Positions 1-64,000 of a stretch of 64,000 bases of DNA are shown one piece after another. The DNA comes from Mesorhizobium loti. GTDB taxonomy: Bacteria > Pseudomonadota > Alphaproteobacteria > Rhizobiales > Rhizobiaceae. Position numbers and translations under genes: made by a program. Numbering within the stretch: the stretch's first letter is position 1; each line of letters opens with the position of its first letter. The DNA is taken from the NCBI GenBank assembly GCA_014189435.1, contig CP050293.1, forward strand, positions 6,329,001 to 6,393,000, in the 5' to 3' direction. Under the pieces are notes generated by a model. That model was not told the DNA's origin. It saw only the letters and a list, made by a program, of their open reading frames with translations, and did no database searches.

Positions 1-2
1 GC

Positions 3-3000
3 CGCATCGTCAACCCGGACCTGATGATCGGCGGCTACGCCTATCTCAACGTCGAGAACTACAACTCCAACCAGTTCACATCGGCCACGCTCGGCGCCGA
101 GGCGATCACCTCGCATTTCGATGCGCATGTGAATGTCTATCTGCCGATCAAGGGCGATTCGACCGATCACTCGACCAGCTCGACCCTGTCGATGGTCAGC
201 AACCAGCTGATGGAGCAGATCTCGGTCCTCGATCACCGCGACTACGCGGCGTGGGGCATCGAAGGCGAGATCGGCGCGCAGGTGCCGATCAACCTGCCCG
301 ACAAGCATTCGCTGCGGCTGGATATCGGCGGCTATCACTTCGAGGATCCGCACGGCAACGACCACAGCGTCACCGGCGCCAAGGCCGGCTTCGAATACAC
401 GATCGGCGATGTCTTCGGCAGTGGTACTGAACTGGTTCTGGCCGGCGAAGTCCGCAACGACAATCGTGACGACACCCAGTTCGCCGGCAGCGTGCGGCTG
501 AACATCCCGTTCAACCCGGGCCATGGCTCGGACACGACCGCGGCCATCAGCGAGGCGGACCCGGTCTATCCAGTCAGCGAGGGCCTGCGCAAGCGCGTCA
601 ACGAACGGGTGCGCGGCGATATCGGCGTCCGGATCCAGTCGCAGGAACTCACCGGCGGCACGACGACGCGCATTGCCATCAACGCGGCCACCAATGCGGC
701 CTTCGGCAAATTCTACTTCGCCGATGGCGGCCTGGCCGGTGCGGGTACGCAGGCCGACCCGACGACGCTGGACGACGCCGTCACCAAAGCCGGCAGCGGC
801 GGCTTTGTGGTGGCGCTTGGCGGCAACGGCAATCTGACGACCGGCGGCGTGACGCTTGCCAATGGCCAGACTGTCATTGGCGGCGGCGAAAGCGTCACCG
901 CCAAGCTTTTCGGCGGCGGCACCAGCACCTTCAACCTGGGCGGCAGCGACGGCACGATCCAGGGCACCAACGTCGCCAACCCCGTCATCACGCTGGGCAA
1001 TGGCAACACGCTCAACGGCATCACCGTCACCGGCGGCGCCGACGGCATTTTGGGCAACAACATCACCGGCGCGACGCTGACCAATGTCACGGTCACCGGT
1101 GCGGGCGGCAACGGCGCCGACTTCACCGGCACCTCGACCGGCATCGCCGGTTCCAATTTCACCGCCACCGGCAACGGCCTCGACGGCCTGCACATCGAAG
1201 GCGATGGTACCTACAATTTCACCGGCACGACGTTGCTGCAGGGCAATCTCGACGACGGTCTCGATATCACCGGCAAGGGCACCTACACCTTCGCCATCGT
1301 CAATGCGAAGGACAATGCCGACCGCGGCATCACCGTGCAGGGCACGTCGACCGGCGGCACCTTCACCACCACCGGCGGCACGGTATCGGGCAATGGCGGC
1401 ACCGCGGTCTTCATCGACCCGATCACCGCGCATGTGGTGCTCGATTCGATCAGCCAGAGCGGCGGCACGTCGGGCGTCGTGCTCGAGAATGTTTCGGGTA
1501 GCTTCACCGTCAACGGTGCGACGACGATCTCGAACACGACGGGACCGGCGATCGCCATTTCGAATTCGCCGGCAGCGATCCGCTTCGGCGACGTCGCCAT
1601 CTCGGCACCCGGCGGCGACGGCATATCGTTTGCCGGCGTCAATGCGGCGGTGGTCGCCGGCAACATCGTCATTTCCGGCCTGGGTGTCGGCACCGGCCTC
1701 GACTTCTCCGGCAGCAAAACCAATTTCACCGCGCAGTCGCTCAACATCACCGGCAGCGGTGCGGCCGGCTCGATCGGCATCGACCTGACTTCGCCGAGTG
1801 CTGGCGGGGCAACGATCGTCATCACCAATGGCGGCGCGATCGCCGGTGTCGACACCGGCGTGCGCTTCGGCATAGCGGGTTCGCTCGCCAATTCGGCCAA
1901 TGCCGAGTTCAGCTTCGGCGGCGGTTCCATTGCCGGCGTCACCGCTTCGCTCGACGCGCGCGGCCTCAACCAGACGCTCGGCCACTATGCTTTCGGCTCG
2001 ACCACGTTCAGCGGTGCGCAGCTGTTCGACGTGCAGAATGTCATCTTCGTCGGCGCCTCGGCGATGGGCTCAGGCACCGGCTCCTCGCTGCTGGACCTGG
2101 CCTCGATCGCGACCGCCGATGCCAACACCGACGCGGACGCGATCTTCGTGCTGGTCAATCGCGGCACGGCCATCGACGACACCGACGGCTTCTCGCTGAC
2201 CGCCGGGCAGACGCTGGCCTCGTTCGGCAATGGGCGGACCTTTTCGCTCGGCGGTGTTCCGGTCAATGTCACCGGCGACAATGTCGAGCACGATGTGGCG
2301 ATCTCGGACGGCGGCGGCGCGGCGACGCTCACCAGTTCAGCCGGCGCGGACACCGTCACGCTGGCCAACAACAGCTCGCTGCTCGACGTCAACGTCTCGA
2401 ACGCCAATCCAGGCGGCGGCACCGGCATCCACGGCAACAACGTCACCGGCGTGACGATAAGCGGCGTCAATGTCAGCGGAGCGGGCCTGGACGGGTTGCT
2501 GTTTGAAGGCGCCAGCAACGTCTCGGCCAACAATGTGACCTCGACGGGCAATGCCAGCGACGGCCTGCATATCGAAGGCGACGGCAGCTATGCCTTCACC
2601 GGCACGACGACGCTGTCGGACAACGGCAGCGGTCTGCTCATAGACGGCAACGGGACATACGCATTCCAGACGCTGAACGCGTCCGACAATTCCGGCGCCG
2701 GCATCAGCGTCCTCTCCACCACCGGCACATTCAGCACCACCGCCGGCACGATCTCCGGCAATGGCGCGGTCGCCGTCGCCGTGCTCGGCGCCAAGATCGA
2801 CGTGACGCTGACCAGCTTGACGCAGGACGGCGGCCTGTTCGGCGCGGCGTTCGCAGGCGTGTCGGGAAATTTCGCCGTTTCCGGCGCAACGACGGTCAGC
2901 AACACCTCGATCCTCGGCCTCGGGATCGCCGACAGCACCGCCGATTTCACGTTCGGAGCCGTCGACATCTCGGACATCACCGCCCTGGGCGGCACCGGTA

Positions 3001-6000
3001 TCAGGGTCCAGAATTCCGACGGCGCGGTCACTTTCGGCGGGCCGGTCACGCTGACTCATATCTACAGCGAGGGCATCCTCGCCAACCACAATGCCGGCAC
3101 GCTCACCTTCAGCGGACCGGTCAGCATGACCGATCCGGGCGACGGCATCTGGCTGGAAGACAACACCGGCGCCGTTTCGTTCAGCGGCGCCGTCACCATC
3201 GACCAGCCGGCCGGAAGCGGCATCGACGTCGTTGGCAGCAACGGCACGATCAGCTTCGGCGACATCGATATCACTGGCCTGTGCAACTGCTCCACCGCGC
3301 TCGACCTGTCGGGCAGCACCTCGACCTTCACCGCCGCCACGCTTGACGTCAGCGGTAGTTCCGGCGCCTCCTCGATCGGCATCGACCTGTCCGGCACCAA
3401 TGGCGGCTCGGTGACCATCGGCAGCGGCGTCATCACCGGTGTCGACACCGGCGTCCAGATGGGCACCAACGGCCTGGCCGGCACCACCGCCAACACGACG
3501 TTCTCGTTCGGCGCGGCCGGCGGCGCGTCGATATCAGGCGTCACCGCGTCGCTCGACATGCGCGGCCTGTCGCCGGGCAGCGGCACCTATGCCTTCAACA
3601 CCACGGTGCTGAACGGTCCGCAGCTGTTCGACATTGCCAACGTTATCTACGTCGGTGCCATCAGCACCAACGCCGGTGACGGCTCGACCGTCAACGACCT
3701 TATCAATGCCACCGCGGCGGACGCGCTGGCGGCCCCTGCCAACACGATCTTCGTCCTGGTCAACACCGGGGCCGGAAGCATCGATACCGATGGCGACGGC
3801 TTTACCCTTGCCGACGGCCAGTCGATCGTCTCCTTCGCCAATGGCGCTTCGGTGAACCTGGGCGGGCCGCCCGCCAATGTCACCGGCACGAATGTTGTAG
3901 CCGGCGCGACGCAGGCCGATCCCTTCGGCAATGGCGGCGCGACGCTCAACAATTCGGCTGGCAACACCATCGACCTGGCCAATGGCAATGTCGTCGAAAA
4001 CCTTACTGTCAGCAGCTCCGGCTTTGCGATCGACGGATCGGGCAGCGCCGGCTCGACTATCAACGGGGTGACGATCAGCGCCGCTACGATCGGCCTTATG
4101 CTCGACGGCACGACCGGTACGGTCACGGCCAACAATCTGAACATCCAGAGCGCCAGCCAAACCGGCATCGCGATTATCGGTTCGAGCGCGACCTTCAATT
4201 TCACCGGCAACACCAAGATCACCAACGCCAGCAATGTCGGGCTGATCGCCACCAATTTCGACGGCAGCGCCAGCTTCGACGACCTCGATATTATCGGCGG
4301 TGGCATCGGCGTCGGCATTGTCGGTGGCTCGAGCGGAACCTTGACCTTCGGGACAGGGAGTTCCATCGCCGGCACGAGCAGCAACGCCTTCTCCATCACC
4401 AGCTCCACGCCCAACGTCACCTATAACGGCACCATCAGTCAGACCGCTGCCGCAAGCGCGGTGAGAATCACCACCATGACCGGTGGCACCGCAACGTTCG
4501 GCGGCAAGATCACCGCCAATACGGGTGCGGCCAATGCGATCGACCTGAGCAACAACACTTCCACTGCTATAGCGTTCAATGGCGGCCTGATCATCAACAC
4601 GACCTCCGGCATCGGGCTGAACGCCACCAACGTCAGCACGCTGGGTATCTCATCGGCCGCAACCAACACAATCACCACCGCGACCGGCCAGGCCATCAAT
4701 ATGGTCGGGCTCGATGTCGCCGCGGGCGGGATCTCGTTCGACAGCATCACCACGGGAGTTGTCACCGCTCAGAATGCGTTGCGCTTTGACACCATGGGCG
4801 GTGGGGCCGTCTCCCTCGGAGACGTTACGATCGGCGGTGCGGCCAGTGATGCCATTCACGCCACGAGCGCCGTGAATCACTTCACATTCGACTCGATCAA
4901 GATCGATGGAGCAGGCGGCGACGGCGTCAATCTCGTCGGCGGCAGCATAGGCACCGTGGACATAGGTTCCGTTGATATTGATGGCGTGACAGGCAATGGT
5001 ATCGAGATTCAGAATGGCGTCGACCACAATGTGACCATTGGCGGAGGCACCATTGGCGCAACCACTCCTGCCGGTGGCGCGGCCATACGCATCGATGGTC
5101 AAGCGGCGGCAAGTACAATTACGCTGACCAATCTGGCGATTACGGCGGGCGCTGAGGGGTTGGCCATCTCCAACTCGACCGGCACGGTCAAGATGGTCGG
5201 CGGCACCATCACCAATTCCGGCAGCGGCGACGGCGTCGTCGTCTCCGGCGGCACCGCGACTATTACGGTGTCGGCTGCCATCTCCAGTTCGGCTGGCTCC
5301 CCGGGCACGGCGGTCAAGGTCGACGGCATCACCGGCGGTTCGGCGACCTTCAGCGGCAGCGTCACCTCGACCGGCACCGGCAATCTCTTCAGCATCGGCC
5401 AGACGACGGCACCGACCGGCGGCGCGATCAGCTTCACCGGTTCGGCGCTGACGGCGACGGGCGGTGGTGGAGCGGTTGTTGTCGGCCTTGCCGGCACGGC
5501 CAATTTGAATGTTGCCTCCCCGCTGTCGATCACCAATGCCACGACCACCGGCCTGGTCGTCGCCAATGTCGCCAGCACCGCATCGGCGACCTTCGGAGCG
5601 GTTACGGTGACGGGCGCCGGCGCCGACGGCATCGGCATCGGCAATAATGCCGGCGCCGTCACCTTCGGCACCACCAGCGTGACGATGGGCTCGACGGTCG
5701 GTTCGGCCGGCATCAACTTCGCCCTCACCAACGCCGACGTGACCTTCGGCACGACGAATGTGACGCTCGGCGCGGGCGCCAGCCAGACCGGCATCGATTT
5801 CAGCGGCTCGTCGACGACCGCCGATTTCGGCCTGACCACGATCACCGGCACGAATGCGCTGACCTCGCGCGGCATCGATCTGTCTTCGACCACGGGCAAC
5901 AAGGTCATCACCTTCCTGCGCGGCTCCGAGATCAACACTGTCGGCATCGGCGTCGACCTCTCGTCCGGCCTCACCACGGCGACATCGGCCCAGGCCGACT

Positions 6001-9000
6001 TCACCTTCGGCGATGGCGATTCGACCGACGGGCGGCAATCGACCATCAACATCACGGCGCCCGGCGGTTTCACCGTCAACACGGTCGGGCTCGATTCGAC
6101 GAAGGGCCACTATGATTTCGACGATGTGAAGTTCCCCTTCGGCAGCGCCAATCTGGAAACCGCGCCCGGTTCGGTCACCCTGGTCTCGCAGATAGGCGGC
6201 TTCATTCTCGCCGGCACGACCGGCAATCTCAGCATGGGCGTCAACACCATATCGCTCGCCGCCGCCGATGCGCTGACCGGCGCGCAGAACTTCGCCTTCG
6301 TCGGTTCGATCAATCTCGGCGCCACCGCCTTCACGCTCGATTCGGGACAGACCATTGCCGGCTTCGGCAATGGCAGCGTCGTTTCGACCGGCACGATCCA
6401 GCCCGCCAATGTCGATGGCAATCTCGGCGCGACCGGTGGCAACATCACCGGCACCGCGGCCGTGGTTACCGGCACGGGCGACTTCATGCATCTGCTCGGC
6501 GACAATGCCGTTCGCAACACCGCCTTCGACTTCAGCGGCGCCACCGGTGCTGCCTTCCTCGTCGACCAGGGTGCGGGCGGTTTCGCCAACACCAGCGGCA
6601 TCACCATCGAAGGCGTGACCATCACCAATGTCGCGGTGGGCCAGACCGCAGTCAAGGTCGTCGGGCTCGACAGCACCCTGTCGGTCATCAACAACAACAT
6701 CAACGTTGCCGGCACGCTGCTCGACGTCAATGGCGGCACCGGCACGATCACCGTATCGCGCGGCGTCCTGCCCTACAGCGCGACGCCGGGAACACTGACC
6801 GGCGGCGGCATCAACATCGCCAACCGCACCGGCGGCTCGGTCACCTTCACAGACCAGGTGACGATCACCGGCGGCAACGGCGTCTCGATCTCGGGCGGCA
6901 CCGCCGGCGGCGCCGTCAATTTCAACGGCGGCCTCGACATCACGACGTCCCTCGCCACTGGCCTCAGCCTTTCGGGACTGAATGTCCTGACCGTCGCCAA
7001 TGCCGGCTCGACGACGATCAACGCGACGGGCCAGACGGCGCTGTCGCTGCAAGGCACACTCGGCGCCGGCGGCGTCAACTTCGACAGCATCACCTCGACC
7101 AACGCAGCCGCACAGGGCGTGCTGATCAGCGGCGCCAGCGGCGGCGCGATCGATCTCGACGCGGTCAGCGTCACGGCCTCGGGCGGCGCCGGCATCGAGA
7201 TCCTCAATTCGACCGGCAGTGGCTATACGTTCGGCAACACGACGATCGACAATTCGACCAGCGCTGGAGGCGGCGCCAACATCCAGAATGCGGCGGGCAT
7301 CACGTCGGTTACCTTCGACGGCACGCTTGATGTCAAAACGTCCACCGGCACGGGTTTCCGCGTCGTCGGCGGCGCCACGCCGGCCAACACCAGCGTCAGC
7401 TTCACCGGTGTCGGGGCAAAGTCCGTCGTCGCATCGGCCGGCACTGCCGTCGATATCACATCGGCCAATGTCAATGGCACCTTGACCTCGACCACCGCTA
7501 CCTTCGCCGCCGGCAACGGCATCAATTTGCAGAACCTCACCGGCACGCTCGTCCTTGGCGGCGGCACGCTGACCAACACCGGTTCGGGCGCTGCTTTCAA
7601 TCTGAGTGGTGGCAGCGCGGTCATCTCCTATGCCGGCACAATTGCCAGCAACGGCACGGGTGCCGCGGCTTCGATCCAGGCGCTGGCCGGTGGCTCGGTG
7701 GTGCTGTCGGGCAATTTGACGGACGGGTTAATCGGGGACGGCGGCCAGATCGTCGTTGCCAACATCAACAGCGGCGTGGCGGCCAGCGTCACCTTCTCCG
7801 GTGCTGTCAAGATCGATTCAGGCGCAACCGACGCCGTCAGCCTGATCAGCAATCCCAACGGGACCATCGATTTCAGCAATGGCGGCCTGGTTATCAAGAC
7901 CAGTTCCGGGCAGGGCTTCAACGCCGCTGGCGGCGGTACCATCAGCGTCGGTGCACTCCTCGCCGACAACAGCATCACAACGACGGGCGGCGGCATCGCG
8001 TTGCACCTCAATACCGTTGTGGTCGGCGCTGGCGGCATGAGTTTCGACGGTGTCTCGACCACCGGTGTAACGACGGGCGACGGCATTGTGCTGACCAACG
8101 TTGGTGGACCAGGCGTCATCAATCTCGGCACCGTCGACCTGCAAGGCATCACCGGTACCGGTGTGTTCGTCAGCGGCACGCTTGGCGCGTCGGTGAATTT
8201 CGGCAGCCTGAACATTGGGCTCGGCGGGCCAAACGCCGTTGGCCTCAGCCTCAACGGCGCTACCATCAATGCGGCCATCACGGCCAATGATTTCCACGTC
8301 GACGGCCACGGCAACACCGGCACGATCGCCGTCGACCTGCGCGGCGCCGGTGGCAGCGGTCAGACGGTGCGGCTCGGAGACACCGTGGCGCTCGCCGGCA
8401 ATGATTCGACTATTACCGGCGTCGGCACCGGCGTGTTCCTCGACAGCGCGACCAATCTCACCTTCACCTATGGCGACGGCGAATCGAACGACGACCAGGG
8501 TTCGACCGTCATCGCCAATGTCGGCATCGACGCGACGAGCGCGCCGACAAACGGCACCTATAATTTCAAAGACGTCAACTTCCAGTCCAACCCTGGCAAC
8601 GGCTTCGGCCTCGGCAAGATCTACTTCGTTGACAGCAATGGTGCTGTCGGTGGTGGAAACGGTTCCGGTAGCGACGGCGGCAATCCGATGACGCTTGCCA
8701 CCGCCGAATTGCTGGCCGGCCCCGACGACATCATCGTCCTCATCAACAACGGCACCGCGATCACGGCGGCAGGGGGCGACAATACGCTGACGTTGCAAGC
8801 AGGCGAACAGGTGCGCGGCTTCGGCAATGGTGCGATCAACCTCGATCTGACTGTGCCCAATCCGATCAAACTGGCCAGCAATACGATATCGATCGCCCCG
8901 GTCGGCAGTGGCGCGGCGACGCTGACGACAAATGCCGGCAACAATGTCATCACGCTCGGCAGTCAGAACAACATCATCGACGGCTTCATCCTCGACGGTG

Positions 9001-12000
9001 CCGCGAGCGCAGCGCGCGGCATCAAGGACAATGGCGCGGGTGCCACAGGCACCAAGATTAGCAACATGACGATCGGCAACTTCGCCGCCGCCGGCGTCGA
9101 GATTACCCCGTCGTTCAACACCACTATCAACAATGTGACATTCGTCGGCAATGCGTCGGACGTCATCGTCAACGCGCTCAACACCACCATCACCAACGTC
9201 TTCAGCACCGGCGCCACCGGCATCGCCTTCGATATCCGCAACACAACCGGCACGACGACGCTGACCAACCTCAACGTCACCACGGCGGCATCCGGCACCG
9301 GTATCGTCTTCGGCGGTGCATCCGGCCCGCAAGGCACGATCATCGGCACCAATGTCGATGTCACGGGCGGCGCGGGCGGCGGTATCAAGGTTACCGGCGG
9401 CAACGCTATCATCGGGTTCGATGCGGCGAGCTTTGTCGGCGTCCCCGACACGTCGAGCGGCACGGCGGTCACGATAACGGGCCGCAGTGGCGGCAGCTTC
9501 GGCTTTGCCGGGTCGGTCGTGGCGAATGGCACGGCGAGCGGCATCAGCGTTTCCGGCGCGGCGGTGGCCAACACGGTCAGCTTCACCGGCGCGGTCGGCC
9601 TCGGTACGTTCTCGACGCTGACCGGCACCGCGGTCTCGATCGACAACAACGGCACGGCTTCGACCGTCAGCTTCTCCAACCTCGGTATCGTCACCAGCGG
9701 CACCACCGGCTTCTTCGCCAGCGATGGCGGCACGGTCAACGTGACGACGGGCACGGTGAACTCCACTGGCGCACAGGCGGTGGACTTGTTGAATGTCGCA
9801 GCCGGTATTGCCTTTACGTCGACTACATCGACGGGTGGTGAATATAACGTTAGCGCATCCAACGTCACTGGCACCGTCGCCCTTGGTTCCGGCGCGCTGA
9901 GCGGCGCCACGAGCGTTGCATTGATCGTGAGCGGCGGCACGACCGCAGTCAGCTATTCCGGTAGCGTCACCAAATCGGACGGTACGGGCTTGGCTGTCGC
10001 CGTCGCCAACCGGCTTGTCGGGGCGGGTCTGGTTTCCCTGAGCGGCAATCTGACGGTGGACACCTCCGGCGTAGGCATAGCCATTGACAACAATGCCGGC
10101 GGCAGCGTGACGCTGTCGGGTGCGTCCAACAGCTTGACCGGCACCGGCACCGGCATAGCCATCACCAACAACACCGGGGGCACCTACACTGTCAGCGGCA
10201 CGAGCTACGACATCAACCTCACCGGTGCGGGCATTGGCGTCAACCTTGCGGGCAACAGCAGCCCGGTGACAATGAACTTCAGCGGCGGAGGGTTGAAGAT
10301 CGCCACCGCCACGGGCGCAGGCTTCAGCGCCACCGGCGCGGGTACGGTCAGCGTGACCGGCGCCAGCAATTCCATCACGACGACGAGCGGCATCGCGATG
10401 AACCTGCAAGGCATCACCGTCGCCGGCAGCCTGAACTTCGCCACGACCAACAAGGGCGCCGGCGGCACCAGCGCCGTGGTCATGAACGGCGTTGCCGGCA
10501 TCGGGTCGGTCAATCTCGGCACCGGGTCGCTCGCTGGCGGCAGCGCGGCAACGATCCTCATCGGCGACGGCGCCGGCGGCGCCAACACCGGCGGCACGGC
10601 GGGCCTTACCTATGCGGGCGGCATCAACGGCGGAACCGGACGAGCCATCGACATCCAGGACCGCATGGCTGGCGCGCAGAACATAACCCTGTCGGGCAAC
10701 ATCTCGCACATTGTGTCGGGCCAGACCGGCATCTTCCTCGCCGACAACGCCGCCGGCACCATCACCTTCTCGGGTGGGACGAAGACGATCAGCACGGTGA
10801 GTGCAACGGCTGTCAGCATCGCAAACACCGGCGCGAGCGTTGTTTTCAGTGGCAGCGGCCTGAACATCAACACCCAGTCGGGAACCGGCCTCGATATTTC
10901 CGGCACCGGCACGGTGACGATCAGCGGCGGCCTCAACGCCGTCACCACTACAACCGGAACCGCCTTCGCCAATCTGGGCGGCAGCGCCACCATCACCAGC
11001 GACGCGGCGCTGACGACCGGCGGTGCGGGACGGGTGGTCGACATCCAGAACCGCACGGCCAACAACGTCACGCTGCTCGGCAATGTCATCAACATGGGAC
11101 CCAACGCGCTCGGCCTGCGCGTCCAGAACGTGTCCGGCGGCACCATTACTTTCTCAGGCGCGAAGATGTTGACCACCGGCGCCAACACCGCCGTCAACTT
11201 GAACAGCAACACCGGCGGCACGATCAACTTCACCAGTGGCGGCATGACCATCAGCACCACCAGCGGCACCGGCTTCAGCGCCACCGGCGGCGGCACGGTG
11301 ACGGTGCAGGGCATCGTCAACAGCATTGCGTCCACCACCGGCACGGCGCTCAACGTCGTCAACACGACGATCGGTGCGAGCGGGCTGACGTTCCAGAGCA
11401 TTGCGTCCAATGGTGCAGCCAATGGCATCGTGCTCAACAATACGGGCTCGGGCGGCTTGACGGTGACCGGCACCGGCGCGACGGCGGGCAGCGGCGGCAC
11501 GATCCAGAACTCGACCGGCGACGGCGTCAGCCTGACTTCGACACAGAATGTCAGCCTGACCAACATGAACATCACCGGCTCGCTGGGCAACGGCATCTTC
11601 GGCAATGGCGTGAACGGCCTGGTGCTGAACCGTGACACCGTGTCCGGCAGCGGCAATTCGACGACTGGCAACGGCGAGGGCAACATCTACCTCTTCGAAT
11701 TGACCGGCGACGCGACGCACCTGACGACGTTCGACAACCTCACGGTCAGCAATGCCTACGTCCATAACGTGTTCATCCAGAACACCGGCGGTACCTTGGC
11801 CGACCTGGTGGTGACCAACAGCACCTTCTCCAACAACGGCGCCTCGACGGTTGCGGGCGATCAGTTCGAGATCGTCCTGACCACCGGCGGCCTCGCCGGA
11901 ACGCCGACCGCGACGGTTCACGCAACGCACAACACCTTTAGCGGCAACCTGTCGGCACCGGCGACGTTCACCGCAACGGGCTTCGCGGGCTCAGTTGACG

Positions 12001-12743
12001 ACGGCACGCTCAACGTCCATCTCGGCGACGGCACCGCCGGCGGCCTGAACACGTTCGACACCAACAATTCGGGCATTACGCTGTCGGCTACCGGTTCCAG
12101 CACGCTCAACTTCGACGTGAACAACAACCTCGTCACGAACAACCGCGCGGTCGGTATAGCCGTCAATCACTTCGGCACCGCGACCGTGACGGGCTTCCTG
12201 CGCAACACGACCGTCGGCACGCAGGGTGTCGCGGGTTCGGGAGCGCAGATCGGCAACGGCATCGACATTCACGACGAGTCCACCAGCGGCACCATGACGC
12301 TGAGCGTCACCAACAACATCGTGCAGAGCGTGGGCGATGGGGCCGGAAGCGGCTTCGAGGGCATCCTCGTTCAGTCGGGCAACGGCGCCCAGAATTCGGC
12401 GAGCACCCTCAATATCACGCTGACAGGCAATTTGATCCGCGACATCCTCGATGACCGGGGACTGTACATCAACAATTTCAATACCGCTGGGGCCAGCGTC
12501 ATCAATGCTCTCGTGAGCGGCAACACCTTCTCGAATGCGAATGCCAGCGGCGCCAACACCACCGTGCGAATCGGCGGCGCGCCTGGCGGGTCTGACCATG
12601 TCAATGTCACGCAGGCCAATGCGAATGCCCTCGCTACGGTGAACGGGCTCACCGCCAGCGGCGCGCCCGGCAACACGATGCGCGTCGACACCAATGTCTT
12701 CTTCAATCAAGTCGCGCCGGTTCTGCCGCCGCCCACGCCGTGA
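3..12743 (+). CDS. Giant inverse-autotransporter-like surface protein with beta-helix passenger (5' end outside window)
   Basis: The frame is open from base 3 and more than 4,240 residues are visible; the true start, signal peptide and first barrel strands lie upstream. Residues 1-165 have the look of an inverse-autotransporter (intimin/invasin) outer-membrane barrel: alternating amphipathic strands such as LGAEAITSHFDAHVNVYLPI and a closing strand ending LNIPFNP. A basic linker (RKRVNERVRGDIGVRIQ) follows. The rest, to the Pro-rich end VLPPPTP, is a Gly/Thr/Asn/Val-rich array typical of right-handed parallel beta-helices. A larger cassette, with IYFVD- or FYFADGG-like, IIVLINNGTA-like and GQTLASFGNG-like segments, recurs near nt 702, 1984, 3586, 6107 and 8560. 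The only cysteines I noticed form a Cys-x-Cys at about nt 3290. By family analogy the barrel would export the C-terminal passenger to the cell surface, probably as an adhesin; the function is inferred. Confidence 0.85.
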   Translation, partial: RIVNPDLMIGGYAYLNVENYNSNQFTSATLGAEAITSHFDAHVNVYLPIKGDSTDHSTSSTLSMVSNQLMEQISVLDHRDYAAWGIEGEIGAQVPINLPDKHSLRLDIGGYHFEDPHGNDHSVTGAKAGFEYTIGDVFGSGTELVLAGEVRNDNRDDTQFAGSVRLNIPFNPGHGSDTTAAISEADPVYPVSEGLRKRVNERVRGDIGVRIQSQELTGGTTTRIAINAATNAAFGKFYFADGGLAGAGTQADPTTLDDAVTKAGSGGFVVALGGNGNLTTGGVTLANGQTVIGGGESVTAKLFGGGTSTFNLGGSDGTIQGTNVANPVITLGNGNTLNGITVTGGADGILGNNITGATLTNVTVTGAGGNGADFTGTSTGIAGSNFTATGNGLDGLHIEGDGTYNFTGTTLLQGNLDDGLDITGKGTYTFAIVNAKDNADRGITVQGTSTGGTFTTTGGTVSGNGGTAVFIDPITAHVVLDSISQSGGTSGVVLENVSGSFTVNGATTISNTTGPAIAISNSPAAIRFGDVAISAPGGDGISFAGVNAAVVAGNIVISGLGVGTGLDFSGSKTNFTAQSLNITGSGAAGSIGIDLTSPSAGGATIVITNGGAIAGVDTGVRFGIAGSLANSANAEFSFGGGSIAGVTASLDARGLNQTLGHYAFGSTTFSGAQLFDVQNVIFVGASAMGSGTGSSLLDLASIATADANTDADAIFVLVNRGTAIDDTDGFSLTAGQTLASFGNGRTFSLGGVPVNVTGDNVEHDVAISDGGGAATLTSSAGADTVTLANNSSLLDVNVSNANPGGGTGIHGNNVTGVTISGVNVSGAGLDGLLFEGASNVSANNVTSTGNASDGLHIEGDGSYAFTGTTTLSDNGSGLLIDGNGTYAFQTLNASDNSGAGISVLSTTGTFSTTAGTISGNGAVAVAVLGAKIDVTLTSLTQDGGLFGAAFAGVSGNFAVSGATTVSNTSILGLGIADSTADFTFGAVDISDITALGGTGIRVQNSDGAVTFGGPVTLTHIYSEGILANHNAGTLTFSGPVSMTDPGDGIWLEDNTGAVSFSGAVTIDQPAGSGIDVVGSNGTISFGDIDITGLCNCSTALDLSGSTSTFTAATLDVSGSSGASSIGIDLSGTNGGSVTIGSGVITGVDTGVQMGTNGLAGTTANTTFSFGAAGGASISGVTASLDMRGLSPGSGTYAFNTTVLNGPQLFDIANVIYVGAISTNAGDGSTVNDLINATAADALAAPANTIFVLVNTGAGSIDTDGDGFTLADGQSIVSFANGASVNLGGPPANVTGTNVVAGATQADPFGNGGATLNNSAGNTIDLANGNVVENLTVSSSGFAIDGSGSAGSTINGVTISAATIGLMLDGTTGTVTANNLNIQSASQTGIAIIGSSATFNFTGNTKITNASNVGLIATNFDGSASFDDLDIIGGGIGVGIVGGSSGTLTFGTGSSIAGTSSNAFSITSSTPNVTYNGTISQTAAASAVRITTMTGGTATFGGKITANTGAANAIDLSNNTSTAIAFNGGLIINTTSGIGLNATNVSTLGISSAATNTITTATGQAINMVGLDVAAGGISFDSITTGVVTAQNALRFDTMGGGAVSLGDVTIGGAASDAIHATSAVNHFTFDSIKIDGAGGDGVNLVGGSIGTVDIGSVDIDGVTGNGIEIQNGVDHNVTIGGGTIGATTPAGGAAIRIDGQAAASTITLTNLAITAGAEGLAISNSTGTVKMVGGTITNSGSGDGVVVSGGTATITVSAAISSSAGSPGTAVKVDGITGGSATFSGSVTSTGTGNLFSIGQTTAPTGGAISFTGSALTATGGGGAVVVGLAGTANLNVASPLSITNATTTGLVVANVASTASATFGAVTVTGAGADGIGIGNNAGAVTFGTTSVTMGSTVGSAGINFALTNADVTFGTTNVTLGAGASQTGIDFSGSSTTADFGLTTITGTNALTSRGIDLSSTTGNKVITFLRGSEINTVGIGVDLSSGLTTATSAQADFTFGDGDSTDGRQSTINITAPGGFTVNTVGLDSTKGHYDFDDVKFPFGSANLETAPGSVTLVSQIGGFILAGTTGNLSMGVNTISLAAADALTGAQNFAFVGSINLGATAFTLDSGQTIAGFGNGSVVSTGTIQPANVDGNLGATGGNITGTAAVVTGTGDFMHLLGDNAVRNTAFDFSGATGAAFLVDQGAGGFANTSGITIEGVTITNVAVGQTAVKVVGLDSTLSVINNNINVAGTLLDVNGGTGTITVSRGVLPYSATPGTLTGGGINIANRTGGSVTFTDQVTITGGNGVSISGGTAGGAVNFNGGLDITTSLATGLSLSGLNVLTVANAGSTTINATGQTALSLQGTLGAGGVNFDSITSTNAAAQGVLISGASGGAIDLDAVSVTASGGAGIEILNSTGSGYTFGNTTIDNSTSAGGGANIQNAAGITSVTFDGTLDVKTSTGTGFRVVGGATPANTSVSFTGVGAKSVVASAGTAVDITSANVNGTLTSTTATFAAGNGINLQNLTGTLVLGGGTLTNTGSGAAFNLSGGSAVISYAGTIASNGTGAAASIQALAGGSVVLSGNLTDGLIGDGGQIVVANINSGVAASVTFSGAVKIDSGATDAVSLISNPNGTIDFSNGGLVIKTSSGQGFNAAGGGTISVGALLADNSITTTGGGIALHLNTVVVGAGGMSFDGVSTTGVTTGDGIVLTNVGGPGVINLGTVDLQGITGTGVFVSGTLGASVNFGSLNIGLGGPNAVGLSLNGATINAAITANDFHVDGHGNTGTIAVDLRGAGGSGQTVRLGDTVALAGNDSTITGVGTGVFLDSATNLTFTYGDGESNDDQGSTVIANVGIDATSAPTNGTYNFKDVNFQSNPGNGFGLGKIYFVDSNGAVGGGNGSGSDGGNPMTLATAELLAGPDDIIVLINNGTAITAAGGDNTLTLQAGEQVRGFGNGAINLDLTVPNPIKLASNTISIAPVGSGAATLTTNAGNNVITLGSQNNIIDGFILDGAASAARGIKDNGAGATGTKISNMTIGNFAAAGVEITPSFNTTINNVTFVGNASDVIVNALNTTITNVFSTGATGIAFDIRNTTGTTTLTNLNVTTAASGTGIVFGGASGPQGTIIGTNVDVTGGAGGGIKVTGGNAIIGFDAASFVGVPDTSSGTAVTITGRSGGSFGFAGSVVANGTASGISVSGAAVANTVSFTGAVGLGTFSTLTGTAVSIDNNGTASTVSFSNLGIVTSGTTGFFASDGGTVNVTTGTVNSTGAQAVDLLNVAAGIAFTSTTSTGGEYNVSASNVTGTVALGSGALSGATSVALIVSGGTTAVSYSGSVTKSDGTGLAVAVANRLVGAGLVSLSGNLTVDTSGVGIAIDNNAGGSVTLSGASNSLTGTGTGIAITNNTGGTYTVSGTSYDINLTGAGIGVNLAGNSSPVTMNFSGGGLKIATATGAGFSATGAGTVSVTGASNSITTTSGIAMNLQGITVAGSLNFATTNKGAGGTSAVVMNGVAGIGSVNLGTGSLAGGSAATILIGDGAGGANTGGTAGLTYAGGINGGTGRAIDIQDRMAGAQNITLSGNISHIVSGQTGIFLADNAAGTITFSGGTKTISTVSATAVSIANTGASVVFSGSGLNINTQSGTGLDISGTGTVTISGGLNAVTTTTGTAFANLGGSATITSDAALTTGGAGRVVDIQNRTANNVTLLGNVINMGPNALGLRVQNVSGGTITFSGAKMLTTGANTAVNLNSNTGGTINFTSGGMTISTTSGTGFSATGGGTVTVQGIVNSIASTTGTALNVVNTTIGASGLTFQSIASNGAANGIVLNNTGSGGLTVTGTGATAGSGGTIQNSTGDGVSLTSTQNVSLTNMNITGSLGNGIFGNGVNGLVLNRDTVSGSGNSTTGNGEGNIYLFELTGDATHLTTFDNLTVSNAYVHNVFIQNTGGTLADLVVTNSTFSNNGASTVAGDQFEIVLTTGGLAGTPTATVHATHNTFSGNLSAPATFTATGFAGSVDDGTLNVHLGDGTAGGLNTFDTNNSGITLSATGSSTLNFDVNNNLVTNNRAVGIAVNHFGTATVTGFLRNTTVGTQGVAGSGAQIGNGIDIHDESTSGTMTLSVTNNIVQSVGDGAGSGFEGILVQSGNGAQNSASTLNITLTGNLIRDILDDRGLYINNFNTAGASVINALVSGNTFSNANASGANTTVRIGGAPGGSDHVNVTQANANALATVNGLTASGAPGNTMRVDTNVFFNQVAPVLPPPTP

Positions 12744-12886
12744 TGATCGCGGGCAGGTCGTTGGTAGTGTTCCGTTAACCAATGCGCGTACTGGGCCGGT
12801 ATTAATTTTTGCTCTGTTGATAAATACTTGTCGACGACAGAAGTGAAACTGGCTAGATTGCGTCAAGGGTAGGTGGGGGAACCAAG

Positions 12887-13393
12887 ATGGGCACGCCTTT
12901 CATAGGTGAACTCAAAGTTATTTCTTGGAATTTCGCGCCGAAGGGCTGGGCGTTCTGCAACGGGCAGCTACTGCCGATAAATCAAAATCAGGCTCTATTT
13001 TCGCTTCTTGGTACAATGTATGGCGGTGACGGCAGGGTTAATTTTGCTCTGCCTGATCTTCGAAGCAGAGTTCCAATATACTCTGGCGGTTCCATTGGAG
13101 CGGTCGTCGGCGGTAGCGGTGGAGAAGAGTTTCACACGCTGACGCAGGGCGAAATGCCGGCTCACAACCATCTGATCAATGCGTCACAGACGCAAGGCGA
13201 CAAGAACACGGCCTCCGGCAATGTACTGGCGCGCGAAGTGGGTGTCCTCTACGCAGCCTATGCCAATCTGACGACATTGAACCCTGGATCGATCTCCAGC
13301 GTCGGCGGCAGCAACCCGCACGAAAACCGTCAGCCTTTTCTGACGCTGAACATCGTCATCGCCCTGCAAGGCATCTTCCCGTCGCAGAACTAG
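12887..13393 (+). CDS. Phage tail-collar (MdpB-type) protein, first of three
   Basis: This 168-residue protein matches the tail-collar / microcystin-dependent protein family. It has an N-terminal PFIGELKVISWNFAPKGWAF block, then CNGQLLPI, LLGTMYGGDG and FALPDLRSRVP, a PAHNH motif near the middle, and a C-terminal LNIVIALQGIFPSQN. There is no signal peptide. It is the first of three tandem paralogues, with the second starting 11 bp downstream. Its 5' part is visibly more AT-rich than the paralogues, which may mean separate ancestry. The biochemical role of stand-alone collar proteins in bacteria is not established. Association with a surface or tail-like assembly is inferred from the collar fold and from the giant surface protein upstream. 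Confidence 0.9.
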   Translation: MGTPFIGELKVISWNFAPKGWAFCNGQLLPINQNQALFSLLGTMYGGDGRVNFALPDLRSRVPIYSGGSIGAVVGGSGGEEFHTLTQGEMPAHNHLINASQTQGDKNTASGNVLAREVGVLYAAYANLTTLNPGSISSVGGSNPHENRQPFLTLNIVIALQGIFPSQN

Positions 13394-13404
13394 AGGAAGC
13401 GGCA

Positions 13405-13926
13405 ATGAGCTCACCTTATGTTGGCGAGATTCGCATGTTTGGCGGCAATTTTGCGCCGGCTGGCTGGGCTTTCTGCGATGGCAGCTTGCTGCCGATATCC
13501 GAAAACGAGACGCTGTTCAATTTGATCGGGACGACCTATGGCGGCGATGGCCAGGAGACGTTCGCCCTGCCCAACCTCAGCGGCCGCATTCCTATCCACG
13601 CGGGCCAGGGGCCGGGGATGAGTCAGACCTATACGATCGGCGAGGCTGCCGGCGTCGAATCCGTGACGCTGACCACAAACCAGATCGCGGCGCACGGTCA
13701 TGCCCTGATGGCGTCGTCGAACACGGCGTCCGACCCCAATCCCGCGGGCAACATCCTGGCAACCTCCCCGACGATCTCGGCCTATGTCATCGACGTCGCG
13801 GGGCCTGCACTTGCCGGCAATTCATTGACCACCGCTGGTGGCAGCACCCCGCACGACAATTTCATGCCCTATCTGTGCGTCAATTTCATCATCTCGTTGT
13901 TCGGGATTTTCCCAACGCAGACCTAA
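13405..13926 (+). CDS. Phage tail-collar (MdpB-type) protein, second of three
   Basis: This 173-residue paralogue of its neighbours begins with PYVGEIRMFGGNFAPAGWAF and continues CDGSLLPISENETLFNLIGT, YGGDGQETFALPNLSGRIP and a central AAHGHA. It ends CVNFIISLFGIFPTQT. A GAGGAAGCGGCA leader gives a good ribosome site 8-10 bases before the ATG. The 10-11 bp gaps on both sides indicate co-transcription with the other two collar genes. Like them it lacks a secretion signal, so any export would need a dedicated route or assembly into a larger particle. Confidence 0.9.
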   Translation: MSSPYVGEIRMFGGNFAPAGWAFCDGSLLPISENETLFNLIGTTYGGDGQETFALPNLSGRIPIHAGQGPGMSQTYTIGEAAGVESVTLTTNQIAAHGHALMASSNTASDPNPAGNILATSPTISAYVIDVAGPALAGNSLTTAGGSTPHDNFMPYLCVNFIISLFGIFPTQT

Positions 13927-13936
13927 GAGGACTGTC

Positions 13937-14464
13937 ATGGCTGACCCGTTCGTCGCCGAAATTCGCATCTTTGGATTCAATTTCGCGCCCACGGGTTGGG
14001 CGACCTGCGATGGTCAGTTGCTGCCCCTCTCGCAAAACACGGCGCTGTTCTCCTTGCTCGGCACCACCTATGGCGGCGATGGCAAGTCGACTTTCGCGCT
14101 GCCAAATTTGGCCGGGTCGGCGCCGATGCATCCGGGGGCTTCAGTGGGCGGAAGCGACCATTTTCTGGGCGAGACCGGCGGCAGCACGGCGGTGAACCTG
14201 ATCAGCTCCGAAATGCCGATCCATAACCACAATATTTTTGCTTCCACCGAAAACGGGACGCTCAAGGCTCCGTCGCCAACGGAATTTCTTGGCCGCTCCA
14301 AGGCCGGCACGATCTATCAATCGAATACCGCAAACAATCTGGCGCTGATGAACGTTCAGGCCGTTTCGCTTACCGGCAGTTCACTGCCCCACAACAATCT
14401 GCAGCCCTACCTGGCGCTTACATTCTGCATCGCATTGCAAGGCGTTTTTCCGCCAAGAGGCTGA
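13937..14464 (+). CDS. Phage tail-collar (MdpB-type) protein, third of three
   Basis: This is a 175-residue paralogue. I chose ATG 13937 because it directly follows an AAGAGG ribosome site and gives the family N-terminus ADPFVAEIRIFGFNFAPTGW. An open frame extends back to 13838 but overlaps the preceding gene. Conserved blocks are CDGQLLPLSQNTALFSLLGT, YGGDGKSTFALPNLAGSAP, PIHNHN and the end LALTFCIALQGVFPPRG. It is the last of the collar triplet and is followed after 27 bp by a beta-propeller gene on the same strand. Three slightly different collar proteins may form a hetero-oligomer, which is inference only. Confidence 0.9.
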   Translation: MADPFVAEIRIFGFNFAPTGWATCDGQLLPLSQNTALFSLLGTTYGGDGKSTFALPNLAGSAPMHPGASVGGSDHFLGETGGSTAVNLISSEMPIHNHNIFASTENGTLKAPSPTEFLGRSKAGTIYQSNTANNLALMNVQAVSLTGSSLPHNNLQPYLALTFCIALQGVFPPRG

Positions 14465-14491
14465 CACCAGGCAACAAGCAGGATCGGGACC

Positions 14492-15811
14492 ATGGCCAAG
14501 AAAGCAGCAACGAAGTCCGAAGCGCCAAGCACGAAGGCCGCGCCGACTGTCGCGAAGAGCACGACTGGTGCCCGCTCGCGGCGATCCAGCGTCCCGCCCG
14601 TTTTCCAGAGCATGCCGGCCGGCGCGTCCTTCTTCGAACTGTCGCGGCTGATGGTGGTGGCCATCGATTCGGCGGCCGGGCGCCTGATCCAGAAGGCGCA
14701 GACCGCGCCGAACGGACCATGGCCCGCGGCCTGGTCGATCATCGCTCCCGGCACCTTCGTGCAGATGACGGCCGGCATCACCAAGGACGGAAGGGTGGCT
14801 GTCGTCGCCCAGCTGTCAGGCAGCCCCAATCTGTTCTTCATCACCGAGGACGCCAACCAGGTCGGCCCGATCGACAAATGGACCGCGCCGATGAACATCG
14901 GCGCGCCGCCCGGCGCCGCCAGCTACTACGGTTTTTCGATGGCGCGCGATGTCGATGGCCGCATCGAACTCTTCGTGCTCGACAATCAGGCCCGCATCTG
15001 GTGGATCTACCAGAATCCGGACCAGATCGTGCAGGTGCAGAAAACCGTCACGCCGCCGGGCACCTCCACGCCCATCGTCGTCACCGTCGACGTGCTCGTC
15101 CCGCCCGCCAAGATGTGGAGCGACTGGCTGCAGATTCCCGGCGGACTGGTGTCGATCTCGGCGATACGCCAGGCCGACGGGACCATTGCGCTGTTCGGCA
15201 TCAATTCAGGCGCCAATCTCTATCGCTGCCAGCAGAATAAGGCGCAGGCGCTGAAGGTTGCAGACTGGACTGGCTGGGTGCAGATCGACACTCCAGGCAC
15301 CGGTGGTTTCGCCGTCATGGCGCCGGTTGTCGGTCCGCTGGGTGCCACCAATCTGTTCGCCTTGACGAAGGGCGGCCAGGCCCTGCACACGCGCCAGAAG
15401 CCCGCCGGCACCGACAGCTGGACGCCTTGGGCGATGACCGAGTACAGCAGGGTCGGCAAGTATACGCTGGCAGCCGGCATCGAAGGCGATGGCGACATCA
15501 TGCTTGTCGCGTCCGACCAGCAGCATGTTCACTCGTTCAACGCTCAATATGACGCTGCCACGCAGAACTGGTCGGGATGGCGCGACTTCAACGCTTCCAG
15601 CTCCAACACGCGGCTGATGCTCGATTACAATGCCGACGGCCGCCTCGCACTGTTCAGCCTGTTGAGCGGCGCCGCCGGCAACACCAACTCGCTGTGGACG
15701 CTGTCGCAGATGAGCATCGACAGCACCGAGTGGGAGTATTCCTGGGTGTCGCTTGCCGACAGCAACGTCAACCAGGCCATCGTGGTGCGCGACCTGACGC
15801 CGCCGGTCTGA
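14492..15811 (+). CDS. Lys/Ala-rich N-terminus plus beta-propeller (PLL/tectonin-like) protein
   Basis: Residues 1-35 are a basic, low-complexity tail rich in Lys, Ala, Ser and Thr. The remainder of the 439 residues shows repeating blades of about 50-60 residues. These carry W-x2-W and DGRIELFVLD / DGTIALFGIN / DGRLALFSLL type motifs, as in PLL-like or tectonin-like lectin propellers. No signal peptide is apparent. It follows the three tail-collar genes closely on the same strand and is probably in their operon. Carbohydrate binding is plausible for this fold but cannot be shown from the sequence alone. Confidence 0.75.
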   Translation: MAKKAATKSEAPSTKAAPTVAKSTTGARSRRSSVPPVFQSMPAGASFFELSRLMVVAIDSAAGRLIQKAQTAPNGPWPAAWSIIAPGTFVQMTAGITKDGRVAVVAQLSGSPNLFFITEDANQVGPIDKWTAPMNIGAPPGAASYYGFSMARDVDGRIELFVLDNQARIWWIYQNPDQIVQVQKTVTPPGTSTPIVVTVDVLVPPAKMWSDWLQIPGGLVSISAIRQADGTIALFGINSGANLYRCQQNKAQALKVADWTGWVQIDTPGTGGFAVMAPVVGPLGATNLFALTKGGQALHTRQKPAGTDSWTPWAMTEYSRVGKYTLAAGIEGDGDIMLVASDQQHVHSFNAQYDAATQNWSGWRDFNASSSNTRLMLDYNADGRLALFSLLSGAAGNTNSLWTLSQMSIDSTEWEYSWVSLADSNVNQAIVVRDLTPPV

Positions 15812-15814
15812 CGG

Positions 15815-16366
15815 TTGATTTCCGGTAGCGTGGCAGAAGCGAAGCAGGCACATCCCCGTCCAGTGTGGGCCCGGTCTGACAAGGCCGGGCTCGGCTTCCG
15901 TGCAGCGACGGATGCCGATATGCCCTTCCTGTCGCGCCTCTATGCCTCGACGCGCATGGATGAACTCGCCGTGACGGCGTGGACCGACGCGCAGAAGGCC
16001 GGCTTCCTCGACATGCAGTTCCAGGCGCAGCACGCGCATTACCGAAAACACTATCCCGAGGCCGACTGGCTGGTGGTGGAACGCGATCGCCAAGACATCG
16101 GCCGGCTCTATATCGAGCGCTGGCCAAGCCAGCACCGTATCATCGACATCGCCTTCCTGCCGGAACATCGCCGCAAGGGCTGCGGCACGGCACTGCTGCG
16201 CGACCTCGTCGACGAGGCATGGTTAGCCGGCAAATCAGCTTCGATCCACGTCGAGAAGCATAATCCGGCGAGGCAGCTCTATGTCGAACTCGGCTTCGCG
16301 GTGGTCGAGGACAAGGGCGTCTACGATCTGATGGCTTGTGCGCCGCCTGTCGATAGCAATCCATGA
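15815..16366 (+). CDS. GNAT family N-acetyltransferase
   Basis: The GNAT fold is evident: LGFRAATDADMPFLSRLYAS at the N-terminus, the acetyl-CoA signature IDIAFLPEHRRKGCGTALL in the middle, and NPARQLYVELGFAVVED near the end. The frame opens with TTG 15815, and GTG 15830 is an alternative start. The 3-4 bp gap after the propeller gene suggests translational coupling and membership of the collar/propeller operon. The substrate is unknown. Modification of a co-encoded surface protein is possible but speculative. Confidence 0.85.
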   Translation: MISGSVAEAKQAHPRPVWARSDKAGLGFRAATDADMPFLSRLYASTRMDELAVTAWTDAQKAGFLDMQFQAQHAHYRKHYPEADWLVVERDRQDIGRLYIERWPSQHRIIDIAFLPEHRRKGCGTALLRDLVDEAWLAGKSASIHVEKHNPARQLYVELGFAVVEDKGVYDLMACAPPVDSNP

Positions 16367-16376
16367 TCGTCGGTTG

Positions 16377-16551
16377 GCGCTGCCCCTCACCTGCCTGCCG
16401 GCATCCTCTCCCCGTAAACGGGGCGAGGGACGCTGCCGCCACCGATTTCGCCAATCTCCGGCGCCGCAAGAAAGGCGCGCCGGCGTCGGGGCCAGCTACT
16501 CTCGCCCCGTTTACGGGGAGAGATGTCCGGCAGGACAGTGAGGGGCAGCGC
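16377..16551. repeat. RIME-like palindromic element, variant 'TTTACGGGG'
   Basis: The arms GCGCTGCCCCTCACCTGC and its near complement at the right end frame the element. Inner arms CTCCCCGTAAACGGGG and CCCCGTTTACGGGGAG lie inside these. The central loop (CGCCAATCTCCGGCGCCGCA) resembles the loops of the elements at 36.5 and 56.6 kb. It lies between two convergent genes and could act on both transcripts. Confidence 0.75.
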
Positions 16552-16616
16552 CGACGGCAAAGATTGTCGCATTGGCCCTGTCATAGTGCGGCAGGCCTGC
16601 ATCCCAAAACCGAACG

Positions 16617-16886
16617 CTAATTAAACACCGCCTCGTATAGCCGCCCCGCCGCATCGGCCGCGACCGGTACGATGAAGATCTCGTGGGAGCCGCTTGTGCC
16701 GGTGAAAAGATAGGTCGCCTGCGGCAGCGCGATTTCGCGCGGGCCCCTGAACAGCAGCGAGAAACCGCCGCCCGGGCGCGGGCTGGCGGCGATGGGGTTG
16801 ACCGCGCTCAGCTCGAGCGGGATCTGCTGGCCGCCGGCTTCGATGGTGAAGGTTTGCCCCTGTTCGAAATCCGATACCGACGCCAT
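16617..16886 (-). CDS. DUF6916 family protein
   Basis: This 89-residue protein starts MASVSDFEQGQTFTIE and contains the family pattern of a beta-rich core, SLLFRGP followed by LPQATYLF, and an ending IFIVPV...YEAVFN. I preferred ATG 16886 over the longer frame to 17003 because it has a GAGG ribosome site and gives the family N-terminus. The function is unknown. It lies near the tail-collar genes but on the opposite strand, separated by a palindromic element, so a functional link is a guess from position. Confidence 0.7.
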   Translation of the reverse strand: MASVSDFEQGQTFTIEAGGQQIPLELSAVNPIAASPRPGGGFSLLFRGPREIALPQATYLFTGTSGSHEIFIVPVAADAAGRLYEAVFN

Positions 16887-17155
16887 CCCGTTTGCCTCAA
16901 TTTGTCCGCTGCCGGCGGCACTGTCGCCGCTTCGCCGTAAGCTGTCCAGAGGCGGGCAGGCTGCCGGGCTGTGCCGCAAGACAATTCGTCGCCGCAAACC
17001 CAAAATACAGCACCGCTTGTCCTTTTATGCACGCAAGAGACGCTGTAGTACTTTGTTCCTGCGCGGGATTCCTTTCGATCCAAGCTCAGTGCAAACAACA
17101 ACAGATCCCGGCTTCGGGACCATTGGCGGCCGGATCGGCTTGCGGGAGACGGACG

Positions 17156-17947
17156 ATGGCGGATGCAAAGACGGATGGGGCGAGCGATGCGATGCCGCTG
17201 TTCTATTCCAGGCCGGAGGCGCTCAACCCGGCGCGGCACGGCTCACTTGGCCTGACCGCGCGCGCCGACTTCGGCTTTGCCCGCTCGGCGCACGCCATTC
17301 CGGTGGTGGCGTCGGAAATGCCGGCGGCGATGCGCTCCTACCCGATCGTCTTCATCGGCGCCGCCAAGGCGCCGGTGATCATCACCGGCGTGCGCCAGGA
17401 CGAAAACCTGTTCGTCGACGCCGACGGCAAATGGATCGGGCCGCATTACATCCCCGCCTATGTCCGACGCTATCCCTTCATCATGGCCGAAGACCCGAAG
17501 GCGGCCGGCCGGCTGACGCTGTGCGTCGACCGCGCCAGCGACCGCGTCGTCGACCAGTTGCTGGCGCCGTTCCGCGACGAAAAGATCGCGCCTTTCTTCA
17601 CCGGCAGCGAGCCGACCGAAGCGACCAGGCAGGCGCTCGCCTTCTGCAACCAGTTCCAGATCGATTTCAACGCCACCCGCGCGATGATCGAAAAGATCGA
17701 CGCGCACGGCCTGTTCGCACCGCGCCAGAGCAAGGTGACGCTGGAAGGCGGCGAAGTGCTCAACCTCACCGACTTCCAGGTGATCGACGAGCCGGCCTTC
17801 AACAAACTCAGCGACGAGGCGTTTCTCGACCTCAGGAAATCAGGCGCGCTCGGCATGCTCTACTGCCACCTCGCCTCGACCAACAGCTGGACCTCGCTGG
17901 TGCACCAGGCATCGCTGCGGAAGGCTGGTGGCGCGAAGAGCGCCTGA
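17156..17947 (+). CDS. SapC family protein
   Basis: This 263-residue protein matches the SapC family: PLFYSRPEALNPARHGSLGL at the N-terminus, YPIVFIGAAKAPVIITGVRQ, ENLFVDADGKWIGPHYIPAY and VRRYPFIM. ATG 17156 follows GGGAGA and gives the usual short N-terminus; the open frame upstream to 16892 is not supported. The family is named for an S-layer gene-cluster product of Campylobacter, and its biochemical role is unresolved. It has no signal peptide or membrane segment. It is divergent from DUF6916, and the shared upstream region may hold both promoters. Confidence 0.85.
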   Translation: MADAKTDGASDAMPLFYSRPEALNPARHGSLGLTARADFGFARSAHAIPVVASEMPAAMRSYPIVFIGAAKAPVIITGVRQDENLFVDADGKWIGPHYIPAYVRRYPFIMAEDPKAAGRLTLCVDRASDRVVDQLLAPFRDEKIAPFFTGSEPTEATRQALAFCNQFQIDFNATRAMIEKIDAHGLFAPRQSKVTLEGGEVLNLTDFQVIDEPAFNKLSDEAFLDLRKSGALGMLYCHLASTNSWTSLVHQASLRKAGGAKSA

Positions 17948-18067
17948 AATATACGTGACCGGCCTGTTGGAAAACGCTGCGCCGATGTTTCCCAGTGCAA
18001 CCATTCCATGGAATGCGTTGCGTCGCGTTTGAGCGGATTCAGGCGACGCGCTTTAGGTCTTTGCTTT

Positions 18068-18116
18068 ATGCATGTCGTTCTCGCAAAACCGGGGCCACTT
18101 TTGCGCGACATGCATT
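18068..18116. repeat. Short palindromic element ATGCATGTCG...CGACATGCAT
   Basis: Inverted arms ATGCATGTCG and CGCGACATGCAT flank a spacer containing AAAACCGGGGCCACTTTTG. It is closely related to the copy at 21.2 kb and more loosely to the one at 29.9 kb. It is an intergenic repeat, and no protein is encoded. Confidence 0.7.
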
Positions 18117-18124
18117 AGGCAGCG

Positions 18125-18330
18125 GCCCTTCTGTCGTGCCGGCCTTCCCTGATTTCCTCCGGTGAGCTTGTCGCAGAAGGCGTCGAGGTCGCCGGGGTTG
18201 CGGCTGGTGACAAGCCCCTGGTCGGTAACGACCTTGCTGTCTTCCCAGATACCACCTGCATTGTTCACGTCGGTCCTAATCGACTTGTATGACGTGACCC
18301 GGCGGCCGTTGGCGCTTCTGCCGGAGCCCA
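18125..18330 (-). pseudogene. C-terminal remnant of a DJ-1/PfpI family (type 1 glutamine-amidotransferase-like) gene
   Basis: Reading the minus strand without regard to a start gives GRRVTSYKSIRTDVNNAGG, IWEDSKVVTDQGLVTSRNP and GDLDAFCDKL. This is the characteristic C-terminal third of PfpI/YhbO-type proteins (TSYxSIRTDxxNAG, VVxDxGLVTSRxPDDL). The N-terminal two thirds, with the nucleophile-elbow Cys, are not present in any frame upstream. The copy is therefore truncated and presumably non-functional. A palindromic repeat directly abuts its 3' end. Confidence 0.7.
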
Positions 18331-18474
18331 GCCGGCAGGGCGCGCGTCCAAAAGATCAGTCTGGCGCGAAATCCGCCCATGCCAGACGTGGCACGGTTCT
18401 TGCTGCTGCTGTCTCAGATATGCCGGGCGCAAAGACGCTGTTCCAAATCGACACCGGCGTGTGAGGTTAGGACA

Positions 18475-18687
18475 ATGATGTCGCGTAACCTGCTGTTCGG
18501 CGTTGCCGTCGTGTTCTTGGCCACGGCCGTAGGGGTAGCTTTGCTGTCGTCCGTGACTTCAAGGGGACTTCTCACCGCGACCCAAAACGATGCGGTCTTT
18601 TGTTCAAGCGGTCTATTGGCGAAGACCGTATCGGCGTCGGCCTCGCGGACTTTGCCGCCATGTCCGCCGGGCGTCAAAAGGTCATAA
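18475..18687 (+). CDS. Candidate small membrane protein (unrecognised)
   Basis: A 70-codon frame starts MMSRNLLFGVAVVFLATAVG, a single hydrophobic segment followed by a Ser/Ala-rich tail with CPPGVKRS at the end. A weak ribosome site (AGGTTAGGA) precedes the tandem ATGs. It lies in a decayed, gene-poor stretch and I recognise no family. It could be a real small protein, a fragment or chance. Confidence 0.25.
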   Translation: MMSRNLLFGVAVVFLATAVGVALLSSVTSRGLLTATQNDAVFCSSGLLAKTVSASASRTLPPCPPGVKRS

Positions 18688-18698
18688 GGAGCACCTCG

Positions 18699-18923
18699 AT
18701 GACCGCGAAACTGTGGATATGGTCGTGCATAGCATTCCTGAAAGATGCGGAGGCGGCCGGCATATCGGTGGTGGGCGGAAAAGGCGTGGTAGCGCAGTTG
18801 GCACTAGCCTTTCGCGAATTCGTCGCACCGCGCTACCGGCCAGAGCTCCATTATATGCGCGGCCCCGGGCCGGCGTCTGCGCGCCGCGTCAGCTCGCTGA
18901 AGGCCGGCCTTCATTCCTCCTGA
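18699..18923 (+). CDS. Candidate small protein following a strong ribosome site (unrecognised)
   Basis: A 74-codon frame starts MTAKLWIWSCIAF and contains KDAEAAGISVVGGKGVVAQL. The start is preceded by AAGGAG at ideal spacing, and the previous candidate ORF ends 11 bp upstream, so the two look like a tandem pair. No family is recognised and the C-terminal half looks compositionally random. It may be a decayed gene. Confidence 0.25.
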   Translation: MTAKLWIWSCIAFLKDAEAAGISVVGGKGVVAQLALAFREFVAPRYRPELHYMRGPGPASARRVSSLKAGLHSS

Positions 18924-19183
18924 TCTCTTGCTGTGTCGCATGGCGAAGCAACTCTGGGCCTCAAATATCGCGTACCCTGCGCCACTACGGTCCTTGGCTG
19001 CTGTTCGCGCCTGGAATCAGAAAGAGATCGGGCCGACCGGACCGTTTCGAGTACGAATCAGTATCCTCGGGCGCGAGCGTACCAATCGTGTGCCGGATCT
19101 ATCTGGATAGCGCCGTCGACGGACGCCCGGCGCGGATCGGCGAGAGTTGTGACGTCGTGTTCCGTTTCCCCGACGCCAGACAG

Positions 19184-19212
19184 CAAAAAGGCCCGGTCAC
19201 CCGGGCCCTTTG
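19184..19212 (-). terminator. Rho-independent terminator of tRNA-Gly
   Basis: On the minus strand the stem GGCCCGG / CCGGGCC has a 4-base loop and is followed by TTTTTG. It lies about 25 bases beyond the tRNA 3' end. Confidence 0.8.
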
Positions 19213-19236
19213 TGCTTTTCAAATCTAAAGAAGATT

Positions 19237-19311
19237 TGGAGCGGGTGAAGCGATTCGAACGCTCGACCCCAACCTTGGCAAGGTTGTGCTCTACCCCTGA
19301 GCTACACCCGC
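19237..19311 (-). tRNA. tRNA-Gly (anticodon GCC)
   Basis: The minus strand folds as a tRNA. The acceptor stem GCGGGTG pairs with CACCCGC, and the D arm contains AGCTCAGGGGTAGAGC. The anticodon loop TTGCCAA puts GCC at 19277-19279, and the T arm has GTTCGAATC. CCA is encoded at the 3' end. A hairpin terminator follows. Confidence 0.95.
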
Positions 19312-19603
19312 TCGCGCGGCGTCTTGGCCGCAAGCCGGGCCTATATGGCTGAAGAGCGCGGCGATTGCAACAGGGAAATCGCAGGCTTTTTTGCGATGCG
19401 GCAAGCGATGCCGGCAAAGCCGTCGGCACGGTGGCGGGTGCGTGAGTGGCTGGCGGCGGGGGCGCCACCGCGAAGGGCGGTGCCGCTCATCGTGATGTCG
19501 CATGACGGTCTTGTGTCGGCGGCCTCATTGGCCGTAAACGGCATGGCCTGAGAAACATGGGCCTGAAACATGGGCTTGAGAAAACGGGACGAAGACGAAA
19601 CCG
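19312..19603. other. Gene-free stretch between tRNA-Gly and the prolyl-tRNA deacylase
   Basis: I see no convincing coding frame here. It must contain the tRNA-Gly promoter (reading left) and the promoter of the rightward deacylase gene, but no clear -35/-10 pair stands out. Confidence 0.5.
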
Positions 19604-20101
19604 ATGCCGAAGACCGAAGCCGAACTCTTTGCCTTTCTTGCCGAACTCGGGATTGCCGCCTCGACGAAACGCCATCCGCCTCTCTATACGGTCGCCGATT
19701 CGCAGGCGCTGCGTGGCGAAATCGCCGGCGGGCACACGAAAAACCTGTTCCTGAAGGACAAGAAGGACAATTTCTTCCTGGTCACCGTCGACGAGGACGC
19801 GGTTGTCGACCTGAAGCAGATCCACCAGGTGATCGGCGCCGCCAGCCGCGTTTCCTTCGGCAGACCGGAGATGCTGATGGAGCTGCTCGGCGTCACGCCG
19901 GGTGCTGTCACGGTCTTTGGCGTCATCAACGATACGGCAAACAGGGTCAAGCTCGTGCTCGACAAGGATTTGATGGAGCATGCGGTGATCAATGGGCATC
20001 CGCTGACCAATGAGGCGACGACATCGATCGCGGCGGGCGACCTGATCAAATTCGTCGAGGCAACCGGGCACGATGCTGCTATCTTGAAAGTCTCCACGTG
20101 A
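19604..20101 (+). CDS. Prolyl-tRNA editing protein (YbaK/ProX-type aminoacyl-tRNA deacylase)
   Basis: This 165-residue protein has the YbaK/aminoacyl-tRNA editing fold. It begins ELFAFLAELGIAASTKRHPP and contains GEIAGGHTKNLFLKDKKDNF, a core with SFGRPEMLMELLGVTPGAVT, and VFGVINDTANRVKLVLD. These match the ProX (PrdX) branch that hydrolyses mischarged Ala-tRNA(Pro) in trans. It is single-domain, not fused to ProRS. It is followed 84 bp later by a thioredoxin/TPR chaperone gene on the same strand. Confidence 0.9.
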   Translation: MPKTEAELFAFLAELGIAASTKRHPPLYTVADSQALRGEIAGGHTKNLFLKDKKDNFFLVTVDEDAVVDLKQIHQVIGAASRVSFGRPEMLMELLGVTPGAVTVFGVINDTANRVKLVLDKDLMEHAVINGHPLTNEATTSIAAGDLIKFVEATGHDAAILKVST

Positions 20102-20185
20102 TCGCCACATGGATGGCTTGAGTCAGATGGTCTGAAGCATGTGGCGCCTGGCTGCCGGCCGGCCGCGCCACGGAAGGGTAAAGAG

Positions 20186-21187
20186 ATGAGCGACAACAAT
20201 CCGTTTGGCGGCCCCTTTGGCGGCAGTGGCGGCCAGTACACCACGTCCGTGCAGTATGGCGGAACCGCCCCGGCGCCGGCGAAAGTCGCGCTTGGCGATG
20301 CGCCCGCGGCCCCGGCCGATGTCATCAAGGACACGACGACAGCGGCTTTTGCCGCCGACGTCATCCAGGAATCGCGCCGCCAGCCGGTGCTGGTCGATTT
20401 CTGGGCGCCGTGGTGCGGACCTTGCAAGCAGCTGACGCCGCAGCTGGAGAAGGCGGTGAAGGCCGCCGGCGGCAAGGTCAAGCTGGTCAAGATGAACATC
20501 GACGACCATCCCTCGATCGCCGGCCAGCTCGGCATCCAGTCGATTCCCGCGGTCATCGCCTTCAAGGACGGCCAGCCGGTCGACGGCTTCATGGGCGCCA
20601 TCCCGGAGAGCCAGATCAACGAATTCATCACCAAGGTCGGCGGCAAGGGCGATGGCGCGCCGCCGGTGGCCGAGGCGCTGGCCGCAGCGGCCGAGGCGCG
20701 CGACGCCGGCGACATGCAGACCGCGGCCGACATCTATGACGCCGTCCTGGCGCAGGCGCCGGAGACGATCGAGGCGATCGCCGGGCTGGGCGAGTTGCTG
20801 TTCGAGGCCGGCGACACGGAAGGCGCAGAGGCGCTTTTGGCAACAGCCCCGGAAGCCAAGAAGGATGCGCCGCCGCTGGCCGCCCTGCGCGCCAAGATGG
20901 CGCTGGCCGCGCAAGCGGCAGCGCTTGGCAACCCGGCCGAGTTCGAGCGGCGTCTGGCGGAAAACCCCAAAGACCATCAGGCACGCTTCGATCTGGCCAT
21001 GATCCAGAACGCCAATGGCGACCGCACGGCGGCCGCAGACAATCTGCTGGCCATCATCAAGGCCGACCGCGCCTGGAACGAGGACGGCGCCAGGACGCAA
21101 TTGCTGCAGCTGTTCGAGGCCTGGGGCATGACCGACGAGGCGACGCTTGGCGCGCGCCGCAAACTGTCGGCGTTGCTGTTTTCCTGA
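20186..21187 (+). CDS. CnoX/YbbN-type thioredoxin-TPR chaperone
   Basis: This 333-residue protein has a Gly-rich N-terminal tail, a thioredoxin domain with WCGPC at residues 76-80 (VDFWAPWCGPCKQLTP) and the cis-Pro segment GIQSIPAVIAF. Residues 170-333 are an Ala-rich region of TPR-like helices (YDAVLAQAPETIEAIAGLGE). This matches CnoX (YbbN), a cytosolic chaperone-thioredoxin that protects substrates and hands them to GroEL/DnaK. The canonical CGPC active site is intact, whereas E. coli CnoX has a changed site. I took ATG 20186 for its GGGTAAAGAG leader; the frame is open further upstream. Confidence 0.9.
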   Translation: MSDNNPFGGPFGGSGGQYTTSVQYGGTAPAPAKVALGDAPAAPADVIKDTTTAAFAADVIQESRRQPVLVDFWAPWCGPCKQLTPQLEKAVKAAGGKVKLVKMNIDDHPSIAGQLGIQSIPAVIAFKDGQPVDGFMGAIPESQINEFITKVGGKGDGAPPVAEALAAAAEARDAGDMQTAADIYDAVLAQAPETIEAIAGLGELLFEAGDTEGAEALLATAPEAKKDAPPLAALRAKMALAAQAAALGNPAEFERRLAENPKDHQARFDLAMIQNANGDRTAAADNLLAIIKADRAWNEDGARTQLLQLFEAWGMTDEATLGARRKLSALLFS

Positions 21188-21244
21188 GCCGGTTTCCGGT
21201 TGTTTTGCCGCACGGGCTTGGCGTCGGCGACGACTGCGCCAGAT

Positions 21245-21342
21245 TAATGCATGTCGCCAAAAGTGGACCCCGGTTTTGGGAGGACGACATGCATAAAAAC
21301 AAAGGGATAGAGCGTTTCCGTGAAACGGTGAACCGCTCCAGG
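21245..21342. repeat. Palindromic element (ATGCATGTCG family) with an adjacent hairpin
   Basis: Arms AATGCATGTCG and CGACATGCAT flank AAAAGTGGACCCCGGTTTTG, as in the 18.1 kb copy. A second inverted repeat follows, AGCGTTTCCGTGAAACGGTG ending at AACCGCTCC. No coding potential is seen. It separates the thioredoxin and LON-domain genes. Confidence 0.7.
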
Positions 21343-21387
21343 ACAGGGAATTGACGCGCTTCTTGATGGCGCGATCGGAGGAATGAA

Positions 21388-22059
21388 GTGCAAGCGGGAA
21401 ACGCGCATTACCGGCTCGCCAAGGATTTGCCGTCGACGATCCCGATCTTTCCGCTCGAGGGTGCGCTTTTGCTGCCGGGAGGCCGCATGCCGCTCAACAT
21501 CTTCGAACCGCGCTATCTGCAGATGGTGGACGAGGCGATTGCCGGCTCGCGGCTCATCGGCGTCATCCAGCCCAGTCTCGACGGCGCCTTGCGCGACGAC
21601 GGCGAGCCGGAGCTCTGCAATGTCGGCTGCGCCGGGCGCATCATTGCCTTTTCCGAAACCGGCGACGGTCGCTATCTGATTTCGCTGCAGGGCGTGTGCC
21701 GGTTCCGCATTGCCCACGAACTGACGGTCAAGACGCCGTTTCGCCAGTGTAAGCCGGCGGCTTTCCTTGCCGATCTCGACGAGGACCAGGCGGCGAACGA
21801 GATCGACCGGCCATCGCTGCTCAAGGCATTTCGCGCCTATCTGCAGGCCAACGATCTGGAAGCCGATTGGGAAAGCGTCAGCCGGGCCGAAAATGCCATG
21901 CTGGTCAACGCGCTGTCGATGATGGCGCCTTACGGGCCGGCCGAGAAACAGGCGCTGCTTGAAGCAGCTGATCTGAAGACGCGGGCCGAAACGCTGATCG
22001 CCATCACCGAAATGGCGCTGGCGCGCGAGAATGAGGATTTTGGGTCGAGTTTGCAGTAA
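21388..22059 (+). CDS. LON N-terminal-domain (LON substrate-binding) protein
   Basis: This 223-residue stand-alone LON substrate-binding domain has the opening STIPIFPLEGALLLPGGRMP and LNIFEPRYLQMVDEAI. GCAGRIIAFSETGDGRYLIS and the helical C-terminal part ALSMMAPYGPAEKQALLEAA follow. There is no ATPase or protease domain. The start is GTG 21388, set by a CGGAGG ribosome site 7 bases upstream; a nearby ATG is out of frame. The thioredoxin / LON / Trm112 order is common in alphaproteobacteria. It probably has a proteostasis role, but no enzymatic activity is known. Confidence 0.9.
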   Translation: MQAGNAHYRLAKDLPSTIPIFPLEGALLLPGGRMPLNIFEPRYLQMVDEAIAGSRLIGVIQPSLDGALRDDGEPELCNVGCAGRIIAFSETGDGRYLISLQGVCRFRIAHELTVKTPFRQCKPAAFLADLDEDQAANEIDRPSLLKAFRAYLQANDLEADWESVSRAENAMLVNALSMMAPYGPAEKQALLEAADLKTRAETLIAITEMALARENEDFGSSLQ

Positions 22060-22203
22060 GATGTGCCGATATTCAGGTGACACCGGCCTGCAAATGGCGG
22101 CTTCCTGCGCTTCCGGTGCTCACGTACGAAAAGTACGCTCCGCTCCGGTTCTCGGAACCCACCATTTTCGACTCGGCCTGACCTGAATCTCAACACATCT
22201 TAG
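22057..22203. repeat. Long imperfect inverted repeat between LON and Trm112 genes
   Basis: The ends TAAGATGTG...ATTCAGGT and ACCTGAAT...CACATCTTA are complementary. The interior includes CACGTACGAAAAGTACGCTC, itself a small palindrome. The left arm overlaps the LON gene stop codon. It may terminate or stabilise the transcript. Confidence 0.65.
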
Positions 22204-22231
22204 GCCCGCAACTGGCTGGGAAGAGAATCTT

Positions 22232-22480
22232 ATGGCGGCGGATGGACGTGACGGGAAGAAAATCAATGTCGACCCCAAGCTGCTGGAACTGCTTGCCTGC
22301 CCGCTGACCAAGGGGCCACTGGCCTGGGATCCGGAACGTGGCGAACTGGTCTCGCGGGTCGCCAAGCTCGCCTATCCCGTGCGTGACGGCATCCCGATCA
22401 TGCTGCCCTCGGAGGCGCGGACGCTTTCCGTGGAGGATGTGCTGGCGCCGCCGCCGCCACGTTTGGGTGGGCCTTCGTAA
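22232..22480 (+). CDS. Trm112 family protein (UPF0434)
   Basis: This 82-residue protein has the Trm112/UPF0434 core [20 protein letters not shown], then [20 protein letters not shown] and LPSEAR. Only one cysteine remains of the zinc-ribbon pattern, as is usual for alphaproteobacterial members. Family members act as small partner subunits of methyltransferases. The bacterial partner here is unknown. It is the last gene of the deacylase / thioredoxin / LON run. Confidence 0.9.
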
Positions 22481-22514
22481 GAGGCAGAGAAGTTTGCCAG
22501 AGGCTGGCGGGGCA

Positions 22515-22672
22515 GCGCCCCCCTCTGCCCTGCCGGGCATCTCCCCCACAAGGAGGGAGATTGGCCGTCATTTCCGCTTTCGCCAATCTTGAACGCCGAA
22601 GACAGGCCGGACGACGAAGCTGTCGATCTCCCCCAAGTGGGGGGAGATGTCCGGCAGGACAGAGGGGGGCGC
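22515..22672. repeat. RIME-like palindromic element
   Basis: Outer arms GCGCCCCCCTCTGCCCTGCC and GGACAGAGGGGGGCGC are joined to inner hairpins of the type CTCCCCCACAAGGAGGGAG. The central loop contains TTTCGCCAATCTTGAACGCC. It lies between the convergent Trm112 and dnaE2 genes. Confidence 0.8.
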
Positions 22673-22720
22673 GAAGGATCGCCGTCGCTCGTTTTCGTTC
22701 CGCTCTTGGCATGGCCATGC

Positions 22721-25700
22721 CTACTGAAAATTCCGGCCCTTCGGCATGACCTGTTCCGCTTCTTCCGACAGCGTCGCGATGTCCTGCCGGATCGGCGCGT
22801 TCTCTATGGCTGGCCGATTGGAGCGTCCCCTGGCAGCGTGTTCCGGAGGACCGCCAACCGCCGGTGCGGCCCCGCTGACCTTCTCCAGCAGCACGGTCAG
22901 CCAAGGCGTCAGATCCTCGATCTTCTCGGCGACGATGTGGACCACACCCGATTCCGACTGCAGTTTCCCGGTGACCTTCACGAACCGTGCTCCCATGACG
23001 ATGGGCCGATAGCGGTCGAAGGTTCTTTGCCAGAAAATGACGTTGGCGACGGCCTTGTCGTCCTCCAGCGTCAGGAAGATGGCGTTGCCCTTGCCGGGGC
23101 GCTGCCGCACCAGCACGAGGCCGGCAACGGAGACACGCCTGCCGTCGCGCACGGAAGGCAGGTTCGCATTGGGCGTGACGCCGGCCCGGTCGAGCCGCTC
23201 GCGCAGGAAGGCGACCGGATGCGCCTTCAGCGACAGGCCAAGCGAGCGGTAGTCGTGGATGACATGCTCGCCAAGCGGCATTTTGGGCAGCTTCGTCTCG
23301 GGTTCGAGCTCGCGCAGGCGGAGCGCCGGCTGGTCGAACAGCGGCAGCCTTTCGGCGGCGCTCTTGCCGTCGAGCGCGCGCACCGCCCACAGCGCCTCGC
23401 GGCGGTCGAGGCCAAGCGAACGGAAGGCGTCGGCCTGCGCCAGCCTTTCGATCTCGCCGACATCGAGGCCGGAACGCAGCCAGACATCCCGGACGGTTGA
23501 GTAGCCTGAACCGCGCCGCTCGACGAAAGCCTCCATGCGTTCCTTCGACAGACCCTTGATCTGCCGGAAGCCGAGCCGAACCGCATGATTTGTCTGGATG
23601 ACACCGCGCATTTCGGCGTGGCGAGGGAGGATGCGGGCCGGATCGAAAGGGAATTCCTCCAGCGTGCAGTCCCAGACCGAGAAATTGACGTCGACGTCGC
23701 GGATGTCGACGCCATGGTCGCGTGCATCGCGCACGAGCTGGGCCGGCTGGTAAAACCCCATCGGCTGCGAGTTCAGGATCGCGGCGCAGAACACGTCGGG
23801 ATAGAAGGTCTTGAACCAGCAGGAGGCATAGACGAGCAGGGCGAAGGAAGCAGCATGGCTTTCGGGAAAGCCATATTCGCCAAAACCCTCGATCTGCTTG
23901 AAGCAGCGCTCGGCGAAGTCCTTCGTGTAGCCCTTGCCGACCATGCCATTGATCATACGGTCTCGGTAATTGCCGATGGTGCCGGTGCGCTTGAAGGTGG
24001 CCATGGCGCGGCGCAGTTCGTCGGCTTCGCCCGGTTTGAAACCCCCGGCGACGATGGCGATATTCATCGCCTGCTCCTGAAACAGCGGTACGCCAAGCGT
24101 CTTCTTGAGGATCGCCTCCAGCTCCGGCTTTTGATACTCGGCCTGTTCCTTGCCTTGCCGGCGGCGCAGATAGGGATGAACCATGTCGCCCTGGATCGGG
24201 CCCGGCCGCACGATCGCCACCTCGATGACGAGATCGTAAAAATTGTCTGGCTTGAGACGCGGCAGCATCGACATCTGGGCGCGCGATTCGATCTGGAAGA
24301 CGCCGAGCGTGTCGGCGCGGCAGATCATCTTGTAGACCTGCTTGTCCTCCGGCGGCAGGGTGGCCAGCACATAGGGCTGCCCATACGGGTCCCTCGCCTT
24401 CGGATAATGCTCAGTGAGCAAAGTGAAGGCGCGTTGCAGGCAGGTCAGCATGCCGAGTGCCAGCACGTCTACTTTCAGGATCTTCACCGAGTCGAGATCG
24501 TCCTTGTCCCATTCGACCATCTTGCGCTCGTCCATCGCCGTCTTGACGATGGGCACGATCTCGTCGAGCCGGTCCCGGGTGATGACGAAGCCGCCGACAT
24601 GCTGCGACAGATGGCGGGGGAAGCCCATGATCTCATTGGCACGCTCCATCACGTGCCTCGACACCGGGTCGGTGCGGTCGAGGCCACCGGCGCGGGCTTC
24701 CTTCTCGCCAAGCTCCGATGTCGACCAACCCCAGATCGAGCCGGAAAGCGATGCCCTGACATCCTCGGACAGGCCCATCGCTTTCGACACTTCGCGCAGC
24801 GCCGAACGGCCGCGGTAGCTGATGACGGCGGCGGCAAGTGCTGTGCGCTTTCCGCTGTATTTCTCGTAGATGTACTGGATTACGGTTTCGCGTTTTTCGT
24901 GCTCGAAATCGACGTCGATGTCTGGCGGCTCGTTTCTCTCCTCGGAAATGAAGCGCTCGAAAAGCGAATCGATTTTTTCCGGTCCCACTTCGGTGATGCC
25001 GATGCAGAAGCAGACGACCGAATTGGCGGCTGATCCACGTCCCTGGCAGAGAATGTCCTTGCTGCGCGCGAACTTGACGATGTCGTATACAGTCAGGAAA
25101 TAGCGGGCGTAGTTGAGGCGCTCGATGAGAGCCAACTCCTCCTCGATGCGCTTGATGACCGAAGCCGGCACACCCGCCGGATAACGTTTGGCCGCTCCCT
25201 CCCGCGCCAGCCGTTCCAGCTCGGCCTGCGGCCCGAGGCCCGATTCCGTCGGCTCGTCCGGATAATTGTACTGGAGGTCGCTCAGCGAGAAGGTCAGCTC
25301 TTGCGCAAACCGCAAGGTCTCGGCCAGCGCCTGCGGATGCCGGCGGAACAGGCGGGCCATTTCCATCGGCGGCTTCAGATGGCGTTCGGCATTGGCGGTG
25401 AGTTGCAGCCCGACCTCGGCGACAGGGGTGTTGAGGCGGATCGCGGTCAGCACGTCCTGCAGCGGGCGCCGTTCGGCCGTGTGGTAGAGAACGTCATTGG
25501 TCGCCATCAGCGGAATGCCGGCACTCTCGGCAAGTGCGGCCGCCTGCTCGATCCGGAAACGGTCATTGCCGGCATAGTCGGGCGAAACGCCAAGCCGCAG
25601 GTTCCTGCCGAAGCGGTCCTTGAGTTCTCGAAGCAAAGCGAGACTGTCTGGCGCGCCCGCCGACAGACCGGGCAGGACCGCCAGCGACATCAGGTCACCC

Positions 25701-26068
25701 CATTCAAGCAAGTCGCTGCGCTGGAGAAGGGTGGCGCCTTTTTCGTTCTCGTCGCGCAGATTGGCTTGGGTCAGCATGCGGCAGAGATGCCCCCAGCCCT
25801 TGCGGTCCTGGGGGTAGGCGAGAATGTCCGGCGTGCCGTCGCCGAAAACCAGCCGGCAGCCGGGATGATAGGAAAGCTTCTCGACCTTGGCCTGCTGCCA
25901 GGCGCGCACCACGCCGGCCACCGTGTTGCGGTCGGCAAGTCCGATCGCCGAGAAACCCAGGAGCTTGGCCGCGACCACCAGCTCCTCCGGCTTGGATGCG
26001 CCGCGCAGGAAGGAGAAATTCGATTGGATGCCGAACTCCGCATAGGGAATGACGGTCAGCGCGTTCAT
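22721..26068 (-). CDS. dnaE2: Error-prone DNA polymerase III alpha subunit (DnaE2)
   Basis: This 1,115-residue C-family polymerase starts [20 protein letters not shown] with an N-terminal PHP domain. It has the palm motif [14 protein letters not shown] with catalytic Asp residues, [20 protein letters not shown], and a C-terminal OB-fold segment ([20 protein letters not shown]). Its length and motifs fit DnaE2, the translesion polymerase of the SOS mutasome, rather than replicative DnaE1. The start ATG 26068 overlaps the imuB stop codon by 4 bases (ATGA), so translation is coupled. An open frame running back to 26224 lies over imuB and is not needed. Regulation is expected from the LexA box upstream of imuA. 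Confidence 0.95.
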
Positions 26069-27722
26069 GCAAAAACCCCATGCAGGAACCAGCGCGGCGG
26101 GACTTGCGAGGCGCCGCCGTAGAGGCCCTGCCGGTAGAGCCAGTAGCGGCGGCCGTCGGCATCCTCGATGCGGAAATAATCGCGCGTCGATGCCGCCTCG
26201 TCGCTTGGCGTCTCGCGCCACCATTCGGCGGCGATGCGTTCCGGCCCTTCGGCCCGGGTGACCCGGTAGAGAGCGCGCCGCCAGCGGAAGTTCAGCGGCG
26301 GCCCCTCCGGCATTTCGGTGGCCGGCACGTCGATGGGTTCGGGCGAGCGGAACAGCCGGATCGGCCGCTCCGGCGGGAAAATGGTCATCGGCGCCTGCAG
26401 CCTGTCCGGCTTCTTCGGCGGCGTGGTCCGGCGCGGGGCCTCGGTGAAGGGGATGGTGGCGACGGCACGCTCCGGCAGATGGCTTTCGACGACGACCGGC
26501 TGCAGCACCGCGCCCTCGCCGAGCCGGGCGCGGATGCGGTCGGCGAACAGCGCGATATCGGCGCCGTCGTCGGTCACCTCGCCGGCAAGATCAGCCTGCT
26601 GCATGTCGAAGGCGGCTGATGCCAACACCGAGAGCCGCACCAGATCGAAGCCATAGCCGGCATCGATATCCTGTTCGAGTGCGGCCAGCCGCTCATGGAA
26701 CAGTTTCTGGATCAGCATGGGTTCGCGCAGCGGCCGCGAGGTGCCGATGGCGATGCGGCTGACGGCACCGTCGACGCGAAAGAGCAGCAGCGCCAGCGTC
26801 TTGGCGCCCTCGCCGCGGCGCTCGAGGTCGACCTTCAAAGTCGCTGCTAGCATGCCCACCAGCCGTTCGATGTCCTCGGTCAGAGTGACGGGTTCGGCGA
26901 GGTGGCGTTCGACCGAAAGCGGCGCGACGGGTAGGCGCGGCGACACCGCTTCGTCGAGGCGGCCAAGCGCCTGGTCGAGCCGCAGCAGCAGCAAGGCGCC
27001 GAAGCGGCGGGCGAGCGGCGCGCGGGGTGCCGCCATGACGGCGCCCGCCGTGCGCAGGCCGACGCTTTCCAGGCTGGTGCGAGTCGCCGGCTCGATGCGC
27101 AGTGCGGCCAGTGGCAGGGGCGCCAGCAGCGCTTCCTCCTCGCCTGATACAACGATGCGGTCGCCGCAAAAGCGTGCCGCCGCCCAGGCAGCTCCCGGTG
27201 TCGCGGCAAGCCCGGCGCGGACATCGAAACCCTGGTGGAAGAAACGCGACAGGATGTCGTCCAGAATGGCGCGTTCGCCGCCGAACAGATGGGTGCAGCC
27301 GGTGACGTCGAGAAACAGGCCGTCTGCCCCGTCCAGCGCCACCAGCGGCGTGTAGCGGTCGCACCAGTCGGCAAGGCCTTCGAGCAGGCGGTGGTCGGCC
27401 TCCGGATCGGCCTCGACGATTTCGATCGACGGATGCATGGCGCGCGCATCGGCGATGCCCATGTCGCGCTTCAGGTGCAGCGCTTCAGCCCGCTCGTCGA
27501 GGGCCGAGATGCGCTGCGCGTTGCGGTCGCGATGGCTGATCACGAGCGGGGGTGAGATGGCGGCAGATGATCCGACGGCCGGGAACGCCAGGATCGCCCC
27601 AGACGCTGCCGCAGGATCCTTTCCACTGCCAGATAGGGAAACCACAGGGACAGGATTCTTTGCCCGCTCTCTTCCCTCGCCCCTTCTTTCGTCGCCCGTT
27701 CTTTCGTCGAATGCGCGTTCAT
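26065..27722 (-). CDS. imuB: ImuB, Y-family polymerase-like SOS mutasome protein, with apparent -1 frameshift
   Basis: Its N-terminus is in one frame from ATG 27722: [13 protein letters not shown]..., then [20 protein letters not shown] and [11 protein letters not shown]. The body is in another frame: [54 protein letters not shown], to WFLHGVFA at 26065. The switch falls at a G5 run (27548-27552, plus strand). One extra base there would join the halves into a typical ImuB. ImuB proteins resemble Y-family polymerases without catalytic acidic residues and bridge DnaE2 to the beta clamp. The start lies inside imuA and the stop overlaps dnaE2 by 4 bases. As printed, the body is instead fused in frame to imuA. 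Confidence 0.85.
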
Positions 27723-28527
27723 CGGGGTTCCACTCCAGTGTGAATTGTCCAGGCAGGGCCGTGCGGCTCTTGCCGATGGTGATGGTGAAGGCCGGGCGGC
27801 CGATCGAGCCGGCGAGCGGCCCGGCGATGGTGCCGCGCGGCGCTGCCGGCGCCGAGGCGACGATGAGGCGGACGGGGGCGGCCGTCGGTTCGGGCTCGGC
27901 CGCCTGCCGCAGCAGGAATACCGGCCGGCCGGCACCTTGCGCCCTTGCATGCAGGCGTCGTGTCGCGGTCAGGTCCAGCCGCTGCGGATTGCCGCGAATT
28001 TCCAGGATGACCGCGGCGAGCGCCGTCATCCGGGCCGCCTCCTCGGCGACCCACAGCGCATCGACAAGCCTTGGCGCCTCGGAAAACAGCAATTGCTCCG
28101 GCTCGATGCCGAACGCGGTATGAAGCCCCCTGGCATAGGGAAAGCCCGCCTCGCGAAAGATCTCCGTCGTGCCGATCCACAGCACCGGCAACCCCGGCGT
28201 TTGCTTGAGGATCAGGCTGATGAGCGACAGGGCAAAGCCGGCGACGGCCCCGGCATCGCGGGTCTCAAGCCCATGGATTTCGCTCAAGGCGGCCTTGGGC
28301 AGGCCGCCGCTCAGGGCGGCATCGAGGCGCCCGACGCCGATGGGCAGGAACGCATCCGGCAACGCCGCAGCAATGCCGCGCCGGACGATTGTGAGATCTG
28401 TGTTGACGTCAGCATCTAGGGGCGCGGCGGCCGGCGCAGCCAAGCGCTCGGGCAGCGTCCCCTCGATTTTCGCGATCTGGCGGCGCAGGGCAAAAACAGT
28501 CTCCCGCGCCACGGCGGTCATCGCCAT
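27485..28527 (-). CDS. imuA: ImuA, RecA-like SOS mutasome accessory protein
   Basis: The protein begins MAMTAVARETVFALRRQIAK and has a degenerate RecA-like fold: GVGRLDAALSGGLPKAALSE, GLPVLWIGTTEIFREAGFPY, RLVDALWVAEEAARM and AAVILEIRGNPQRLDLTATR. ImuA works with ImuB and DnaE2 in SOS-induced translesion synthesis. ATG 28527 is chosen for the GGAAG about 8 bases upstream; ATG 28521 is an alternative. In the printed sequence the frame has no stop until 26065, giving an ImuA-ImuB fused frame of about 820 residues. With one extra base in the G5 run, imuA would instead end at about 27485, which is the end given here. Confidence 0.85.
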
Positions 28528-28551
28528 GACGGTCAGCTTCCACTTACAATT

Positions 28552-28566
28552 GTTCCTGTTATGTTC
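28552..28566 (-). promoter_or_regulatory. LexA box (GTTC-N7-GTTC) of the imuA-imuB-dnaE2 operon
   Basis: The plus strand reads GTTCCTGTTATGTTC, an exact match to the alphaproteobacterial LexA operator GTTC-N7-GTTC. It is centred about 30 bases upstream of the imuA start. This predicts LexA repression and induction by DNA damage. Confidence 0.85.
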
Positions 28567-28710
28567 CCTAGGATTCCAGAGGGGAACCCAAGAGTCAAGC
28601 AGACTCATAGGGAATTTATTCCTCTCTGCCTGGATGGCGCCGGCGCATCAGCCCGTGTCATTTGCCGATTCCGGTGCGAAAGCCTATATGCCGGGATCAA
28701 AGGACAAAGC

Positions 28711-29133
28711 ATGGCCCGCATCTACAAGACCCGCACCTGGCATGACGAACTCTCGCCCTCGATGGACGAAATGGAGTTCCTGGCGCTGGAGGCGTACGCC
28801 CATCTGCCGGAGGATTTTCGCAAGCTGACCGGCGAGATCGTCATCCAGATCGCCGAATTCCCGACCGACGAGATCATGGACGACCTGTCGCTGGAAACGC
28901 CGTTCGACCTGCTCGGCCTGTTCGAGGGGCGCGGCATCGCCGAACGCTGGAATCCGCAGACCGGCGAGGGCCCGAACCGCATCACGCTCTACCGCCGCGC
29001 CATCCTCGATTACTGGTCCGAGAACGAAGAGACGCTGGGCGACATCGTCACCCATGTGCTGATCCACGAGATCGGCCACCATTTCGGCCTGTCGGACGAT
29101 GATATGGAGAAGATCGAAGAGGCGGCTGAATAG
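28711..29133 (+). CDS. Minimal zinc metalloprotease-like protein (COG3824 type)
   Basis: This 140-residue protein ends in a HEIGHHFGLSDDDMEKIEEA segment, an HExxH zinc site with the third ligand positioned as in the small MMP-like metallopeptidase family. Upstream are RKLTGEIVIQIAEFPTDEIM and GLFEGRGIAERWNPQTGEGP, then NRITLYRRAILDYW, all conserved in the family. There is no signal peptide or membrane segment. ATG 28711 follows AAGGACAAAGC. Peptidase activity has not been established for most members. It is divergent from imuA. Confidence 0.85.
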   Translation: MARIYKTRTWHDELSPSMDEMEFLALEAYAHLPEDFRKLTGEIVIQIAEFPTDEIMDDLSLETPFDLLGLFEGRGIAERWNPQTGEGPNRITLYRRAILDYWSENEETLGDIVTHVLIHEIGHHFGLSDDDMEKIEEAAE

Positions 29134-29140
29134 CCCACAC

Positions 29141-29368
29141 CTTCGTCATCCTAGGGCGGAGCAAGGAGCGAAGCGACGCAGCGCAGACCCTAGGATCCAT
29201 GCCGTGATGTTGGTACAGTGCTCCGGCGGTGCAGCACTGAAAGCTTACCATCCGGTTCGGCGAAATAGGCCCTAATCTTGATCCGCTATGACCCTCGGCG
29301 GAGGTAACGGCATGGATCCTAGGGTCTCCGCAATCGCTTTGCGACTGCTACGCCCTAGGATGACGAAG
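29141..29368. repeat. Intergenic palindromic repeat, CTTCGTCATCC/GGATCCATGCCG family, copy 1
   Basis: Terminal arms CTTCGTCATCCTAGGGCG and CGCCCTAGGATGACGAAG are complementary. Internal arms GGATCCATGCCG and CGGCATGGATCC flank a variable centre. Related copies are at 40.2, 51.3 and 59.8 kb. The right end abuts the ribosome site of the HTH gene that follows. Confidence 0.8.
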
Positions 29369-29380
29369 GGAGGCGTGACG

Positions 29381-29662
29381 ATGGAACGTCAGAGCTTTGA
29401 AAACGTGTGGGACGCGCTGGAAGATACTCCGGCCGAGGCCGCCAACATGACCATGCGCTCCAATCTGCTGATCGCGATTGAGCAGCGGGTGCGGAGCTGG
29501 AAAATTACCCAGGCCGAAGCAGCCGACCGGCTCGGAATCACGCAGCCGCGGCTTAGCGACCTCCTGCGGGGCAGGATCGCGAATTTCAGTCTGGATACGT
29601 TGATCAACCTTGCGGCACAGGCCGGACTTACCGTGCGTCTTGATATTGCCGAGGCTGCCTAA
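29381..29662 (+). CDS. HigA-like XRE/HTH regulator without an adjacent toxin gene
   Basis: This 93-residue protein matches the HTH_37 / HigA-antitoxin-like group: SFENVWDALEDTPAEAANMT, MRSNLLIAIEQRVRSWKITQ, AEAADRLGITQPRLSDLLRG and FSLDTLINLAAQAGL. The helix-turn-helix covers about residues 45-70. ATG 29381 follows AGGGAGG, and part of that site is supplied by the repeat element directly upstream. A RelE/HigB-type toxin gene would be expected next to it. None is present on either side, so it is an orphan regulator or the survivor of a toxin-antitoxin pair. Confidence 0.85.
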   Translation: MERQSFENVWDALEDTPAEAANMTMRSNLLIAIEQRVRSWKITQAEAADRLGITQPRLSDLLRGRIANFSLDTLINLAAQAGLTVRLDIAEAA

Positions 29663-29685
29663 TTACGCATCCAAAGCGCTGTCTC

Positions 29686-29892
29686 CTACCAATCACTCAG
29701 CTTGGTATCCGGCCCATATTCCTGACCGTCGATATCCTTCACCACGGCCTGGCCGCAGCGCATCGTCTTGGCTTTCTTGTCGTAGGCATAGGTCGGCGAG
29801 CCGAACAGGTGCCAGCCCTTGTTCAGCGCCGCCGTCACCTTGTGGCAGAAGCTGGCGTCGTCCGGGCCGGTCAGAAAGCGGTAGAGTTTCAT
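29686..29892 (-). CDS. DUF1737 family protein
   Basis: This 68-residue protein starts MKLYRFLTGPDDASFCHKVT, AALNKGWHLFGSPTYAYD, the DUF1737 signature (YrfLtGpDDasFC...aLnkGWeLyGsPt). The family is small, cytosolic and of unknown function. It lies downstream of the CitE-like gene on the same strand, separated from it by a palindromic repeat. Confidence 0.85.
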   Translation of the reverse strand: MKLYRFLTGPDDASFCHKVTAALNKGWHLFGSPTYAYDKKAKTMRCGQAVVKDIDGQEYGPDTKLSDW

Positions 29893-29936
29893 GTCTCAAG
29901 TCCTGTCGTGAATAAGCTTGGCCGGTTTTTAGTTTA

Positions 29937-30002
29937 GCATGATCTCTGGACAAACGGACCGTTTGTCCGAGAAAACCGGTTCCCACTTTTCGGGATCATG
30001 CT
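29937..30002. repeat. Palindromic element GCATGATC...GATCATGC
   Basis: Arms GCATGATCTC and GGGATCATGC flank a smaller palindrome (GGACAAACGGACCGTTTGTC) and AAAACCGGTTCCCACTTTTC. The latter resembles the cores at 18.1 and 21.2 kb. It ends next to the CitE-like gene stop codon. Confidence 0.7.
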
Positions 30003-30005
30003 CGA

Positions 30006-30896
30006 TCATGCGCCGATGGCGGCGGCCTTCGCCAGCAGTTTTTCAGCCTGCGCCAGATGCAGCCGCTCGACCATCTTGCCGTTCAGCGCGATCACGCCCT
30101 TGCGGGCGTTTTCCGGAAGCGCGTAGGCTTGCCTGACCAGGCGCGCCTCGGCCACGGCTTCCGCGGACGGCGCGAAGGCGCGGTTCGCGGCCTCGATCTG
30201 GGCCGGATGGATGAGGCTCTTGCCGTCGAACCCCATGGCCGCGGCTTCCGTGCATTCCCGGGCGAAAGCGTCGAGGTCGCGAAAATCGTTGGAGACGCCG
30301 TCGAGCATGTCGATGCCGCCGGCGCGCGCGGCCAGCACCATCTGCATCAGCCATGGCACGAGATAGCGCCGGTCAGGCGTCGCCAGAACGCCGGTGCTCT
30401 TGACCAGATCATTCGTTCCGGCAACGAAACAAGCCAATCGAGAGGCCGGATCGCGGCCAAGCTCGGCGATGGCGCCGATGTTGAGCAACGCCTTGGGCGT
30501 CTCGATCATCGCCCACAGTTTCACGCTGTCAGGGGCAAAATTGTCGTCGAGCATGTCGCCGGCTTCGAGCAGGTCGCGCGGCGTGTCGACCTTGGGCAAC
30601 AGGATGCCGTCGGGCTCGCAGCCCGCGGCAACCAGCAGGTCGTCGGCGCCCCACTCGCTGGCCAGCGCATTGATGCGCACGACCATCTCGCAGCGCTTGC
30701 CAATAGGGTTTCCAACCGGGCGGTTGGCGAAAATGCCGGCCAGTTTTTCGCGCGCGGAAATCTTGTCGGCCGAGGTGACGGCGTCTTCCAGGTCGATGAT
30801 GATTGCGTCGCAGGTGAGCTGCGCGATCTTGGCCAAGGCCTTGTCGTTGGAGGCGGGGACGTAGAGCACAGAGCGGCGCGGGCGATAGGTTTCCAT
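30006..30896 (-). CDS. HpcH/HpaI aldolase/citrate lyase (CitE-like) family protein
   Basis: This 296-residue protein starts METYRPRRSVLYVPASNDKA and has the CitE-like TIM barrel: CDAIIIDLEDAV with metal-binding acidic residues, EMVVRINALASEWGADDLL, GILLPKVDTPRDLLEA, KLWAMIETPKALLNIGAIAE and GMGFDGKSLIHPAQIEAANR-type segments. Relatives cleave or hydrolyse (3S)-malyl-CoA, citramalyl-CoA or similar thioesters. No citrate lyase alpha or gamma subunits are nearby, so a stand-alone CoA-ester lyase or thioesterase is more likely than citrate lyase. ATG 30896 was chosen over the longer frame, which runs into a repeat. Confidence 0.85.
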   Translation of the reverse strand: METYRPRRSVLYVPASNDKALAKIAQLTCDAIIIDLEDAVTSADKISAREKLAGIFANRPVGNPIGKRCEMVVRINALASEWGADDLLVAAGCEPDGILLPKVDTPRDLLEAGDMLDDNFAPDSVKLWAMIETPKALLNIGAIAELGRDPASRLACFVAGTNDLVKSTGVLATPDRRYLVPWLMQMVLAARAGGIDMLDGVSNDFRDLDAFARECTEAAAMGFDGKSLIHPAQIEAANRAFAPSAEAVAEARLVRQAYALPENARKGVIALNGKMVERLHLAQAEKLLAKAAAIGA

Positions 30897-30954
30897 AGGT
30901 GATCTATGCCGCGTGTGGTTGGTCGAGGCAAGACGGCGCAGGGCTGTGCGCCCA

Positions 30955-31141
30955 CCCTCTCCCTTGTGGGGGAGATGTCCGGCAGGACAGAGGGGGGCGC
31001 TGTCCTGCTGACCTCTCATTGATTGCAATTGCACTCTGAGGCTGTCCTCAGCGGTAGCAGAGTAACCGAGGTTGGCGATCCTTCACGCCCCCCTCTGCCC
31101 TGCCGGGCATCTCCCCCACAAGGGGGGAGATTGGCAGCTTC
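30955..31141. repeat. RIME-like composite element
   Basis: A left unit (CTCTCCCTTGTGGGGGAGAT, GTCCGGCAGGACAGAGGGGG) and an inverted right unit (GCCCCCCTCTGCCCTGCCGG, CTCCCCCACAAGGGGGGAGA) flank about 85 bp. That spacer contains GAGGTTGGCGATCCTTCACG. The same unit-spacer-unit layout, with a related spacer, occurs at 49.6 kb. Confidence 0.8.
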
Positions 31142-31228
31142 GGCCTCTGCACGAAAACTGCACACGCCTGCCGAAAACCTCCTCGGATCCGCCCTGCCGG
31201 TTCCCCGCCGGCCTGCGAAACAGGCGGC

Positions 31229-31390
31229 ATGCACAAGCGAGCAAAACCCCTTCTGCCTCATCGGCTGCTCAGCGAAGGCTGGTGGCTGGCCGATCCGCCG
31301 CGCGCGAATCCGACGGCGATCCTCATCCCTTTTGCCCGCAAGAGCCCGCCGGCGATTCGGCTGGAAGCCATCAGGAAGATCAGGTCATGA
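31229..31390 (+). CDS. Candidate 53-residue leader ORF overlapping the DUF4153/4173 gene
   Basis: The frame starts MHKRAKPLLPHRLLSEGWWL and ends IRLEAIRKIRS. Its TGA stop overlaps the ATG of the membrane-protein gene in an ATGA junction, typical of translational coupling. The start codon follows CAGGCGG. The composition (Arg/Pro/Trp) is not obviously random and matches no family I know. It could be a small protein or a coupling leader for the operon. Confidence 0.4.
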   Translation: MHKRAKPLLPHRLLSEGWWLADPPRANPTAILIPFARKSPPAIRLEAIRKIRS

Positions 31391-32931
31391 CAGCGTTGTT
31401 CTCCGCCGCGCCGAGCTATTGCAGCCGCTTCGGTGTCGCCATGCTGCTGGCAGCACTTGCGGATTTTCTGTTCTACGGCCAGCCCGCCGGGATCACGGTT
31501 TTCCTGTTCGCCCTGCTGATTGCCGCCGCGGTGGTCGCCGTGCACCCGGCGGCCTTCAGCGACGGCAGGGTCTGGCTCAAGCCCGCCGCCCTGCTTGTCG
31601 CGCTGCTGCCGCTGGCCGAGACCGTCAGCGCCCTCTCGGTGTCGATCGCGCTGGCGGCCCTGGTCATCTTCGCGCTTTCGCTGAGCGGGCGTCTGCGGCA
31701 CGGCATCGCGCGCATTGCCGGACAGATCGCGCTGTTCTTGCTGGCGGCGCCGTTCCGCTTCGCCAGTGATTTCATCCGCTGGCGCAAGACGGCGCGGCGC
31801 TTCGGCCGGCGCCGCGTCCGCCTCGCCGCGATCGCCGTCTGGGTGATGCCGCTGACGCTGGGCGCGGTCTTCCTGGCGCTGTTCGGCGCCGCCAATCCGG
31901 TCATCGACTACTGGCTGTCGCTGATCGACCTTCTGAGGCTGCTCGATCTCATCCAGTTGGCGCGGATAGCCTTCTGGCTGTTCGTGCTCGCCGGCGTCTG
32001 GGCTTTTCTGCGGCCACGCCTGCCGCGCCTGGTGCGCCGCATGCCGCGCGCGGCGCCGGCTGATATCAGCGCTCAAACAGACAAAACCGTCACCATCGAG
32101 GACATGCTGTTCGGCAAGGCCGCCATTCTTCGCGCTCTGATAATCTTCAACATGCTGTTTGCGCTGCAGACGGCGCTCGACGCCGCCTATCTGTGGGGCG
32201 GGGCCGCCCTTCCCGACGGGCTGAGCTACGCGTCTTACGCGCATCGCGGCGCCTATCCCTTGATCGTCACCGCGCTGCTTGCCGCCGGTTTTGTCCTTGC
32301 GGCGCTCAAGCCCGGAAGCGAGACATCGGCCGATCCGCTCATCCGCCGGCTGGTCTATGCCTGGGTGGCGCAGAACATCATGCTGGTCATCTCGTCGATC
32401 CTGCGGCTCGACCTCTATATCGGCATCTATGCGCTGACCTACTGGCGCGTCGCCGCCTTCGTCTGGATGGGGCTGGTCGCATCAGGCCTTGCCCTGATTA
32501 TTGCCCGCATCGCGCTTAGAAAATCCAATGAATGGCTGCTGTCCGCCAATCTTCTGACGTTATCTCTAACGCTTTATGCCGGCAGTTTCATCAATTTCGC
32601 AGCAACGATCGCCAACTACAATGTCGACCACTCCCTCGAAATGACCGGCCAGGGCATTCCCCTCGACGCCTGGTATGTGCGCTCGCTCGGCCCGGGCGCG
32701 TTTCCGGCCCTCGACCGCTTCCTCGATCATCAGAGCCGGACGGCTGCCGCCAACAACCCGGTTGTTCGTGAGCTGGCGGGGCGGCGCGGCAGCGACGAAG
32801 GCTGGTATCGCACCCTGCAGCAGAACTGGCGGGCCTGGAGCTTTCGCGACTGGCGGCTGCTCGGATATCTCGACACCAGGGGGCCGTTCGTGGTTCCTGA
32901 CGCTACCGAACCTTCCATGCCGGGCCGCTGA
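31387..32931 (+). CDS. DUF4153/DUF4173-type multi-pass membrane protein
   Basis: This 514-residue integral membrane protein has about ten hydrophobic segments, for example FGVAMLLAALADFLFYGQPA, FWLFVLAGVWAFL and YPLIVTALLAAGFVLAAL. A C-terminal soluble part carries the family hallmark TIANYNVDHSLE, LDAWYVRSLGPGAFPALDRF. The family function is unknown. I took ATG 31387 because the longer frame back to 31072 runs through a palindromic repeat. It is followed after 3 bp by a response regulator and its kinase, so the system probably senses or controls an envelope process involving this protein. Confidence 0.85.
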   Translation: MTALFSAAPSYCSRFGVAMLLAALADFLFYGQPAGITVFLFALLIAAAVVAVHPAAFSDGRVWLKPAALLVALLPLAETVSALSVSIALAALVIFALSLSGRLRHGIARIAGQIALFLLAAPFRFASDFIRWRKTARRFGRRRVRLAAIAVWVMPLTLGAVFLALFGAANPVIDYWLSLIDLLRLLDLIQLARIAFWLFVLAGVWAFLRPRLPRLVRRMPRAAPADISAQTDKTVTIEDMLFGKAAILRALIIFNMLFALQTALDAAYLWGGAALPDGLSYASYAHRGAYPLIVTALLAAGFVLAALKPGSETSADPLIRRLVYAWVAQNIMLVISSILRLDLYIGIYALTYWRVAAFVWMGLVASGLALIIARIALRKSNEWLLSANLLTLSLTLYAGSFINFAATIANYNVDHSLEMTGQGIPLDAWYVRSLGPGAFPALDRFLDHQSRTAAANNPVVRELAGRRGSDEGWYRTLQQNWRAWSFRDWRLLGYLDTRGPFVVPDATEPSMPGR

Positions 32932-32934
32932 TCC

Positions 32935-33627
32935 ATGCCGCATCACATCCTCGTCGCCGACGATGATCCGCACATCCGCGAAGTGATCTGCTTTGCGCTG
33001 GAGAAGGCCGGCATGAAAACGCTTGGGGTGGCCGACGGCGCCGCCGCCTTGCAGGCGATTGAACGGCGCGCGCCCGACCTGGTCGTGCTCGACATCGGCA
33101 TGCCGGAGATGGACGGGCTGGAGGTCTGCCGGCGGCTCAGGCACACATCCGATGTGCCGGTGCTGTTCCTGTCCGCGCGCGACGAGGAGATCGACCGCAT
33201 CCTCGGGCTCGAAATGGGCGGCGACGACTATGTGACAAAGCCGTTCAGCCCGCGCGAGCTGGTCGCCCGCGTCAACGTCATCCTGAGACGCGCCCGCCCG
33301 GTGGCGCCAGAGCCGATCGACGACAGGCAGTTCACGCATGGCAAACTGGCTCTGGCGCCGGCCAGCCACGCCGCCAGCTTCGACGGCAGGCCGCTTGCCC
33401 TGACGGGGATAGAGTTCTCGATCCTGAAAGGGTTCCTGGCGCGGCCGACGCATGTGCTCGACCGCGACGCGGTGATGGCCAGCGCCTATGCAGGCAAGAT
33501 CCATGTCGCCGACCGCACCGTCGACAGCCATATCCGCAACATCCGCGCCAAGCTGGCGGCGGTGGGTTGCCCTGATGTCATCGAGACGGTGCATGGCGTC
33601 GGCTTCCGGCTTGGCCGATGCGGCTGA
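32935..33627 (+). CDS. OmpR-family response regulator (CreB-like)
   Basis: The 230 residues hold a receiver domain with the acidic pair DD at 10-11, phospho-acceptor Asp53 in VVLDIGMPEMDG, and a Lys in DYVTKPFSPREL. A winged-helix DNA-binding domain (GIEFSILKGFLARPTHVLDR, VDSHIRNIRAKLA) follows. The segment VPVLFLSARDEEIDRILGLE is close to CreB. It overlaps the kinase gene by 10 bases. DNA targets are unknown; autoregulation of the operon is likely by analogy. Confidence 0.9.
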   Translation: MPHHILVADDDPHIREVICFALEKAGMKTLGVADGAAALQAIERRAPDLVVLDIGMPEMDGLEVCRRLRHTSDVPVLFLSARDEEIDRILGLEMGGDDYVTKPFSPRELVARVNVILRRARPVAPEPIDDRQFTHGKLALAPASHAASFDGRPLALTGIEFSILKGFLARPTHVLDRDAVMASAYAGKIHVADRTVDSHIRNIRAKLAAVGCPDVIETVHGVGFRLGRCG

Positions 33628-35219
33628 CGACGTCCAGCAAATGGATCGGCCGCAAATGGCGGCCACGGCTTGCCACGGTCGTCGTCGCCATCCTGATCCT
33701 GGTGATGGCCTTGCCGCTGGTCGGCCTGTTCTTCTTTCGGCTCTACGAGAACCAGCTGATCCGCCAGACCGAAGCTGAGCTGATCGCGCAAGGGGCGGCC
33801 ATCGCCGCCATCTATGCGCAGGATGTGCGCGACGCCGGCATTGCCGCGGAAAAACTCGGCGCGCCGATGCCGGGGCCAAGCGGGGATTCAAGCCGAAGCG
33901 TCAATCCTGACCCGCTCTACAGGCCGATCGAACCGAGCCTCGATCTCGCCTCAGACTATGTGCTGCCGACCCGGCCGGCGGCGATACCAGCCACCGCCGA
34001 TCCCGCCTTCGCCGCGATCGGCGCGCGCCTGTCCGGCATTCTCGACGCGACGCAGAAAACCACGCTGGCCGGTTTCCGGCTGCTCGATCCCCGGGGCGTC
34101 GTCATTGCCGGGCGCGGCGAGGTCGGACAATCACTCGCCGACGTTGAAGAGGTGCGCGCCGCACTTGCCGGCCGCTATGCCAGCGCGCTCAGGCTGCGCA
34201 TTCCCGACCAGCCGGCGCCACCGCTCTATTCGGTCAGCCGCGGCACCAAGGTCCGTGTCTTCGTCGCCTTGCCGGTGGCCGTTGATGGCAAGGTCGCCGG
34301 CGTCGTCTATGTGTCGCGGACGCCCAACAACATCATCAAGCATCTCTATGGCGAACGCGGCAAGGTGACGTTGGCGGCCATCGCCATTCTCGGCGGCACG
34401 CTGCTCATCGGCCTCGTCTTCCTGCGCACCGTCAGCCGGCCGATCTATGCGCTGATCGATCGCACGGAGCGTATTGCCGCCGGCGATCGCGCGGCGATCC
34501 GGCCGCTCGACCATCACGGCACTCGAGAGATGGCGGAGCTTTCCGCCGCCTTCCTCGACATGGCCGAAAAACTGCAGGCGCGCTCGGACTCGATCCAGAC
34601 CTTCGCCACCCATGTCTCGCACGAGCTCAAATCGCCGCTGACGGCGATCCAGGGCGCGGCCGAGCTGCTGCGCGATTCAGGTAGCGCGATGGACGATACG
34701 GAGCGTCGGCGTTTCTCCAACAACATCGTCACCGATGCCGGACGGCTCAATCTGCTGGTGCGGCGCCTGCTCGATCTGGCGCGCGCCGAAAACCTGGCGC
34801 CGAGCGGCGAAAGCACCTCGATCGGTGGGGCACTGGCGCTGCTGCCCGTCGACACCAGGCTGGCGGTCCGCGTGGAGGCCGGCGGCGATCTGGCCTTGCG
34901 CATATCGGCCGAGAATGCCGCAATCGTGCTGGCCAATCTCATCGACAATTCGGCCAGGCACGGCGCGACGCAGGTTTCGATTGCCGCTGCGAGCGCCGGT
35001 GGCAAGGCGAGCATCCTGGTCAGCGACGATGGCGCCGGCATTTCACCCAGCAACCGGGCGCGCATCTTCGAGCCGTTCTTCACCACGCGGCGCTCTACCG
35101 GCGGCACCGGCATGGGCCTCGGCATCGTGCTGGCCCTCCTGAAAGCGCATGATGGTATGATCCGGCTGGTTGACAGCGAGCGCGGCACGCGCTTCGAGAT
35201 CATTTTGCCGGTGGCGTGA
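33618..35219 (+). CDS. Two-component sensor histidine kinase (CreC-like)
   Basis: This 533-residue membrane kinase has TM1 at about residues 19-41 (TVVVAILILVMALPLVGLFF), a periplasmic sensor region of about 210 residues, TM2 near residue 250 (LAAIAILGGTLLIGLVFL) and a HAMP segment. The H-box is HVSHELKSPLTAIQGAAELL, the N-box NLIDNSARHG, with G-boxes DDGAGI and GGTGMGLGI. All catalytic motifs are intact. The H-box and adjoining helix resemble CreC. It overlaps the regulator gene, and the flavoenzyme gene follows at once. Confidence 0.9.
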   Translation: MRLTTSSKWIGRKWRPRLATVVVAILILVMALPLVGLFFFRLYENQLIRQTEAELIAQGAAIAAIYAQDVRDAGIAAEKLGAPMPGPSGDSSRSVNPDPLYRPIEPSLDLASDYVLPTRPAAIPATADPAFAAIGARLSGILDATQKTTLAGFRLLDPRGVVIAGRGEVGQSLADVEEVRAALAGRYASALRLRIPDQPAPPLYSVSRGTKVRVFVALPVAVDGKVAGVVYVSRTPNNIIKHLYGERGKVTLAAIAILGGTLLIGLVFLRTVSRPIYALIDRTERIAAGDRAAIRPLDHHGTREMAELSAAFLDMAEKLQARSDSIQTFATHVSHELKSPLTAIQGAAELLRDSGSAMDDTERRRFSNNIVTDAGRLNLLVRRLLDLARAENLAPSGESTSIGGALALLPVDTRLAVRVEAGGDLALRISAENAAIVLANLIDNSARHGATQVSIAAASAGGKASILVSDDGAGISPSNRARIFEPFFTTRRSTGGTGMGLGIVLALLKAHDGMIRLVDSERGTRFEIILPVA

Positions 35220-35248
35220 AGGATGCCATCGGCCGGATCGGAGAAAAA

Positions 35249-36415
35249 ATGCGCTACGACATCGTCATCGTCGGCGGGGCCATCGTCGGCTCCTCGGTTG
35301 CCTACTATCTGCGCGAGGAAGGGTTTTCCGGTTCGATCGCCTTGGTCGAGCGCGATCCGCAATTTGCGCATGCGGCAACGACGCTGTCCCTGGCCTCGAT
35401 CCGCCAGCAATTCTCGATCCCGGAAAACATCCGGCTGTCGCAGTTCACGCTAAAGCTGTTCCGGCGGCTGAAGGAAGAGTTCGGCACTGATGCCGATATC
35501 GGCTTTCGCGAAGGCGGCTATCTCATCCTTGCCGGCGAGAACGGCTTGCCGATCCTCAAGGCCAATCACGACGCGCAGATGGCCGAGGGCGCCGACATCG
35601 TGCTCGAGGACGCGGAGCAGCTGGTGCGCCGCTTCCCGTGGCTGTCGGCCGAGGGCATCACCGCCGGCGCCTATGGCCGCAGCGGCGAGGGCTGGTTCGA
35701 CGCGCATGCGATGCTGATGCTGTTCCGCAAGGCGCTGCGGCAGAAGAAAGTCGATTTCATCACCGCCGATGTCACCGGCATCGAGCGGCAGGGCGACCGT
35801 GTCAGCAGCGTCCGCCTCGACAATGGCGAGGTGCTGGAAGCCGGCACCGTGATCAACGCCGCCGGGCCGAATGCCGGCAAGGTCGCCGCCATGGCCGGGC
35901 TGGCGTTGCCGGTCGAGCCGCGCAAGCGCAACGTCTTCGTCTTCGAGGCGCGCGAGAAATACGCCGACATGCCGCTGCTGGTCGACCCCTCCGGTATCTA
36001 TGTGCGCCCGGAAGGCTCGGTCTACCTCACCGGCGGCGCGGAACCGGAAGAGGGCGACGGCCCGGCCGCCCTCGGGGATTTCGATGTCGACTGGCCGCTG
36101 TTCGAAGAGGTGATCTGGCCGGCGCTGGCAACCCGCATTCCAGCTTTTGAGGCGATCAAGCCGACCCGCGCCTGGGCTGGCCACTACGACTACAACACAC
36201 TGGACCAGAACGCGGTGATCGGACCGCATCCCGGGGTGCTAAACTTCATCTTCGCCAACGGATTCTCCGGCCACGGCCTGCAGCAGGCGCCGGCGGTGGG
36301 CAAGGCGCTGGCCGAGCTGATCGTGCATGGGGGTTATCGGACGGTGGATTGCTCGGCGTTTGGCTATGGGCGCGTCGCGGAAGGACGGGCGTTCCGGGAA
36401 TTGAATGTGATTTGA
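35249..36415 (+). CDS. DAO-family FAD-dependent oxidoreductase
   Basis: This 388-residue flavoprotein starts MRYDIVIVGGAIVGSSVAYY with the Rossmann GxGxxG-type loop. It contains a C-terminal FAD-binding segment (PHPGVLNFIFANGFSGHGLQ, QAPAVGKALAELIVHGGY) typical of the glycine/D-amino-acid oxidase (DadA/SoxB-like) group. ATG 35249 has a CGGAG site; GTG 35216 overlapping the kinase stop is an alternative. The substrate is an amine or amino acid by family and is not identifiable further. It is probably the last gene of the DUF4173 / two-component operon. Confidence 0.85.
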   Translation: MRYDIVIVGGAIVGSSVAYYLREEGFSGSIALVERDPQFAHAATTLSLASIRQQFSIPENIRLSQFTLKLFRRLKEEFGTDADIGFREGGYLILAGENGLPILKANHDAQMAEGADIVLEDAEQLVRRFPWLSAEGITAGAYGRSGEGWFDAHAMLMLFRKALRQKKVDFITADVTGIERQGDRVSSVRLDNGEVLEAGTVINAAGPNAGKVAAMAGLALPVEPRKRNVFVFEAREKYADMPLLVDPSGIYVRPEGSVYLTGGAEPEEGDGPAALGDFDVDWPLFEEVIWPALATRIPAFEAIKPTRAWAGHYDYNTLDQNAVIGPHPGVLNFIFANGFSGHGLQQAPAVGKALAELIVHGGYRTVDCSAFGYGRVAEGRAFRELNVI

Positions 36416-36455
36416 GGGGCTGGCGCGAAGGTTTCCTTTGAAGGCTGGCGGGACA

Positions 36456-36613
36456 GCGCCCCCCTCTGTCCTGCCGGACATCTCCCCCACATGGGGGAGA
36501 TCGGCCGTCACTTCGGCTTTAGCCAATCGCCAGCGTTGCAGGAATGAGCGGGCGGCCCAAGCTGCCAATCTCCCCCTCGTGGGGGAGATGCCCGGCAGGG
36601 CAGAGGGGGGCGC
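36456..36613. repeat. RIME-like palindromic element
   Basis: Arms GCGCCCCCCTCTGTCCTGCC and GGCAGAGGGGGGCGCC are joined to inner hairpins CTCCCCCACATGGGGGAG and CTCCCCCTCGTGGGGGAG. The loop contains TTTAGCCAATCGCCAGCGTT, which also occurs in the element at 56.6 kb despite different arms there. It lies between convergent genes. Confidence 0.8.
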
Positions 36614-36640
36614 CAAGGATCACCACCTTCGACCTACTGT

Positions 36641-37132
36641 CTAAGCTGCCGCTCGACTAGCTGCACTCAAATAAGCCTGCAGCCAGCCCAGCACCCGTCC
36701 CCAACCCTCGGCATGCTCGGTGGCCGCTTCGCTCAGCCCGGCAAAGCCGCCGTGGCAGATGGTGAGGCGCGTGCCGGTGGCGATCGGCTGCAGCAACCAG
36801 GCGACCGTCGTTTGCCGGCGGCCAAGCGTAGGATGGTCCCATGCATAGGCCCGCGTCTGCACGAGTCGGCGTGGCGCTTCGATCTCGAGGAATTCGCCGC
36901 TCGACGGCAGGTGTCTGCCGTTGGCCGTCCTGACGACAACTGTCCAGCGGCCGCCTACGCGAAGGTCGGCCGACCAGTCGACCATACGGTAGGTCCCGGC
37001 GGACCCCCACCATTGCTCGATCTCCTTGCTGACCAGCGCGCGGAAGATGCGTTCCGCGGGCGCTTCGATCTCGGCGGATGCCATGATCGTCTCGCCATTG
37101 GTCATGCTTTGCACCTTGGGAACGTGCATCAT
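36641..37132 (-). CDS. SRPBCC/AHSA1 domain protein
   Basis: This 163-residue START-like protein has ASAEIEAPAERIFRALVSKE, IEQWWGSAGTYRMVDWSADL, RVGGRWTVVV and a C-terminal amphipathic helix EHAEGWGRVLGWLQAYLSAA. ATG 37132 is set by GGAGG 5 bases upstream. It lies 43 bp downstream of a second SRPBCC gene that follows an ArsR regulator on the same strand, so the three form one operon. The ligand is unknown. Confidence 0.85.
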   Translation of the reverse strand: MMHVPKVQSMTNGETIMASAEIEAPAERIFRALVSKEIEQWWGSAGTYRMVDWSADLRVGGRWTVVVRTANGRHLPSSGEFLEIEAPRRLVQTRAYAWDHPTLGRRQTTVAWLLQPIATGTRLTICHGGFAGLSEAATEHAEGWGRVLGWLQAYLSAASRAAA

Positions 37133-37175
37133 GGACGCCTCCGGACAAAGTTTGTTTCGGTATCGAAATGATCCT

Positions 37176-37622
37176 TCATCCCTTGGACGGCGGGCGCTCA
37201 AAACCCTTGCCGCTTTCGAGCAGGCTTTTCAGGCTGGACAGCACCAGCGGCCAGCCCTTGGCGACGTTGCCGATCAGCCTGTGCGGGCCGTCTGCCTCAT
37301 GGGTGACGGCAAGCTTCATCAACTCGCCATCCTGCTCGATGGTGAAGGTGCAGCGTGTGTAGCCGTCTTCCCTGACCTCCGGCATCCATTCGTTGCGCCA
37401 TTTGATGACCAGGCGTTTGGGCGGATCGATCTCGAGGATCTCGCCGCTGTCGGCGACACTCCCGTCCGGGAACATCAGCTTCCAGCTGGAGCCGACTTTC
37501 CACTCGCTCACCTGATAGGAGCAAAGGAAGAACTGCCGGTTGAACTCCGGCTCGGTCAGCGCTTCCCAGAGTTTTTCGGGCGTGGTGCGGATGTAGGTCA
37601 CGTACACGAACTTGTTGCTCAT
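37176..37622 (-). CDS. SRPBCC/AHSA1 domain protein
   Basis: This 148-residue protein starts MSNKFVYVTYIRTTPEKLWE, ALTEPEFNRQFFLCSYQVSE, then DSGEILEIDPPKRLVIKWRN. This is the SRPBCC form usually paired with ArsR-type repressors. Its start overlaps the ArsR stop (TGATG), so the two are translationally coupled. The role is unknown; the family binds hydrophobic ligands or, in Aha1, Hsp90. Confidence 0.9.
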   Translation of the reverse strand: MSNKFVYVTYIRTTPEKLWEALTEPEFNRQFFLCSYQVSEWKVGSSWKLMFPDGSVADSGEILEIDPPKRLVIKWRNEWMPEVREDGYTRCTFTIEQDGELMKLAVTHEADGPHRLIGNVAKGWPLVLSSLKSLLESGKGFERPPSKG

Positions 37623-37939
37623 CAGTCTTCCCTTTCGAGGCGTTTCTTCAAATCGCCGAGGGCGGTCAGCCGCCCACGTTCGAATTTGCCGATCCAGCGG
37701 TCGGCGATCTCGTTGATGGGAACGGGGTTGAGGTAGTGCTCCTTCTCGCGCCCCTTGCGGATGGTGGTGACGAGGTTGGCCTCCTCAAGGATCGCCAAAT
37801 GCTTGGTCACCGCCTGGCGCGTCATCTCCATCTCGGCGCACAGCGCGTTCAGCGTCTGCCCGTTCCTGGCATGGAGACTGTCCAGCAACTGCCGGCGGGT
37901 CGGGTCGGCCAAGGCGCGAAAGACGGCATCCATGCTCAT
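37622..37939 (-). CDS. ArsR-family transcriptional regulator
   Basis: This winged-helix regulator of about 105 residues starts MSMDAVFRALADPTRRQLLD. It has the recognition-helix region MTRQAVTKHLAILEEANLVT and IRKGREKEHYLNPVPINEIA. No metal-binding Cys cluster is visible, as in ArsR proteins paired with SRPBCC genes. ATG 37939 is used; a TTG upstream would put the start inside the operator. A perfect palindrome lies immediately upstream, so autorepression of the three-gene operon is likely. Confidence 0.9.
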   Translation of the reverse strand: MSMDAVFRALADPTRRQLLDSLHARNGQTLNALCAEMEMTRQAVTKHLAILEEANLVTTIRKGREKEHYLNPVPINEIADRWIGKFERGRLTALGDLKKRLERED

Positions 37940-37948
37940 GGCTTTAAT

Positions 37949-37968
37949 ATGCAACCATTTGGTTGCAT
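37949..37968 (-). promoter_or_regulatory. Palindromic operator of the ArsR-SRPBCC operon
   Basis: The sequence ATGCAACCATTTGGTTGCAT is a near-perfect 20-bp palindrome (arms ATGCAACCA / TGGTTGCAT). It begins 9 bases upstream of the chosen ArsR start. Its position and symmetry fit an ArsR dimer site. Confidence 0.75.
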
Positions 37969-38015
37969 GTCAAGCGACCGAGGCCATCAGAAATGTCACG
38001 GCTTTGTGAGGAACG

Positions 38016-38441
38016 TCAGCCCTTGCGGCCGAACCAGAAGGCGTCGGGCATGTGCTTCATGCCGATGCGTTCGTAGAAGCCGACGGCGTCGGGCATGGAG
38101 ATCAGGCTGATGGCGACGGACGGGCCGAGTTGCCGGCGCGCCTCGTCCATCAGGCCCTTGCCGATGCCGAGGCCCTGCGCCGATTGGGAAACGGCGAGTT
38201 CGGAGATGTAGCAGACCCAGGAAAAGTCGGTCATCGCCCTGACAACGCCGATCAGCGGCTTGCCCTCGACGTCGAGACGCGCGGTCAGCACCAGATTGGC
38301 GCCCGACAGCATCGCCCGCAGGCGTGCTTCGTCATCGACCGGTCGTGTCTCGCCGAGGCCGGATTCGACCAGCACGCGACGGAATTCGCCGATGTCGAGC
38401 GCGGCCTCGCGTGCATAGAGGACGTGCGAATTTTCTGCCAT
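38016..38441 (-). CDS. GNAT family N-acetyltransferase
   Basis: This 141-residue GNAT protein has [20 protein letters not shown], the acetyl-CoA site [20 protein letters not shown] and a C-terminal [20 protein letters not shown]. It is a single domain with no signal. It is divergent from leuD, with 128 bp between the starts. The substrate is unknown. Confidence 0.85.
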
Positions 38442-38569
38442 GGCCGCCAGACTGCACCATCGGGCCGGCTTGTGCCACCGTGCACAAACAGTTGCCTTTT
38501 ATTTGCCGCCGGCTTTGTGTAAACCGGGCCTCAGCAAATTCCCCCGCAACGAAAACACGGGCAAAAGCC

Positions 38570-39175
38570 ATGGAAAAATTCACCAAGCTCACCGGCGTCG
38601 CCGCTCCGATGCCGATCGTCAATGTCGACACCGACATGATCATCCCCAAGGATTATCTCAAGACGATCAAGCGCACCGGGCTCGGCACCGGCCTGTTCGC
38701 CGAAATGCGCTACAAGGACGACGGTTCGGAAAACCCGGATTTCGTGCTCAACAAGCCGGCCTACCGCAAGGCGCAGATCCTGGTCGCCGGCGACAATTTC
38801 GGCTGCGGTTCATCGCGCGAACACGCGCCGTGGGCGCTGCTCGACTTCGGCATCCGCTGCGTCATCTCGACCTCATTCGCCGACATTTTCTACAACAACT
38901 GCTTCAAGAACGGCATCCTGCCGATCACCGTCAGCCCCGAGGATCTCGAGAAGCTGATGGACGACGCCTCGCGCGGCTCCAACGCCACGGTGTCGGTCGA
39001 TCTCGAAGCCAAGGAAATCCGCGGTCCCGACGGCGGCGTCGTCACATTCGACCTCGACGACTTCAAGCGGCACTGCCTGCTCAACGGGCTCGACGATATC
39101 GGCCTGACCATGGAGAAGGCCGGCGCCATCGCTTCGTTCGAGAAGCGCAACGCCGAACAGCGCCCCTGGGCCTGA
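38570..39175 (+). CDS. leuD: 3-isopropylmalate dehydratase small subunit
   Basis: This 201-residue swivel domain has [60 protein letters not shown] and [20 protein letters not shown]. With the large subunit LeuC, not in this window, it isomerises 2-isopropylmalate to 3-isopropylmalate in leucine synthesis. Its length is normal for the bacterial LeuD class. leuB is 2.3 kb downstream on the same strand with unrelated genes in between, so they are not one compact operon. Confidence 0.95.
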
Positions 39176-39198
39176 GCGGCGCGCTCGGGACAGACAGG

Positions 39199-39219
39199 CC
39201 CGGCCGCTTTCAGGCCGGG
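39199..39219 (+). terminator. Weak hairpin after leuD
   Basis: Stem CCCGGCC / GGCCGGG with a 7-base loop, followed only by TTCG. It may be an attenuated or Rho-assisted terminator. Confidence 0.35.
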
Positions 39220-39247
39220 TTCGTGGCGACTGAGTGGAGGGACAGAC

Positions 39248-40171
39248 ATGACTCGTTCGCTTCTTGCCGGCACTTGCGGGCTGACGCTTCTTCTGATGAC
39301 TGCCGCTTTGAGCCATGCCCAGACGCAGACGCCCGCCGCGCCGCCTGCGGTGGAAAAGCCTGCCGCCGACCAGGGCACGGACGCCGCCGACGCTACCGAT
39401 GACGACAAGCAGGCGCCTGTACCCTTCGAGGACGGCACGCTGACCATCACCCAACCGGAACAGGACGGCGAGAAGGTGCTTGCCTATGACGGCAAGCAGC
39501 TGGCCACCAACTATGACGTCTTCTTCGACAGAATAGTCGAGGTCGGCGGCGTCAAGGTGGCGCTGTTCGATGTCGGCGATGGCGGCAATCAGTGCGGGCC
39601 GGCGACGGTGATCGTCTGGAAGCCGGAAGGCGGCACCATCCAGAGCACCACCGTCGAGCAGGACGATTGCGGCGCACCGCCTTCAGCGGTGTCCGACAAC
39701 GCCATCTATTTCGTGCCCTATCTGTTGCCGGGGGATCAGAAGCCGGCTTTGCAGTGGTCGCCGACCGACGGGCTGACGATTTCGGGCAATCTGAGCTACA
39801 TGCCGGAACCCGGCACGGACTGGAAAGACATCGATCCGGAAAAGTACCAGAACATCATCGACGCCTTCCACAACGAGGCTGTCTACAGGCTAGCTGAGTC
39901 GCTGCTCGGCAAGGACATGCCCGACATGGCGACCAGCCTGCTGGTCGGCGGCGGCACGGAAAAGACCGCTTCGGGCGCCTTCTACGCCAGCGGCTGCGTG
40001 CCGCATGACTGCGGCGGCAATGACGGCTTCATGGCGGTCGACCCGGCCCAGCACAAGCTCTACTTCGCCCGCCGCGGCGACAAGCCCGAGCCAGATGCCT
40101 GGCCGGCGGTGGCGACATGGCCGGCCGATGTGAAGGAGGCGCTGGACAAGGCGCTGGGGGCGGCGAATTAG
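39248..40171 (+). CDS. Exported protein of unknown function
   Basis: This 307-residue protein has a clear signal peptide (LLAGTCGLTLLLMTAALSHA, cleavage near AQT) and an acidic Ala/Pro-rich linker to about residue 60. A globular domain of about 240 residues follows, containing DVFFDRIVEVGGVKVALFDV, GNQCGPATVIVW and ASGCVPHDCGGNDGFMAVD. The four mature-region cysteines could form disulfides in the periplasm. I do not recognise the family. It lies between leuD and a repeat element, 72 bp after leuD, with its own ribosome site (GGAGGG). Confidence 0.8.
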   Translation: MTRSLLAGTCGLTLLLMTAALSHAQTQTPAAPPAVEKPAADQGTDAADATDDDKQAPVPFEDGTLTITQPEQDGEKVLAYDGKQLATNYDVFFDRIVEVGGVKVALFDVGDGGNQCGPATVIVWKPEGGTIQSTTVEQDDCGAPPSAVSDNAIYFVPYLLPGDQKPALQWSPTDGLTISGNLSYMPEPGTDWKDIDPEKYQNIIDAFHNEAVYRLAESLLGKDMPDMATSLLVGGGTEKTASGAFYASGCVPHDCGGNDGFMAVDPAQHKLYFARRGDKPEPDAWPAVATWPADVKEALDKALGAAN

Positions 40172-40200
40172 CCTTTTCGCGCGCCGCGGTGGCCACCACG

Positions 40201-40363
40201 CCTTCGTCATCCTCGGGCTTGACCCGAGGATCCATGCCGTGATCGCGGTCACAGGGCGCGGCGGGGCAGAATTCTGAACCGCTGCAACGCCTTGAAGTCG
40301 CGGCATGGATCCTATGGTCTGCGCCGCGTCGCTTCGCTCCTTGCTTCGCCATAGGATGACGAT
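40201..40363. repeat. Intergenic palindromic repeat, CTTCGTCATCC/GGATCCATGCCG family, copy 2
   Basis: Arms CTTCGTCATCCTCGGG and ATAGGATGACGATG, with inner arms GGATCCATGCCGTGAT and GCGGCATGGATCC. The left half carries the short palindrome CCTCGGGCTTGACCCGAGG. It is related to copies at 29.1, 51.3 and 59.8 kb. Confidence 0.8.
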
Positions 40364-40490
40364 GAGAGGGATGCTCTGGCTAATCTCCGAGGTTGCGCTT
40401 GCCACATGGTGACAACTGTCATTCCCGTCTGGCCCATGGCCGGATCAACACCTTCCCTGCAAGATGACCACCACTCTGCGAGGGACACCC

Positions 40491-40874
40491 ATGCGTAAAC
40501 TCATCTCCACCGGCTCGCCGTTCGAAAAGACCGCCGGCTATTCGCGTGCCGTGGTGCAGGGCGATTGGTGTTTCGTCTCCGGCACCACCGGCTACGACTA
40601 TGCGACGATGACGATGCCGGAGACGGTGGAAGCGCAGACGCGCAATTGCCTGGCGACGATTTCCAAGGCGTTGAAGGACGGCGGCTTCGAAATGGCCGAC
40701 GTGGTGCGGGCGCATTACTACATCACCGACCAGGCCTTCGTGGATATCGTCTTCCCGATCCTCGGCGAGACGTTCGGCGACATCAGGCCGGCGGCGACGA
40801 TGATCGTCTGCCAGCTCAACAGACCGGAAATGAAGATCGAGATCGAAGTCACGGCGCTGCGGCGCACGGCGTGA
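40491..40874 (+). CDS. RidA (YjgF/Rid) family protein
   Basis: This 127-residue Rid-family protein has STGSPFEKTAGYSRAVVQGD, WCFVSGTTGYDYATM, EAQTRNCLATISKALKDGGF and EMADVVRAHYYITD. It lacks the catalytic Arg in the exact RidA context (the C-terminal segment reads LNRPEMKIEIEVTALRR). It is therefore better called a Rid-superfamily member than a confirmed enamine/imine deaminase. ATG 40491 follows GCGAGGG. A VOC-fold gene starts 14 bp downstream and is probably co-transcribed. Confidence 0.85.
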   Translation: MRKLISTGSPFEKTAGYSRAVVQGDWCFVSGTTGYDYATMTMPETVEAQTRNCLATISKALKDGGFEMADVVRAHYYITDQAFVDIVFPILGETFGDIRPAATMIVCQLNRPEMKIEIEVTALRRTA

Positions 40875-40888
40875 AAGGCGGGCCGACG

Positions 40889-41239
40889 ATGAAAGTCCAA
40901 CGCATCGTTGCCAACATCGAGACATCGGATGTCGCGGCGGCGAAGCGCTTCTACCAGGACGTGCTCGGCCTCGATGTGCTGATGGATTTTGGCTGGATCG
41001 CCACCTACGGCTCGCAAGCCAAGATGGATGTCCAGGTCAGCTTCATGGCGCAAGGCGGCTCCGGCACGCCGGTGCCCGACCTCTCCATCGAAGTCGATGA
41101 TGTCGATGCGGCGCTTGACGCCATGAAGGCCGCCGGCTTCGCCATCGAATACGGACCGGCCGACGAGCCCTGGGGCGTGCGCCGCTTCTATGTGCGCGAT
41201 CCGTTCGGCCGGCTGGTCAACATTCTTTCGCATCGGTGA
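40889..41239 (+). CDS. VOC family (glyoxalase/bleomycin-resistance fold) protein
   Basis: This 116-residue protein has two beta-alpha-beta-beta-beta halves: MKVQRIVANIETSDVAAAKR, FYQDVLGLDVLMDFGWIATY, then DLSIEVDDVDAALDAMKAAG and VRRFYVRDPFGRLVNILSHR. It is a single VOC domain, probably active as a dimer. Enzyme and ligand cannot be named from the sequence. It is coupled to the Rid gene upstream. Confidence 0.85.
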   Translation: MKVQRIVANIETSDVAAAKRFYQDVLGLDVLMDFGWIATYGSQAKMDVQVSFMAQGGSGTPVPDLSIEVDDVDAALDAMKAAGFAIEYGPADEPWGVRRFYVRDPFGRLVNILSHR

Positions 41240-41252
41240 TGGTTTAGCCTGG

Positions 41253-41390
41253 ATTCCTCGCCCCCACGAAAGTGGGGGAGAGGTGGCTCGGCGAAGCCGA
41301 GACGGAGAGGGGGACCGTGCTCTACGAAGGCCCCCTCTCCGGCCGCTTCGCGGCCACCTCTCCCCCGCCTTTGGCGGGGGCGAGGAACCC
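41253..41390. repeat. Palindromic element, CCTCGCCCCC...GGGGGCGAGG type
   Basis: Outer arms CCTCGCCCCCACGAAAGTGG and CGCCTTTGGCGGGGGCGAGG, with inner arms GAGGTGGCTCGGCGAAGCC and GGCCGCTTCGCGGCCACCTC. A central AGAGGGGGACCG...GGCCCCCTCT stem completes it. It is intergenic before leuB and similar in layout to the RIME-like elements but different in sequence. Confidence 0.75.
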
Positions 41391-41527
41391 AGGTTCTGAG
41401 AGGCCTGGCGCGGCGGCATGCGGCATAGCTACACCTGTTCTGCGCCGCAGCGCTCTTCCTCCCCTTGCATGCAACTCGCTTGGCGTTTAGCAAAGCGCCG
41501 GTTCAATTCTTTCCAGGACGGTTTTCC

Positions 41528-42631
41528 ATGGCAACGAAGCATCTTTTCCTGCTCCCCGGCGACGGCATCGGTCCGGAGGCCATGGCCGAGGTCAAGAAAC
41601 TGATATCAGCCATGAACGACAAGCTCGGCAGCGGTTTTACCACCGAGGACGGGCTGGTCGGTGGTTGCGCCTATGACGCGCATGGCGCGGCGATCTCCGA
41701 TGCCGACATGGAAAAGGCGATGGCGGCCGACGCGGTGCTGTTCGGTGCCGTCGGCGGTCCGAAATGGGATGCGGTGCCCTATGAGGTTCGCCCTGAAGCC
41801 GGCCTGCTGCGCCTGCGCAAGGACATGGAGCTGTTTGCCAATCTTCGTCCGGCCATCTGCTATCCGGCGCTGGCGGCGTCCTCCTCGCTCAAGCAGGAGG
41901 TGGTCGAAGGCCTCGACATCCTCATCGTGCGCGAGCTGACCGGCGGCGTCTATTTCGGCGAGCCCAAGCAGATCATCGATCTCGGCAACGGCCAGAAGCG
42001 CGGCATCGACACGCAGGTCTACGACACGTTCGAGATCGAGCGCATTTCCGGCGTCGCCTTCGAGCTGGCGCGCACGCGCAAGAACCACGTCACCTCGATG
42101 GAAAAGCGCAATGTGATGAAGTCGGGCGTGCTGTGGAACGAGGTCGTCACCCAGACCCACAAGGCGCGTTATTCAGACGTCAAGCTCGACCACATGCTGG
42201 CCGATGCCGGCGGCATGCAGCTGGTGCGCTGGCCAAAACAGTTCGACGTCATCGTCACCGACAATCTGTTCGGCGACATGCTGTCCGACATCGCCGCCAT
42301 GCTGACCGGCTCGATCGGCATGCTGCCGTCGGCCTCGCTTGGCGCGCCTGACGTGAAGACCAAGAAGCGCAAGGCGCTCTACGAGCCGGTGCACGGCTCG
42401 GCGCCCGACATTGCCGGCAAGGGCATCGCCAACCCGATCGCCATGATCGCGTCCTTCGCCATGTGCCTGCGCTATTCCTTCGGCATGGTCGATGAAGCCG
42501 ACCGTGTCGAAGGCGCGATCGCCGCCGTGCTCGACGCAGGCCTGCGCACCAAGGATATTTTCTCTCCCGGCATGACCGAGGTCGGCACGGTCGAGATGGG
42601 CGACGCGATCATCGCCAGGTTCCTGGGCTGA
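41528..42631 (+). CDS. leuB: 3-isopropylmalate dehydrogenase
   Basis: This 367-residue enzyme starts [20 protein letters not shown] and has [77 protein letters not shown] and [20 protein letters not shown]. It oxidises and decarboxylates 3-isopropylmalate with NAD+ in leucine synthesis. The length is typical. ATG 41528 is preceded by CCAGGACGG. A GNAT gene starts 5 bp after the stop. Confidence 0.95.
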
Positions 42632-42636
42632 TCCCC

Positions 42637-43119
42637 ATGGCGGTCGACGTCCGCTGGGCGACGATCGATGACGCCGCGGCACTGGCGGCCATATTGTGCG
42701 AGATGGCGAAGCATTACCGGCAGCCGCCTCTCGATGTCGACCGGGCCCTGTCTGCTGCACGCAAATGGCTTGGCGAGGAAAGCCCGGCCTATCCGCATTT
42801 CGGGCTCGCCTTCGTCGACGGCGAGGTCAGCGGCCTGGCGTCGGTGGCGATCGCGCATCCAGGCATCGATCTTGAGCGGCTGCTGTTCCTGAAAGACCTG
42901 TTCGTCTGCGAGAAGGCTCGCAACGCCGGCGTCGGCCGGGCGCTGATCGGCTTTCTCGCCGATCATTGCTTGCGCGAAGGCATCGGTCGCATCGACCTGA
43001 CCACCGAGGACTGGAACGAGGGCGCACTGCGCTTCTACGATCGGCTTGGCGCCGAGCGCCACGGCCAGAAGGTCTTCCTCAGGCTTTCAGGCGAGGCGCT
43101 GAAGGCGGCTAAACCCTGA
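42637..43119 (+). CDS. GNAT family N-acetyltransferase
   Basis: This 160-residue GNAT protein has DVRWATIDDAAALAAILCEM, YPHFGLAFVDGEVSGLASVA, LKDLFVCEKARNAGVGRALI (acetyl-CoA loop) and TEDWNEGALRFYDRLGAERH. The 5-bp gap after leuB suggests co-transcription. Its 3' end overlaps the convergent DUF805 gene by 11 bp. The substrate is unknown. Confidence 0.85.
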   Translation: MAVDVRWATIDDAAALAAILCEMAKHYRQPPLDVDRALSAARKWLGEESPAYPHFGLAFVDGEVSGLASVAIAHPGIDLERLLFLKDLFVCEKARNAGVGRALIGFLADHCLREGIGRIDLTTEDWNEGALRFYDRLGAERHGQKVFLRLSGEALKAAKP

Positions 43120-43750
43120 CGCCCGCCGGCATCCGCCCCCAGGGATTTTCGCCCAGCTGAGACGGCGCAAGCCCCAAGACCAGCAAGGCCACCCCGCCGA
43201 TAACCGGAATGAAGCTGAGCAAGACAAACCAGCCGCTCAGGCCGACATCGTGCAAACGCCGCACGGTAAGCGCGATCCATGGCAGGCCGAATGCCAAGAC
43301 GAAGACAGCGGCGGGTAGGTATCCGATCGACGTCCTACCCGCATTGATGCCGAAGCCGTTGATGGCCAAATTGACGAGTATCCCGAAGCCAAGAAGCGCC
43401 ATCAGCACAAGATTAAAGCATAGCCAAAAGGCCCAGAATTCCTTGCGGCGGGCGCGTCCTTTGAAATTGAAATAGTTCACGCTCACCGTGTTCCGGAAGT
43501 ATGCCCACAGTCCCGTGGAACGAGTGGGCTGGTTTTCGGCGGTACGGCCGGGGGGTGACGAGGTCGTCGAATTCACGGCGACGATATTGTGCGCCGTGCC
43601 GTCATCCGGCTGGAATTCGACGAGGGCACCGCTGACGAGGGCCGCCCCTTGGGTCACATCGTTACGGACGAAGAAGTAACGCTTGCCGTCAACTCCATTG
43701 ATGTAGCCGTAGTCCTGATCCTTGTCGTAGTGAAGCACCGCGCCCCGCAT
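43109..43750 (-). CDS. Cold-shock-like domain fused to DUF805 membrane domain (copy 1)
   Basis: This 213-residue fusion has residues 1-65 resembling a cold-shock/OB fold (MRGAVLHYDKDQDYGYINGV, RYFFVRNDV, ALVEFQPDDGTAHNIVAV). A linker follows, then DUF805 with VNYFNFKGRARRKEFWAFWL, four hydrophobic segments and ALTVRRLHDVGLSGW. ATG 43750 aligns with the paralogue upstream and has a GGGGG ribosome site. The two copies share architecture and the C-terminal motif P-x-GVRV. The cytosolic OB fold would be tethered to the inner membrane. Confidence 0.85.
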   Translation of the reverse strand: MRGAVLHYDKDQDYGYINGVDGKRYFFVRNDVTQGAALVSGALVEFQPDDGTAHNIVAVNSTTSSPPGRTAENQPTRSTGLWAYFRNTVSVNYFNFKGRARRKEFWAFWLCFNLVLMALLGFGILVNLAINGFGINAGRTSIGYLPAAVFVLAFGLPWIALTVRRLHDVGLSGWFVLLSFIPVIGGVALLVLGLAPSQLGENPWGRMPAGVRV

Positions 43751-43820
43751 GCGTACCCCCATCTATGCTGCGATGGGAATACTACCCAGGGTTGCCAGCG
43801 ATTGCAACATGCACGTCAGA

Positions 43821-44534
43821 TTAAACCCTGACGCCCGCCGGCACCGGTCCCCACTGGTTTTCCCGGGCTTGCGTCGGGATCAGCGCGAAGACCAGGATGA
43901 TCAGGCTGCCGATGGTCGGGATCAGGATCAGCAGGCAGAGCCAGCCCGACAGGCCGATGTCGTGCAGCCGGCGCACGATCATGCCGAGACTGGGAAGAAC
44001 TGTCGCCAGCAGGAAGGTGCCGCACAGCCCAACCGTTATCGCGCCCGAGATATCGCTGTCGAAGCCGCCCATATCCATATCGGTGTACAGGCCGATGCCG
44101 CCGATGATCAGCAGGCACACCATCCAGAACAGGCTGTAGCCCCAATATTCCTTGCGGCGGGCGCGCCCGCCGAAATTGAAATAGTTTTTCGTCACGCCAC
44201 GCCAGAAATAGCCCCAGAGATCGCTGGGCTCCGCAGTCTCGGAAGACCGGCCGAAATGCTGCGCAGGAGGCGGGGTCGCTGCAGGCGGACCGCTGGCCTG
44301 GGCCGGTGCGGCCTTGATGCCGGGGTCGGCGGCGGCCGCAGCGGCAGTCGGGGCGACGATCGAAAAGACGTCGCGCGCCTGGCCGCCGCCCGGCTGGAAC
44401 TCGACGGCCGTGCCGTTGGGCATGGTGGTTTCCCGGCGCAGGTTTTCGCGGGTGAAGGTGTAACGGTTGCCGTCGGCCCCGGTGATGAAGCCAAACCCCT
44501 GATCCTCGTCATAGTGAAGCACTTCGCCGCGCAT
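43821..44534 (-). CDS. Cold-shock-like domain fused to DUF805 membrane domain (copy 2)
   Basis: This 237-residue paralogue of the next gene has the same order: an OB/cold-shock-like N-terminus (MRGEVLHYDEDQGFGFITGA, RYTFTRENLRR, TAVEFQPGGGQARDVFSIVA). A longer Ala/Pro-rich linker follows, then DUF805 (KNYFNFGGRARRKEYWGYSL, IVRRLHDIGLSGWLCLLILI). GFGFI is a better match to RNP1 of cold-shock proteins than the copy-1 GYGYI. ATG 44534 follows GGGGGTGG. The two are tandem on the same strand with 70 bp between and are likely a local duplication. Confidence 0.85.
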   Translation of the reverse strand: MRGEVLHYDEDQGFGFITGADGNRYTFTRENLRRETTMPNGTAVEFQPGGGQARDVFSIVAPTAAAAAADPGIKAAPAQASGPPAATPPPAQHFGRSSETAEPSDLWGYFWRGVTKNYFNFGGRARRKEYWGYSLFWMVCLLIIGGIGLYTDMDMGGFDSDISGAITVGLCGTFLLATVLPSLGMIVRRLHDIGLSGWLCLLILIPTIGSLIILVFALIPTQARENQWGPVPAGVRV

Positions 44535-44688
44535 TTGCCACCCCCGCTCGCTACGTCCCTGCCGAAGGTGTGGCACAGGGCCGAGCCGATGGGCAATACC
44601 GGGCAGCATGGCTACCGTCTTGCCGAGAGATGAAGCATAAGGCATCAAGTGCAACCGCCGTCGCCAAAAGCAGACCCAAAAGCAGACA

Positions 44689-46107
44689 ATGACAGCCGAG
44701 CGTTCCGATACCAGCATGGCGATAGGGGACAGAGAGGTCGCAAGGCCTCCGAGGCTGGCCATCGACGCCACCGGCCTGATGTTCTGGCCACACGGCGAGG
44801 GCCTGGCCGGCATCCCGCGAGTGGAAAGCTTTCTCATCAACGCGGCGTTGGCGGATCCCGACCCTTGCGTGGAGGTGGTGGCGTTCAGAGCCGATGAAGG
44901 CCGGTTCCGCCCACTTGCCCCCTACGAACAGGACCATGTCGCGGCGGGCGAGATTTCACCGCATCAGGTCAAGAGGTGGCCGGGAAGACGCACGGCGCTG
45001 TCGCAGGCTTTCGCGGCAGTGCGGCAGCAGCCATGGGGCAAGCGCGACGCTGACCGCCATCTCGCCAAGACGGTGACCAATGGCCGCAAAGGCATTGCCT
45101 ATCAGGCGACGAGGCTGCTGATCCAGGCCTATCGTCTGTACCAGCGGGCACGGATCCGGTCGGCCCCGCGTCAGGACGTTGCAAGCCAGCCGGCCGAGAC
45201 CGAACGCGGCCTTGTGCTGATCAGCCATCACATTCTGACCGGGGATGACCGAGCCGCCGTCTCGGGGCGCGCCGGTGGCGTCGCGTTTCTTTGCCACGAC
45301 CTCATCCCGACACTGCGCCCCGATCTGGTTGGTATGACCCCTCGCGAGGCGCGTTTCGGGTCCTATCTCGAACACCTCGTGCGTTCCGGCGCGCCGGCAT
45401 TTTGCGCATCGGAGGAAGTTGGCGCGACGCTGACCGATCATATGCGCAAGGCAGGCGTCACGCAGCCGTTGGTATACCGGTTTCCGATGCCCTCCATCCT
45501 GCACGAGACGGCTTCGCGCATGGGCGAGACTTCGCGCATCGAGGCCGCCGAGCCGTTCGTGCTCTATTGTTCGACCATCGAAGTGCGCAAGAACCACATC
45601 CTGCTGGCGCGGATCTGGCAGCAGGCGCTCGACGAGGGCGTCAAGCTGCCGAGGCTCGTCTGCGCCGGGCGCTGGGGCTGGATGATCGAGCCGCTGCGGG
45701 CTTATCTCAAGGCCCATCCGAGACTGCTTGAGCGGGTCACGTTCACCGGAGCGATCAGCGATGAGGAGCTCATCCAATATTATCGCAGTGCTTCCTTCGG
45801 CGTCTTTCCCTCGCATATCGAGGGCTGGGGCTACGGCGCCTCGGAATGCCTCGATTTTGGCGTTCCGGTCATCGTCTCGACAGCGCCGTCACTGATCGAG
45901 GCGACCGGCGGCCTGATGCCGGCGATCGATTCGCAGGATCAGCAAGGCTGGTACGAGGCGATCCGCAAGATGGCGCAGGACCATGCGTGGCGGTCCTCGC
46001 TGACGGAGCGCATCGCCCAAAACCACCGGCCGACGCCGGCGGCGGCAAGCTGGGCCGCCATCAAGGCAGGCCTGCAGGCAAGCGCGTCGAGCCGCTCAAG
46101 GTCTTAG
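44689..46107 (+). CDS. Glycosyltransferase family 4-type protein
   Basis: The 472 residues include an N-terminal region (LAIDATGLMFWPHGEGLAGI, PRVESFLINAAL) and a C-terminal GT-B nucleotide-sugar half. That half has VLYCSTIEVRKNHILLARIW, VTFTGAISDEELIQYYRSAS and FPSHIEGWGYGASECLDFGV, with the E-x7-E type catalytic motif. No signal or membrane segment is seen, so it is a cytosolic enzyme acting on surface polysaccharide precursors. Sugar and acceptor are unknown. It stands alone with no polysaccharide cluster around it. Its stop overlaps that of the convergent helicase gene by 4 bp. Confidence 0.85.
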   Translation: MTAERSDTSMAIGDREVARPPRLAIDATGLMFWPHGEGLAGIPRVESFLINAALADPDPCVEVVAFRADEGRFRPLAPYEQDHVAAGEISPHQVKRWPGRRTALSQAFAAVRQQPWGKRDADRHLAKTVTNGRKGIAYQATRLLIQAYRLYQRARIRSAPRQDVASQPAETERGLVLISHHILTGDDRAAVSGRAGGVAFLCHDLIPTLRPDLVGMTPREARFGSYLEHLVRSGAPAFCASEEVGATLTDHMRKAGVTQPLVYRFPMPSILHETASRMGETSRIEAAEPFVLYCSTIEVRKNHILLARIWQQALDEGVKLPRLVCAGRWGWMIEPLRAYLKAHPRLLERVTFTGAISDEELIQYYRSASFGVFPSHIEGWGYGASECLDFGVPVIVSTAPSLIEATGGLMPAIDSQDQQGWYEAIRKMAQDHAWRSSLTERIAQNHRPTPAAASWAAIKAGLQASASSRSRS

Positions 46108-47974
46108 GAAGGCCGCTTCTTCGCCTTCTTGTGCTTGGGCGCGCCGGAGGTGTCGAATTTCGGCTTGCCCGGCTTCGCCCACGGCTTTGCCTCATGCGCG
46201 GCCGCCGGGCGCTGATCGGCTGGTGCCGGTGCACGCTTCTCGAATTTGCGCTTCGGCGCGTTGGGGTCGAACGGCGCCTTGCCGCGATGCGGCTTCTTGT
46301 CTGGGTTTGGCGCCTGATAGCCGGCGCGCGACAAATCGGGCGTGCCGTCGAGCCGCTTCACCAGGATGTTGTTTTGCATTTTGCGGTCGGGGCCGATTGC
46401 GGCCAGGAAGCGGTCGGCCCAGTCGGCGGCGATCTGCACGAAGGTCTCATCCGGCTGCATCTTGATGGCGCCGATCTCGCGCTTCGAGATGCTGCCGGTG
46501 CGGCACAGCATCGGGATCAGCCAGCGCGGCTCGGCATTCTGCCGGCGCCCGATCGACAGGGAGAACCAGACGCTGTCGCCGAAATCGTCGCGGCGGCTGG
46601 GTGCCTCGTCGCGGCGTGCGAAACCTTCGCCCGCCGGTCTTTCACGCGACGGCGTGAACGGCGCGACATCCATGAGGTCCTCGGGCGCCGAGCGGCTGGC
46701 GCGGCACTGGCGCACGAAGGCGGCGGCCACCTGTTCAGCGCCATGTTTAGCCAGAAGCGCATCGATGAAACCGCGCTCGTCGTCCTTGATAGCCTCGGCA
46801 AAAACCGGATCGGCCAGAATGCGCTCGTCGTCGCGCTGGATCACGTCGTCGGCGGAGGGCGGGCTCGCCCATGTCGCCTTGAGGCCGGCGTTCTGCAAAA
46901 GCCGCTCGGTGCGCTTGCGGGCGCTGTTGGGCACGATCAGCGCGCTGACGCCCTTGCGCCCGGCGCGCCCGGTGCGGCCGCTGCGGTGCAGCAGCGTTTC
47001 CGGGTTGGTCGGCAAATCGGCGTGGATCACCAGTTCAAGATTGGGCAGGTCGATGCCGCGCGCCGCCACATCGGTGGCGATGCAGACTTTGCACGACCGT
47101 CGCGCATCGCCTGCAAGGCATGGCTGCGCTCGTTCTGGCTGAGCTCGCCGGAGAGTGCGACGACGGAGAAGTTGCGGTTGTTGAAGCGCGCGGTCAGATG
47201 ATTGACGGCGGCGCGCGTGTTGCAGAACACCAGCGCGTTCTTGGCCTCGTAATAGCGCAGCACATTGATGATGGCGTTTTCCCGGTCGGGCTGGGCAACG
47301 CTCAGCGCCCGGTATTCGATGTCGAGATGCTGCTTTTCCTCGCCGGCCGCCGAAATGCGCACGGCATTGCGCTGGTAGCCTTGAGCGAGCGTGGCGATGG
47401 AGCGCGGCACCGTGGCCGAGAACATCAGGGTGCGGCGCTCGGAGGGCGCTGCGTCGAGGATGAATTCGAGGTCCTCGCGAAAGCCGAGATCGAGCATCTC
47501 GTCGGCCTCGTCCAGCACCACCGCCTTCAGCGCCGACATGTCGAGCGAGCGCCGGGTGATGTGGTCGCGCAGCCTGCCGGGTGTGCCGACGACGATATGG
47601 GCGCCGCGCTCCAGCACACGCCGCTCGGAGCGCATGTCCATGCCGCCGACGCAGGACGCCACCGTGGCGCCGGTCAGCTCGTAGAGCCATTCCAGCTCGC
47701 GCGTCACCTGCAGCGCCAGTTCGCGCGTCGGCGCCACCGCCAGCGCCAGCGGTGCGGCGGCGTGGCCAAAGCGCTCCGCGCCTTCGAGCAGGGTTGGCGC
47801 CAGAGCGAGGCCGAAGGCCACCGTCTTGCCGGAGCCGGTCTGCGCCGAAACCAGCGCATCGGCCTCACCGAGTTCGGGCGCCACAACCGCCTTCTGTACC
47901 GGCGTCAGCTCGGAATAGCCGCGTTTTTCCAGCGCCCTGGCGAGCGCTGGGACAAGTGCTTCGAAGTTGGACAT
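46104..47974 (-). CDS. DEAD-box RNA helicase with DbpA-type RNA-binding domain, frameshifted
   Basis: Read on the minus strand, the first frame (ATG 47974) gives MSNFEALVPALARALEKRGY, the Q motif, AQTGSGKT, APTRELALQ, GTPGRL, LDEADEMLDLGF, FSATVP, and runs to SHALQAMRDGRA near 47095. The next frame continues KVCIATDVAARGIDLPNLEL, HRSGRTGRAG, a DbpA/CsdA-type domain (SISKREIGAIKMQPDETFVQ) and a Lys/Pro-rich tail ending KKAKKRPS. One base is missing beside a TTT run (plus 47088-47091). Adding one restores DGRAKVCIATDVAARG. If the shift is real, the protein loses helicase motifs V-VI and is inactive. Confidence 0.85.
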
Positions 47975-48429
47975 CTCACTCTTTCGGAATTTAGGGTCTG
48001 CGCTCATCATGGAGCACATGCCGGGGCCGACCTAGCGCCAGCCAAAACAATCTTGGCCGTTCGTACTTCGCGCGGCCGCGATTGTACAGGGCGCGCGCAA
48101 AACCGGGCGTCGCTCGGCAATTGACTCTTGACGCAAACCGCGTAAAAGCCGGCACCGAACAGGACAGTTTCGATGCGCGGCCTTTTGATGGCGGTTCTTG
48201 CATTCGATTTCCCTGGCCACAATGCACATCATTGGGCCGGGCGCGTCGGCGCGTCTCCTCGTTCCAGCAAAACCCCATTCTTGGCCAAGAAGACTGGCAA
48301 AACCACCACCAAAACGGTGTGATTCCCTTGGCCTAACCACCCTCTCCCGGGTTCGGCCCGGGGGACGGAACCCGCATCGGCCAGCGGGTTTCTCCAAAAA
48401 CCAAGCGGAGAGGGACAGGAGATTTTTCG
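47975..48429. other. Region between the helicase and asd
   Basis: This 455-bp stretch holds the divergent promoters. A -35-like TTGACT/TTGACG lies near 48120. A 49-codon frame at 48173-48322 (start MRGLLMAVLAFDF, end KKTGKTTTKTV) has no good ribosome site. A structured segment lies at 48340-48421 just before asd. I do not count the small frame as a gene. Confidence 0.4.
48340..48421 (+). promoter_or_regulatory. Structured 5' leader of asd (three-way-junction-like)
   Basis: Outer stem CCCTCTC (48340-48346) pairs with GAGAGGG (48408-48414). Inside are hairpin CCCGGG-TTCGG-CCCGGG and hairpin AACCCGC (48369-48375) with GCGGGTT (48384-48390). The outer stem ends just before the ribosome site CAGGAG, so folding could control translation. 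No known riboswitch class is recognised. Confidence 0.45.
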
Positions 48430-49464
48430 ATGAGTTTCAAGGTTGCAGTCGTCGGCGCCACGGGCAATGTGGGCCGGGAAATGCTCAACATACTGGAAGA
48501 GCGCGGCTTTCCGGTAAGCGAAGTGGTGGCACTGGCCTCGCGGCGCAGCCAGGGCACGGAAGTGTCGTTCGGCGACCGCACGCTGAAGGTGAAGACGCTC
48601 GACCAGTATGATTTTTCCGACACCGACATCTGCATCATGTCGGCTGGCGGCAACGTCTCCAAGGAATGGTCGCCGAAGATCGGCAAGCAGGGCTGCGTCG
48701 TCATCGATAATTCGTCGGCCTTCCGCTACGACCAGGACGTGCCGCTGATCGTACCGGAAGTGAACCCGGACGCGATCTCGCTGTTCACGCGCAAGAACAT
48801 CATCGCCAATCCGAACTGCTCGACGGCACAGCTGGTGGTGGCGCTGAAGCCGCTGCACGACTTCGCCACCATCAAGCGCATCGTCGTCGCCACGTATCAA
48901 TCGGTGTCCGGCGCCGGCAAGGAAGGCATGGACGAACTCTTTACCCAGACCCGCGCGGTCTTCGTCGCCGATGGCGTCGAGGTCAAGAAGTTCACCAAGC
49001 GCATCGCCTTCAACGTCATCCCGCATATCGACGTCTTCCTCGACGACGGTTCCACCAAGGAAGAGTGGAAGATGGTCGCCGAGACCAAGAAGATGCTCGA
49101 CCCCAAGATCAAGCTGACGGCGACCTGCGTGCGGGTGCCGGTGTTCATCGGCCATTCGGAAGCGGTCAATATCGAGTTCGAGAAGCCGATCACCGCCGAC
49201 GAGGCGCGCGACATCCTGCGCGAAGCGCCGGGCTGCCAGGTCTTGGACAAGCGCGAGGACGGCGGCTACATCACGCCGCTGGAATCGGCCGGCGAGGACG
49301 CCACCTTCATCTCGCGTATCCGCGAGGATTCAACCATCGACAACGGCCTGTCGATGTGGATCGTCTCCGACAATCTGCGCAAGGGCGCGGCGCTGAACGC
49401 GGTGCAGATCGCCGAGCTTTTGGTCGAGCGCGGATTGATCCAGCCGAAGAAGAAGGCGGCCTGA
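48430..49464 (+). CDS. asd: Aspartate-semialdehyde dehydrogenase
   Basis: This 344-residue enzyme has the NADP-binding start FKVAVVGATGNVGREMLNIL. The catalytic-Cys segment is NIIANPNCSTAQLVVALKPL, followed by YQSVSGAGKEGMDEL and substrate-binding RVPVFIGHSEAVNIEFEKP. It reduces aspartyl phosphate to aspartate semialdehyde for lysine/DAP, threonine and methionine. The ATG follows CAGGAG at 8 bases. The region upstream can fold around the ribosome site. Confidence 0.95.
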   Translation: MSFKVAVVGATGNVGREMLNILEERGFPVSEVVALASRRSQGTEVSFGDRTLKVKTLDQYDFSDTDICIMSAGGNVSKEWSPKIGKQGCVVIDNSSAFRYDQDVPLIVPEVNPDAISLFTRKNIIANPNCSTAQLVVALKPLHDFATIKRIVVATYQSVSGAGKEGMDELFTQTRAVFVADGVEVKKFTKRIAFNVIPHIDVFLDDGSTKEEWKMVAETKKMLDPKIKLTATCVRVPVFIGHSEAVNIEFEKPITADEARDILREAPGCQVLDKREDGGYITPLESAGEDATFISRIREDSTIDNGLSMWIVSDNLRKGAALNAVQIAELLVERGLIQPKKKAA

Positions 49465-49576
49465 CGGCGGGTTAGCTTTCGCTCACGGGCCGTATCGCCG
49501 CTGCCGCGGCGGGCCCTCCGCAGGGGCGCCGGACGACCGGCGGCCCGCGGTCGCCGGCTCGGCCTTCGGCCGTTAG

Positions 49577-49770
49577 CCAATCTCCCCCCTTGTGGGGGAG
49601 ATGTCCGGCAGGACAGAGGGGGGCGCTGTCCCTCTGTCCTCTCAATCGATCTCAGTTGCGCTCACTGACCTTTTTATTGGTCACATATAAGCGAAGTTGG
49701 CGTTCCTTCACGCCCCCCTCTGCCCTGCCGGGCATCTCCCCCACGCGGGGGGAGATCGGCAGCTTGGCCG
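49577..49770. repeat. RIME-like composite element
   Basis: Left unit TCTCCCCCCTTGTGGGGGAG, GTCCGGCAGGACAGAGGGG and inverted right unit CGCCCCCCTCTGCCCTGCCG, CTCCCCCACGCGGGGGGAG flank a spacer with CGAAGTTGGCGTTCCTTCAC. The spacer is related to that of the element at 31.0 kb, showing that the whole composite moves or duplicates as one. Confidence 0.8.
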
Positions 49771-49775
49771 ATGCG

Positions 49776-50183
49776 CTACACTTTGTTCTCCTCGGCCAAC
49801 CCAACCAACAGCTTTAGCGCTTCCTCCGCCCGGTCCGCCGGCACGAACAGATGGTCGTGGTAGAAGGCCGAGACCGGGTTGACGCCCATGCCGGCGGTGG
49901 CGAGGCGCGTGGTGATGGCGGCGAGGAAGCCGACGGCTTCCAGCGACGAATGGATGTTCAGCGTCACCATTCGGCAGCGGAAGGAAGCGGTCAGCGCCGC
50001 TGCACTCGCCTCCTCCTCGGTCACGATCAGCGTCGTTCCCTCGCGCTCGCGAAACACCATCACCGGCTCGAGGCCTTCCGGCTGAGCGACGCCAGGCGCC
50101 AGCGTGGCGAAGACATAGGCTCCAGCCAGCAGTTCCGGCGTCATCGATGCCAGCAGTGTCTTCAGATCGGTTTCGCCGGTCAT
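49776..50183 (-). CDS. ACT domain protein (COG3602 type)
   Basis: This 135-residue protein starts MTGETDLKTLLASMTPELLA, GAYVFATLAPGVAQPEG, with a second ACT half containing HSSLEAVGFLAAITTRLATA, GMGVNPVSAFYHDHLFVP. The family has duplicated ACT folds without a catalytic domain and may bind amino acids. The regulatory target is unknown. It is divergent from the bestrophin gene. Confidence 0.85.
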   Translation of the reverse strand: MTGETDLKTLLASMTPELLAGAYVFATLAPGVAQPEGLEPVMVFREREGTTLIVTEEEASAAALTASFRCRMVTLNIHSSLEAVGFLAAITTRLATAGMGVNPVSAFYHDHLFVPADRAEEALKLLVGLAEENKV

Positions 50184-50370
50184 TCGTCTTCTCTCGCCTA
50201 CAGAAATGGGCCGCAGCCCACATGCTCCTCAATATCCGCGACCGGCGATGGCCGATAGTGCGCACGCTGCACGGACGACATGGCGATGTCGCTGGCGGCT
50301 GGGCTTGCGGATCCGTTGCGTCGCACAATAAAGCAGCTGAGGACCAGCGCCGGTCCGCGAAAGGCTTTTG

Positions 50371-51276
50371 ATGATCGTCCGCCCGCGCCCACGCCTTCTG
50401 CACCTGTTCTTCATCATGCGCGGCTCGGTGGTGCCGCGCATCCTGCCGCAAATCTTTGGCTTTGCCGCCTATGGCGCGCTGGTGGTGGTGGTCGTGCGGG
50501 CGCTGAAGCTCGACTTCGGCAATGCCGGCACGGCACCCTTTGCGCTGCTCGGTGTGGCGCTGTCGATCTATCTCGGCTTCCGCAACAACGCCGCCTACGA
50601 CCGCTGGTGGGAGGCGCGCAAACTGTGGGGCCAGCTCGTCTTCGACATCCGCAACCTGGCGCGCGCCTCCGCCGGGCTGGTCGATGACCGGACGGAATTG
50701 CGCGGCCTGCTGATGGAAGCGATCGCCTTCTGCCACTTTCTGCGCGGTCTGCTCAGGCGGGTCGACGCGGCGCCGCAAGCCCGCGCTTTCATTGGTGACG
50801 AAACCGAGATCGTCGCCAAAGCGGCCAACGCACCCGACGCGATGGTGCGCGGCATGGGCCGCCGCATCGCCGCACTGCGCAAGGCCGGCGCGATCGACAC
50901 CATCGGCTACCGTATCCTCGACGAGCGCCTGTCGGAAATCGCCGCCGCGCAGGCCGGATGCGAGCGCATCATGGGAACACCCTTGCCGTTCGCCTATACG
51001 CTGCTTCTGCAGCGCACCGCCTATGTCTTCTGCCTGCTCTTGCCCTTCGGGCTGGTCTCCGCCGCCGGCTGGGGAACACCGCTGTTCACGGCACTGATCG
51101 CCTACACCTTCTTCGGCCTCGACGCGCTGTCGGAAGAACTCGAGGACCCGTTCGGCACGGAGGCCAACGACCTCGCGCTGGATGGTCTCTGCCGTGTCTG
51201 CGAGATCTCGGTGTTCGAGGCGCTGGGCGAAACGCCGCCGAAAATGCTGCCGGCGGAGAAGTTTTATTTTTCGTAG
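50371..51276 (+). CDS. Bestrophin family ion-channel protein
   Basis: This 301-residue membrane protein has the family N-terminus MIVRPRPRLLHLFFIMRGSV. It continues FALLGVALSIYLGFRNNAAY and DRWWEARKLWGQLVFDIRNL (the RNN/YxRWWEAR signature), and ends LDALSEELEDPFGTEANDLA with an acidic cluster like the calcium clasp of bestrophins. Bacterial members form pentameric channels. Four hydrophobic helices are visible. ATG 50371 follows AAAGG. Confidence 0.9.
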   Translation: MIVRPRPRLLHLFFIMRGSVVPRILPQIFGFAAYGALVVVVVRALKLDFGNAGTAPFALLGVALSIYLGFRNNAAYDRWWEARKLWGQLVFDIRNLARASAGLVDDRTELRGLLMEAIAFCHFLRGLLRRVDAAPQARAFIGDETEIVAKAANAPDAMVRGMGRRIAALRKAGAIDTIGYRILDERLSEIAAAQAGCERIMGTPLPFAYTLLLQRTAYVFCLLLPFGLVSAAGWGTPLFTALIAYTFFGLDALSEELEDPFGTEANDLALDGLCRVCEISVFEALGETPPKMLPAEKFYFS

Positions 51277-51327
51277 GTGTTGGATACGGATGGCTCTGTC
51301 TTCGGAGATTGGCCGACACGGCCCTCT

Positions 51328-51541
51328 CTTCGTCATCCACGGGCGGAGCAGGAGCGAAGCGACGTCGCGGAGACCCGAGGATCCATGCCGCGACACTCAT
51401 GATACATGAAAGCAGATCAGAATTGAGAGTCCGGCGAATAGCTAGCCATGTTCCGCACCGTTGCACTCTTCGGCTGACATCACGGCATGGATCCTAGGGT
51501 CTGCGCTCCGCTTCGCGTCGCTTCGCCCTAGGATGACGAAG
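51328..51541. repeat. Intergenic palindromic repeat, CTTCGTCATCC/GGATCCATGCCG family, copy 3
   Basis: Arms CTTCGTCATCCACGGGCGGA and TCGCCCTAGGATGACGAAG, with inner GGATCCATGCCG and CGGCATGGATCC. The spacer is variable and AT-richer, as in copy 1. Nothing is coded here. Confidence 0.8.
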
Positions 51542-51692
51542 GCATGTTTATCTCGACGCCAAGGTTGCCTTCGCCTCATTGTAGCGTCATCGGCGCCAAA
51601 AAGAATCCGGACCCCTTGTCGGATCGCCGCCCCATGCCGCGTCCTTGGGTCGACCCCTGCGAAAAGGGCTCGAACCATCAGGAGGGACCACC

Positions 51693-52103
51693 ATGAGCAT
51701 TTCCGAAACCGCGCCCGTATCGCCGGGCGCTTTGTGGACCGGCCGCGCGCTCAGCGGCGTCATCGTGCTGTTCATGATCTTCGACGGCGTCATCAAGCTG
51801 CCGCCGCTCGACATCGTCACCCAGACGATGGTGCCGCTCGGCTGGCCGGCGGATCCGAATGTCGCACGCATGCTCGGCATCATCGGCCTGATCTCGACGG
51901 CGCTCTACGCCTTGCCGCGCACCGCGGTGCTCGGCGCCATCCTGCTCACCGCCTATATGGGCGGCGCCATCGCCACCAATGTCCGCGTCGACAATCCGCT
52001 GTTCTCGCACACGCTGTTCGGCGTCTATCTCGGCATCATCCTGTGGGGTGGCCTGTATCTGCGCGATCCCCGGGTGCGTGCGCTGATCCCGTTCAGCCGT
52101 TAA
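51693..52103 (+). CDS. DoxX-like membrane protein
   Basis: This 136-residue four-helix membrane protein has the pattern LWTGRALSGVIVLFMIFDGV, QTMVPLGWPADPNVARMLGI, TALYALPRTAVLGAILLTAY and MGGAIATNVRVDNPLFSHTL of the DoxX-like group often paired with SRPBCC genes. The start is set by GGAGGG. An SRPBCC gene starts 18 bp downstream, so the two are probably an operon. The function is unknown. Confidence 0.85.
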   Translation: MSISETAPVSPGALWTGRALSGVIVLFMIFDGVIKLPPLDIVTQTMVPLGWPADPNVARMLGIIGLISTALYALPRTAVLGAILLTAYMGGAIATNVRVDNPLFSHTLFGVYLGIILWGGLYLRDPRVRALIPFSR

Positions 52104-52121
52104 GCCAAGAGGAAGAGAAAA

Positions 52122-52649
52122 ATGTTTAGCACCATCCTCCTGATCCTGCTCGTCATCATCGCCGCCGTGCTCCTCTATGCCGCGACGCGGCCGAACGATT
52201 TCGTCGTCACCCGCACAGCCAGCATCAAGGCTCCGCCGGAAGCGATCTTCCCGATGATCAATGATTTCAGCCATTGGCCGACATGGTCGCCTTACGAAAA
52301 GCTCGACCCGCAGATGAAACGCACGCTGTCCGGCACGGAGAGCGGCAAGGGCGCGGCCTATGCCTGGGAAGGCAATTCCAAGGCCGGCAAGGGGCGGATG
52401 GAGATCGTCAATTCGGTGCCGTCCTCGCTGGTGTCGCTGAAACTCGATTTCGAGAAGCCGTTCAGGGCCAACAACAGCGTCGATTTCACCCTGACGCCTT
52501 CGGGCGGCAGCACCGCCGTCACCTGGGCGATGCGCGGCAGCCGGCCCTTCATCGCCAAGCTGATGGGCCTGTTCATGAATTTCGACACGCTGATCGGCAA
52601 GGATTTCGAGGTCGGCCTCGCCAATCTGAAACGCGCCACGGAGGCATGA
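52122..52649 (+). CDS. Membrane-anchored SRPBCC (polyketide cyclase-like) protein
   Basis: This 175-residue protein has an N-terminal membrane anchor (STILLILLVIIAAVLLYAAT) and an SRPBCC domain (VTRTASIKAPPEAIFPMIND, FSHWPTWSPYEKLDPQM, TWAMRGSRPFIAKLMGLFMN). It is coupled to the DoxX-like gene upstream. The ligand is unknown. The START-like cavity would face the periplasm or stay membrane-associated. Confidence 0.85.
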   Translation: MFSTILLILLVIIAAVLLYAATRPNDFVVTRTASIKAPPEAIFPMINDFSHWPTWSPYEKLDPQMKRTLSGTESGKGAAYAWEGNSKAGKGRMEIVNSVPSSLVSLKLDFEKPFRANNSVDFTLTPSGGSTAVTWAMRGSRPFIAKLMGLFMNFDTLIGKDFEVGLANLKRATEA

Positions 52650-52788
52650 TCCGTACGGGACGCCGCAGCTTGTCTGGACGTGCGAGCGTGGCGAGTGCCG
52701 CTACCGGGATCTTTACCGCCGCGTCTACATCGACCGCTGCCCGTGCGGCTATTGATCGGGCCGCGTTCGAGAAATGAAGTCGAGATGG

Positions 52789-52818
52789 CAAAACGGCGGG
52801 CACATGGCCCGCCGTTTT
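52789..52818. terminator. Bidirectional terminator between the SRPBCC gene and rpsP
   Basis: The perfect stem AAAACGGCGGGC / GCCCGCCGTTTT has a short loop and T runs on both strands. It is placed between two convergent genes. Confidence 0.85.
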
Positions 52819-52840
52819 CCTGGATGCGATAGAGCAATAT

Positions 52841-53242
52841 TTATTCGGCGGTGGCGGCTTCGGCCTCGGCCGGTGCTGCTGCGGCGGCCGCAACGGCGGC
52901 TGCGGCGTCTTCCTGCGCCTTCTTCAGAAGGGCAGCGCGTTCCTGCGCCTTCTTGCCCGGCTCGGCCTTCTTCGGGTTGGAACGGGCGTCGCGCTTGACG
53001 AGGCCGGCCTCGTCGAGGAAGCGCAGCACGCGGTCGGTCGGCTGGGCGCCATGCGCCAGCCAATGCTTGACGCGGTCGGCATCGACCTTGACGCGCTCGC
53101 CGTCCTTGGGCAGCAGCGGGTTCCACGAGCCGATCGACTCGATGAACCGGCCGTCGCGCGGCGAACGGGCGTCGGCGATGACGACGTGGTAGTAAGGACG
53201 CTTCTTCGAGCCCGCACGGGCCAGTCGGATCTTCAAGGGCAT
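52841..53242 (-). CDS. rpsP: 30S ribosomal protein S16
   Basis: The 133 residues begin with the S16 core [20 protein letters not shown] and [20 protein letters not shown], followed by [20 protein letters not shown]. They end in a long Ala/Glu-rich tail (residues about 100-133), a usual extension in rhizobia. It is downstream of the chorismate mutase and ffh genes on the same strand and ends at a bidirectional terminator. The usual downstream partners rimM, trmD and rplS are not here. Confidence 0.95.
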
Positions 53243-53281
53243 TTCTTTTCTCCTAAAAACTCTAAGTTCGTTGATTGGGTT

Positions 53282-53614
53282 TCAGTTGGTTTTCGTCACG
53301 CCGTTGGAAGTGGAAGCGGCGATCTGTTCGTGGTGGCGGATCACTTCGCGGACGACGAAGTTGAGGAATTTTTCCGCGAAATCCGGGTCGAGATGGGCAT
53401 CCTTCGCCAGCTGGCGAAGCCGGGCGATCTGCTGCTGCTCGCGTGCCGGGTCGGCCGGCGGCAGGCCATGCGTCGCCTTCAGCACGCCAACCGCCTTGGT
53501 GCAGCGGAAGCGCTCGGCCAGCATGTGGATAAGGGCCGCGTCGATGTTGTCGATCGAAGCACGATAGTCGGCCAGGATGGCGCGGGCGTCAGCCATATCT
53601 TTCTCTTCGTTCAT
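53282..53614 (-). CDS. Chorismate mutase (AroQ class)
   Basis: This 110-residue all-helical protein has ILADYRASIDNIDAALIHML, AERFRCTKAVGVLKATHGLP, PADPAREQQQIARLRQLAKD and FLNFVVREVIRHHEQIA. It retains the Arg, Lys and Gln positions expected of AroQ catalytic helices. It converts chorismate to prephenate for Phe/Tyr synthesis. ATG 53614 was chosen (TGAGGA upstream); the frame extends to 53638. It sits between ffh and rpsP, an arrangement common in Hyphomicrobiales. Confidence 0.85.
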   Translation of the reverse strand: MNEEKDMADARAILADYRASIDNIDAALIHMLAERFRCTKAVGVLKATHGLPPADPAREQQQIARLRQLAKDAHLDPDFAEKFLNFVVREVIRHHEQIAASTSNGVTKTN

Positions 53615-53621
53615 GGCGTCC

Positions 53622-55217
53622 TCACTTCTTCTTGCCAAGGCCGGGCAGCCCGCCGCCGCCCAGACCGGGAAGCCCCGGAAGTTTCATGCCGCCGGGCAGC
53701 CCGGGCAGGCCGCCGCCGGGAAGGCCTTTCATGCCGCTGCCGAGGCCGGCTGCCTGCGCCTGCTTCTGCAGAGCTTCGAGCTGCTTGGGGTCCATCTTCG
53801 ACAGGTCCGGCATACCGCCGCCCATCATGCCGCCCATGCCACCCGGCATCATGCCGCCGAGGCCCATCTTGTTGGCGAGACCGCCCATCATGCCGCGCAT
53901 CAGGCCGCCGCCTTTGCCCTTGCCGCCCATCGCCTTCATCATGTCGGCCATGCCGCGGTGCATCTTGAGCAGCTTGTTGATTTCGGCCGCGTCGGTGCCG
54001 GAACCGGCGGCGATGCGCTTCTTGCGCGAGTGCTTCAGCACATCCGGATTGGCGCGCTCGGCCTTGGTCATCGACGAGATGATGGCGAGCTGGCGGCCGA
54101 ACATCTTGTCGTCGAGGCCGGCGGCAGCCATCTGGTCCTTCATCTTGCCCATGCCAGGCATCATGCCCATGATGCCGCCCATGCCGCCCATTTTCGACAT
54201 CTGCTGAAGCTGGCTGGCGAGGTCGTTCAGGTCGAACTTGCCCGACTGCATCTTCTTGGCCATCGCCGCCGCCTGTTCGGCGTCGATGTTTTCGGCGGCC
54301 TTTTCGACGAGCGAGACAATGTCGCCCATGCCGAGGATGCGGTCGGCGATGCGCTTGGGGTGGAATTCCTCCAGCCCGTCCATCTTTTCGCCGGTGCCGA
54401 TCAGCTTGATCGGCTTGCCGGTGACGGCACGCATCGAAAGTGCCGCGCCACCGCGGCCGTCGCCGTCCATGCGGGTCAGCACGAGACCGGTGATGCCGAC
54501 GCGCTCGTCGAAGCTCTTGGCCAGGTTGACGGCGTCCTGGCCGGTCAGCGAATCGGCGACCAGCAGGATTTCGTGTGGGCTCGACACCTTCTTGATGTCG
54601 GCCATCTCGACCATCAGCGGCTCGTCGATATGGGTGCGGCCGGCGGTGTCGAGAATGACGACGTCATGGCCGCCGAGCTTGGCCGCCTGGACGGCACGGC
54701 GCGCGATGTCGACCGGCGACTGCCCGTCGATGATCGGCAGCGTGGCCACCTTGACCTGTTCGCCGAGCTGGCGAAGCTGCTCCTGCGCGGCGGGGCGCCG
54801 CGTGTCGAGCGAGGCCATCAGAACCTTCTTGTTCTGACGCTCGGAAAGGCGCTTGGCGATCTTGGCCGAAGTGGTCGTCTTGCCGGAACCTTGCAGGCCG
54901 ACCATCATGATGACGACCGGCGCCGGGGCATTGAGATCGATGGCGACGCCTTCGGCGCCGAGCATCTCGACCAGTTCGTCATGGACGATCTTGACGACCA
55001 TCTGGCCGGGCTTGATCGACTTGACCACGGCGGCGCCGACGGCCTTCTCGCGTACCTTGTCGGTGAAGGAGCGCACCACTTCCAGCGCCACGTCGGCTTC
55101 GAGCAGCGCACGGCGCACCTCGCGCAGTGCCGCCGAGACATCAGCCTCCGACAGGGCACCGCGGCCGGTCAGGCCGTTCAGGATGGAGCCAAGGCGCTCC
55201 TGAAGCGATTCAAACAT
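53622..55217 (-). CDS. ffh: Signal recognition particle protein Ffh
   Basis: The 531 residues start MFESLQERLGSILNGLTGRG with the N domain. The GTPase G domain has MVGLQGSGKTTTSAKIAKRL, LDTRRPAAQEQLRQLGEQVK, VILDTAGRTHIDEPLMVEM and TRMDGDGRGGAALSMRAVTG. The Met-rich M domain, with GMGDIVSLVEKAAE at its start and MKKMQSGKFDLND-like helices, ends in an unusually long Gly/Met/Pro-rich tail. It binds 4.5S RNA and signal sequences. ATG 55217 was chosen; the open frame to 55319 is not family-like. Confidence 0.95.
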   Translation of the reverse strand: MFESLQERLGSILNGLTGRGALSEADVSAALREVRRALLEADVALEVVRSFTDKVREKAVGAAVVKSIKPGQMVVKIVHDELVEMLGAEGVAIDLNAPAPVVIMMVGLQGSGKTTTSAKIAKRLSERQNKKVLMASLDTRRPAAQEQLRQLGEQVKVATLPIIDGQSPVDIARRAVQAAKLGGHDVVILDTAGRTHIDEPLMVEMADIKKVSSPHEILLVADSLTGQDAVNLAKSFDERVGITGLVLTRMDGDGRGGAALSMRAVTGKPIKLIGTGEKMDGLEEFHPKRIADRILGMGDIVSLVEKAAENIDAEQAAAMAKKMQSGKFDLNDLASQLQQMSKMGGMGGIMGMMPGMGKMKDQMAAAGLDDKMFGRQLAIISSMTKAERANPDVLKHSRKKRIAAGSGTDAAEINKLLKMHRGMADMMKAMGGKGKGGGLMRGMMGGLANKMGLGGMMPGGMGGMMGGGMPDLSKMDPKQLEALQKQAQAAGLGSGMKGLPGGGLPGLPGGMKLPGLPGLGGGGLPGLGKKK

Positions 55218-55507
55218 TCTTTTTCCTTTTCCCGAGCACCGGATGTGGTGCCGGAGAAATAATGCGTTCGCGCCGAGTGTCCAAGCAAAAGCCCGTGCAA
55301 GCGAAAAGCCAAAAAGCACCCGGGGGCGCTCAGCGCTGCCGGGTGTTGGCCTCCAGGATCGATTTACAGCACTTCACCTCAAAGAGGTTTCGGCGTCCTG
55401 GTCGGCTTGCTCGGAGGGATACTCGTCGCGGAATTCGGGGCGTGTAGACAGGAAATCGGCTGCAGAGTCAAGACGAGGGCCTTATCGCGTCGTTCTCCAG
55501 GCTGCAT
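55218..55507. other. Gene-free stretch upstream of ffh
   Basis: The ffh promoter should be here. The convergent-side CPBP gene ends at 55508. I see no coding frame with a ribosome site and no known RNA gene. Confidence 0.4.
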
Positions 55508-56470
55508 TCAGGCCGTGCTCGACTGGTCGGGCAACTCAGCGGCAACCCTCAGCGGCGAGCGCGGATGCAGCAGGAGCAAAATCGTCAGCAGGCTGCAGGC
55601 GATGCCGATGAAGGCGATGAGAACCGCATCATATGTCGTCCAGCCCGGGCCTTCGAGCGGCCTGGCGGTGAACAAAGCGAAGGAATTGTAGCTCTGCTGA
55701 TGCGAGATCAGGAGAAACCCGGTCAGATTGTTGCCGAGATGAGCACCCAGGGCGGCGCCGAGATTGCCGGTGGCATAGACGACAAGCGTCAGCAGCAGCG
55801 CGAAAGCGGCGATCGAGGCCAGCACGCAAGCGTTGATGGCGGGTGACGCGCTCGCACTCCAATGCAGCGAGGTGAACAGCAGGGCCGGCAACAGCGCCCA
55901 GATGACCGGGCTCCTGAACCGGTTGGCCAGGCCGCGCAGCAGATAGCCGCGAAAAAGCACCTCTTCCGACGAGGTCTGCAACAAGGTGAGCGCGGCGATC
56001 GGGATCGCGAACAGCAGCCAGGACGGCACGCTGATCGGGCCGCGCGCGATCTCAGGCTGCAAGAGATAGAGCAGGATCTCGGATAGGAGCGATGTGATCA
56101 GCACCGCGACCAGCCCCTTGAGGAAGCCCGGCCATGAAATACGACGGCTGACGCCGATCAGCGCCGACAGCTTCTCGCCATGCACCCAGCGCATGGCGAC
56201 CCAAAGGCCGATCCAGATGCCGGCGAACGAGACGAGCGCGGTGAGGATGCCGATGGGCGAGGCGAGGAAGCCCTGCATCACGCCCTCGGGTGGCGGAGCC
56301 GCTGGTGCCTGCGAGGTGAAGAATGCGTAGGTGCCGCCGAACAGCACGGCCGCGGTCGTGGCGGCCCAGAACAGGACCACGATCGCCGTTCCGAGGAAAA
56401 GCCGCGGCAAGGTCGTCCTGGCGTTCGGCGACTGCCTATAGCGCTCGAAGGCAGCCGAATCGATCGTCAC
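55508..56470 (-). CDS. CPBP family intramembrane metalloprotease (Abi-type)
   Basis: This 320-residue protein has eight hydrophobic segments and the CPBP/Rce1-like active-site motifs. These are SSEEVLFRGYLLRGL (EExxxR), FTSLHWSAS (FxxxH) and GAHLGNNLTGFLLI (HxxxN). Family members are membrane metalloproteases related to CAAX-prenyl proteases; the bacterial substrate is unknown. GTG 56470 is preferred: AAGGAG lies 8 bases upstream and it fits the family better than the frame to 56503. Confidence 0.85.
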   Translation of the reverse strand: MTIDSAAFERYRQSPNARTTLPRLFLGTAIVVLFWAATTAAVLFGGTYAFFTSQAPAAPPPEGVMQGFLASPIGILTALVSFAGIWIGLWVAMRWVHGEKLSALIGVSRRISWPGFLKGLVAVLITSLLSEILLYLLQPEIARGPISVPSWLLFAIPIAALTLLQTSSEEVLFRGYLLRGLANRFRSPVIWALLPALLFTSLHWSASASPAINACVLASIAAFALLLTLVVYATGNLGAALGAHLGNNLTGFLLISHQQSYNSFALFTARPLEGPGWTTYDAVLIAFIGIACSLLTILLLLHPRSPLRVAAELPDQSSTA

Positions 56471-56546
56471 GCTGGCTCCTTGGCCGATAGCACAGGGCTG
56501 CATGATCTATGAGATCGGGTGCTTGCGCGCAATCCTTTCCGGGGTT

Positions 56547-56727
56547 GCGCCGCCCCTCACCTGCCTGCCGGCATCCTCTCCCCGTATAGTGACGGGGAGA
56601 GGGGAGCTCTCATCGCCGATTTGGCCAATCACCAGCGTTGCAAGAAGCGCGCCGAGGTTGCGGCCAGCTTCCTTCTCCCCGTCACTATACGGGGAGAAGT
56701 GCCCGGCAGGGCGATGAGGGGCGGCGC
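56547..56727. repeat. RIME-like palindromic element, variant 'GTATAGTGACGGGG'
   Basis: Outer arms GCGCCGCCCCTCACCTGCCT and GGGCGATGAGGGGCGGCGC; inner arms TCTCCCCGTATAGTGACGGG and CCCGTCACTATACGGGGAGA. The loop GGCCAATCACCAGCGTTGCA matches that of the 36.5-kb element although the arms differ. Confidence 0.8.
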
Positions 56728-56776
56728 CAGCTTTGACAATTGGTGGTCTCCAACACAGGCGACCGCCGCCGCCGTA

Positions 56777-57382
56777 TCAGCGCACGACGTACATGATGCG
56801 CCGCGTCTGCGGATCGATCAGCGCCGGCTGGCCGTTCACATAGACATAGCGGTAGTTGTAATCCGGGATTTCGCGCAGCTCGACGGTGTCGGGCAAGGTG
56901 GCGCCGGTCACCACCTCGCCGTCGAGATAGACGGGGTCGAGGCGATGCGTGTCGACATAGGTTCTGATTTCGAGCGGGGGTGGGGGGAAGGCGTCCTCGA
57001 TCGGCTCACCGGCAACGATCGCGCCGGTATAGTCGGTCGAGTAGTCACCGATGTCGTCCGGCGGCGAGACGACAGTAACGCTGGAACCGTGCGGCCGCTG
57101 CGTCAGCACCACCCGGGTGCCGCTGAAATCTGCCGTCACATAGTCGGAATAGACCCAGCCCTGGCCGCCGGCCTCGGCGATGGTGCACCATTTGCTGTTT
57201 TCGATGCAGCCATTGAGCGTCGCCGACTGGCCGGCGGCGAGCACGCCGATGACAGGATATTGCGGACCAGGCCCGGCGCGGACGTTGAGATCGGTGACGG
57301 CGGAGACGGCGGTGTCGGCAAAGGCGGCGCCCGACATCGCGGTCAGCATTCCGGCGACAGCCGGAAACAATAGGGATTTCAT
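56777..57382 (-). CDS. Exported SH3-domain / DUF1236 protein
   Basis: The 201 residues comprise a signal peptide (SLLFPAVAGMLTAMSGAAFA), a bacterial SH3 domain (TDLNVRAGPGPQYPVIGVLA, WCTIAEAGGQGWVYSDYVTA) and two short DUF1236 units. The latter show the EIRTYVDTHRLDPVYLDGEV and VELREIPDYNYRYVYVNGQP pattern. It is periplasmic. Such proteins are thought to bind cell-wall or matrix components; the exact role is unknown. Confidence 0.9.
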   Translation of the reverse strand: MKSLLFPAVAGMLTAMSGAAFADTAVSAVTDLNVRAGPGPQYPVIGVLAAGQSATLNGCIENSKWCTIAEAGGQGWVYSDYVTADFSGTRVVLTQRPHGSSVTVVSPPDDIGDYSTDYTGAIVAGEPIEDAFPPPPLEIRTYVDTHRLDPVYLDGEVVTGATLPDTVELREIPDYNYRYVYVNGQPALIDPQTRRIMYVVR

Positions 57383-57445
57383 GATTTCTCTCCGTTTTCA
57401 TGGACCCTCGCCAGCGAAAACGGGTCAGTGGCTCATGCGTTCCCG

Positions 57446-58543
57446 CTAAAACGCCTGCGCCAGCTCACGATTTGTTCCCTGTTCTCCAGGCAAACCGGTC
57501 AGAAGTTCGTGAACGAAGGCCAATTTCCGCGCCGTGACGTCCGAAATGACGAAGGGGTAGAGGTCGGGCAGGCCCATGCAGCGGTTGATCGAATTGGAGG
57601 CTTCAGACAGCACCAGCCAGCGGGCAAGGATCTTTTCGAAAGGCTCGGGCTCGGTCGCCGGCTCTGAGGGGGCGGCCTGCAGCCCGCCGCCAGTGTCGCC
57701 TTGCGGCAAGTCGTTGGCCTCCACCGTTTCCAGCCTGCCGAGCGGAAAGTTCAGCGCGTGGACCATCTCCAGCGTGTCGGTGATGTGTAGATGGTGGGCC
57801 CAGGTTTCCGCCCAGTCCTCCCACGGATGCGAGGTGGCATAGGCCGAGATGTGGCCTTGCTGCCAATCGGGCGCGGCGCCATTGGCATAGTAGGCCTTCA
57901 GCGCCTGTTCGTAGTCGGCGCGATCGTCGCCGAACAGTGTGCGGAAAGCTTGGAGCCTTTGCGGATCGTCGCGGATCAGGCGGTCCCAGTAATAGTGGCC
58001 GAGTTCATGGCGGAAATGGCCGAGCAAGGTGCGATAATTCTCGCCCATCTCGACACGCCGCTTCTCGCGCTCCGCCGAGTCCGCTTCGGCGACGTTGAGC
58101 GTGATCAGGCCATTGTCGTGGCCGGTCAGGATGCGTTCGCCGCCGGGGCCGCCGCCGATCGGGTCGGCGAGGAAGTCGAAGGCCAGGCCGATCTCGTCGG
58201 CGGGGCTCTGCTTGGGCGCCACCGGCAGTCCGAAGGCCAGCAGCGAGTAGATGGCGCGCTTCTTCGCCGCCTCGACGCGGATCCAGCGGCGGCGATTGCC
58301 GTCGACGGAAAGGTTCGGGATCAGCTGGTTCAGCACGCAGGCGCGACAAAAGGCCTGTCCCGGCTCGGCCATCCAGTTGCAGGCGCATTCATCGGCATTG
58401 GTGCACTGGAAGATGCCATCGATATCAGACAGCGCAAAGCGGGCGTGCTCGGGATCGTAGAGCACGAGACTGCTGCAGTTCAGACACTGGGCGTTCTCGA
58501 AATAGATGCGGTGGCCGCAATGCGGGCAGTCGAAGAGCTTCAT
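57446..58543 (-). CDS. Zinc-ribbon zinc-binding metallopeptidase family protein
   Basis: The 365 residues start with zinc ribbons: CPHCGHRIYFENAQCLNCSS, then CTNADECACNW and CRACVLNQLIPNLS. A metallopeptidase-like domain follows with LLGHFRHELGHYYWDRLI (HExxH), DRADYEQALKAYYANGAAPD and PWEDWAETWAHHLHITDTLE. This matches the putative zinc-binding metallo-peptidase family. It is a cytosolic enzyme of unknown substrate. It stands alone on this strand between two envelope genes. Confidence 0.85.
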   Translation of the reverse strand: MKLFDCPHCGHRIYFENAQCLNCSSLVLYDPEHARFALSDIDGIFQCTNADECACNWMAEPGQAFCRACVLNQLIPNLSVDGNRRRWIRVEAAKKRAIYSLLAFGLPVAPKQSPADEIGLAFDFLADPIGGGPGGERILTGHDNGLITLNVAEADSAEREKRRVEMGENYRTLLGHFRHELGHYYWDRLIRDDPQRLQAFRTLFGDDRADYEQALKAYYANGAAPDWQQGHISAYATSHPWEDWAETWAHHLHITDTLEMVHALNFPLGRLETVEANDLPQGDTGGGLQAAPSEPATEPEPFEKILARWLVLSEASNSINRCMGLPDLYPFVISDVTARKLAFVHELLTGLPGEQGTNRELAQAF

Positions 58544-58907
58544 GTCGGTCTCAAACCTTCAGAGCCAGCATATGTGGGGCGGCACGTGCCCAACGCCAAC
58601 CGTCCACCGGCGTTCTGCATCTCTCGAACTGTTTGTTGGAACATGATCTTATTGGAAGACCGGATCCGCTTTTCGAGGATATGTCCTATTTCGCGCGCCT
58701 GGTCCTAGCGGCGGCAAGACCGGCCGAACCGGCGCCGATGATCACGACATCAACGTCTTCCATTGCGTCCCCCGCCACAATAATCACTTGATCGTAGGCA
58801 AATTCCCCTTCATTGGCCAGCGTAGCGCCGGGGGACGGTGACAATTGCGCGTTTCACTGGCAAATTCGCAACCGGGACGTGATTCAGGCAAATCAGGAGA
58901 GAAAAGC
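58544..58907. other. Intergenic stretch with a truncated flavoprotein start
   Basis: This 364-bp gap holds a small gene remnant (see 58686-58763) and the promoter of the transglycosylase gene. I see no other coding or RNA features. Confidence 0.5.
58686..58763 (-). pseudogene. N-terminal remnant of an FAD/NAD(P)-binding oxidoreductase gene
   Basis: The 25-codon minus-strand frame reads MEDVDVVIIGAGSAGLAAAR then TRRAK and a stop. It is the first beta-alpha unit (GxGxxG) of a FAD-dependent oxidoreductase of the pyridine-nucleotide disulfide group. A GGGGGA ribosome site is still in front of the ATG. The rest of the gene is missing, so this is a deletion remnant. Confidence 0.7.
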
Positions 58908-59705
58908 ATGGCATTACTTGCCAAGGGAAAGATGTTTGCATCGGCCGTGGTGGCGGTGCTTGCGCTGGCTACGGGCGCGCAGGCGGCGGCCAGCTGCGGC
59001 AAGACCGGCGCCGGATTCGAGGCTTGGAAGCCGGAGTTCGCCGCCGAGGCCAAGTCCGAAGGCGTGGGCCCCAAGGGTCTGGCCGCTCTGGCCGGCGCGA
59101 GCTACGCAACAAAGACGATCTCCGTCGACCGCGGCATCCACAAGGCGTTCAGCGGCTCGGTGGATGATTTCATGAAGCGCCGTGGCGGGGCCGCGATCAT
59201 TTCCAAGGGCCGGTCGCTGAAGAAGTCGAACGCGGCGCTGTTTTCCAAGATCGAAGCGAATTACGGCGTGTCGCCGGGTGTGTTGCTCGCCATCTGGGGT
59301 ATGGAAACCGGGTTCGGTTCCGCCATGGGCAACCAGAATACGGTTTCTGCCATTTTGACGCTTGCCTATGATTGCCGCCGTCCGGGTTTCTTTTACCCGC
59401 ATGCCATTGCGGCCCTGAAGCTGGTTGACCGCGGGGCGTTGACAGCCTCGTCCGTCGGCGCCGCGCATGGCGAGATTGGCCACACGCAGTTCCTGCCCGG
59501 AAATGTCTTGAAGTATGGCGTCGGCAGCGGAAACCTGCGCGACAAGGGCACTGCGCTGGCTTCCACCGCCAACTTCCTCAAGGGTCATGGCTGGCGTGCC
59601 GGTGCGAGCGCGAGTTCGAATATGGGCGCAATTGCCGGCTGGAATTCGGCGAGCGTCTATCAGCAGGCTATCGCCCGCATCGCCACCGCAATCGACGGCG
59701 ACTGA
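58908..59705 (+). CDS. Lytic murein transglycosylase (MltB/SLT_2 type)
   Basis: The 265 residues have a signal peptide (GKMFASAVVAVLALATGAQA) then an SLT_2 catalytic domain. It has SPGVLLAIWGMETGFGSAMG with the catalytic Glu, and AILTLAYDCRRPGFF, AHGEIGHTQFLPGNVLKYGV and AGWNSASVYQQAI. It cleaves peptidoglycan glycan strands with anhydro ends. There is no lipobox, so it is soluble periplasmic. The start is set by CAGGAGAGAAAAGC. A strong terminator follows. Confidence 0.9.
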   Translation: MALLAKGKMFASAVVAVLALATGAQAAASCGKTGAGFEAWKPEFAAEAKSEGVGPKGLAALAGASYATKTISVDRGIHKAFSGSVDDFMKRRGGAAIISKGRSLKKSNAALFSKIEANYGVSPGVLLAIWGMETGFGSAMGNQNTVSAILTLAYDCRRPGFFYPHAIAALKLVDRGALTASSVGAAHGEIGHTQFLPGNVLKYGVGSGNLRDKGTALASTANFLKGHGWRAGASASSNMGAIAGWNSASVYQQAIARIATAIDGD

Positions 59706-59730
59706 CAGAAATCTCCAGACTATTCGACGG

Positions 59731-59757
59731 AAAGCCCGGCCATGCGCCGGGCTTTCT
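59731..59757 (+). terminator. Rho-independent terminator of the transglycosylase gene
   Basis: Stem AAAGCCCGGC / GCCGGGCTTT with a 5-base loop, followed by CTCGTTCT, 25 bases after the stop codon. Confidence 0.85.
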
Positions 59758-59793
59758 CGTTCTGACATTCGGAATTGGCCGAGGTCTCCCAAC

Positions 59794-59980
59794 GTCGTCA
59801 TCCCTGGGCGGAGCAGGAGCGAAGCTCCGTCGCGGAGACCCTGGGATCCATGCCGTGACCTTTGCCACGGAGTGCAGCGGAGCTGAATTCTGCGCCGTAG
59901 CGGCGCCCAGAAGTCGCGGCATGGATCCTCGGGTCTGCGCCGCGTCGCTGCGCTCCTTGCTCCGCCCGTGGATGACGAAG
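59794..59980. repeat. Intergenic palindromic repeat, CTTCGTCATCC/GGATCCATGCCG family, copy 4
   Basis: Arms CGTCGTCATCCCTGGGCGGA and TCCGCCCGTGGATGACGAAG, with inner GGGATCCATGCCG and CGGCATGGATCC. The central GGAGCTGAATTCTGCGCC resembles the GGCAGAATTCTGAACC centre of copy 2, indicating two subfamilies of centres. Confidence 0.8.
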
Positions 59981-60095
59981 CGATGGGCGTTCCCTGCCAA
60001 TAGCCCAAGATGTTCGGTTCGTCGACGCACCGATCAAACTCTTGCGCCGGGGCGCATTTCACTTGGCTCAATAGAACCCGGCGCCGCGCCGCGTT

Positions 60096-60638
60096 CTATT
60101 TCACATCAAGCACGTAGGAACAGCCAGCCAGCGTCTTGCCGGGGTGTGACTCGACGGTCGAGACGTTGAGCTTGATGTCCGTGGAGAAGGTCAATCCCTC
60201 CGACTCTTCGGTGTTTTGGACAACAACTTTCTCGCCCAGGAATTTTTGCGGCGTCGAAAAAACGGCTACGATATCGAGCTCCCTGGCAAGCTCTGGCGCG
60301 GCAATGCCATCCAGCACGGCCATCGGCCCGGCAGCGGTAAAAACGATCGATCCTGTCTCGCGGTTGAACACGCGAATTTTGGCCGGCAGCTCGTATTGGC
60401 TGAGAAACGGATTGCCCGAGGCAACCTCCTTCCAGCCAAGCGTTTCAACGGCACCTGGTGCGCTGGACAGCCAAAGGGCAAAGTCGTTGTAGGCCGGAAC
60501 GTCGGCACGGCATTCGATTAGGGCGGGAAGGTCGAGGGCTGCGGGGTCAAAGTCGTCGGCTTTGGCGACAGCCAGGTTCGCCAGGACAGCCAGCGCGGGT
60601 AGGAAGCCGATTCCAAGAGTGGCCGAGCGGCTGGGCAT
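60096..60638 (-). CDS. Exported protein of unknown function
   Basis: The 180 residues have a signal peptide (LGIGFLPALAVLANLAVAKA) and a compact domain: DLPALIECRADVPAYNDFAL, GAVETLGWKEVASG, FLSQYELPAKIRVFNRETGS and KTLAGCSYVLDVK at the end. The two cysteines could be disulfide-linked. The family is not recognised. It lies 6 bp after another exported gene and is probably co-transcribed with it. Confidence 0.7.
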   Translation of the reverse strand: MPSRSATLGIGFLPALAVLANLAVAKADDFDPAALDLPALIECRADVPAYNDFALWLSSAPGAVETLGWKEVASGNPFLSQYELPAKIRVFNRETGSIVFTAAGPMAVLDGIAAPELARELDIVAVFSTPQKFLGEKVVVQNTEESEGLTFSTDIKLNVSTVESHPGKTLAGCSYVLDVK

Positions 60639-60644
60639 GTCACC

Positions 60645-61232
60645 TCAATAATGCGCGTAGCCGCTCAGCGGGCATTTCTGGGAAACGGGAACCTGGAAGG
60701 TGCCGTCGACACCGTTGCAGTTGCGGAACTTGGAGTTCCGCGGCGCCGGGGTAGCCGCCTTTGGCCTGCCCTCGATGACCATCGGGACTCCGGCAGCTTG
60801 CGAGTAGCTGCCGCCCAAGGGGCATTTCTGGGAAGCGAGAACCTCGAAGGAGCCAGTGATAACATTTGAGCAGGTGCGGAATTTGGAGTTCCGCGGTGCC
60901 GGGGGTTGCGTAGCGCCCTTCGACTTGCCCTTGATGACCATCCAGATTTCGGTCGGTTGGTCGAGTTGCAGGTTGTTTATGTCGGAATAGCTGATCCGCC
61001 CGCTGCGGAGCCCTTCGGCAATGCGCTGGCAAAACAGGGCCGGCATGCGCTCCTGCGAGACGCCCATGAAAGAGGCGATCTCGTGCTTGAACGTAAGGCC
61101 CCATGCTGCCTGGACAGCACTGACACACCCGCTCAAGTTCGCCTTCGGCTCGCGCTTGCCGGCTGCCTGCGAAGACTGGCTACCTGCAAAGACGACCGTC
61201 GCCACAAGCAGAAGAAGAACACCATTTTTCAC
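60645..61232 (-). CDS. Exported protein with duplicated C-terminal Cys motif
   Basis: This 195-residue protein starts at GTG 61232 behind GGAGGGG (8-base spacing). It has a signal peptide (KNGVLLLLVATVVFAGSQSS) and an N-terminal domain with CVSAVQAAWGLTFKHEIASF. Two tandem copies of about 45 residues follow, each with APRNSKFR-T/N-C and S-QKCPL. The repeats look like a small disulfide module. No family is recognised; the protein is periplasmic or outer-surface. Confidence 0.7.
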   Translation of the reverse strand: MKNGVLLLLVATVVFAGSQSSQAAGKREPKANLSGCVSAVQAAWGLTFKHEIASFMGVSQERMPALFCQRIAEGLRSGRISYSDINNLQLDQPTEIWMVIKGKSKGATQPPAPRNSKFRTCSNVITGSFEVLASQKCPLGGSYSQAAGVPMVIEGRPKAATPAPRNSKFRNCNGVDGTFQVPVSQKCPLSGYAHY

Positions 61233-61339
61233 TGTCAAAACCCCTCCATCCCGCAAGAGACCTAAGATGAAGCCGCCGAAAGGTCAAACAGGAACGTCTC
61301 CGAAGTCGTTTGATTTTCTTTATATTAGTAGCATCAAAT

Positions 61340-61367
61340 AAAAACCCGGCGTCTTCGCCGGGTTTCG
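61340..61367 (-). terminator. Rho-independent terminator of argG
   Basis: On the minus strand: stem AAACCCGGCG / CGCCGGGTTT with loop AAGA, followed by TTATTTG. It lies about 40 bases downstream of argG. Confidence 0.85.
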
Positions 61368-61403
61368 TGGGTCGTTTCAATTCTGCCGTGATCGGTATAG
61401 TTG

Positions 61404-62627
<1,224 letters not shown>

Positions 62628-62918
62628 TTCTGCTCCGTCGATGGCGCACGCCCCAGCCGAGGCGTCATGGATTGTCGGAGGGCCTTTTAGCAGGAACGGC
62701 AAAGCGAGCAAGCACGTGCGCGTGCATGGCTTCTGGTCCAGCGCATGGCGGGAGGCCGGCGGGGGAACAACCTGCTGCAATCAAGGGCTGCATTTGCCGG
62801 AGGGGCTTAATCAAGTTTTCACGCCCTGCGGCTAACACTGGGGCAAAGCCGCCTTGGCATGTGCCGGGCGGCTCTTGCCTGCTTCGCCGTGGGCACCCTC
62901 GGGCTTGGGCCGTTCTTG

Positions 62919-64000
62919 ATGCGCGTTATATCATGTATCGCCACGGAGCATAATCTGTGGCTCGTTCTGCTGGCGGCGCTGATGTGCGTCACCGGCTGCT
63001 GGGTGACGATCGGCCTCTTCGACCGTGCCAGGAAAACCGCCGGCGTGCAGATGCGGGGCTGGCTGTTCCTGACCGCGGTCGCCGCCGGTTCCTCGATCTG
63101 GTGCACGCACTTCATCGCCATGCTGGCCTATCAGCCCGGCGCGCCGATCACGTTCGATCCGGTCTTGACCATGGTGTCGCTGGTCATCGCCATCGTCGGC
63201 ACCGGAGCGGGCTTCACCCTTGCCTCCGACAAGCGTCTGGCCCCGGAGTGGGGCGGCTGTGTCGTCGGTCTGGCGATCTCGGCCATGCACTACACCGGCA
63301 TGATGGCCTATCACGTTGCCGGCATCGTCGAATGGGACGGCTCCTATGTCGCCGCTTCGCTGGTGATTTCGGCGGTGTTTTCCGCTTTGGCCGTTGGCCA
63401 TGCGGTGCGCCGGCCATACCGCTGGTCGCACTATCTCGCCATCGGGCTGCTGGTGCTGGCGATCGTCGGCCTGCATTTCACGGCGATGGCGGCGGTGGCC
63501 GTGACGCCGCTGTCCTTCATCACCACCGGCACCAATCCCGATATTCTGGTGGCGATGGCGGTCGCCGTCGCCGTCGTCGGCCTGATCGTCGCGGCCACCG
63601 GCTTTGCCAGCTACCTGATCGATGAGCGCGGCCGCCTGGAAAGCTTCGAGCGGCTTCAGCATCTCGCCCTCAACGACGCCCTTACCGGTCTTCCCAACCG
63701 GGTCTCCTTCAACGACCGCCTCGACCATGAGATCGACCGGGCACGCGAGGGCGAGGACACGATGACGGCGGTCATCGTCATCGATCTCGACCGCTTCAAG
63801 GAGATCAACGACCTCAGGGGGCACGCGGCCGGCGACCAGGCGCTCAAGATCGTCGCCCGCAGGCTGTCGAAACTCATCGGCGAGGGCGAATTCGTCGCAA
63901 GGCTCGGCGGTGACGAGTTCGCCGCGATCAAGCGCTTCAAGGATCAGAAGGACCTTCTCGGCCTGGTCTCGCGGCTGGAGAAATCCCTGTTCGAGCCGTT
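62919..64000 (+). CDS. MHYT-domain diguanylate cyclase (GGDEF), cut by the window end
   Basis: The frame is open from ATG 62919 to the end, with about 360 residues visible. The N-terminal half is a seven-helix MHYT sensor with three repeats: CTHFIAMLAY, ISAMHYTGMMAYHV and GLHFTAMAAVAVTP, whose His/Met residues may bind copper or another ligand. The GGDEF domain follows, with LALNDALTGLPNRVSFNDRL, IDLDRFKEINDLRG and RLGGDEFAAIK. An EAL domain commonly follows, but that part is outside the window. It makes, and perhaps degrades, cyclic di-GMP at the inner membrane. Confidence 0.9.
   Translation, partial: MRVISCIATEHNLWLVLLAALMCVTGCWVTIGLFDRARKTAGVQMRGWLFLTAVAAGSSIWCTHFIAMLAYQPGAPITFDPVLTMVSLVIAIVGTGAGFTLASDKRLAPEWGGCVVGLAISAMHYTGMMAYHVAGIVEWDGSYVAASLVISAVFSALAVGHAVRRPYRWSHYLAIGLLVLAIVGLHFTAMAAVAVTPLSFITTGTNPDILVAMAVAVAVVGLIVAATGFASYLIDERGRLESFERLQHLALNDALTGLPNRVSFNDRLDHEIDRAREGEDTMTAVIVIDLDRFKEINDLRGHAAGDQALKIVARRLSKLIGEGEFVARLGGDEFAAIKRFKDQKDLLGLVSRLEKSLFEP

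Follow-up and report, generated by a model that had tools for sequence, protein, structure and literature searches.

Comparison of collar gene loci supports the view that three tandem phage tail collar genes, a GNAT acetyltransferase gene, a DUF6916 gene and the gene of a giant protein form a real conserved unit. The analysis started from a window of Mesorhizobium loti DNA, i.e., the whole stretch of 64,000 nucleotides. The conservation of the gene set, the three obligate collar clades, the HxH motif they share, the giant neighbours and the natural fusions were shown by computation. We give an even chance to the reading that the products make up a two-part surface device, in which a giant stalk would carry a docked, ligand-binding C1:C2:C3 head, with GNAT and DUF6916 serving the collars.

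Gene layout in the Mesorhizobium loti window

Between positions 12887 and 16366, three collar genes, a beta-propeller gene and a GNAT gene all lie on the plus strand with gaps of 11, 10, 27 and 3 bp, and 143 bp separate the end of the giant open reading frame (ORF; 12743) from the first collar. The layout claimed in the earlier note, a collar trio, a propeller and a GNAT gene on one strand after the giant at gaps of 3-27 bp, agrees with these coordinates. The collars comprise 168 aa (C1, 12887..13393, PF07484 E 6.4e-26, HxH at AHNH), 173 aa (C2, 13405..13926, E 2.2e-28, HxH at AHGH) and 175 aa (C3, 13937..14464, E 7.4e-26, HxH at IHNH), each belonging to the clade of its name. With scores of 90-98 bits against a cut-off of 24 bits, all three are members of the PF07484 domain family.

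The propeller (14492..15811, plus strand, 439 aa) matched eight PDB sequences of Photorhabdus PLL/PHL lectins, the best being 6rfz (E 9.8e-31, profile A8), while only sub-cut-off matches were obtained in Pfam. The homology spans several blades and assigns the protein to the PLL/PHL lectin family, as a putative sugar binder. The GNAT acetyltransferase, a core partner, is encoded at 15815..16366 on the plus strand (183 aa from a putative TTG start; PF00583 E 7.6e-11); its best NCBIfam match, rimI, was far under the cut-off. The second core partner, the DUF6916 protein (89 aa, counted from its likely start; PF21880 E 2.2e-22), probably occupies 16617..16886 on the minus strand. It is followed by a SapC-family ORF (16892..17947, plus strand; SapC domain from ~17222; PF07277 E 3.4e-61), a lineage-specific neighbour; DUF6916 and SapC are thus both close by, as had been noted. 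The PDB contains no sequence relative of DUF6916, its model (pLDDT 93.6) gave no confident match in a fold comparison, in which a PilZ-like barrel was considered, and no paper on it was found in the literature searched, a scope outside which subscription journals and preprints lie.

The giant ORF covers 1..12743 on the plus strand and its gene starts ~310-350 bp upstream of the window, the ATG at 24 being internal to the open frame (L054). An inverse-autotransporter barrel forms the N-terminus (PF11924 E 6.9e-8, 32.8 bits, cut-off 22.3), preceded in L054 by a stretch judged hydrophobic by eye, as in type Ve secretion. The Beta_helix match (PF13229) reached 25.9 bits, exactly at the cut-off. 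The C-terminal end (12351..12740, plus strand) is, by alignment only, a divergent counterpart of a beta-helix end segment seen in other giants.

NCBIfam returned no family for the window collars, the propeller or the giant. PADLOC gave zero matches for six window proteins (the three collars, propeller, GNAT and DUF6916), and a reading as a defence island was rejected on that result.

Conservation of the unit and its three collar clades

The named loci are the best 80 of at least 593 stretches matching a C2 alignment; because they are the best matches to that alignment, their triplet rate is not a population rate. Exactly three tandem collars were present in 79 of these best 80, the 80th being cut by a contig end. 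This one sample represents eight phyla; the unit is therefore not confined to the Hyphomicrobiales, the group across which a test of its conservation had been proposed. GNAT was present in 51 and DUF6916 in 49 of the 54 loci of this set with full context, and three of the five loci without DUF6916 also lacked GNAT. Neither profile matched in any of 20 control regions. These regions, 17 kb each, came from 15 family- and phylum-sample genomes other than those of the named loci.

In the phylum sample of 398 genomes, 100 carried a collar. Among the matches listed, a tight triplet was found in 24 of the 398 genomes, DUF6916 accompanied it in 21 of these 24, and 49 of the 52 DUF6916 matches lay within 5 kb of a collar. 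The co-occurrence suggested for collar triplets thus stood for DUF6916 and fell for the propeller, which was found in 7 of the best 80 loci (Mesorhizobium, Stappia and Pseudovibrio). Unlike the homologous Photorhabdus lectins, the window propeller is a lineage-specific extra gene; SapC was found in 8 of the same 80 loci, and both were rejected as core parts on these counts. The earlier note had held that scattering in relatives or independent occurrence would speak against a system; neither the collars nor GNAT, DUF6916 and a giant protein showed such a pattern.

C1, C2 and C3 were shown by computation to be three old, obligate paralogue clades. Clades were defined on the tree as the splits best fitting gene position, and 81 of 82 complete triplets held one member of each. 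Their order along the DNA was 1-2-3 in 76 triplets; five were reordered (L090, L104, L118, L132 and L133) and no clade was lost. The triplet of L042 does not split into three clades, and among eight triplets fetched from the phylum sample seven contained one of each, L156 being the exception. A tree leaving out the five reordered loci, the window and the family rows separated the clades perfectly; the rows omitted there are included in the trees behind the count of 82, one of which leaves out L083 and short rows. The distance matrices of C1, C2 and C3 correlated with one another (Mantel r 0.82-0.84) and weakly with those of GNAT and DUF6916 (r 0.14-0.26), all Mantel and Fisher values ignoring shared ancestry. 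The loop between HxH and the last C-terminal strand is hypervariable.

The phage tail fibres related to the collars are trimeric; the T4 short tail fibre gp12 and the 8kec fibre are each homotrimers of one gene, and in gp12 the HxH residues are metal ligands. The PDB relatives of the collars retrieved by sequence search are phage tail fibres, and the collar domain is homologous to those of gp12 (1ocy, E 3.6e-5) and of the long tail fibre 8kec (E 7.8e-10), whose HxH aligns with that of the bacterial collars. Of 237 collars, 235 carried HxH and two were truncated by contig ends, which predicts a gp12-like metal site; the motif was absent from triple collars fused to RTX repeats. Unlike the bacterial collars, gp12 and 8kec are virion parts.

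The collars belong to PHROG tail families and share 36-38% identity with phage minor tail proteins, which would fit a locus that is left over from, or carried by, a phage, tailocin or contractile injection system and does not function as a unit. We consider this highly improbable. Apart from collars, GNAT, DUF6916 and giants, neighbour clustering revealed no further family in more than 10 of the best 80 loci (minor families being counted as clusters only), and hence no sheath, tube and baseplate set of a tailocin or injection system; a phage remnant was rejected on this basis. The retention of HxH and of the one-of-each-clade rule across eight phyla also speaks against it, as does gene number: phage collar relatives are mostly single genes (315 places in 280 records), whereas among 72 matching plasmid records, all 15 that were listed have three collar places. 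A viral origin of two IMG/VR triplet contigs (L182 and L184) was likewise rejected, their neighbouring ORFs looking by eye like bacterial secreted proteins.

Giant partners, natural fusions and export

Of 51 long collar loci (17.2-20.6 kb), 45 contained an ORF of 1400 aa or more, versus one of 20 control regions (17 kb); giants were counted as long ORFs, among which shadow ORFs are possible in GC-rich DNA, and controls were counted identically. Such an ORF was absent from two of eight phylum-sample triplets, two of 11 family triplets and five of nine single-collar loci. In 41 loci, an upstream ORF of at least 400 aa lay within 400 bp of the first collar, the gap being at most 60 bp (8-58 bp) in 18 of them.

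The giant partner is not a single family; several secreted giant families were found. The window giant and three relatives share the N-terminal PF11924 barrel of the inverse autotransporters (intimin/invasin, type Ve). Unlike in these, a giant beta-helix passenger and then collar genes follow in the window, and in other lineages its place is taken by giants that use RTX, T9SS or Sec-like routes. With HMMER filters off, a beta-helix end segment was detected by profile in 42 of the best 80 loci; this count was used, default filters having lost some of the profile's own seeds. The profile also matched L038, L040, L044 and, in L048, a locus with a single collar, a protein of 323 aa. Among six window-type giants, the segment was found in L038 and L040 and not in the window, L036, L037 or L039; the same-genus relative L038 scored 79.7 bits, the window giant lying below reach. 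A related profile of the segment (A3) picked out two of the 398 genomes, each time immediately upstream of a collar triplet, and did not detect that of the window, so it looks specific yet insensitive. A model of the segment based on L087 (pLDDT 90.6) had no confident PDB match (best E 0.2, a pectate lyase); the Foldseek blank is no proof of a new fold.

Several chains combine parts of the unit. Three collars and RTX repeats occur in one chain in L261 (together with cadherin/Ig domains), L262 and L264, one RTX-bearing triple-collar chain also having a serralysin-type C-terminus. L263 joins three collars to PEP-CTERM, and L265 two collars to GNAT. The triple-collar chains with RTX or PEP-CTERM tails look built for export. 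Among the separate collars, hydropathy on whole ORFs revealed a hydrophobic stretch in one of 239 (L094), which was rejected as an export signal, since it sits in a long upstream extension that looks spurious. Inspection by eye of the GNAT and DUF6916 proteins of the window revealed no export signal.

These observations bear on where the collars act. An unlikely reading is that the collars, GNAT and DUF6916 are a cytoplasmic folding or export chaperone complex dedicated to the giant, whatever its secretion route. The lack of a credible export signal in the 239 collar ORFs and in the window GNAT and DUF6916 is in its favour, as are the several export routes of the accompanying giants and the frequent close spacing of giant and collars. 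However, the RTX and PEP-CTERM chains, the virion tail proteins among the collar relatives and the hypervariable loop, a trait that would suit a binding surface better than a chaperone, argue against it. In addition, a PF07484 protein of Ruegeria pomeroyi was detected in the exoproteome (PMC4949626).

It is also quite improbable that the collars are a soluble or separately anchored heterotrimeric binder, released by lysis or another route and co-regulated with the giant without contacting it. The absent shared export signal, the loci without a nearby giant ORF and the partly different histories of the collars and GNAT/DUF6916 would fit such a binder; the enrichment of giants beside the module, the 8-58 bp spacing in 18 loci and the L261 chain, where three collars are fused with cadherin and RTX parts, point the other way.

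A proposed two-part surface device

In the proposed stalk-and-head device, the giant secreted protein would be the stalk, in the window an inverse autotransporter whose right-handed beta-helix passenger has ~4000 residues. C1, C2 and C3 would assemble 1:1:1 into a heterotrimer resembling a phage tail fibre tip. The collar folds, together with a metal site of six histidines (3 x HxH), would hold this head together, and it would dock on the giant, probably at the beta-helix end. The ligand would be bound by the hypervariable loops that lie after HxH and before the C-terminal strand, and GNAT and DUF6916 would be dedicated assembly or modification factors of the collars. We infer the display of the collars with the giant at the surface; their extracellular location, the docking site, the metal, ligand binding and the roles of GNAT and DUF6916 are assumed.

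The heterotrimer is suggested by likeness to a virophage. The collar triplet of virophage DSLV2 forms a 1:1:1 heterotrimer, as seen by co-expression, native PAGE and EM, and binds cells (Chu et al. 2025, PMC12724248). It likewise consists of three consecutive PF07484 genes of similar size with three positional clades and a variable head region. None of the sequences fetched here was identified as virophage, and the bacterial triplets may share their triplication with that of DSLV2 or have arisen separately. Unlike the bacterial triplets, that of DSLV2 is viral and adjoins a minor capsid gene, and the parts of the description used here name no giant surface protein, GNAT or DUF6916. The earlier idea of a hetero-oligomer is strongly supported, because three obligate clades, three-in-one fusions and this virophage precedent concur.

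In Rhizobium, RhiB of rhiABC(D) is also a PF07484 protein outside phage with a proposed role in plant interaction, and differs in being one collar gene among others in a quorum-sensing context; no Pfam-A domain is assigned to RhiA or RhiC, and a giant, GNAT and DUF6916 are not named in the parts of that paper drawn upon (PMC13133039). In the acidobacterium Ellin6076, a paralogue group annotated 'phage tail collar domain protein' bears signs of positive selection, according to part of a further paper (PMC3174227). A bacterial device of collar triplet and giant was not found described in the literature searched, subscription journals and preprints being outside its scope.

We rate at somewhat below an even chance the wider claim of an undescribed organelle class in at least eight phyla, in which a metal-pinned heterotrimeric head with hypervariable receptor loops would cap a giant stalk, be served by GNAT and DUF6916 and fit stalks exported by different secretion systems. 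Were this true, giant adhesins over much of the bacterial tree would have gained a viral receptor-binding head as a modular, obligately heterotrimeric part. DUF6916 and many non-phage 'tail fiber protein' annotations would gain a role, and such an annotation in a genome need not denote a prophage. Natural three-chain and single-chain forms of one fold would become available to structural work, and metal-pinned binding heads would be predicted on environmental and symbiotic bacteria.

Gene set and conservation

In the window, the ORF of the giant surface-protein gene ends at 12743 on the + strand and is followed on that strand by the genes of three PF07484 tail-collar paralogues, C1 (12887-13393), C2 (13405-13926) and C3 (13937-14464), a propeller gene (14492-15811) and a GNAT gene (15815-16366). 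The gaps along this series were 143, 11, 10, 27 and 3 bp, and the arrangement proposed in the earlier note was borne out by these measured positions. DUF6916 is encoded on the opposite strand, and SapC lies further on. The propeller is related to the Photorhabdus PLL/PHL lectins; it is 90% identical, and DUF6916 92% identical, to those of a Mesorhizobium locus (L113), which points to Mesorhizobium as the probable source. Between the GNAT and DUF6916 genes, a large imperfect palindrome was noted at 16373-16555 (68-nt arms, 81% complementary, 47 nt apart), which we take to be perhaps a rhizobial intergenic repeat element. The fourth collar gene of the 8.33 Mb genome is solitary on another contig (L035:9672-10091; G000:C2), flanked on each side by a 351-aa ORF with a near-identical start that may be a mobile element.

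A profile search of genome contigs with the C2 alignment yielded, as best matches, 80 loci from eight phyla (38 Pseudomonadota, 13 Acidobacteriota, 11 Bacteroidota, 6 Chloroflexota, 5 Actinomycetota, 4 Verrucomicrobiota, 2 Myxococcota and 1 Deinococcota). Exactly three tandem collar ORFs were present in 79 of them, the remaining locus (L083) having two collars and then the contig end. Clustering of neighbours within 8 kb placed collars in 80 loci, GNAT in 71, DUF6916 in 61 and one homologous giant cluster in 48; every other family was confined to 10 loci or fewer. Where at least 5 kb was available on both sides (54 loci), GNAT was found in 51, DUF6916 in 49 and both in 49; the GNAT and DUF6916 profiles, as used on the loci, matched none of 20 control regions of 17 kb. 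A collar match was present in 44 of the 199 family-sample genomes, 12 of which had a tight triplet as judged from the positions listed. In the 11 fetched family triplet loci besides the window, blastp detected GNAT in 10 and DUF6916 in 6, with neither in L044; a further DUF6916 was recognised by eye in L041. The three plasmid records examined each carry three collars annotated 'tail fiber protein' plus GNAT, hypothetical or other proteins, including SapC in the Aminobacter record. We regard the gene set as genuine, broadly distributed and specific, and the suggested conservation of the neighbourhood held, with collars, GNAT and DUF6916 kept together in most loci.

Association of DUF6916 with collars

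The phylum sample of 398 genomes was chosen without reference to the triplet. DUF6916 was found in 44 genomes and a collar in 100; a collar was present in 43 of the 44 DUF6916 genomes versus 57 of the 354 others. By the collar matches listed, 49 of 52 DUF6916 matches lay no more than 5 kb from a collar. The exceptions were a match in G073, 45 kb from a collar, one of the two matches in G378, and G266 (locus L147), of the same genus, where DUF6916 and SapC are kept with no collar match, possibly through loss of the collar module. By this proximity and co-occurrence, DUF6916 is therefore a collar-associated protein; its predicted structure is a small barrel, and it may be a collar-assembly factor. 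GNAT and/or DUF6916 also accompany single collars (L140-L146, L148, L149), so the three-gene form may have a homotrimeric relative.

Three kinds of collar

Gene position fitted a tree of 252 collars with 17 changes, where shuffled labels needed 119 on average. With clades defined as the tree splits best fitting gene position, 81 of 82 complete triplets had a single member of each kind (C1, C2 and C3), the sole exception (L042) being read as 2-1-1; for phylum-sample triplets the figure was 7 of 8. Gene order is variable (1-2-3 in 76 of the 81, 2-1-3 in 3, 2-3-1 in 2), yet no kind is lost. One IMG/VR contig (L178) carries two complete triplets in tandem, each with one C1, C2 and C3 by tree. Uncorrected for kinship, pairwise distances correlated at 0.82-0.84 among C1, C2 and C3, at 0.14-0.26 between collars and GNAT or DUF6916, and at 0.59 between GNAT and DUF6916.

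The PDB relatives of the collars are tail fibres, and the shared histidine motif HxH is the metal-binding motif of T4 gp12. Of 237 collars, 235 carried it and the remaining two are truncated; all nine single collars checked also have it. For C2, mean column entropy reached about 2.4-2.6 bits between HxH and GGSxPH (columns 101-130), compared with 0.3-0.9 bits over columns 1-60 and 0.7-0.8 bits for the C-terminus.

Giant partner, fusions and assembly

Among named loci spanning 17 kb or more, 45 of 51 contained an ORF of at least 1400 aa, versus 1 of 20 control regions; the corresponding counts were 9 of 11 for the family triplets, 6 of 8 for the phylum-sample triplets and 4 of 9 for the single-collar loci. 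In 41 of the 80 named loci, the first collar was preceded on its strand by an ORF of 400 aa or more that ended no further than 400 bp away, and in 18 of the 41 the two were separated by 60 bp or less. The open frame of the window giant begins upstream of the window; its N-terminus, like those of three relatives, matched the inverse-autotransporter barrel above cut-off, and scanning from ATG 24 gave Beta_helix as the sole Pfam match at E ≤ 0.1, scoring exactly at cut-off. Export types differ among giants, with this barrel in some and other signals elsewhere: a T9SS tail (Por_Secre_tail) in L071, RTX repeats in L072, L110 and L041, a hydrophobic N-terminus in 26 of 33 main-cluster giants having their own start and, judged by eye, IPTL-CTERM-like, autotransporter-like and further T9SS-like ends. 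Cadherin- or Ig-like repeats were common among the few giants scanned. A right-handed beta-helix end segment, lying near collar 1 or ahead of a secretion tail, was detected by profile in 42 of 80 named loci; the window giant did not match this profile. The segment model built from L087 was confident (pLDDT 90.6), and a narrower profile (A3) hit 2 places only in the 398 genomes, both immediately ahead of collar triplets. Giants of another collar-adjoining type (L043, L092, L132, L182, L184) have in common, by eye, an N-terminal stretch surrounding 'YFTD' or a similar sequence.

In natural fusions, three collars form one chain with RTX repeats (L261, L262 and L264, from G145, G160 and G324), L261 additionally carrying cadherin and Ig-like domains and ending in a C-terminus of serralysin type, or with a PEP-CTERM tail (L263, from G492); at L265:6195-7874, two collars are fused to GNAT, and the third collar is encoded separately upstream. 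HxH and the variable tip are absent from the RTX-fused collars; HxH is retained in the other two fusions. Read from sequence, such fusions connect the triplet with export, with adhesin-like repeats and with GNAT. The best NCBIfam match of GNAT was RimI, far below cut-off. Ala or Ser follows the start in 192 of the 226 collar N-termini matched by pattern, 13 others being unmatched, and, as a guess, GNAT may acetylate the collars.

A PF07484 protein was seen in a Ruegeria exoproteome (PMC4949626), and rhizobia encode another, RhiB (PMC13133039). A 2025 report (PMC12724248) describes, for virophage DSLV2, three consecutively encoded collar proteins, falling into three positional clades, which form a 1:1:1 heterotrimer (co-expression, native PAGE, EM) that binds Synechococcus cells; the parts consulted make no mention of the bacterial collar module. 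The bacterial triplets resemble the DSLV2 set in having three consecutive collars and three positional clades, and because the DSLV2 collars form a 1:1:1 heterotrimer, the bacterial triplet is, by analogy, quite probably a heterotrimer too. The best reading is that this heterotrimer would sit outside the cell on the giant protein; as no export signals are seen in the separate collars, we give it about even credence.
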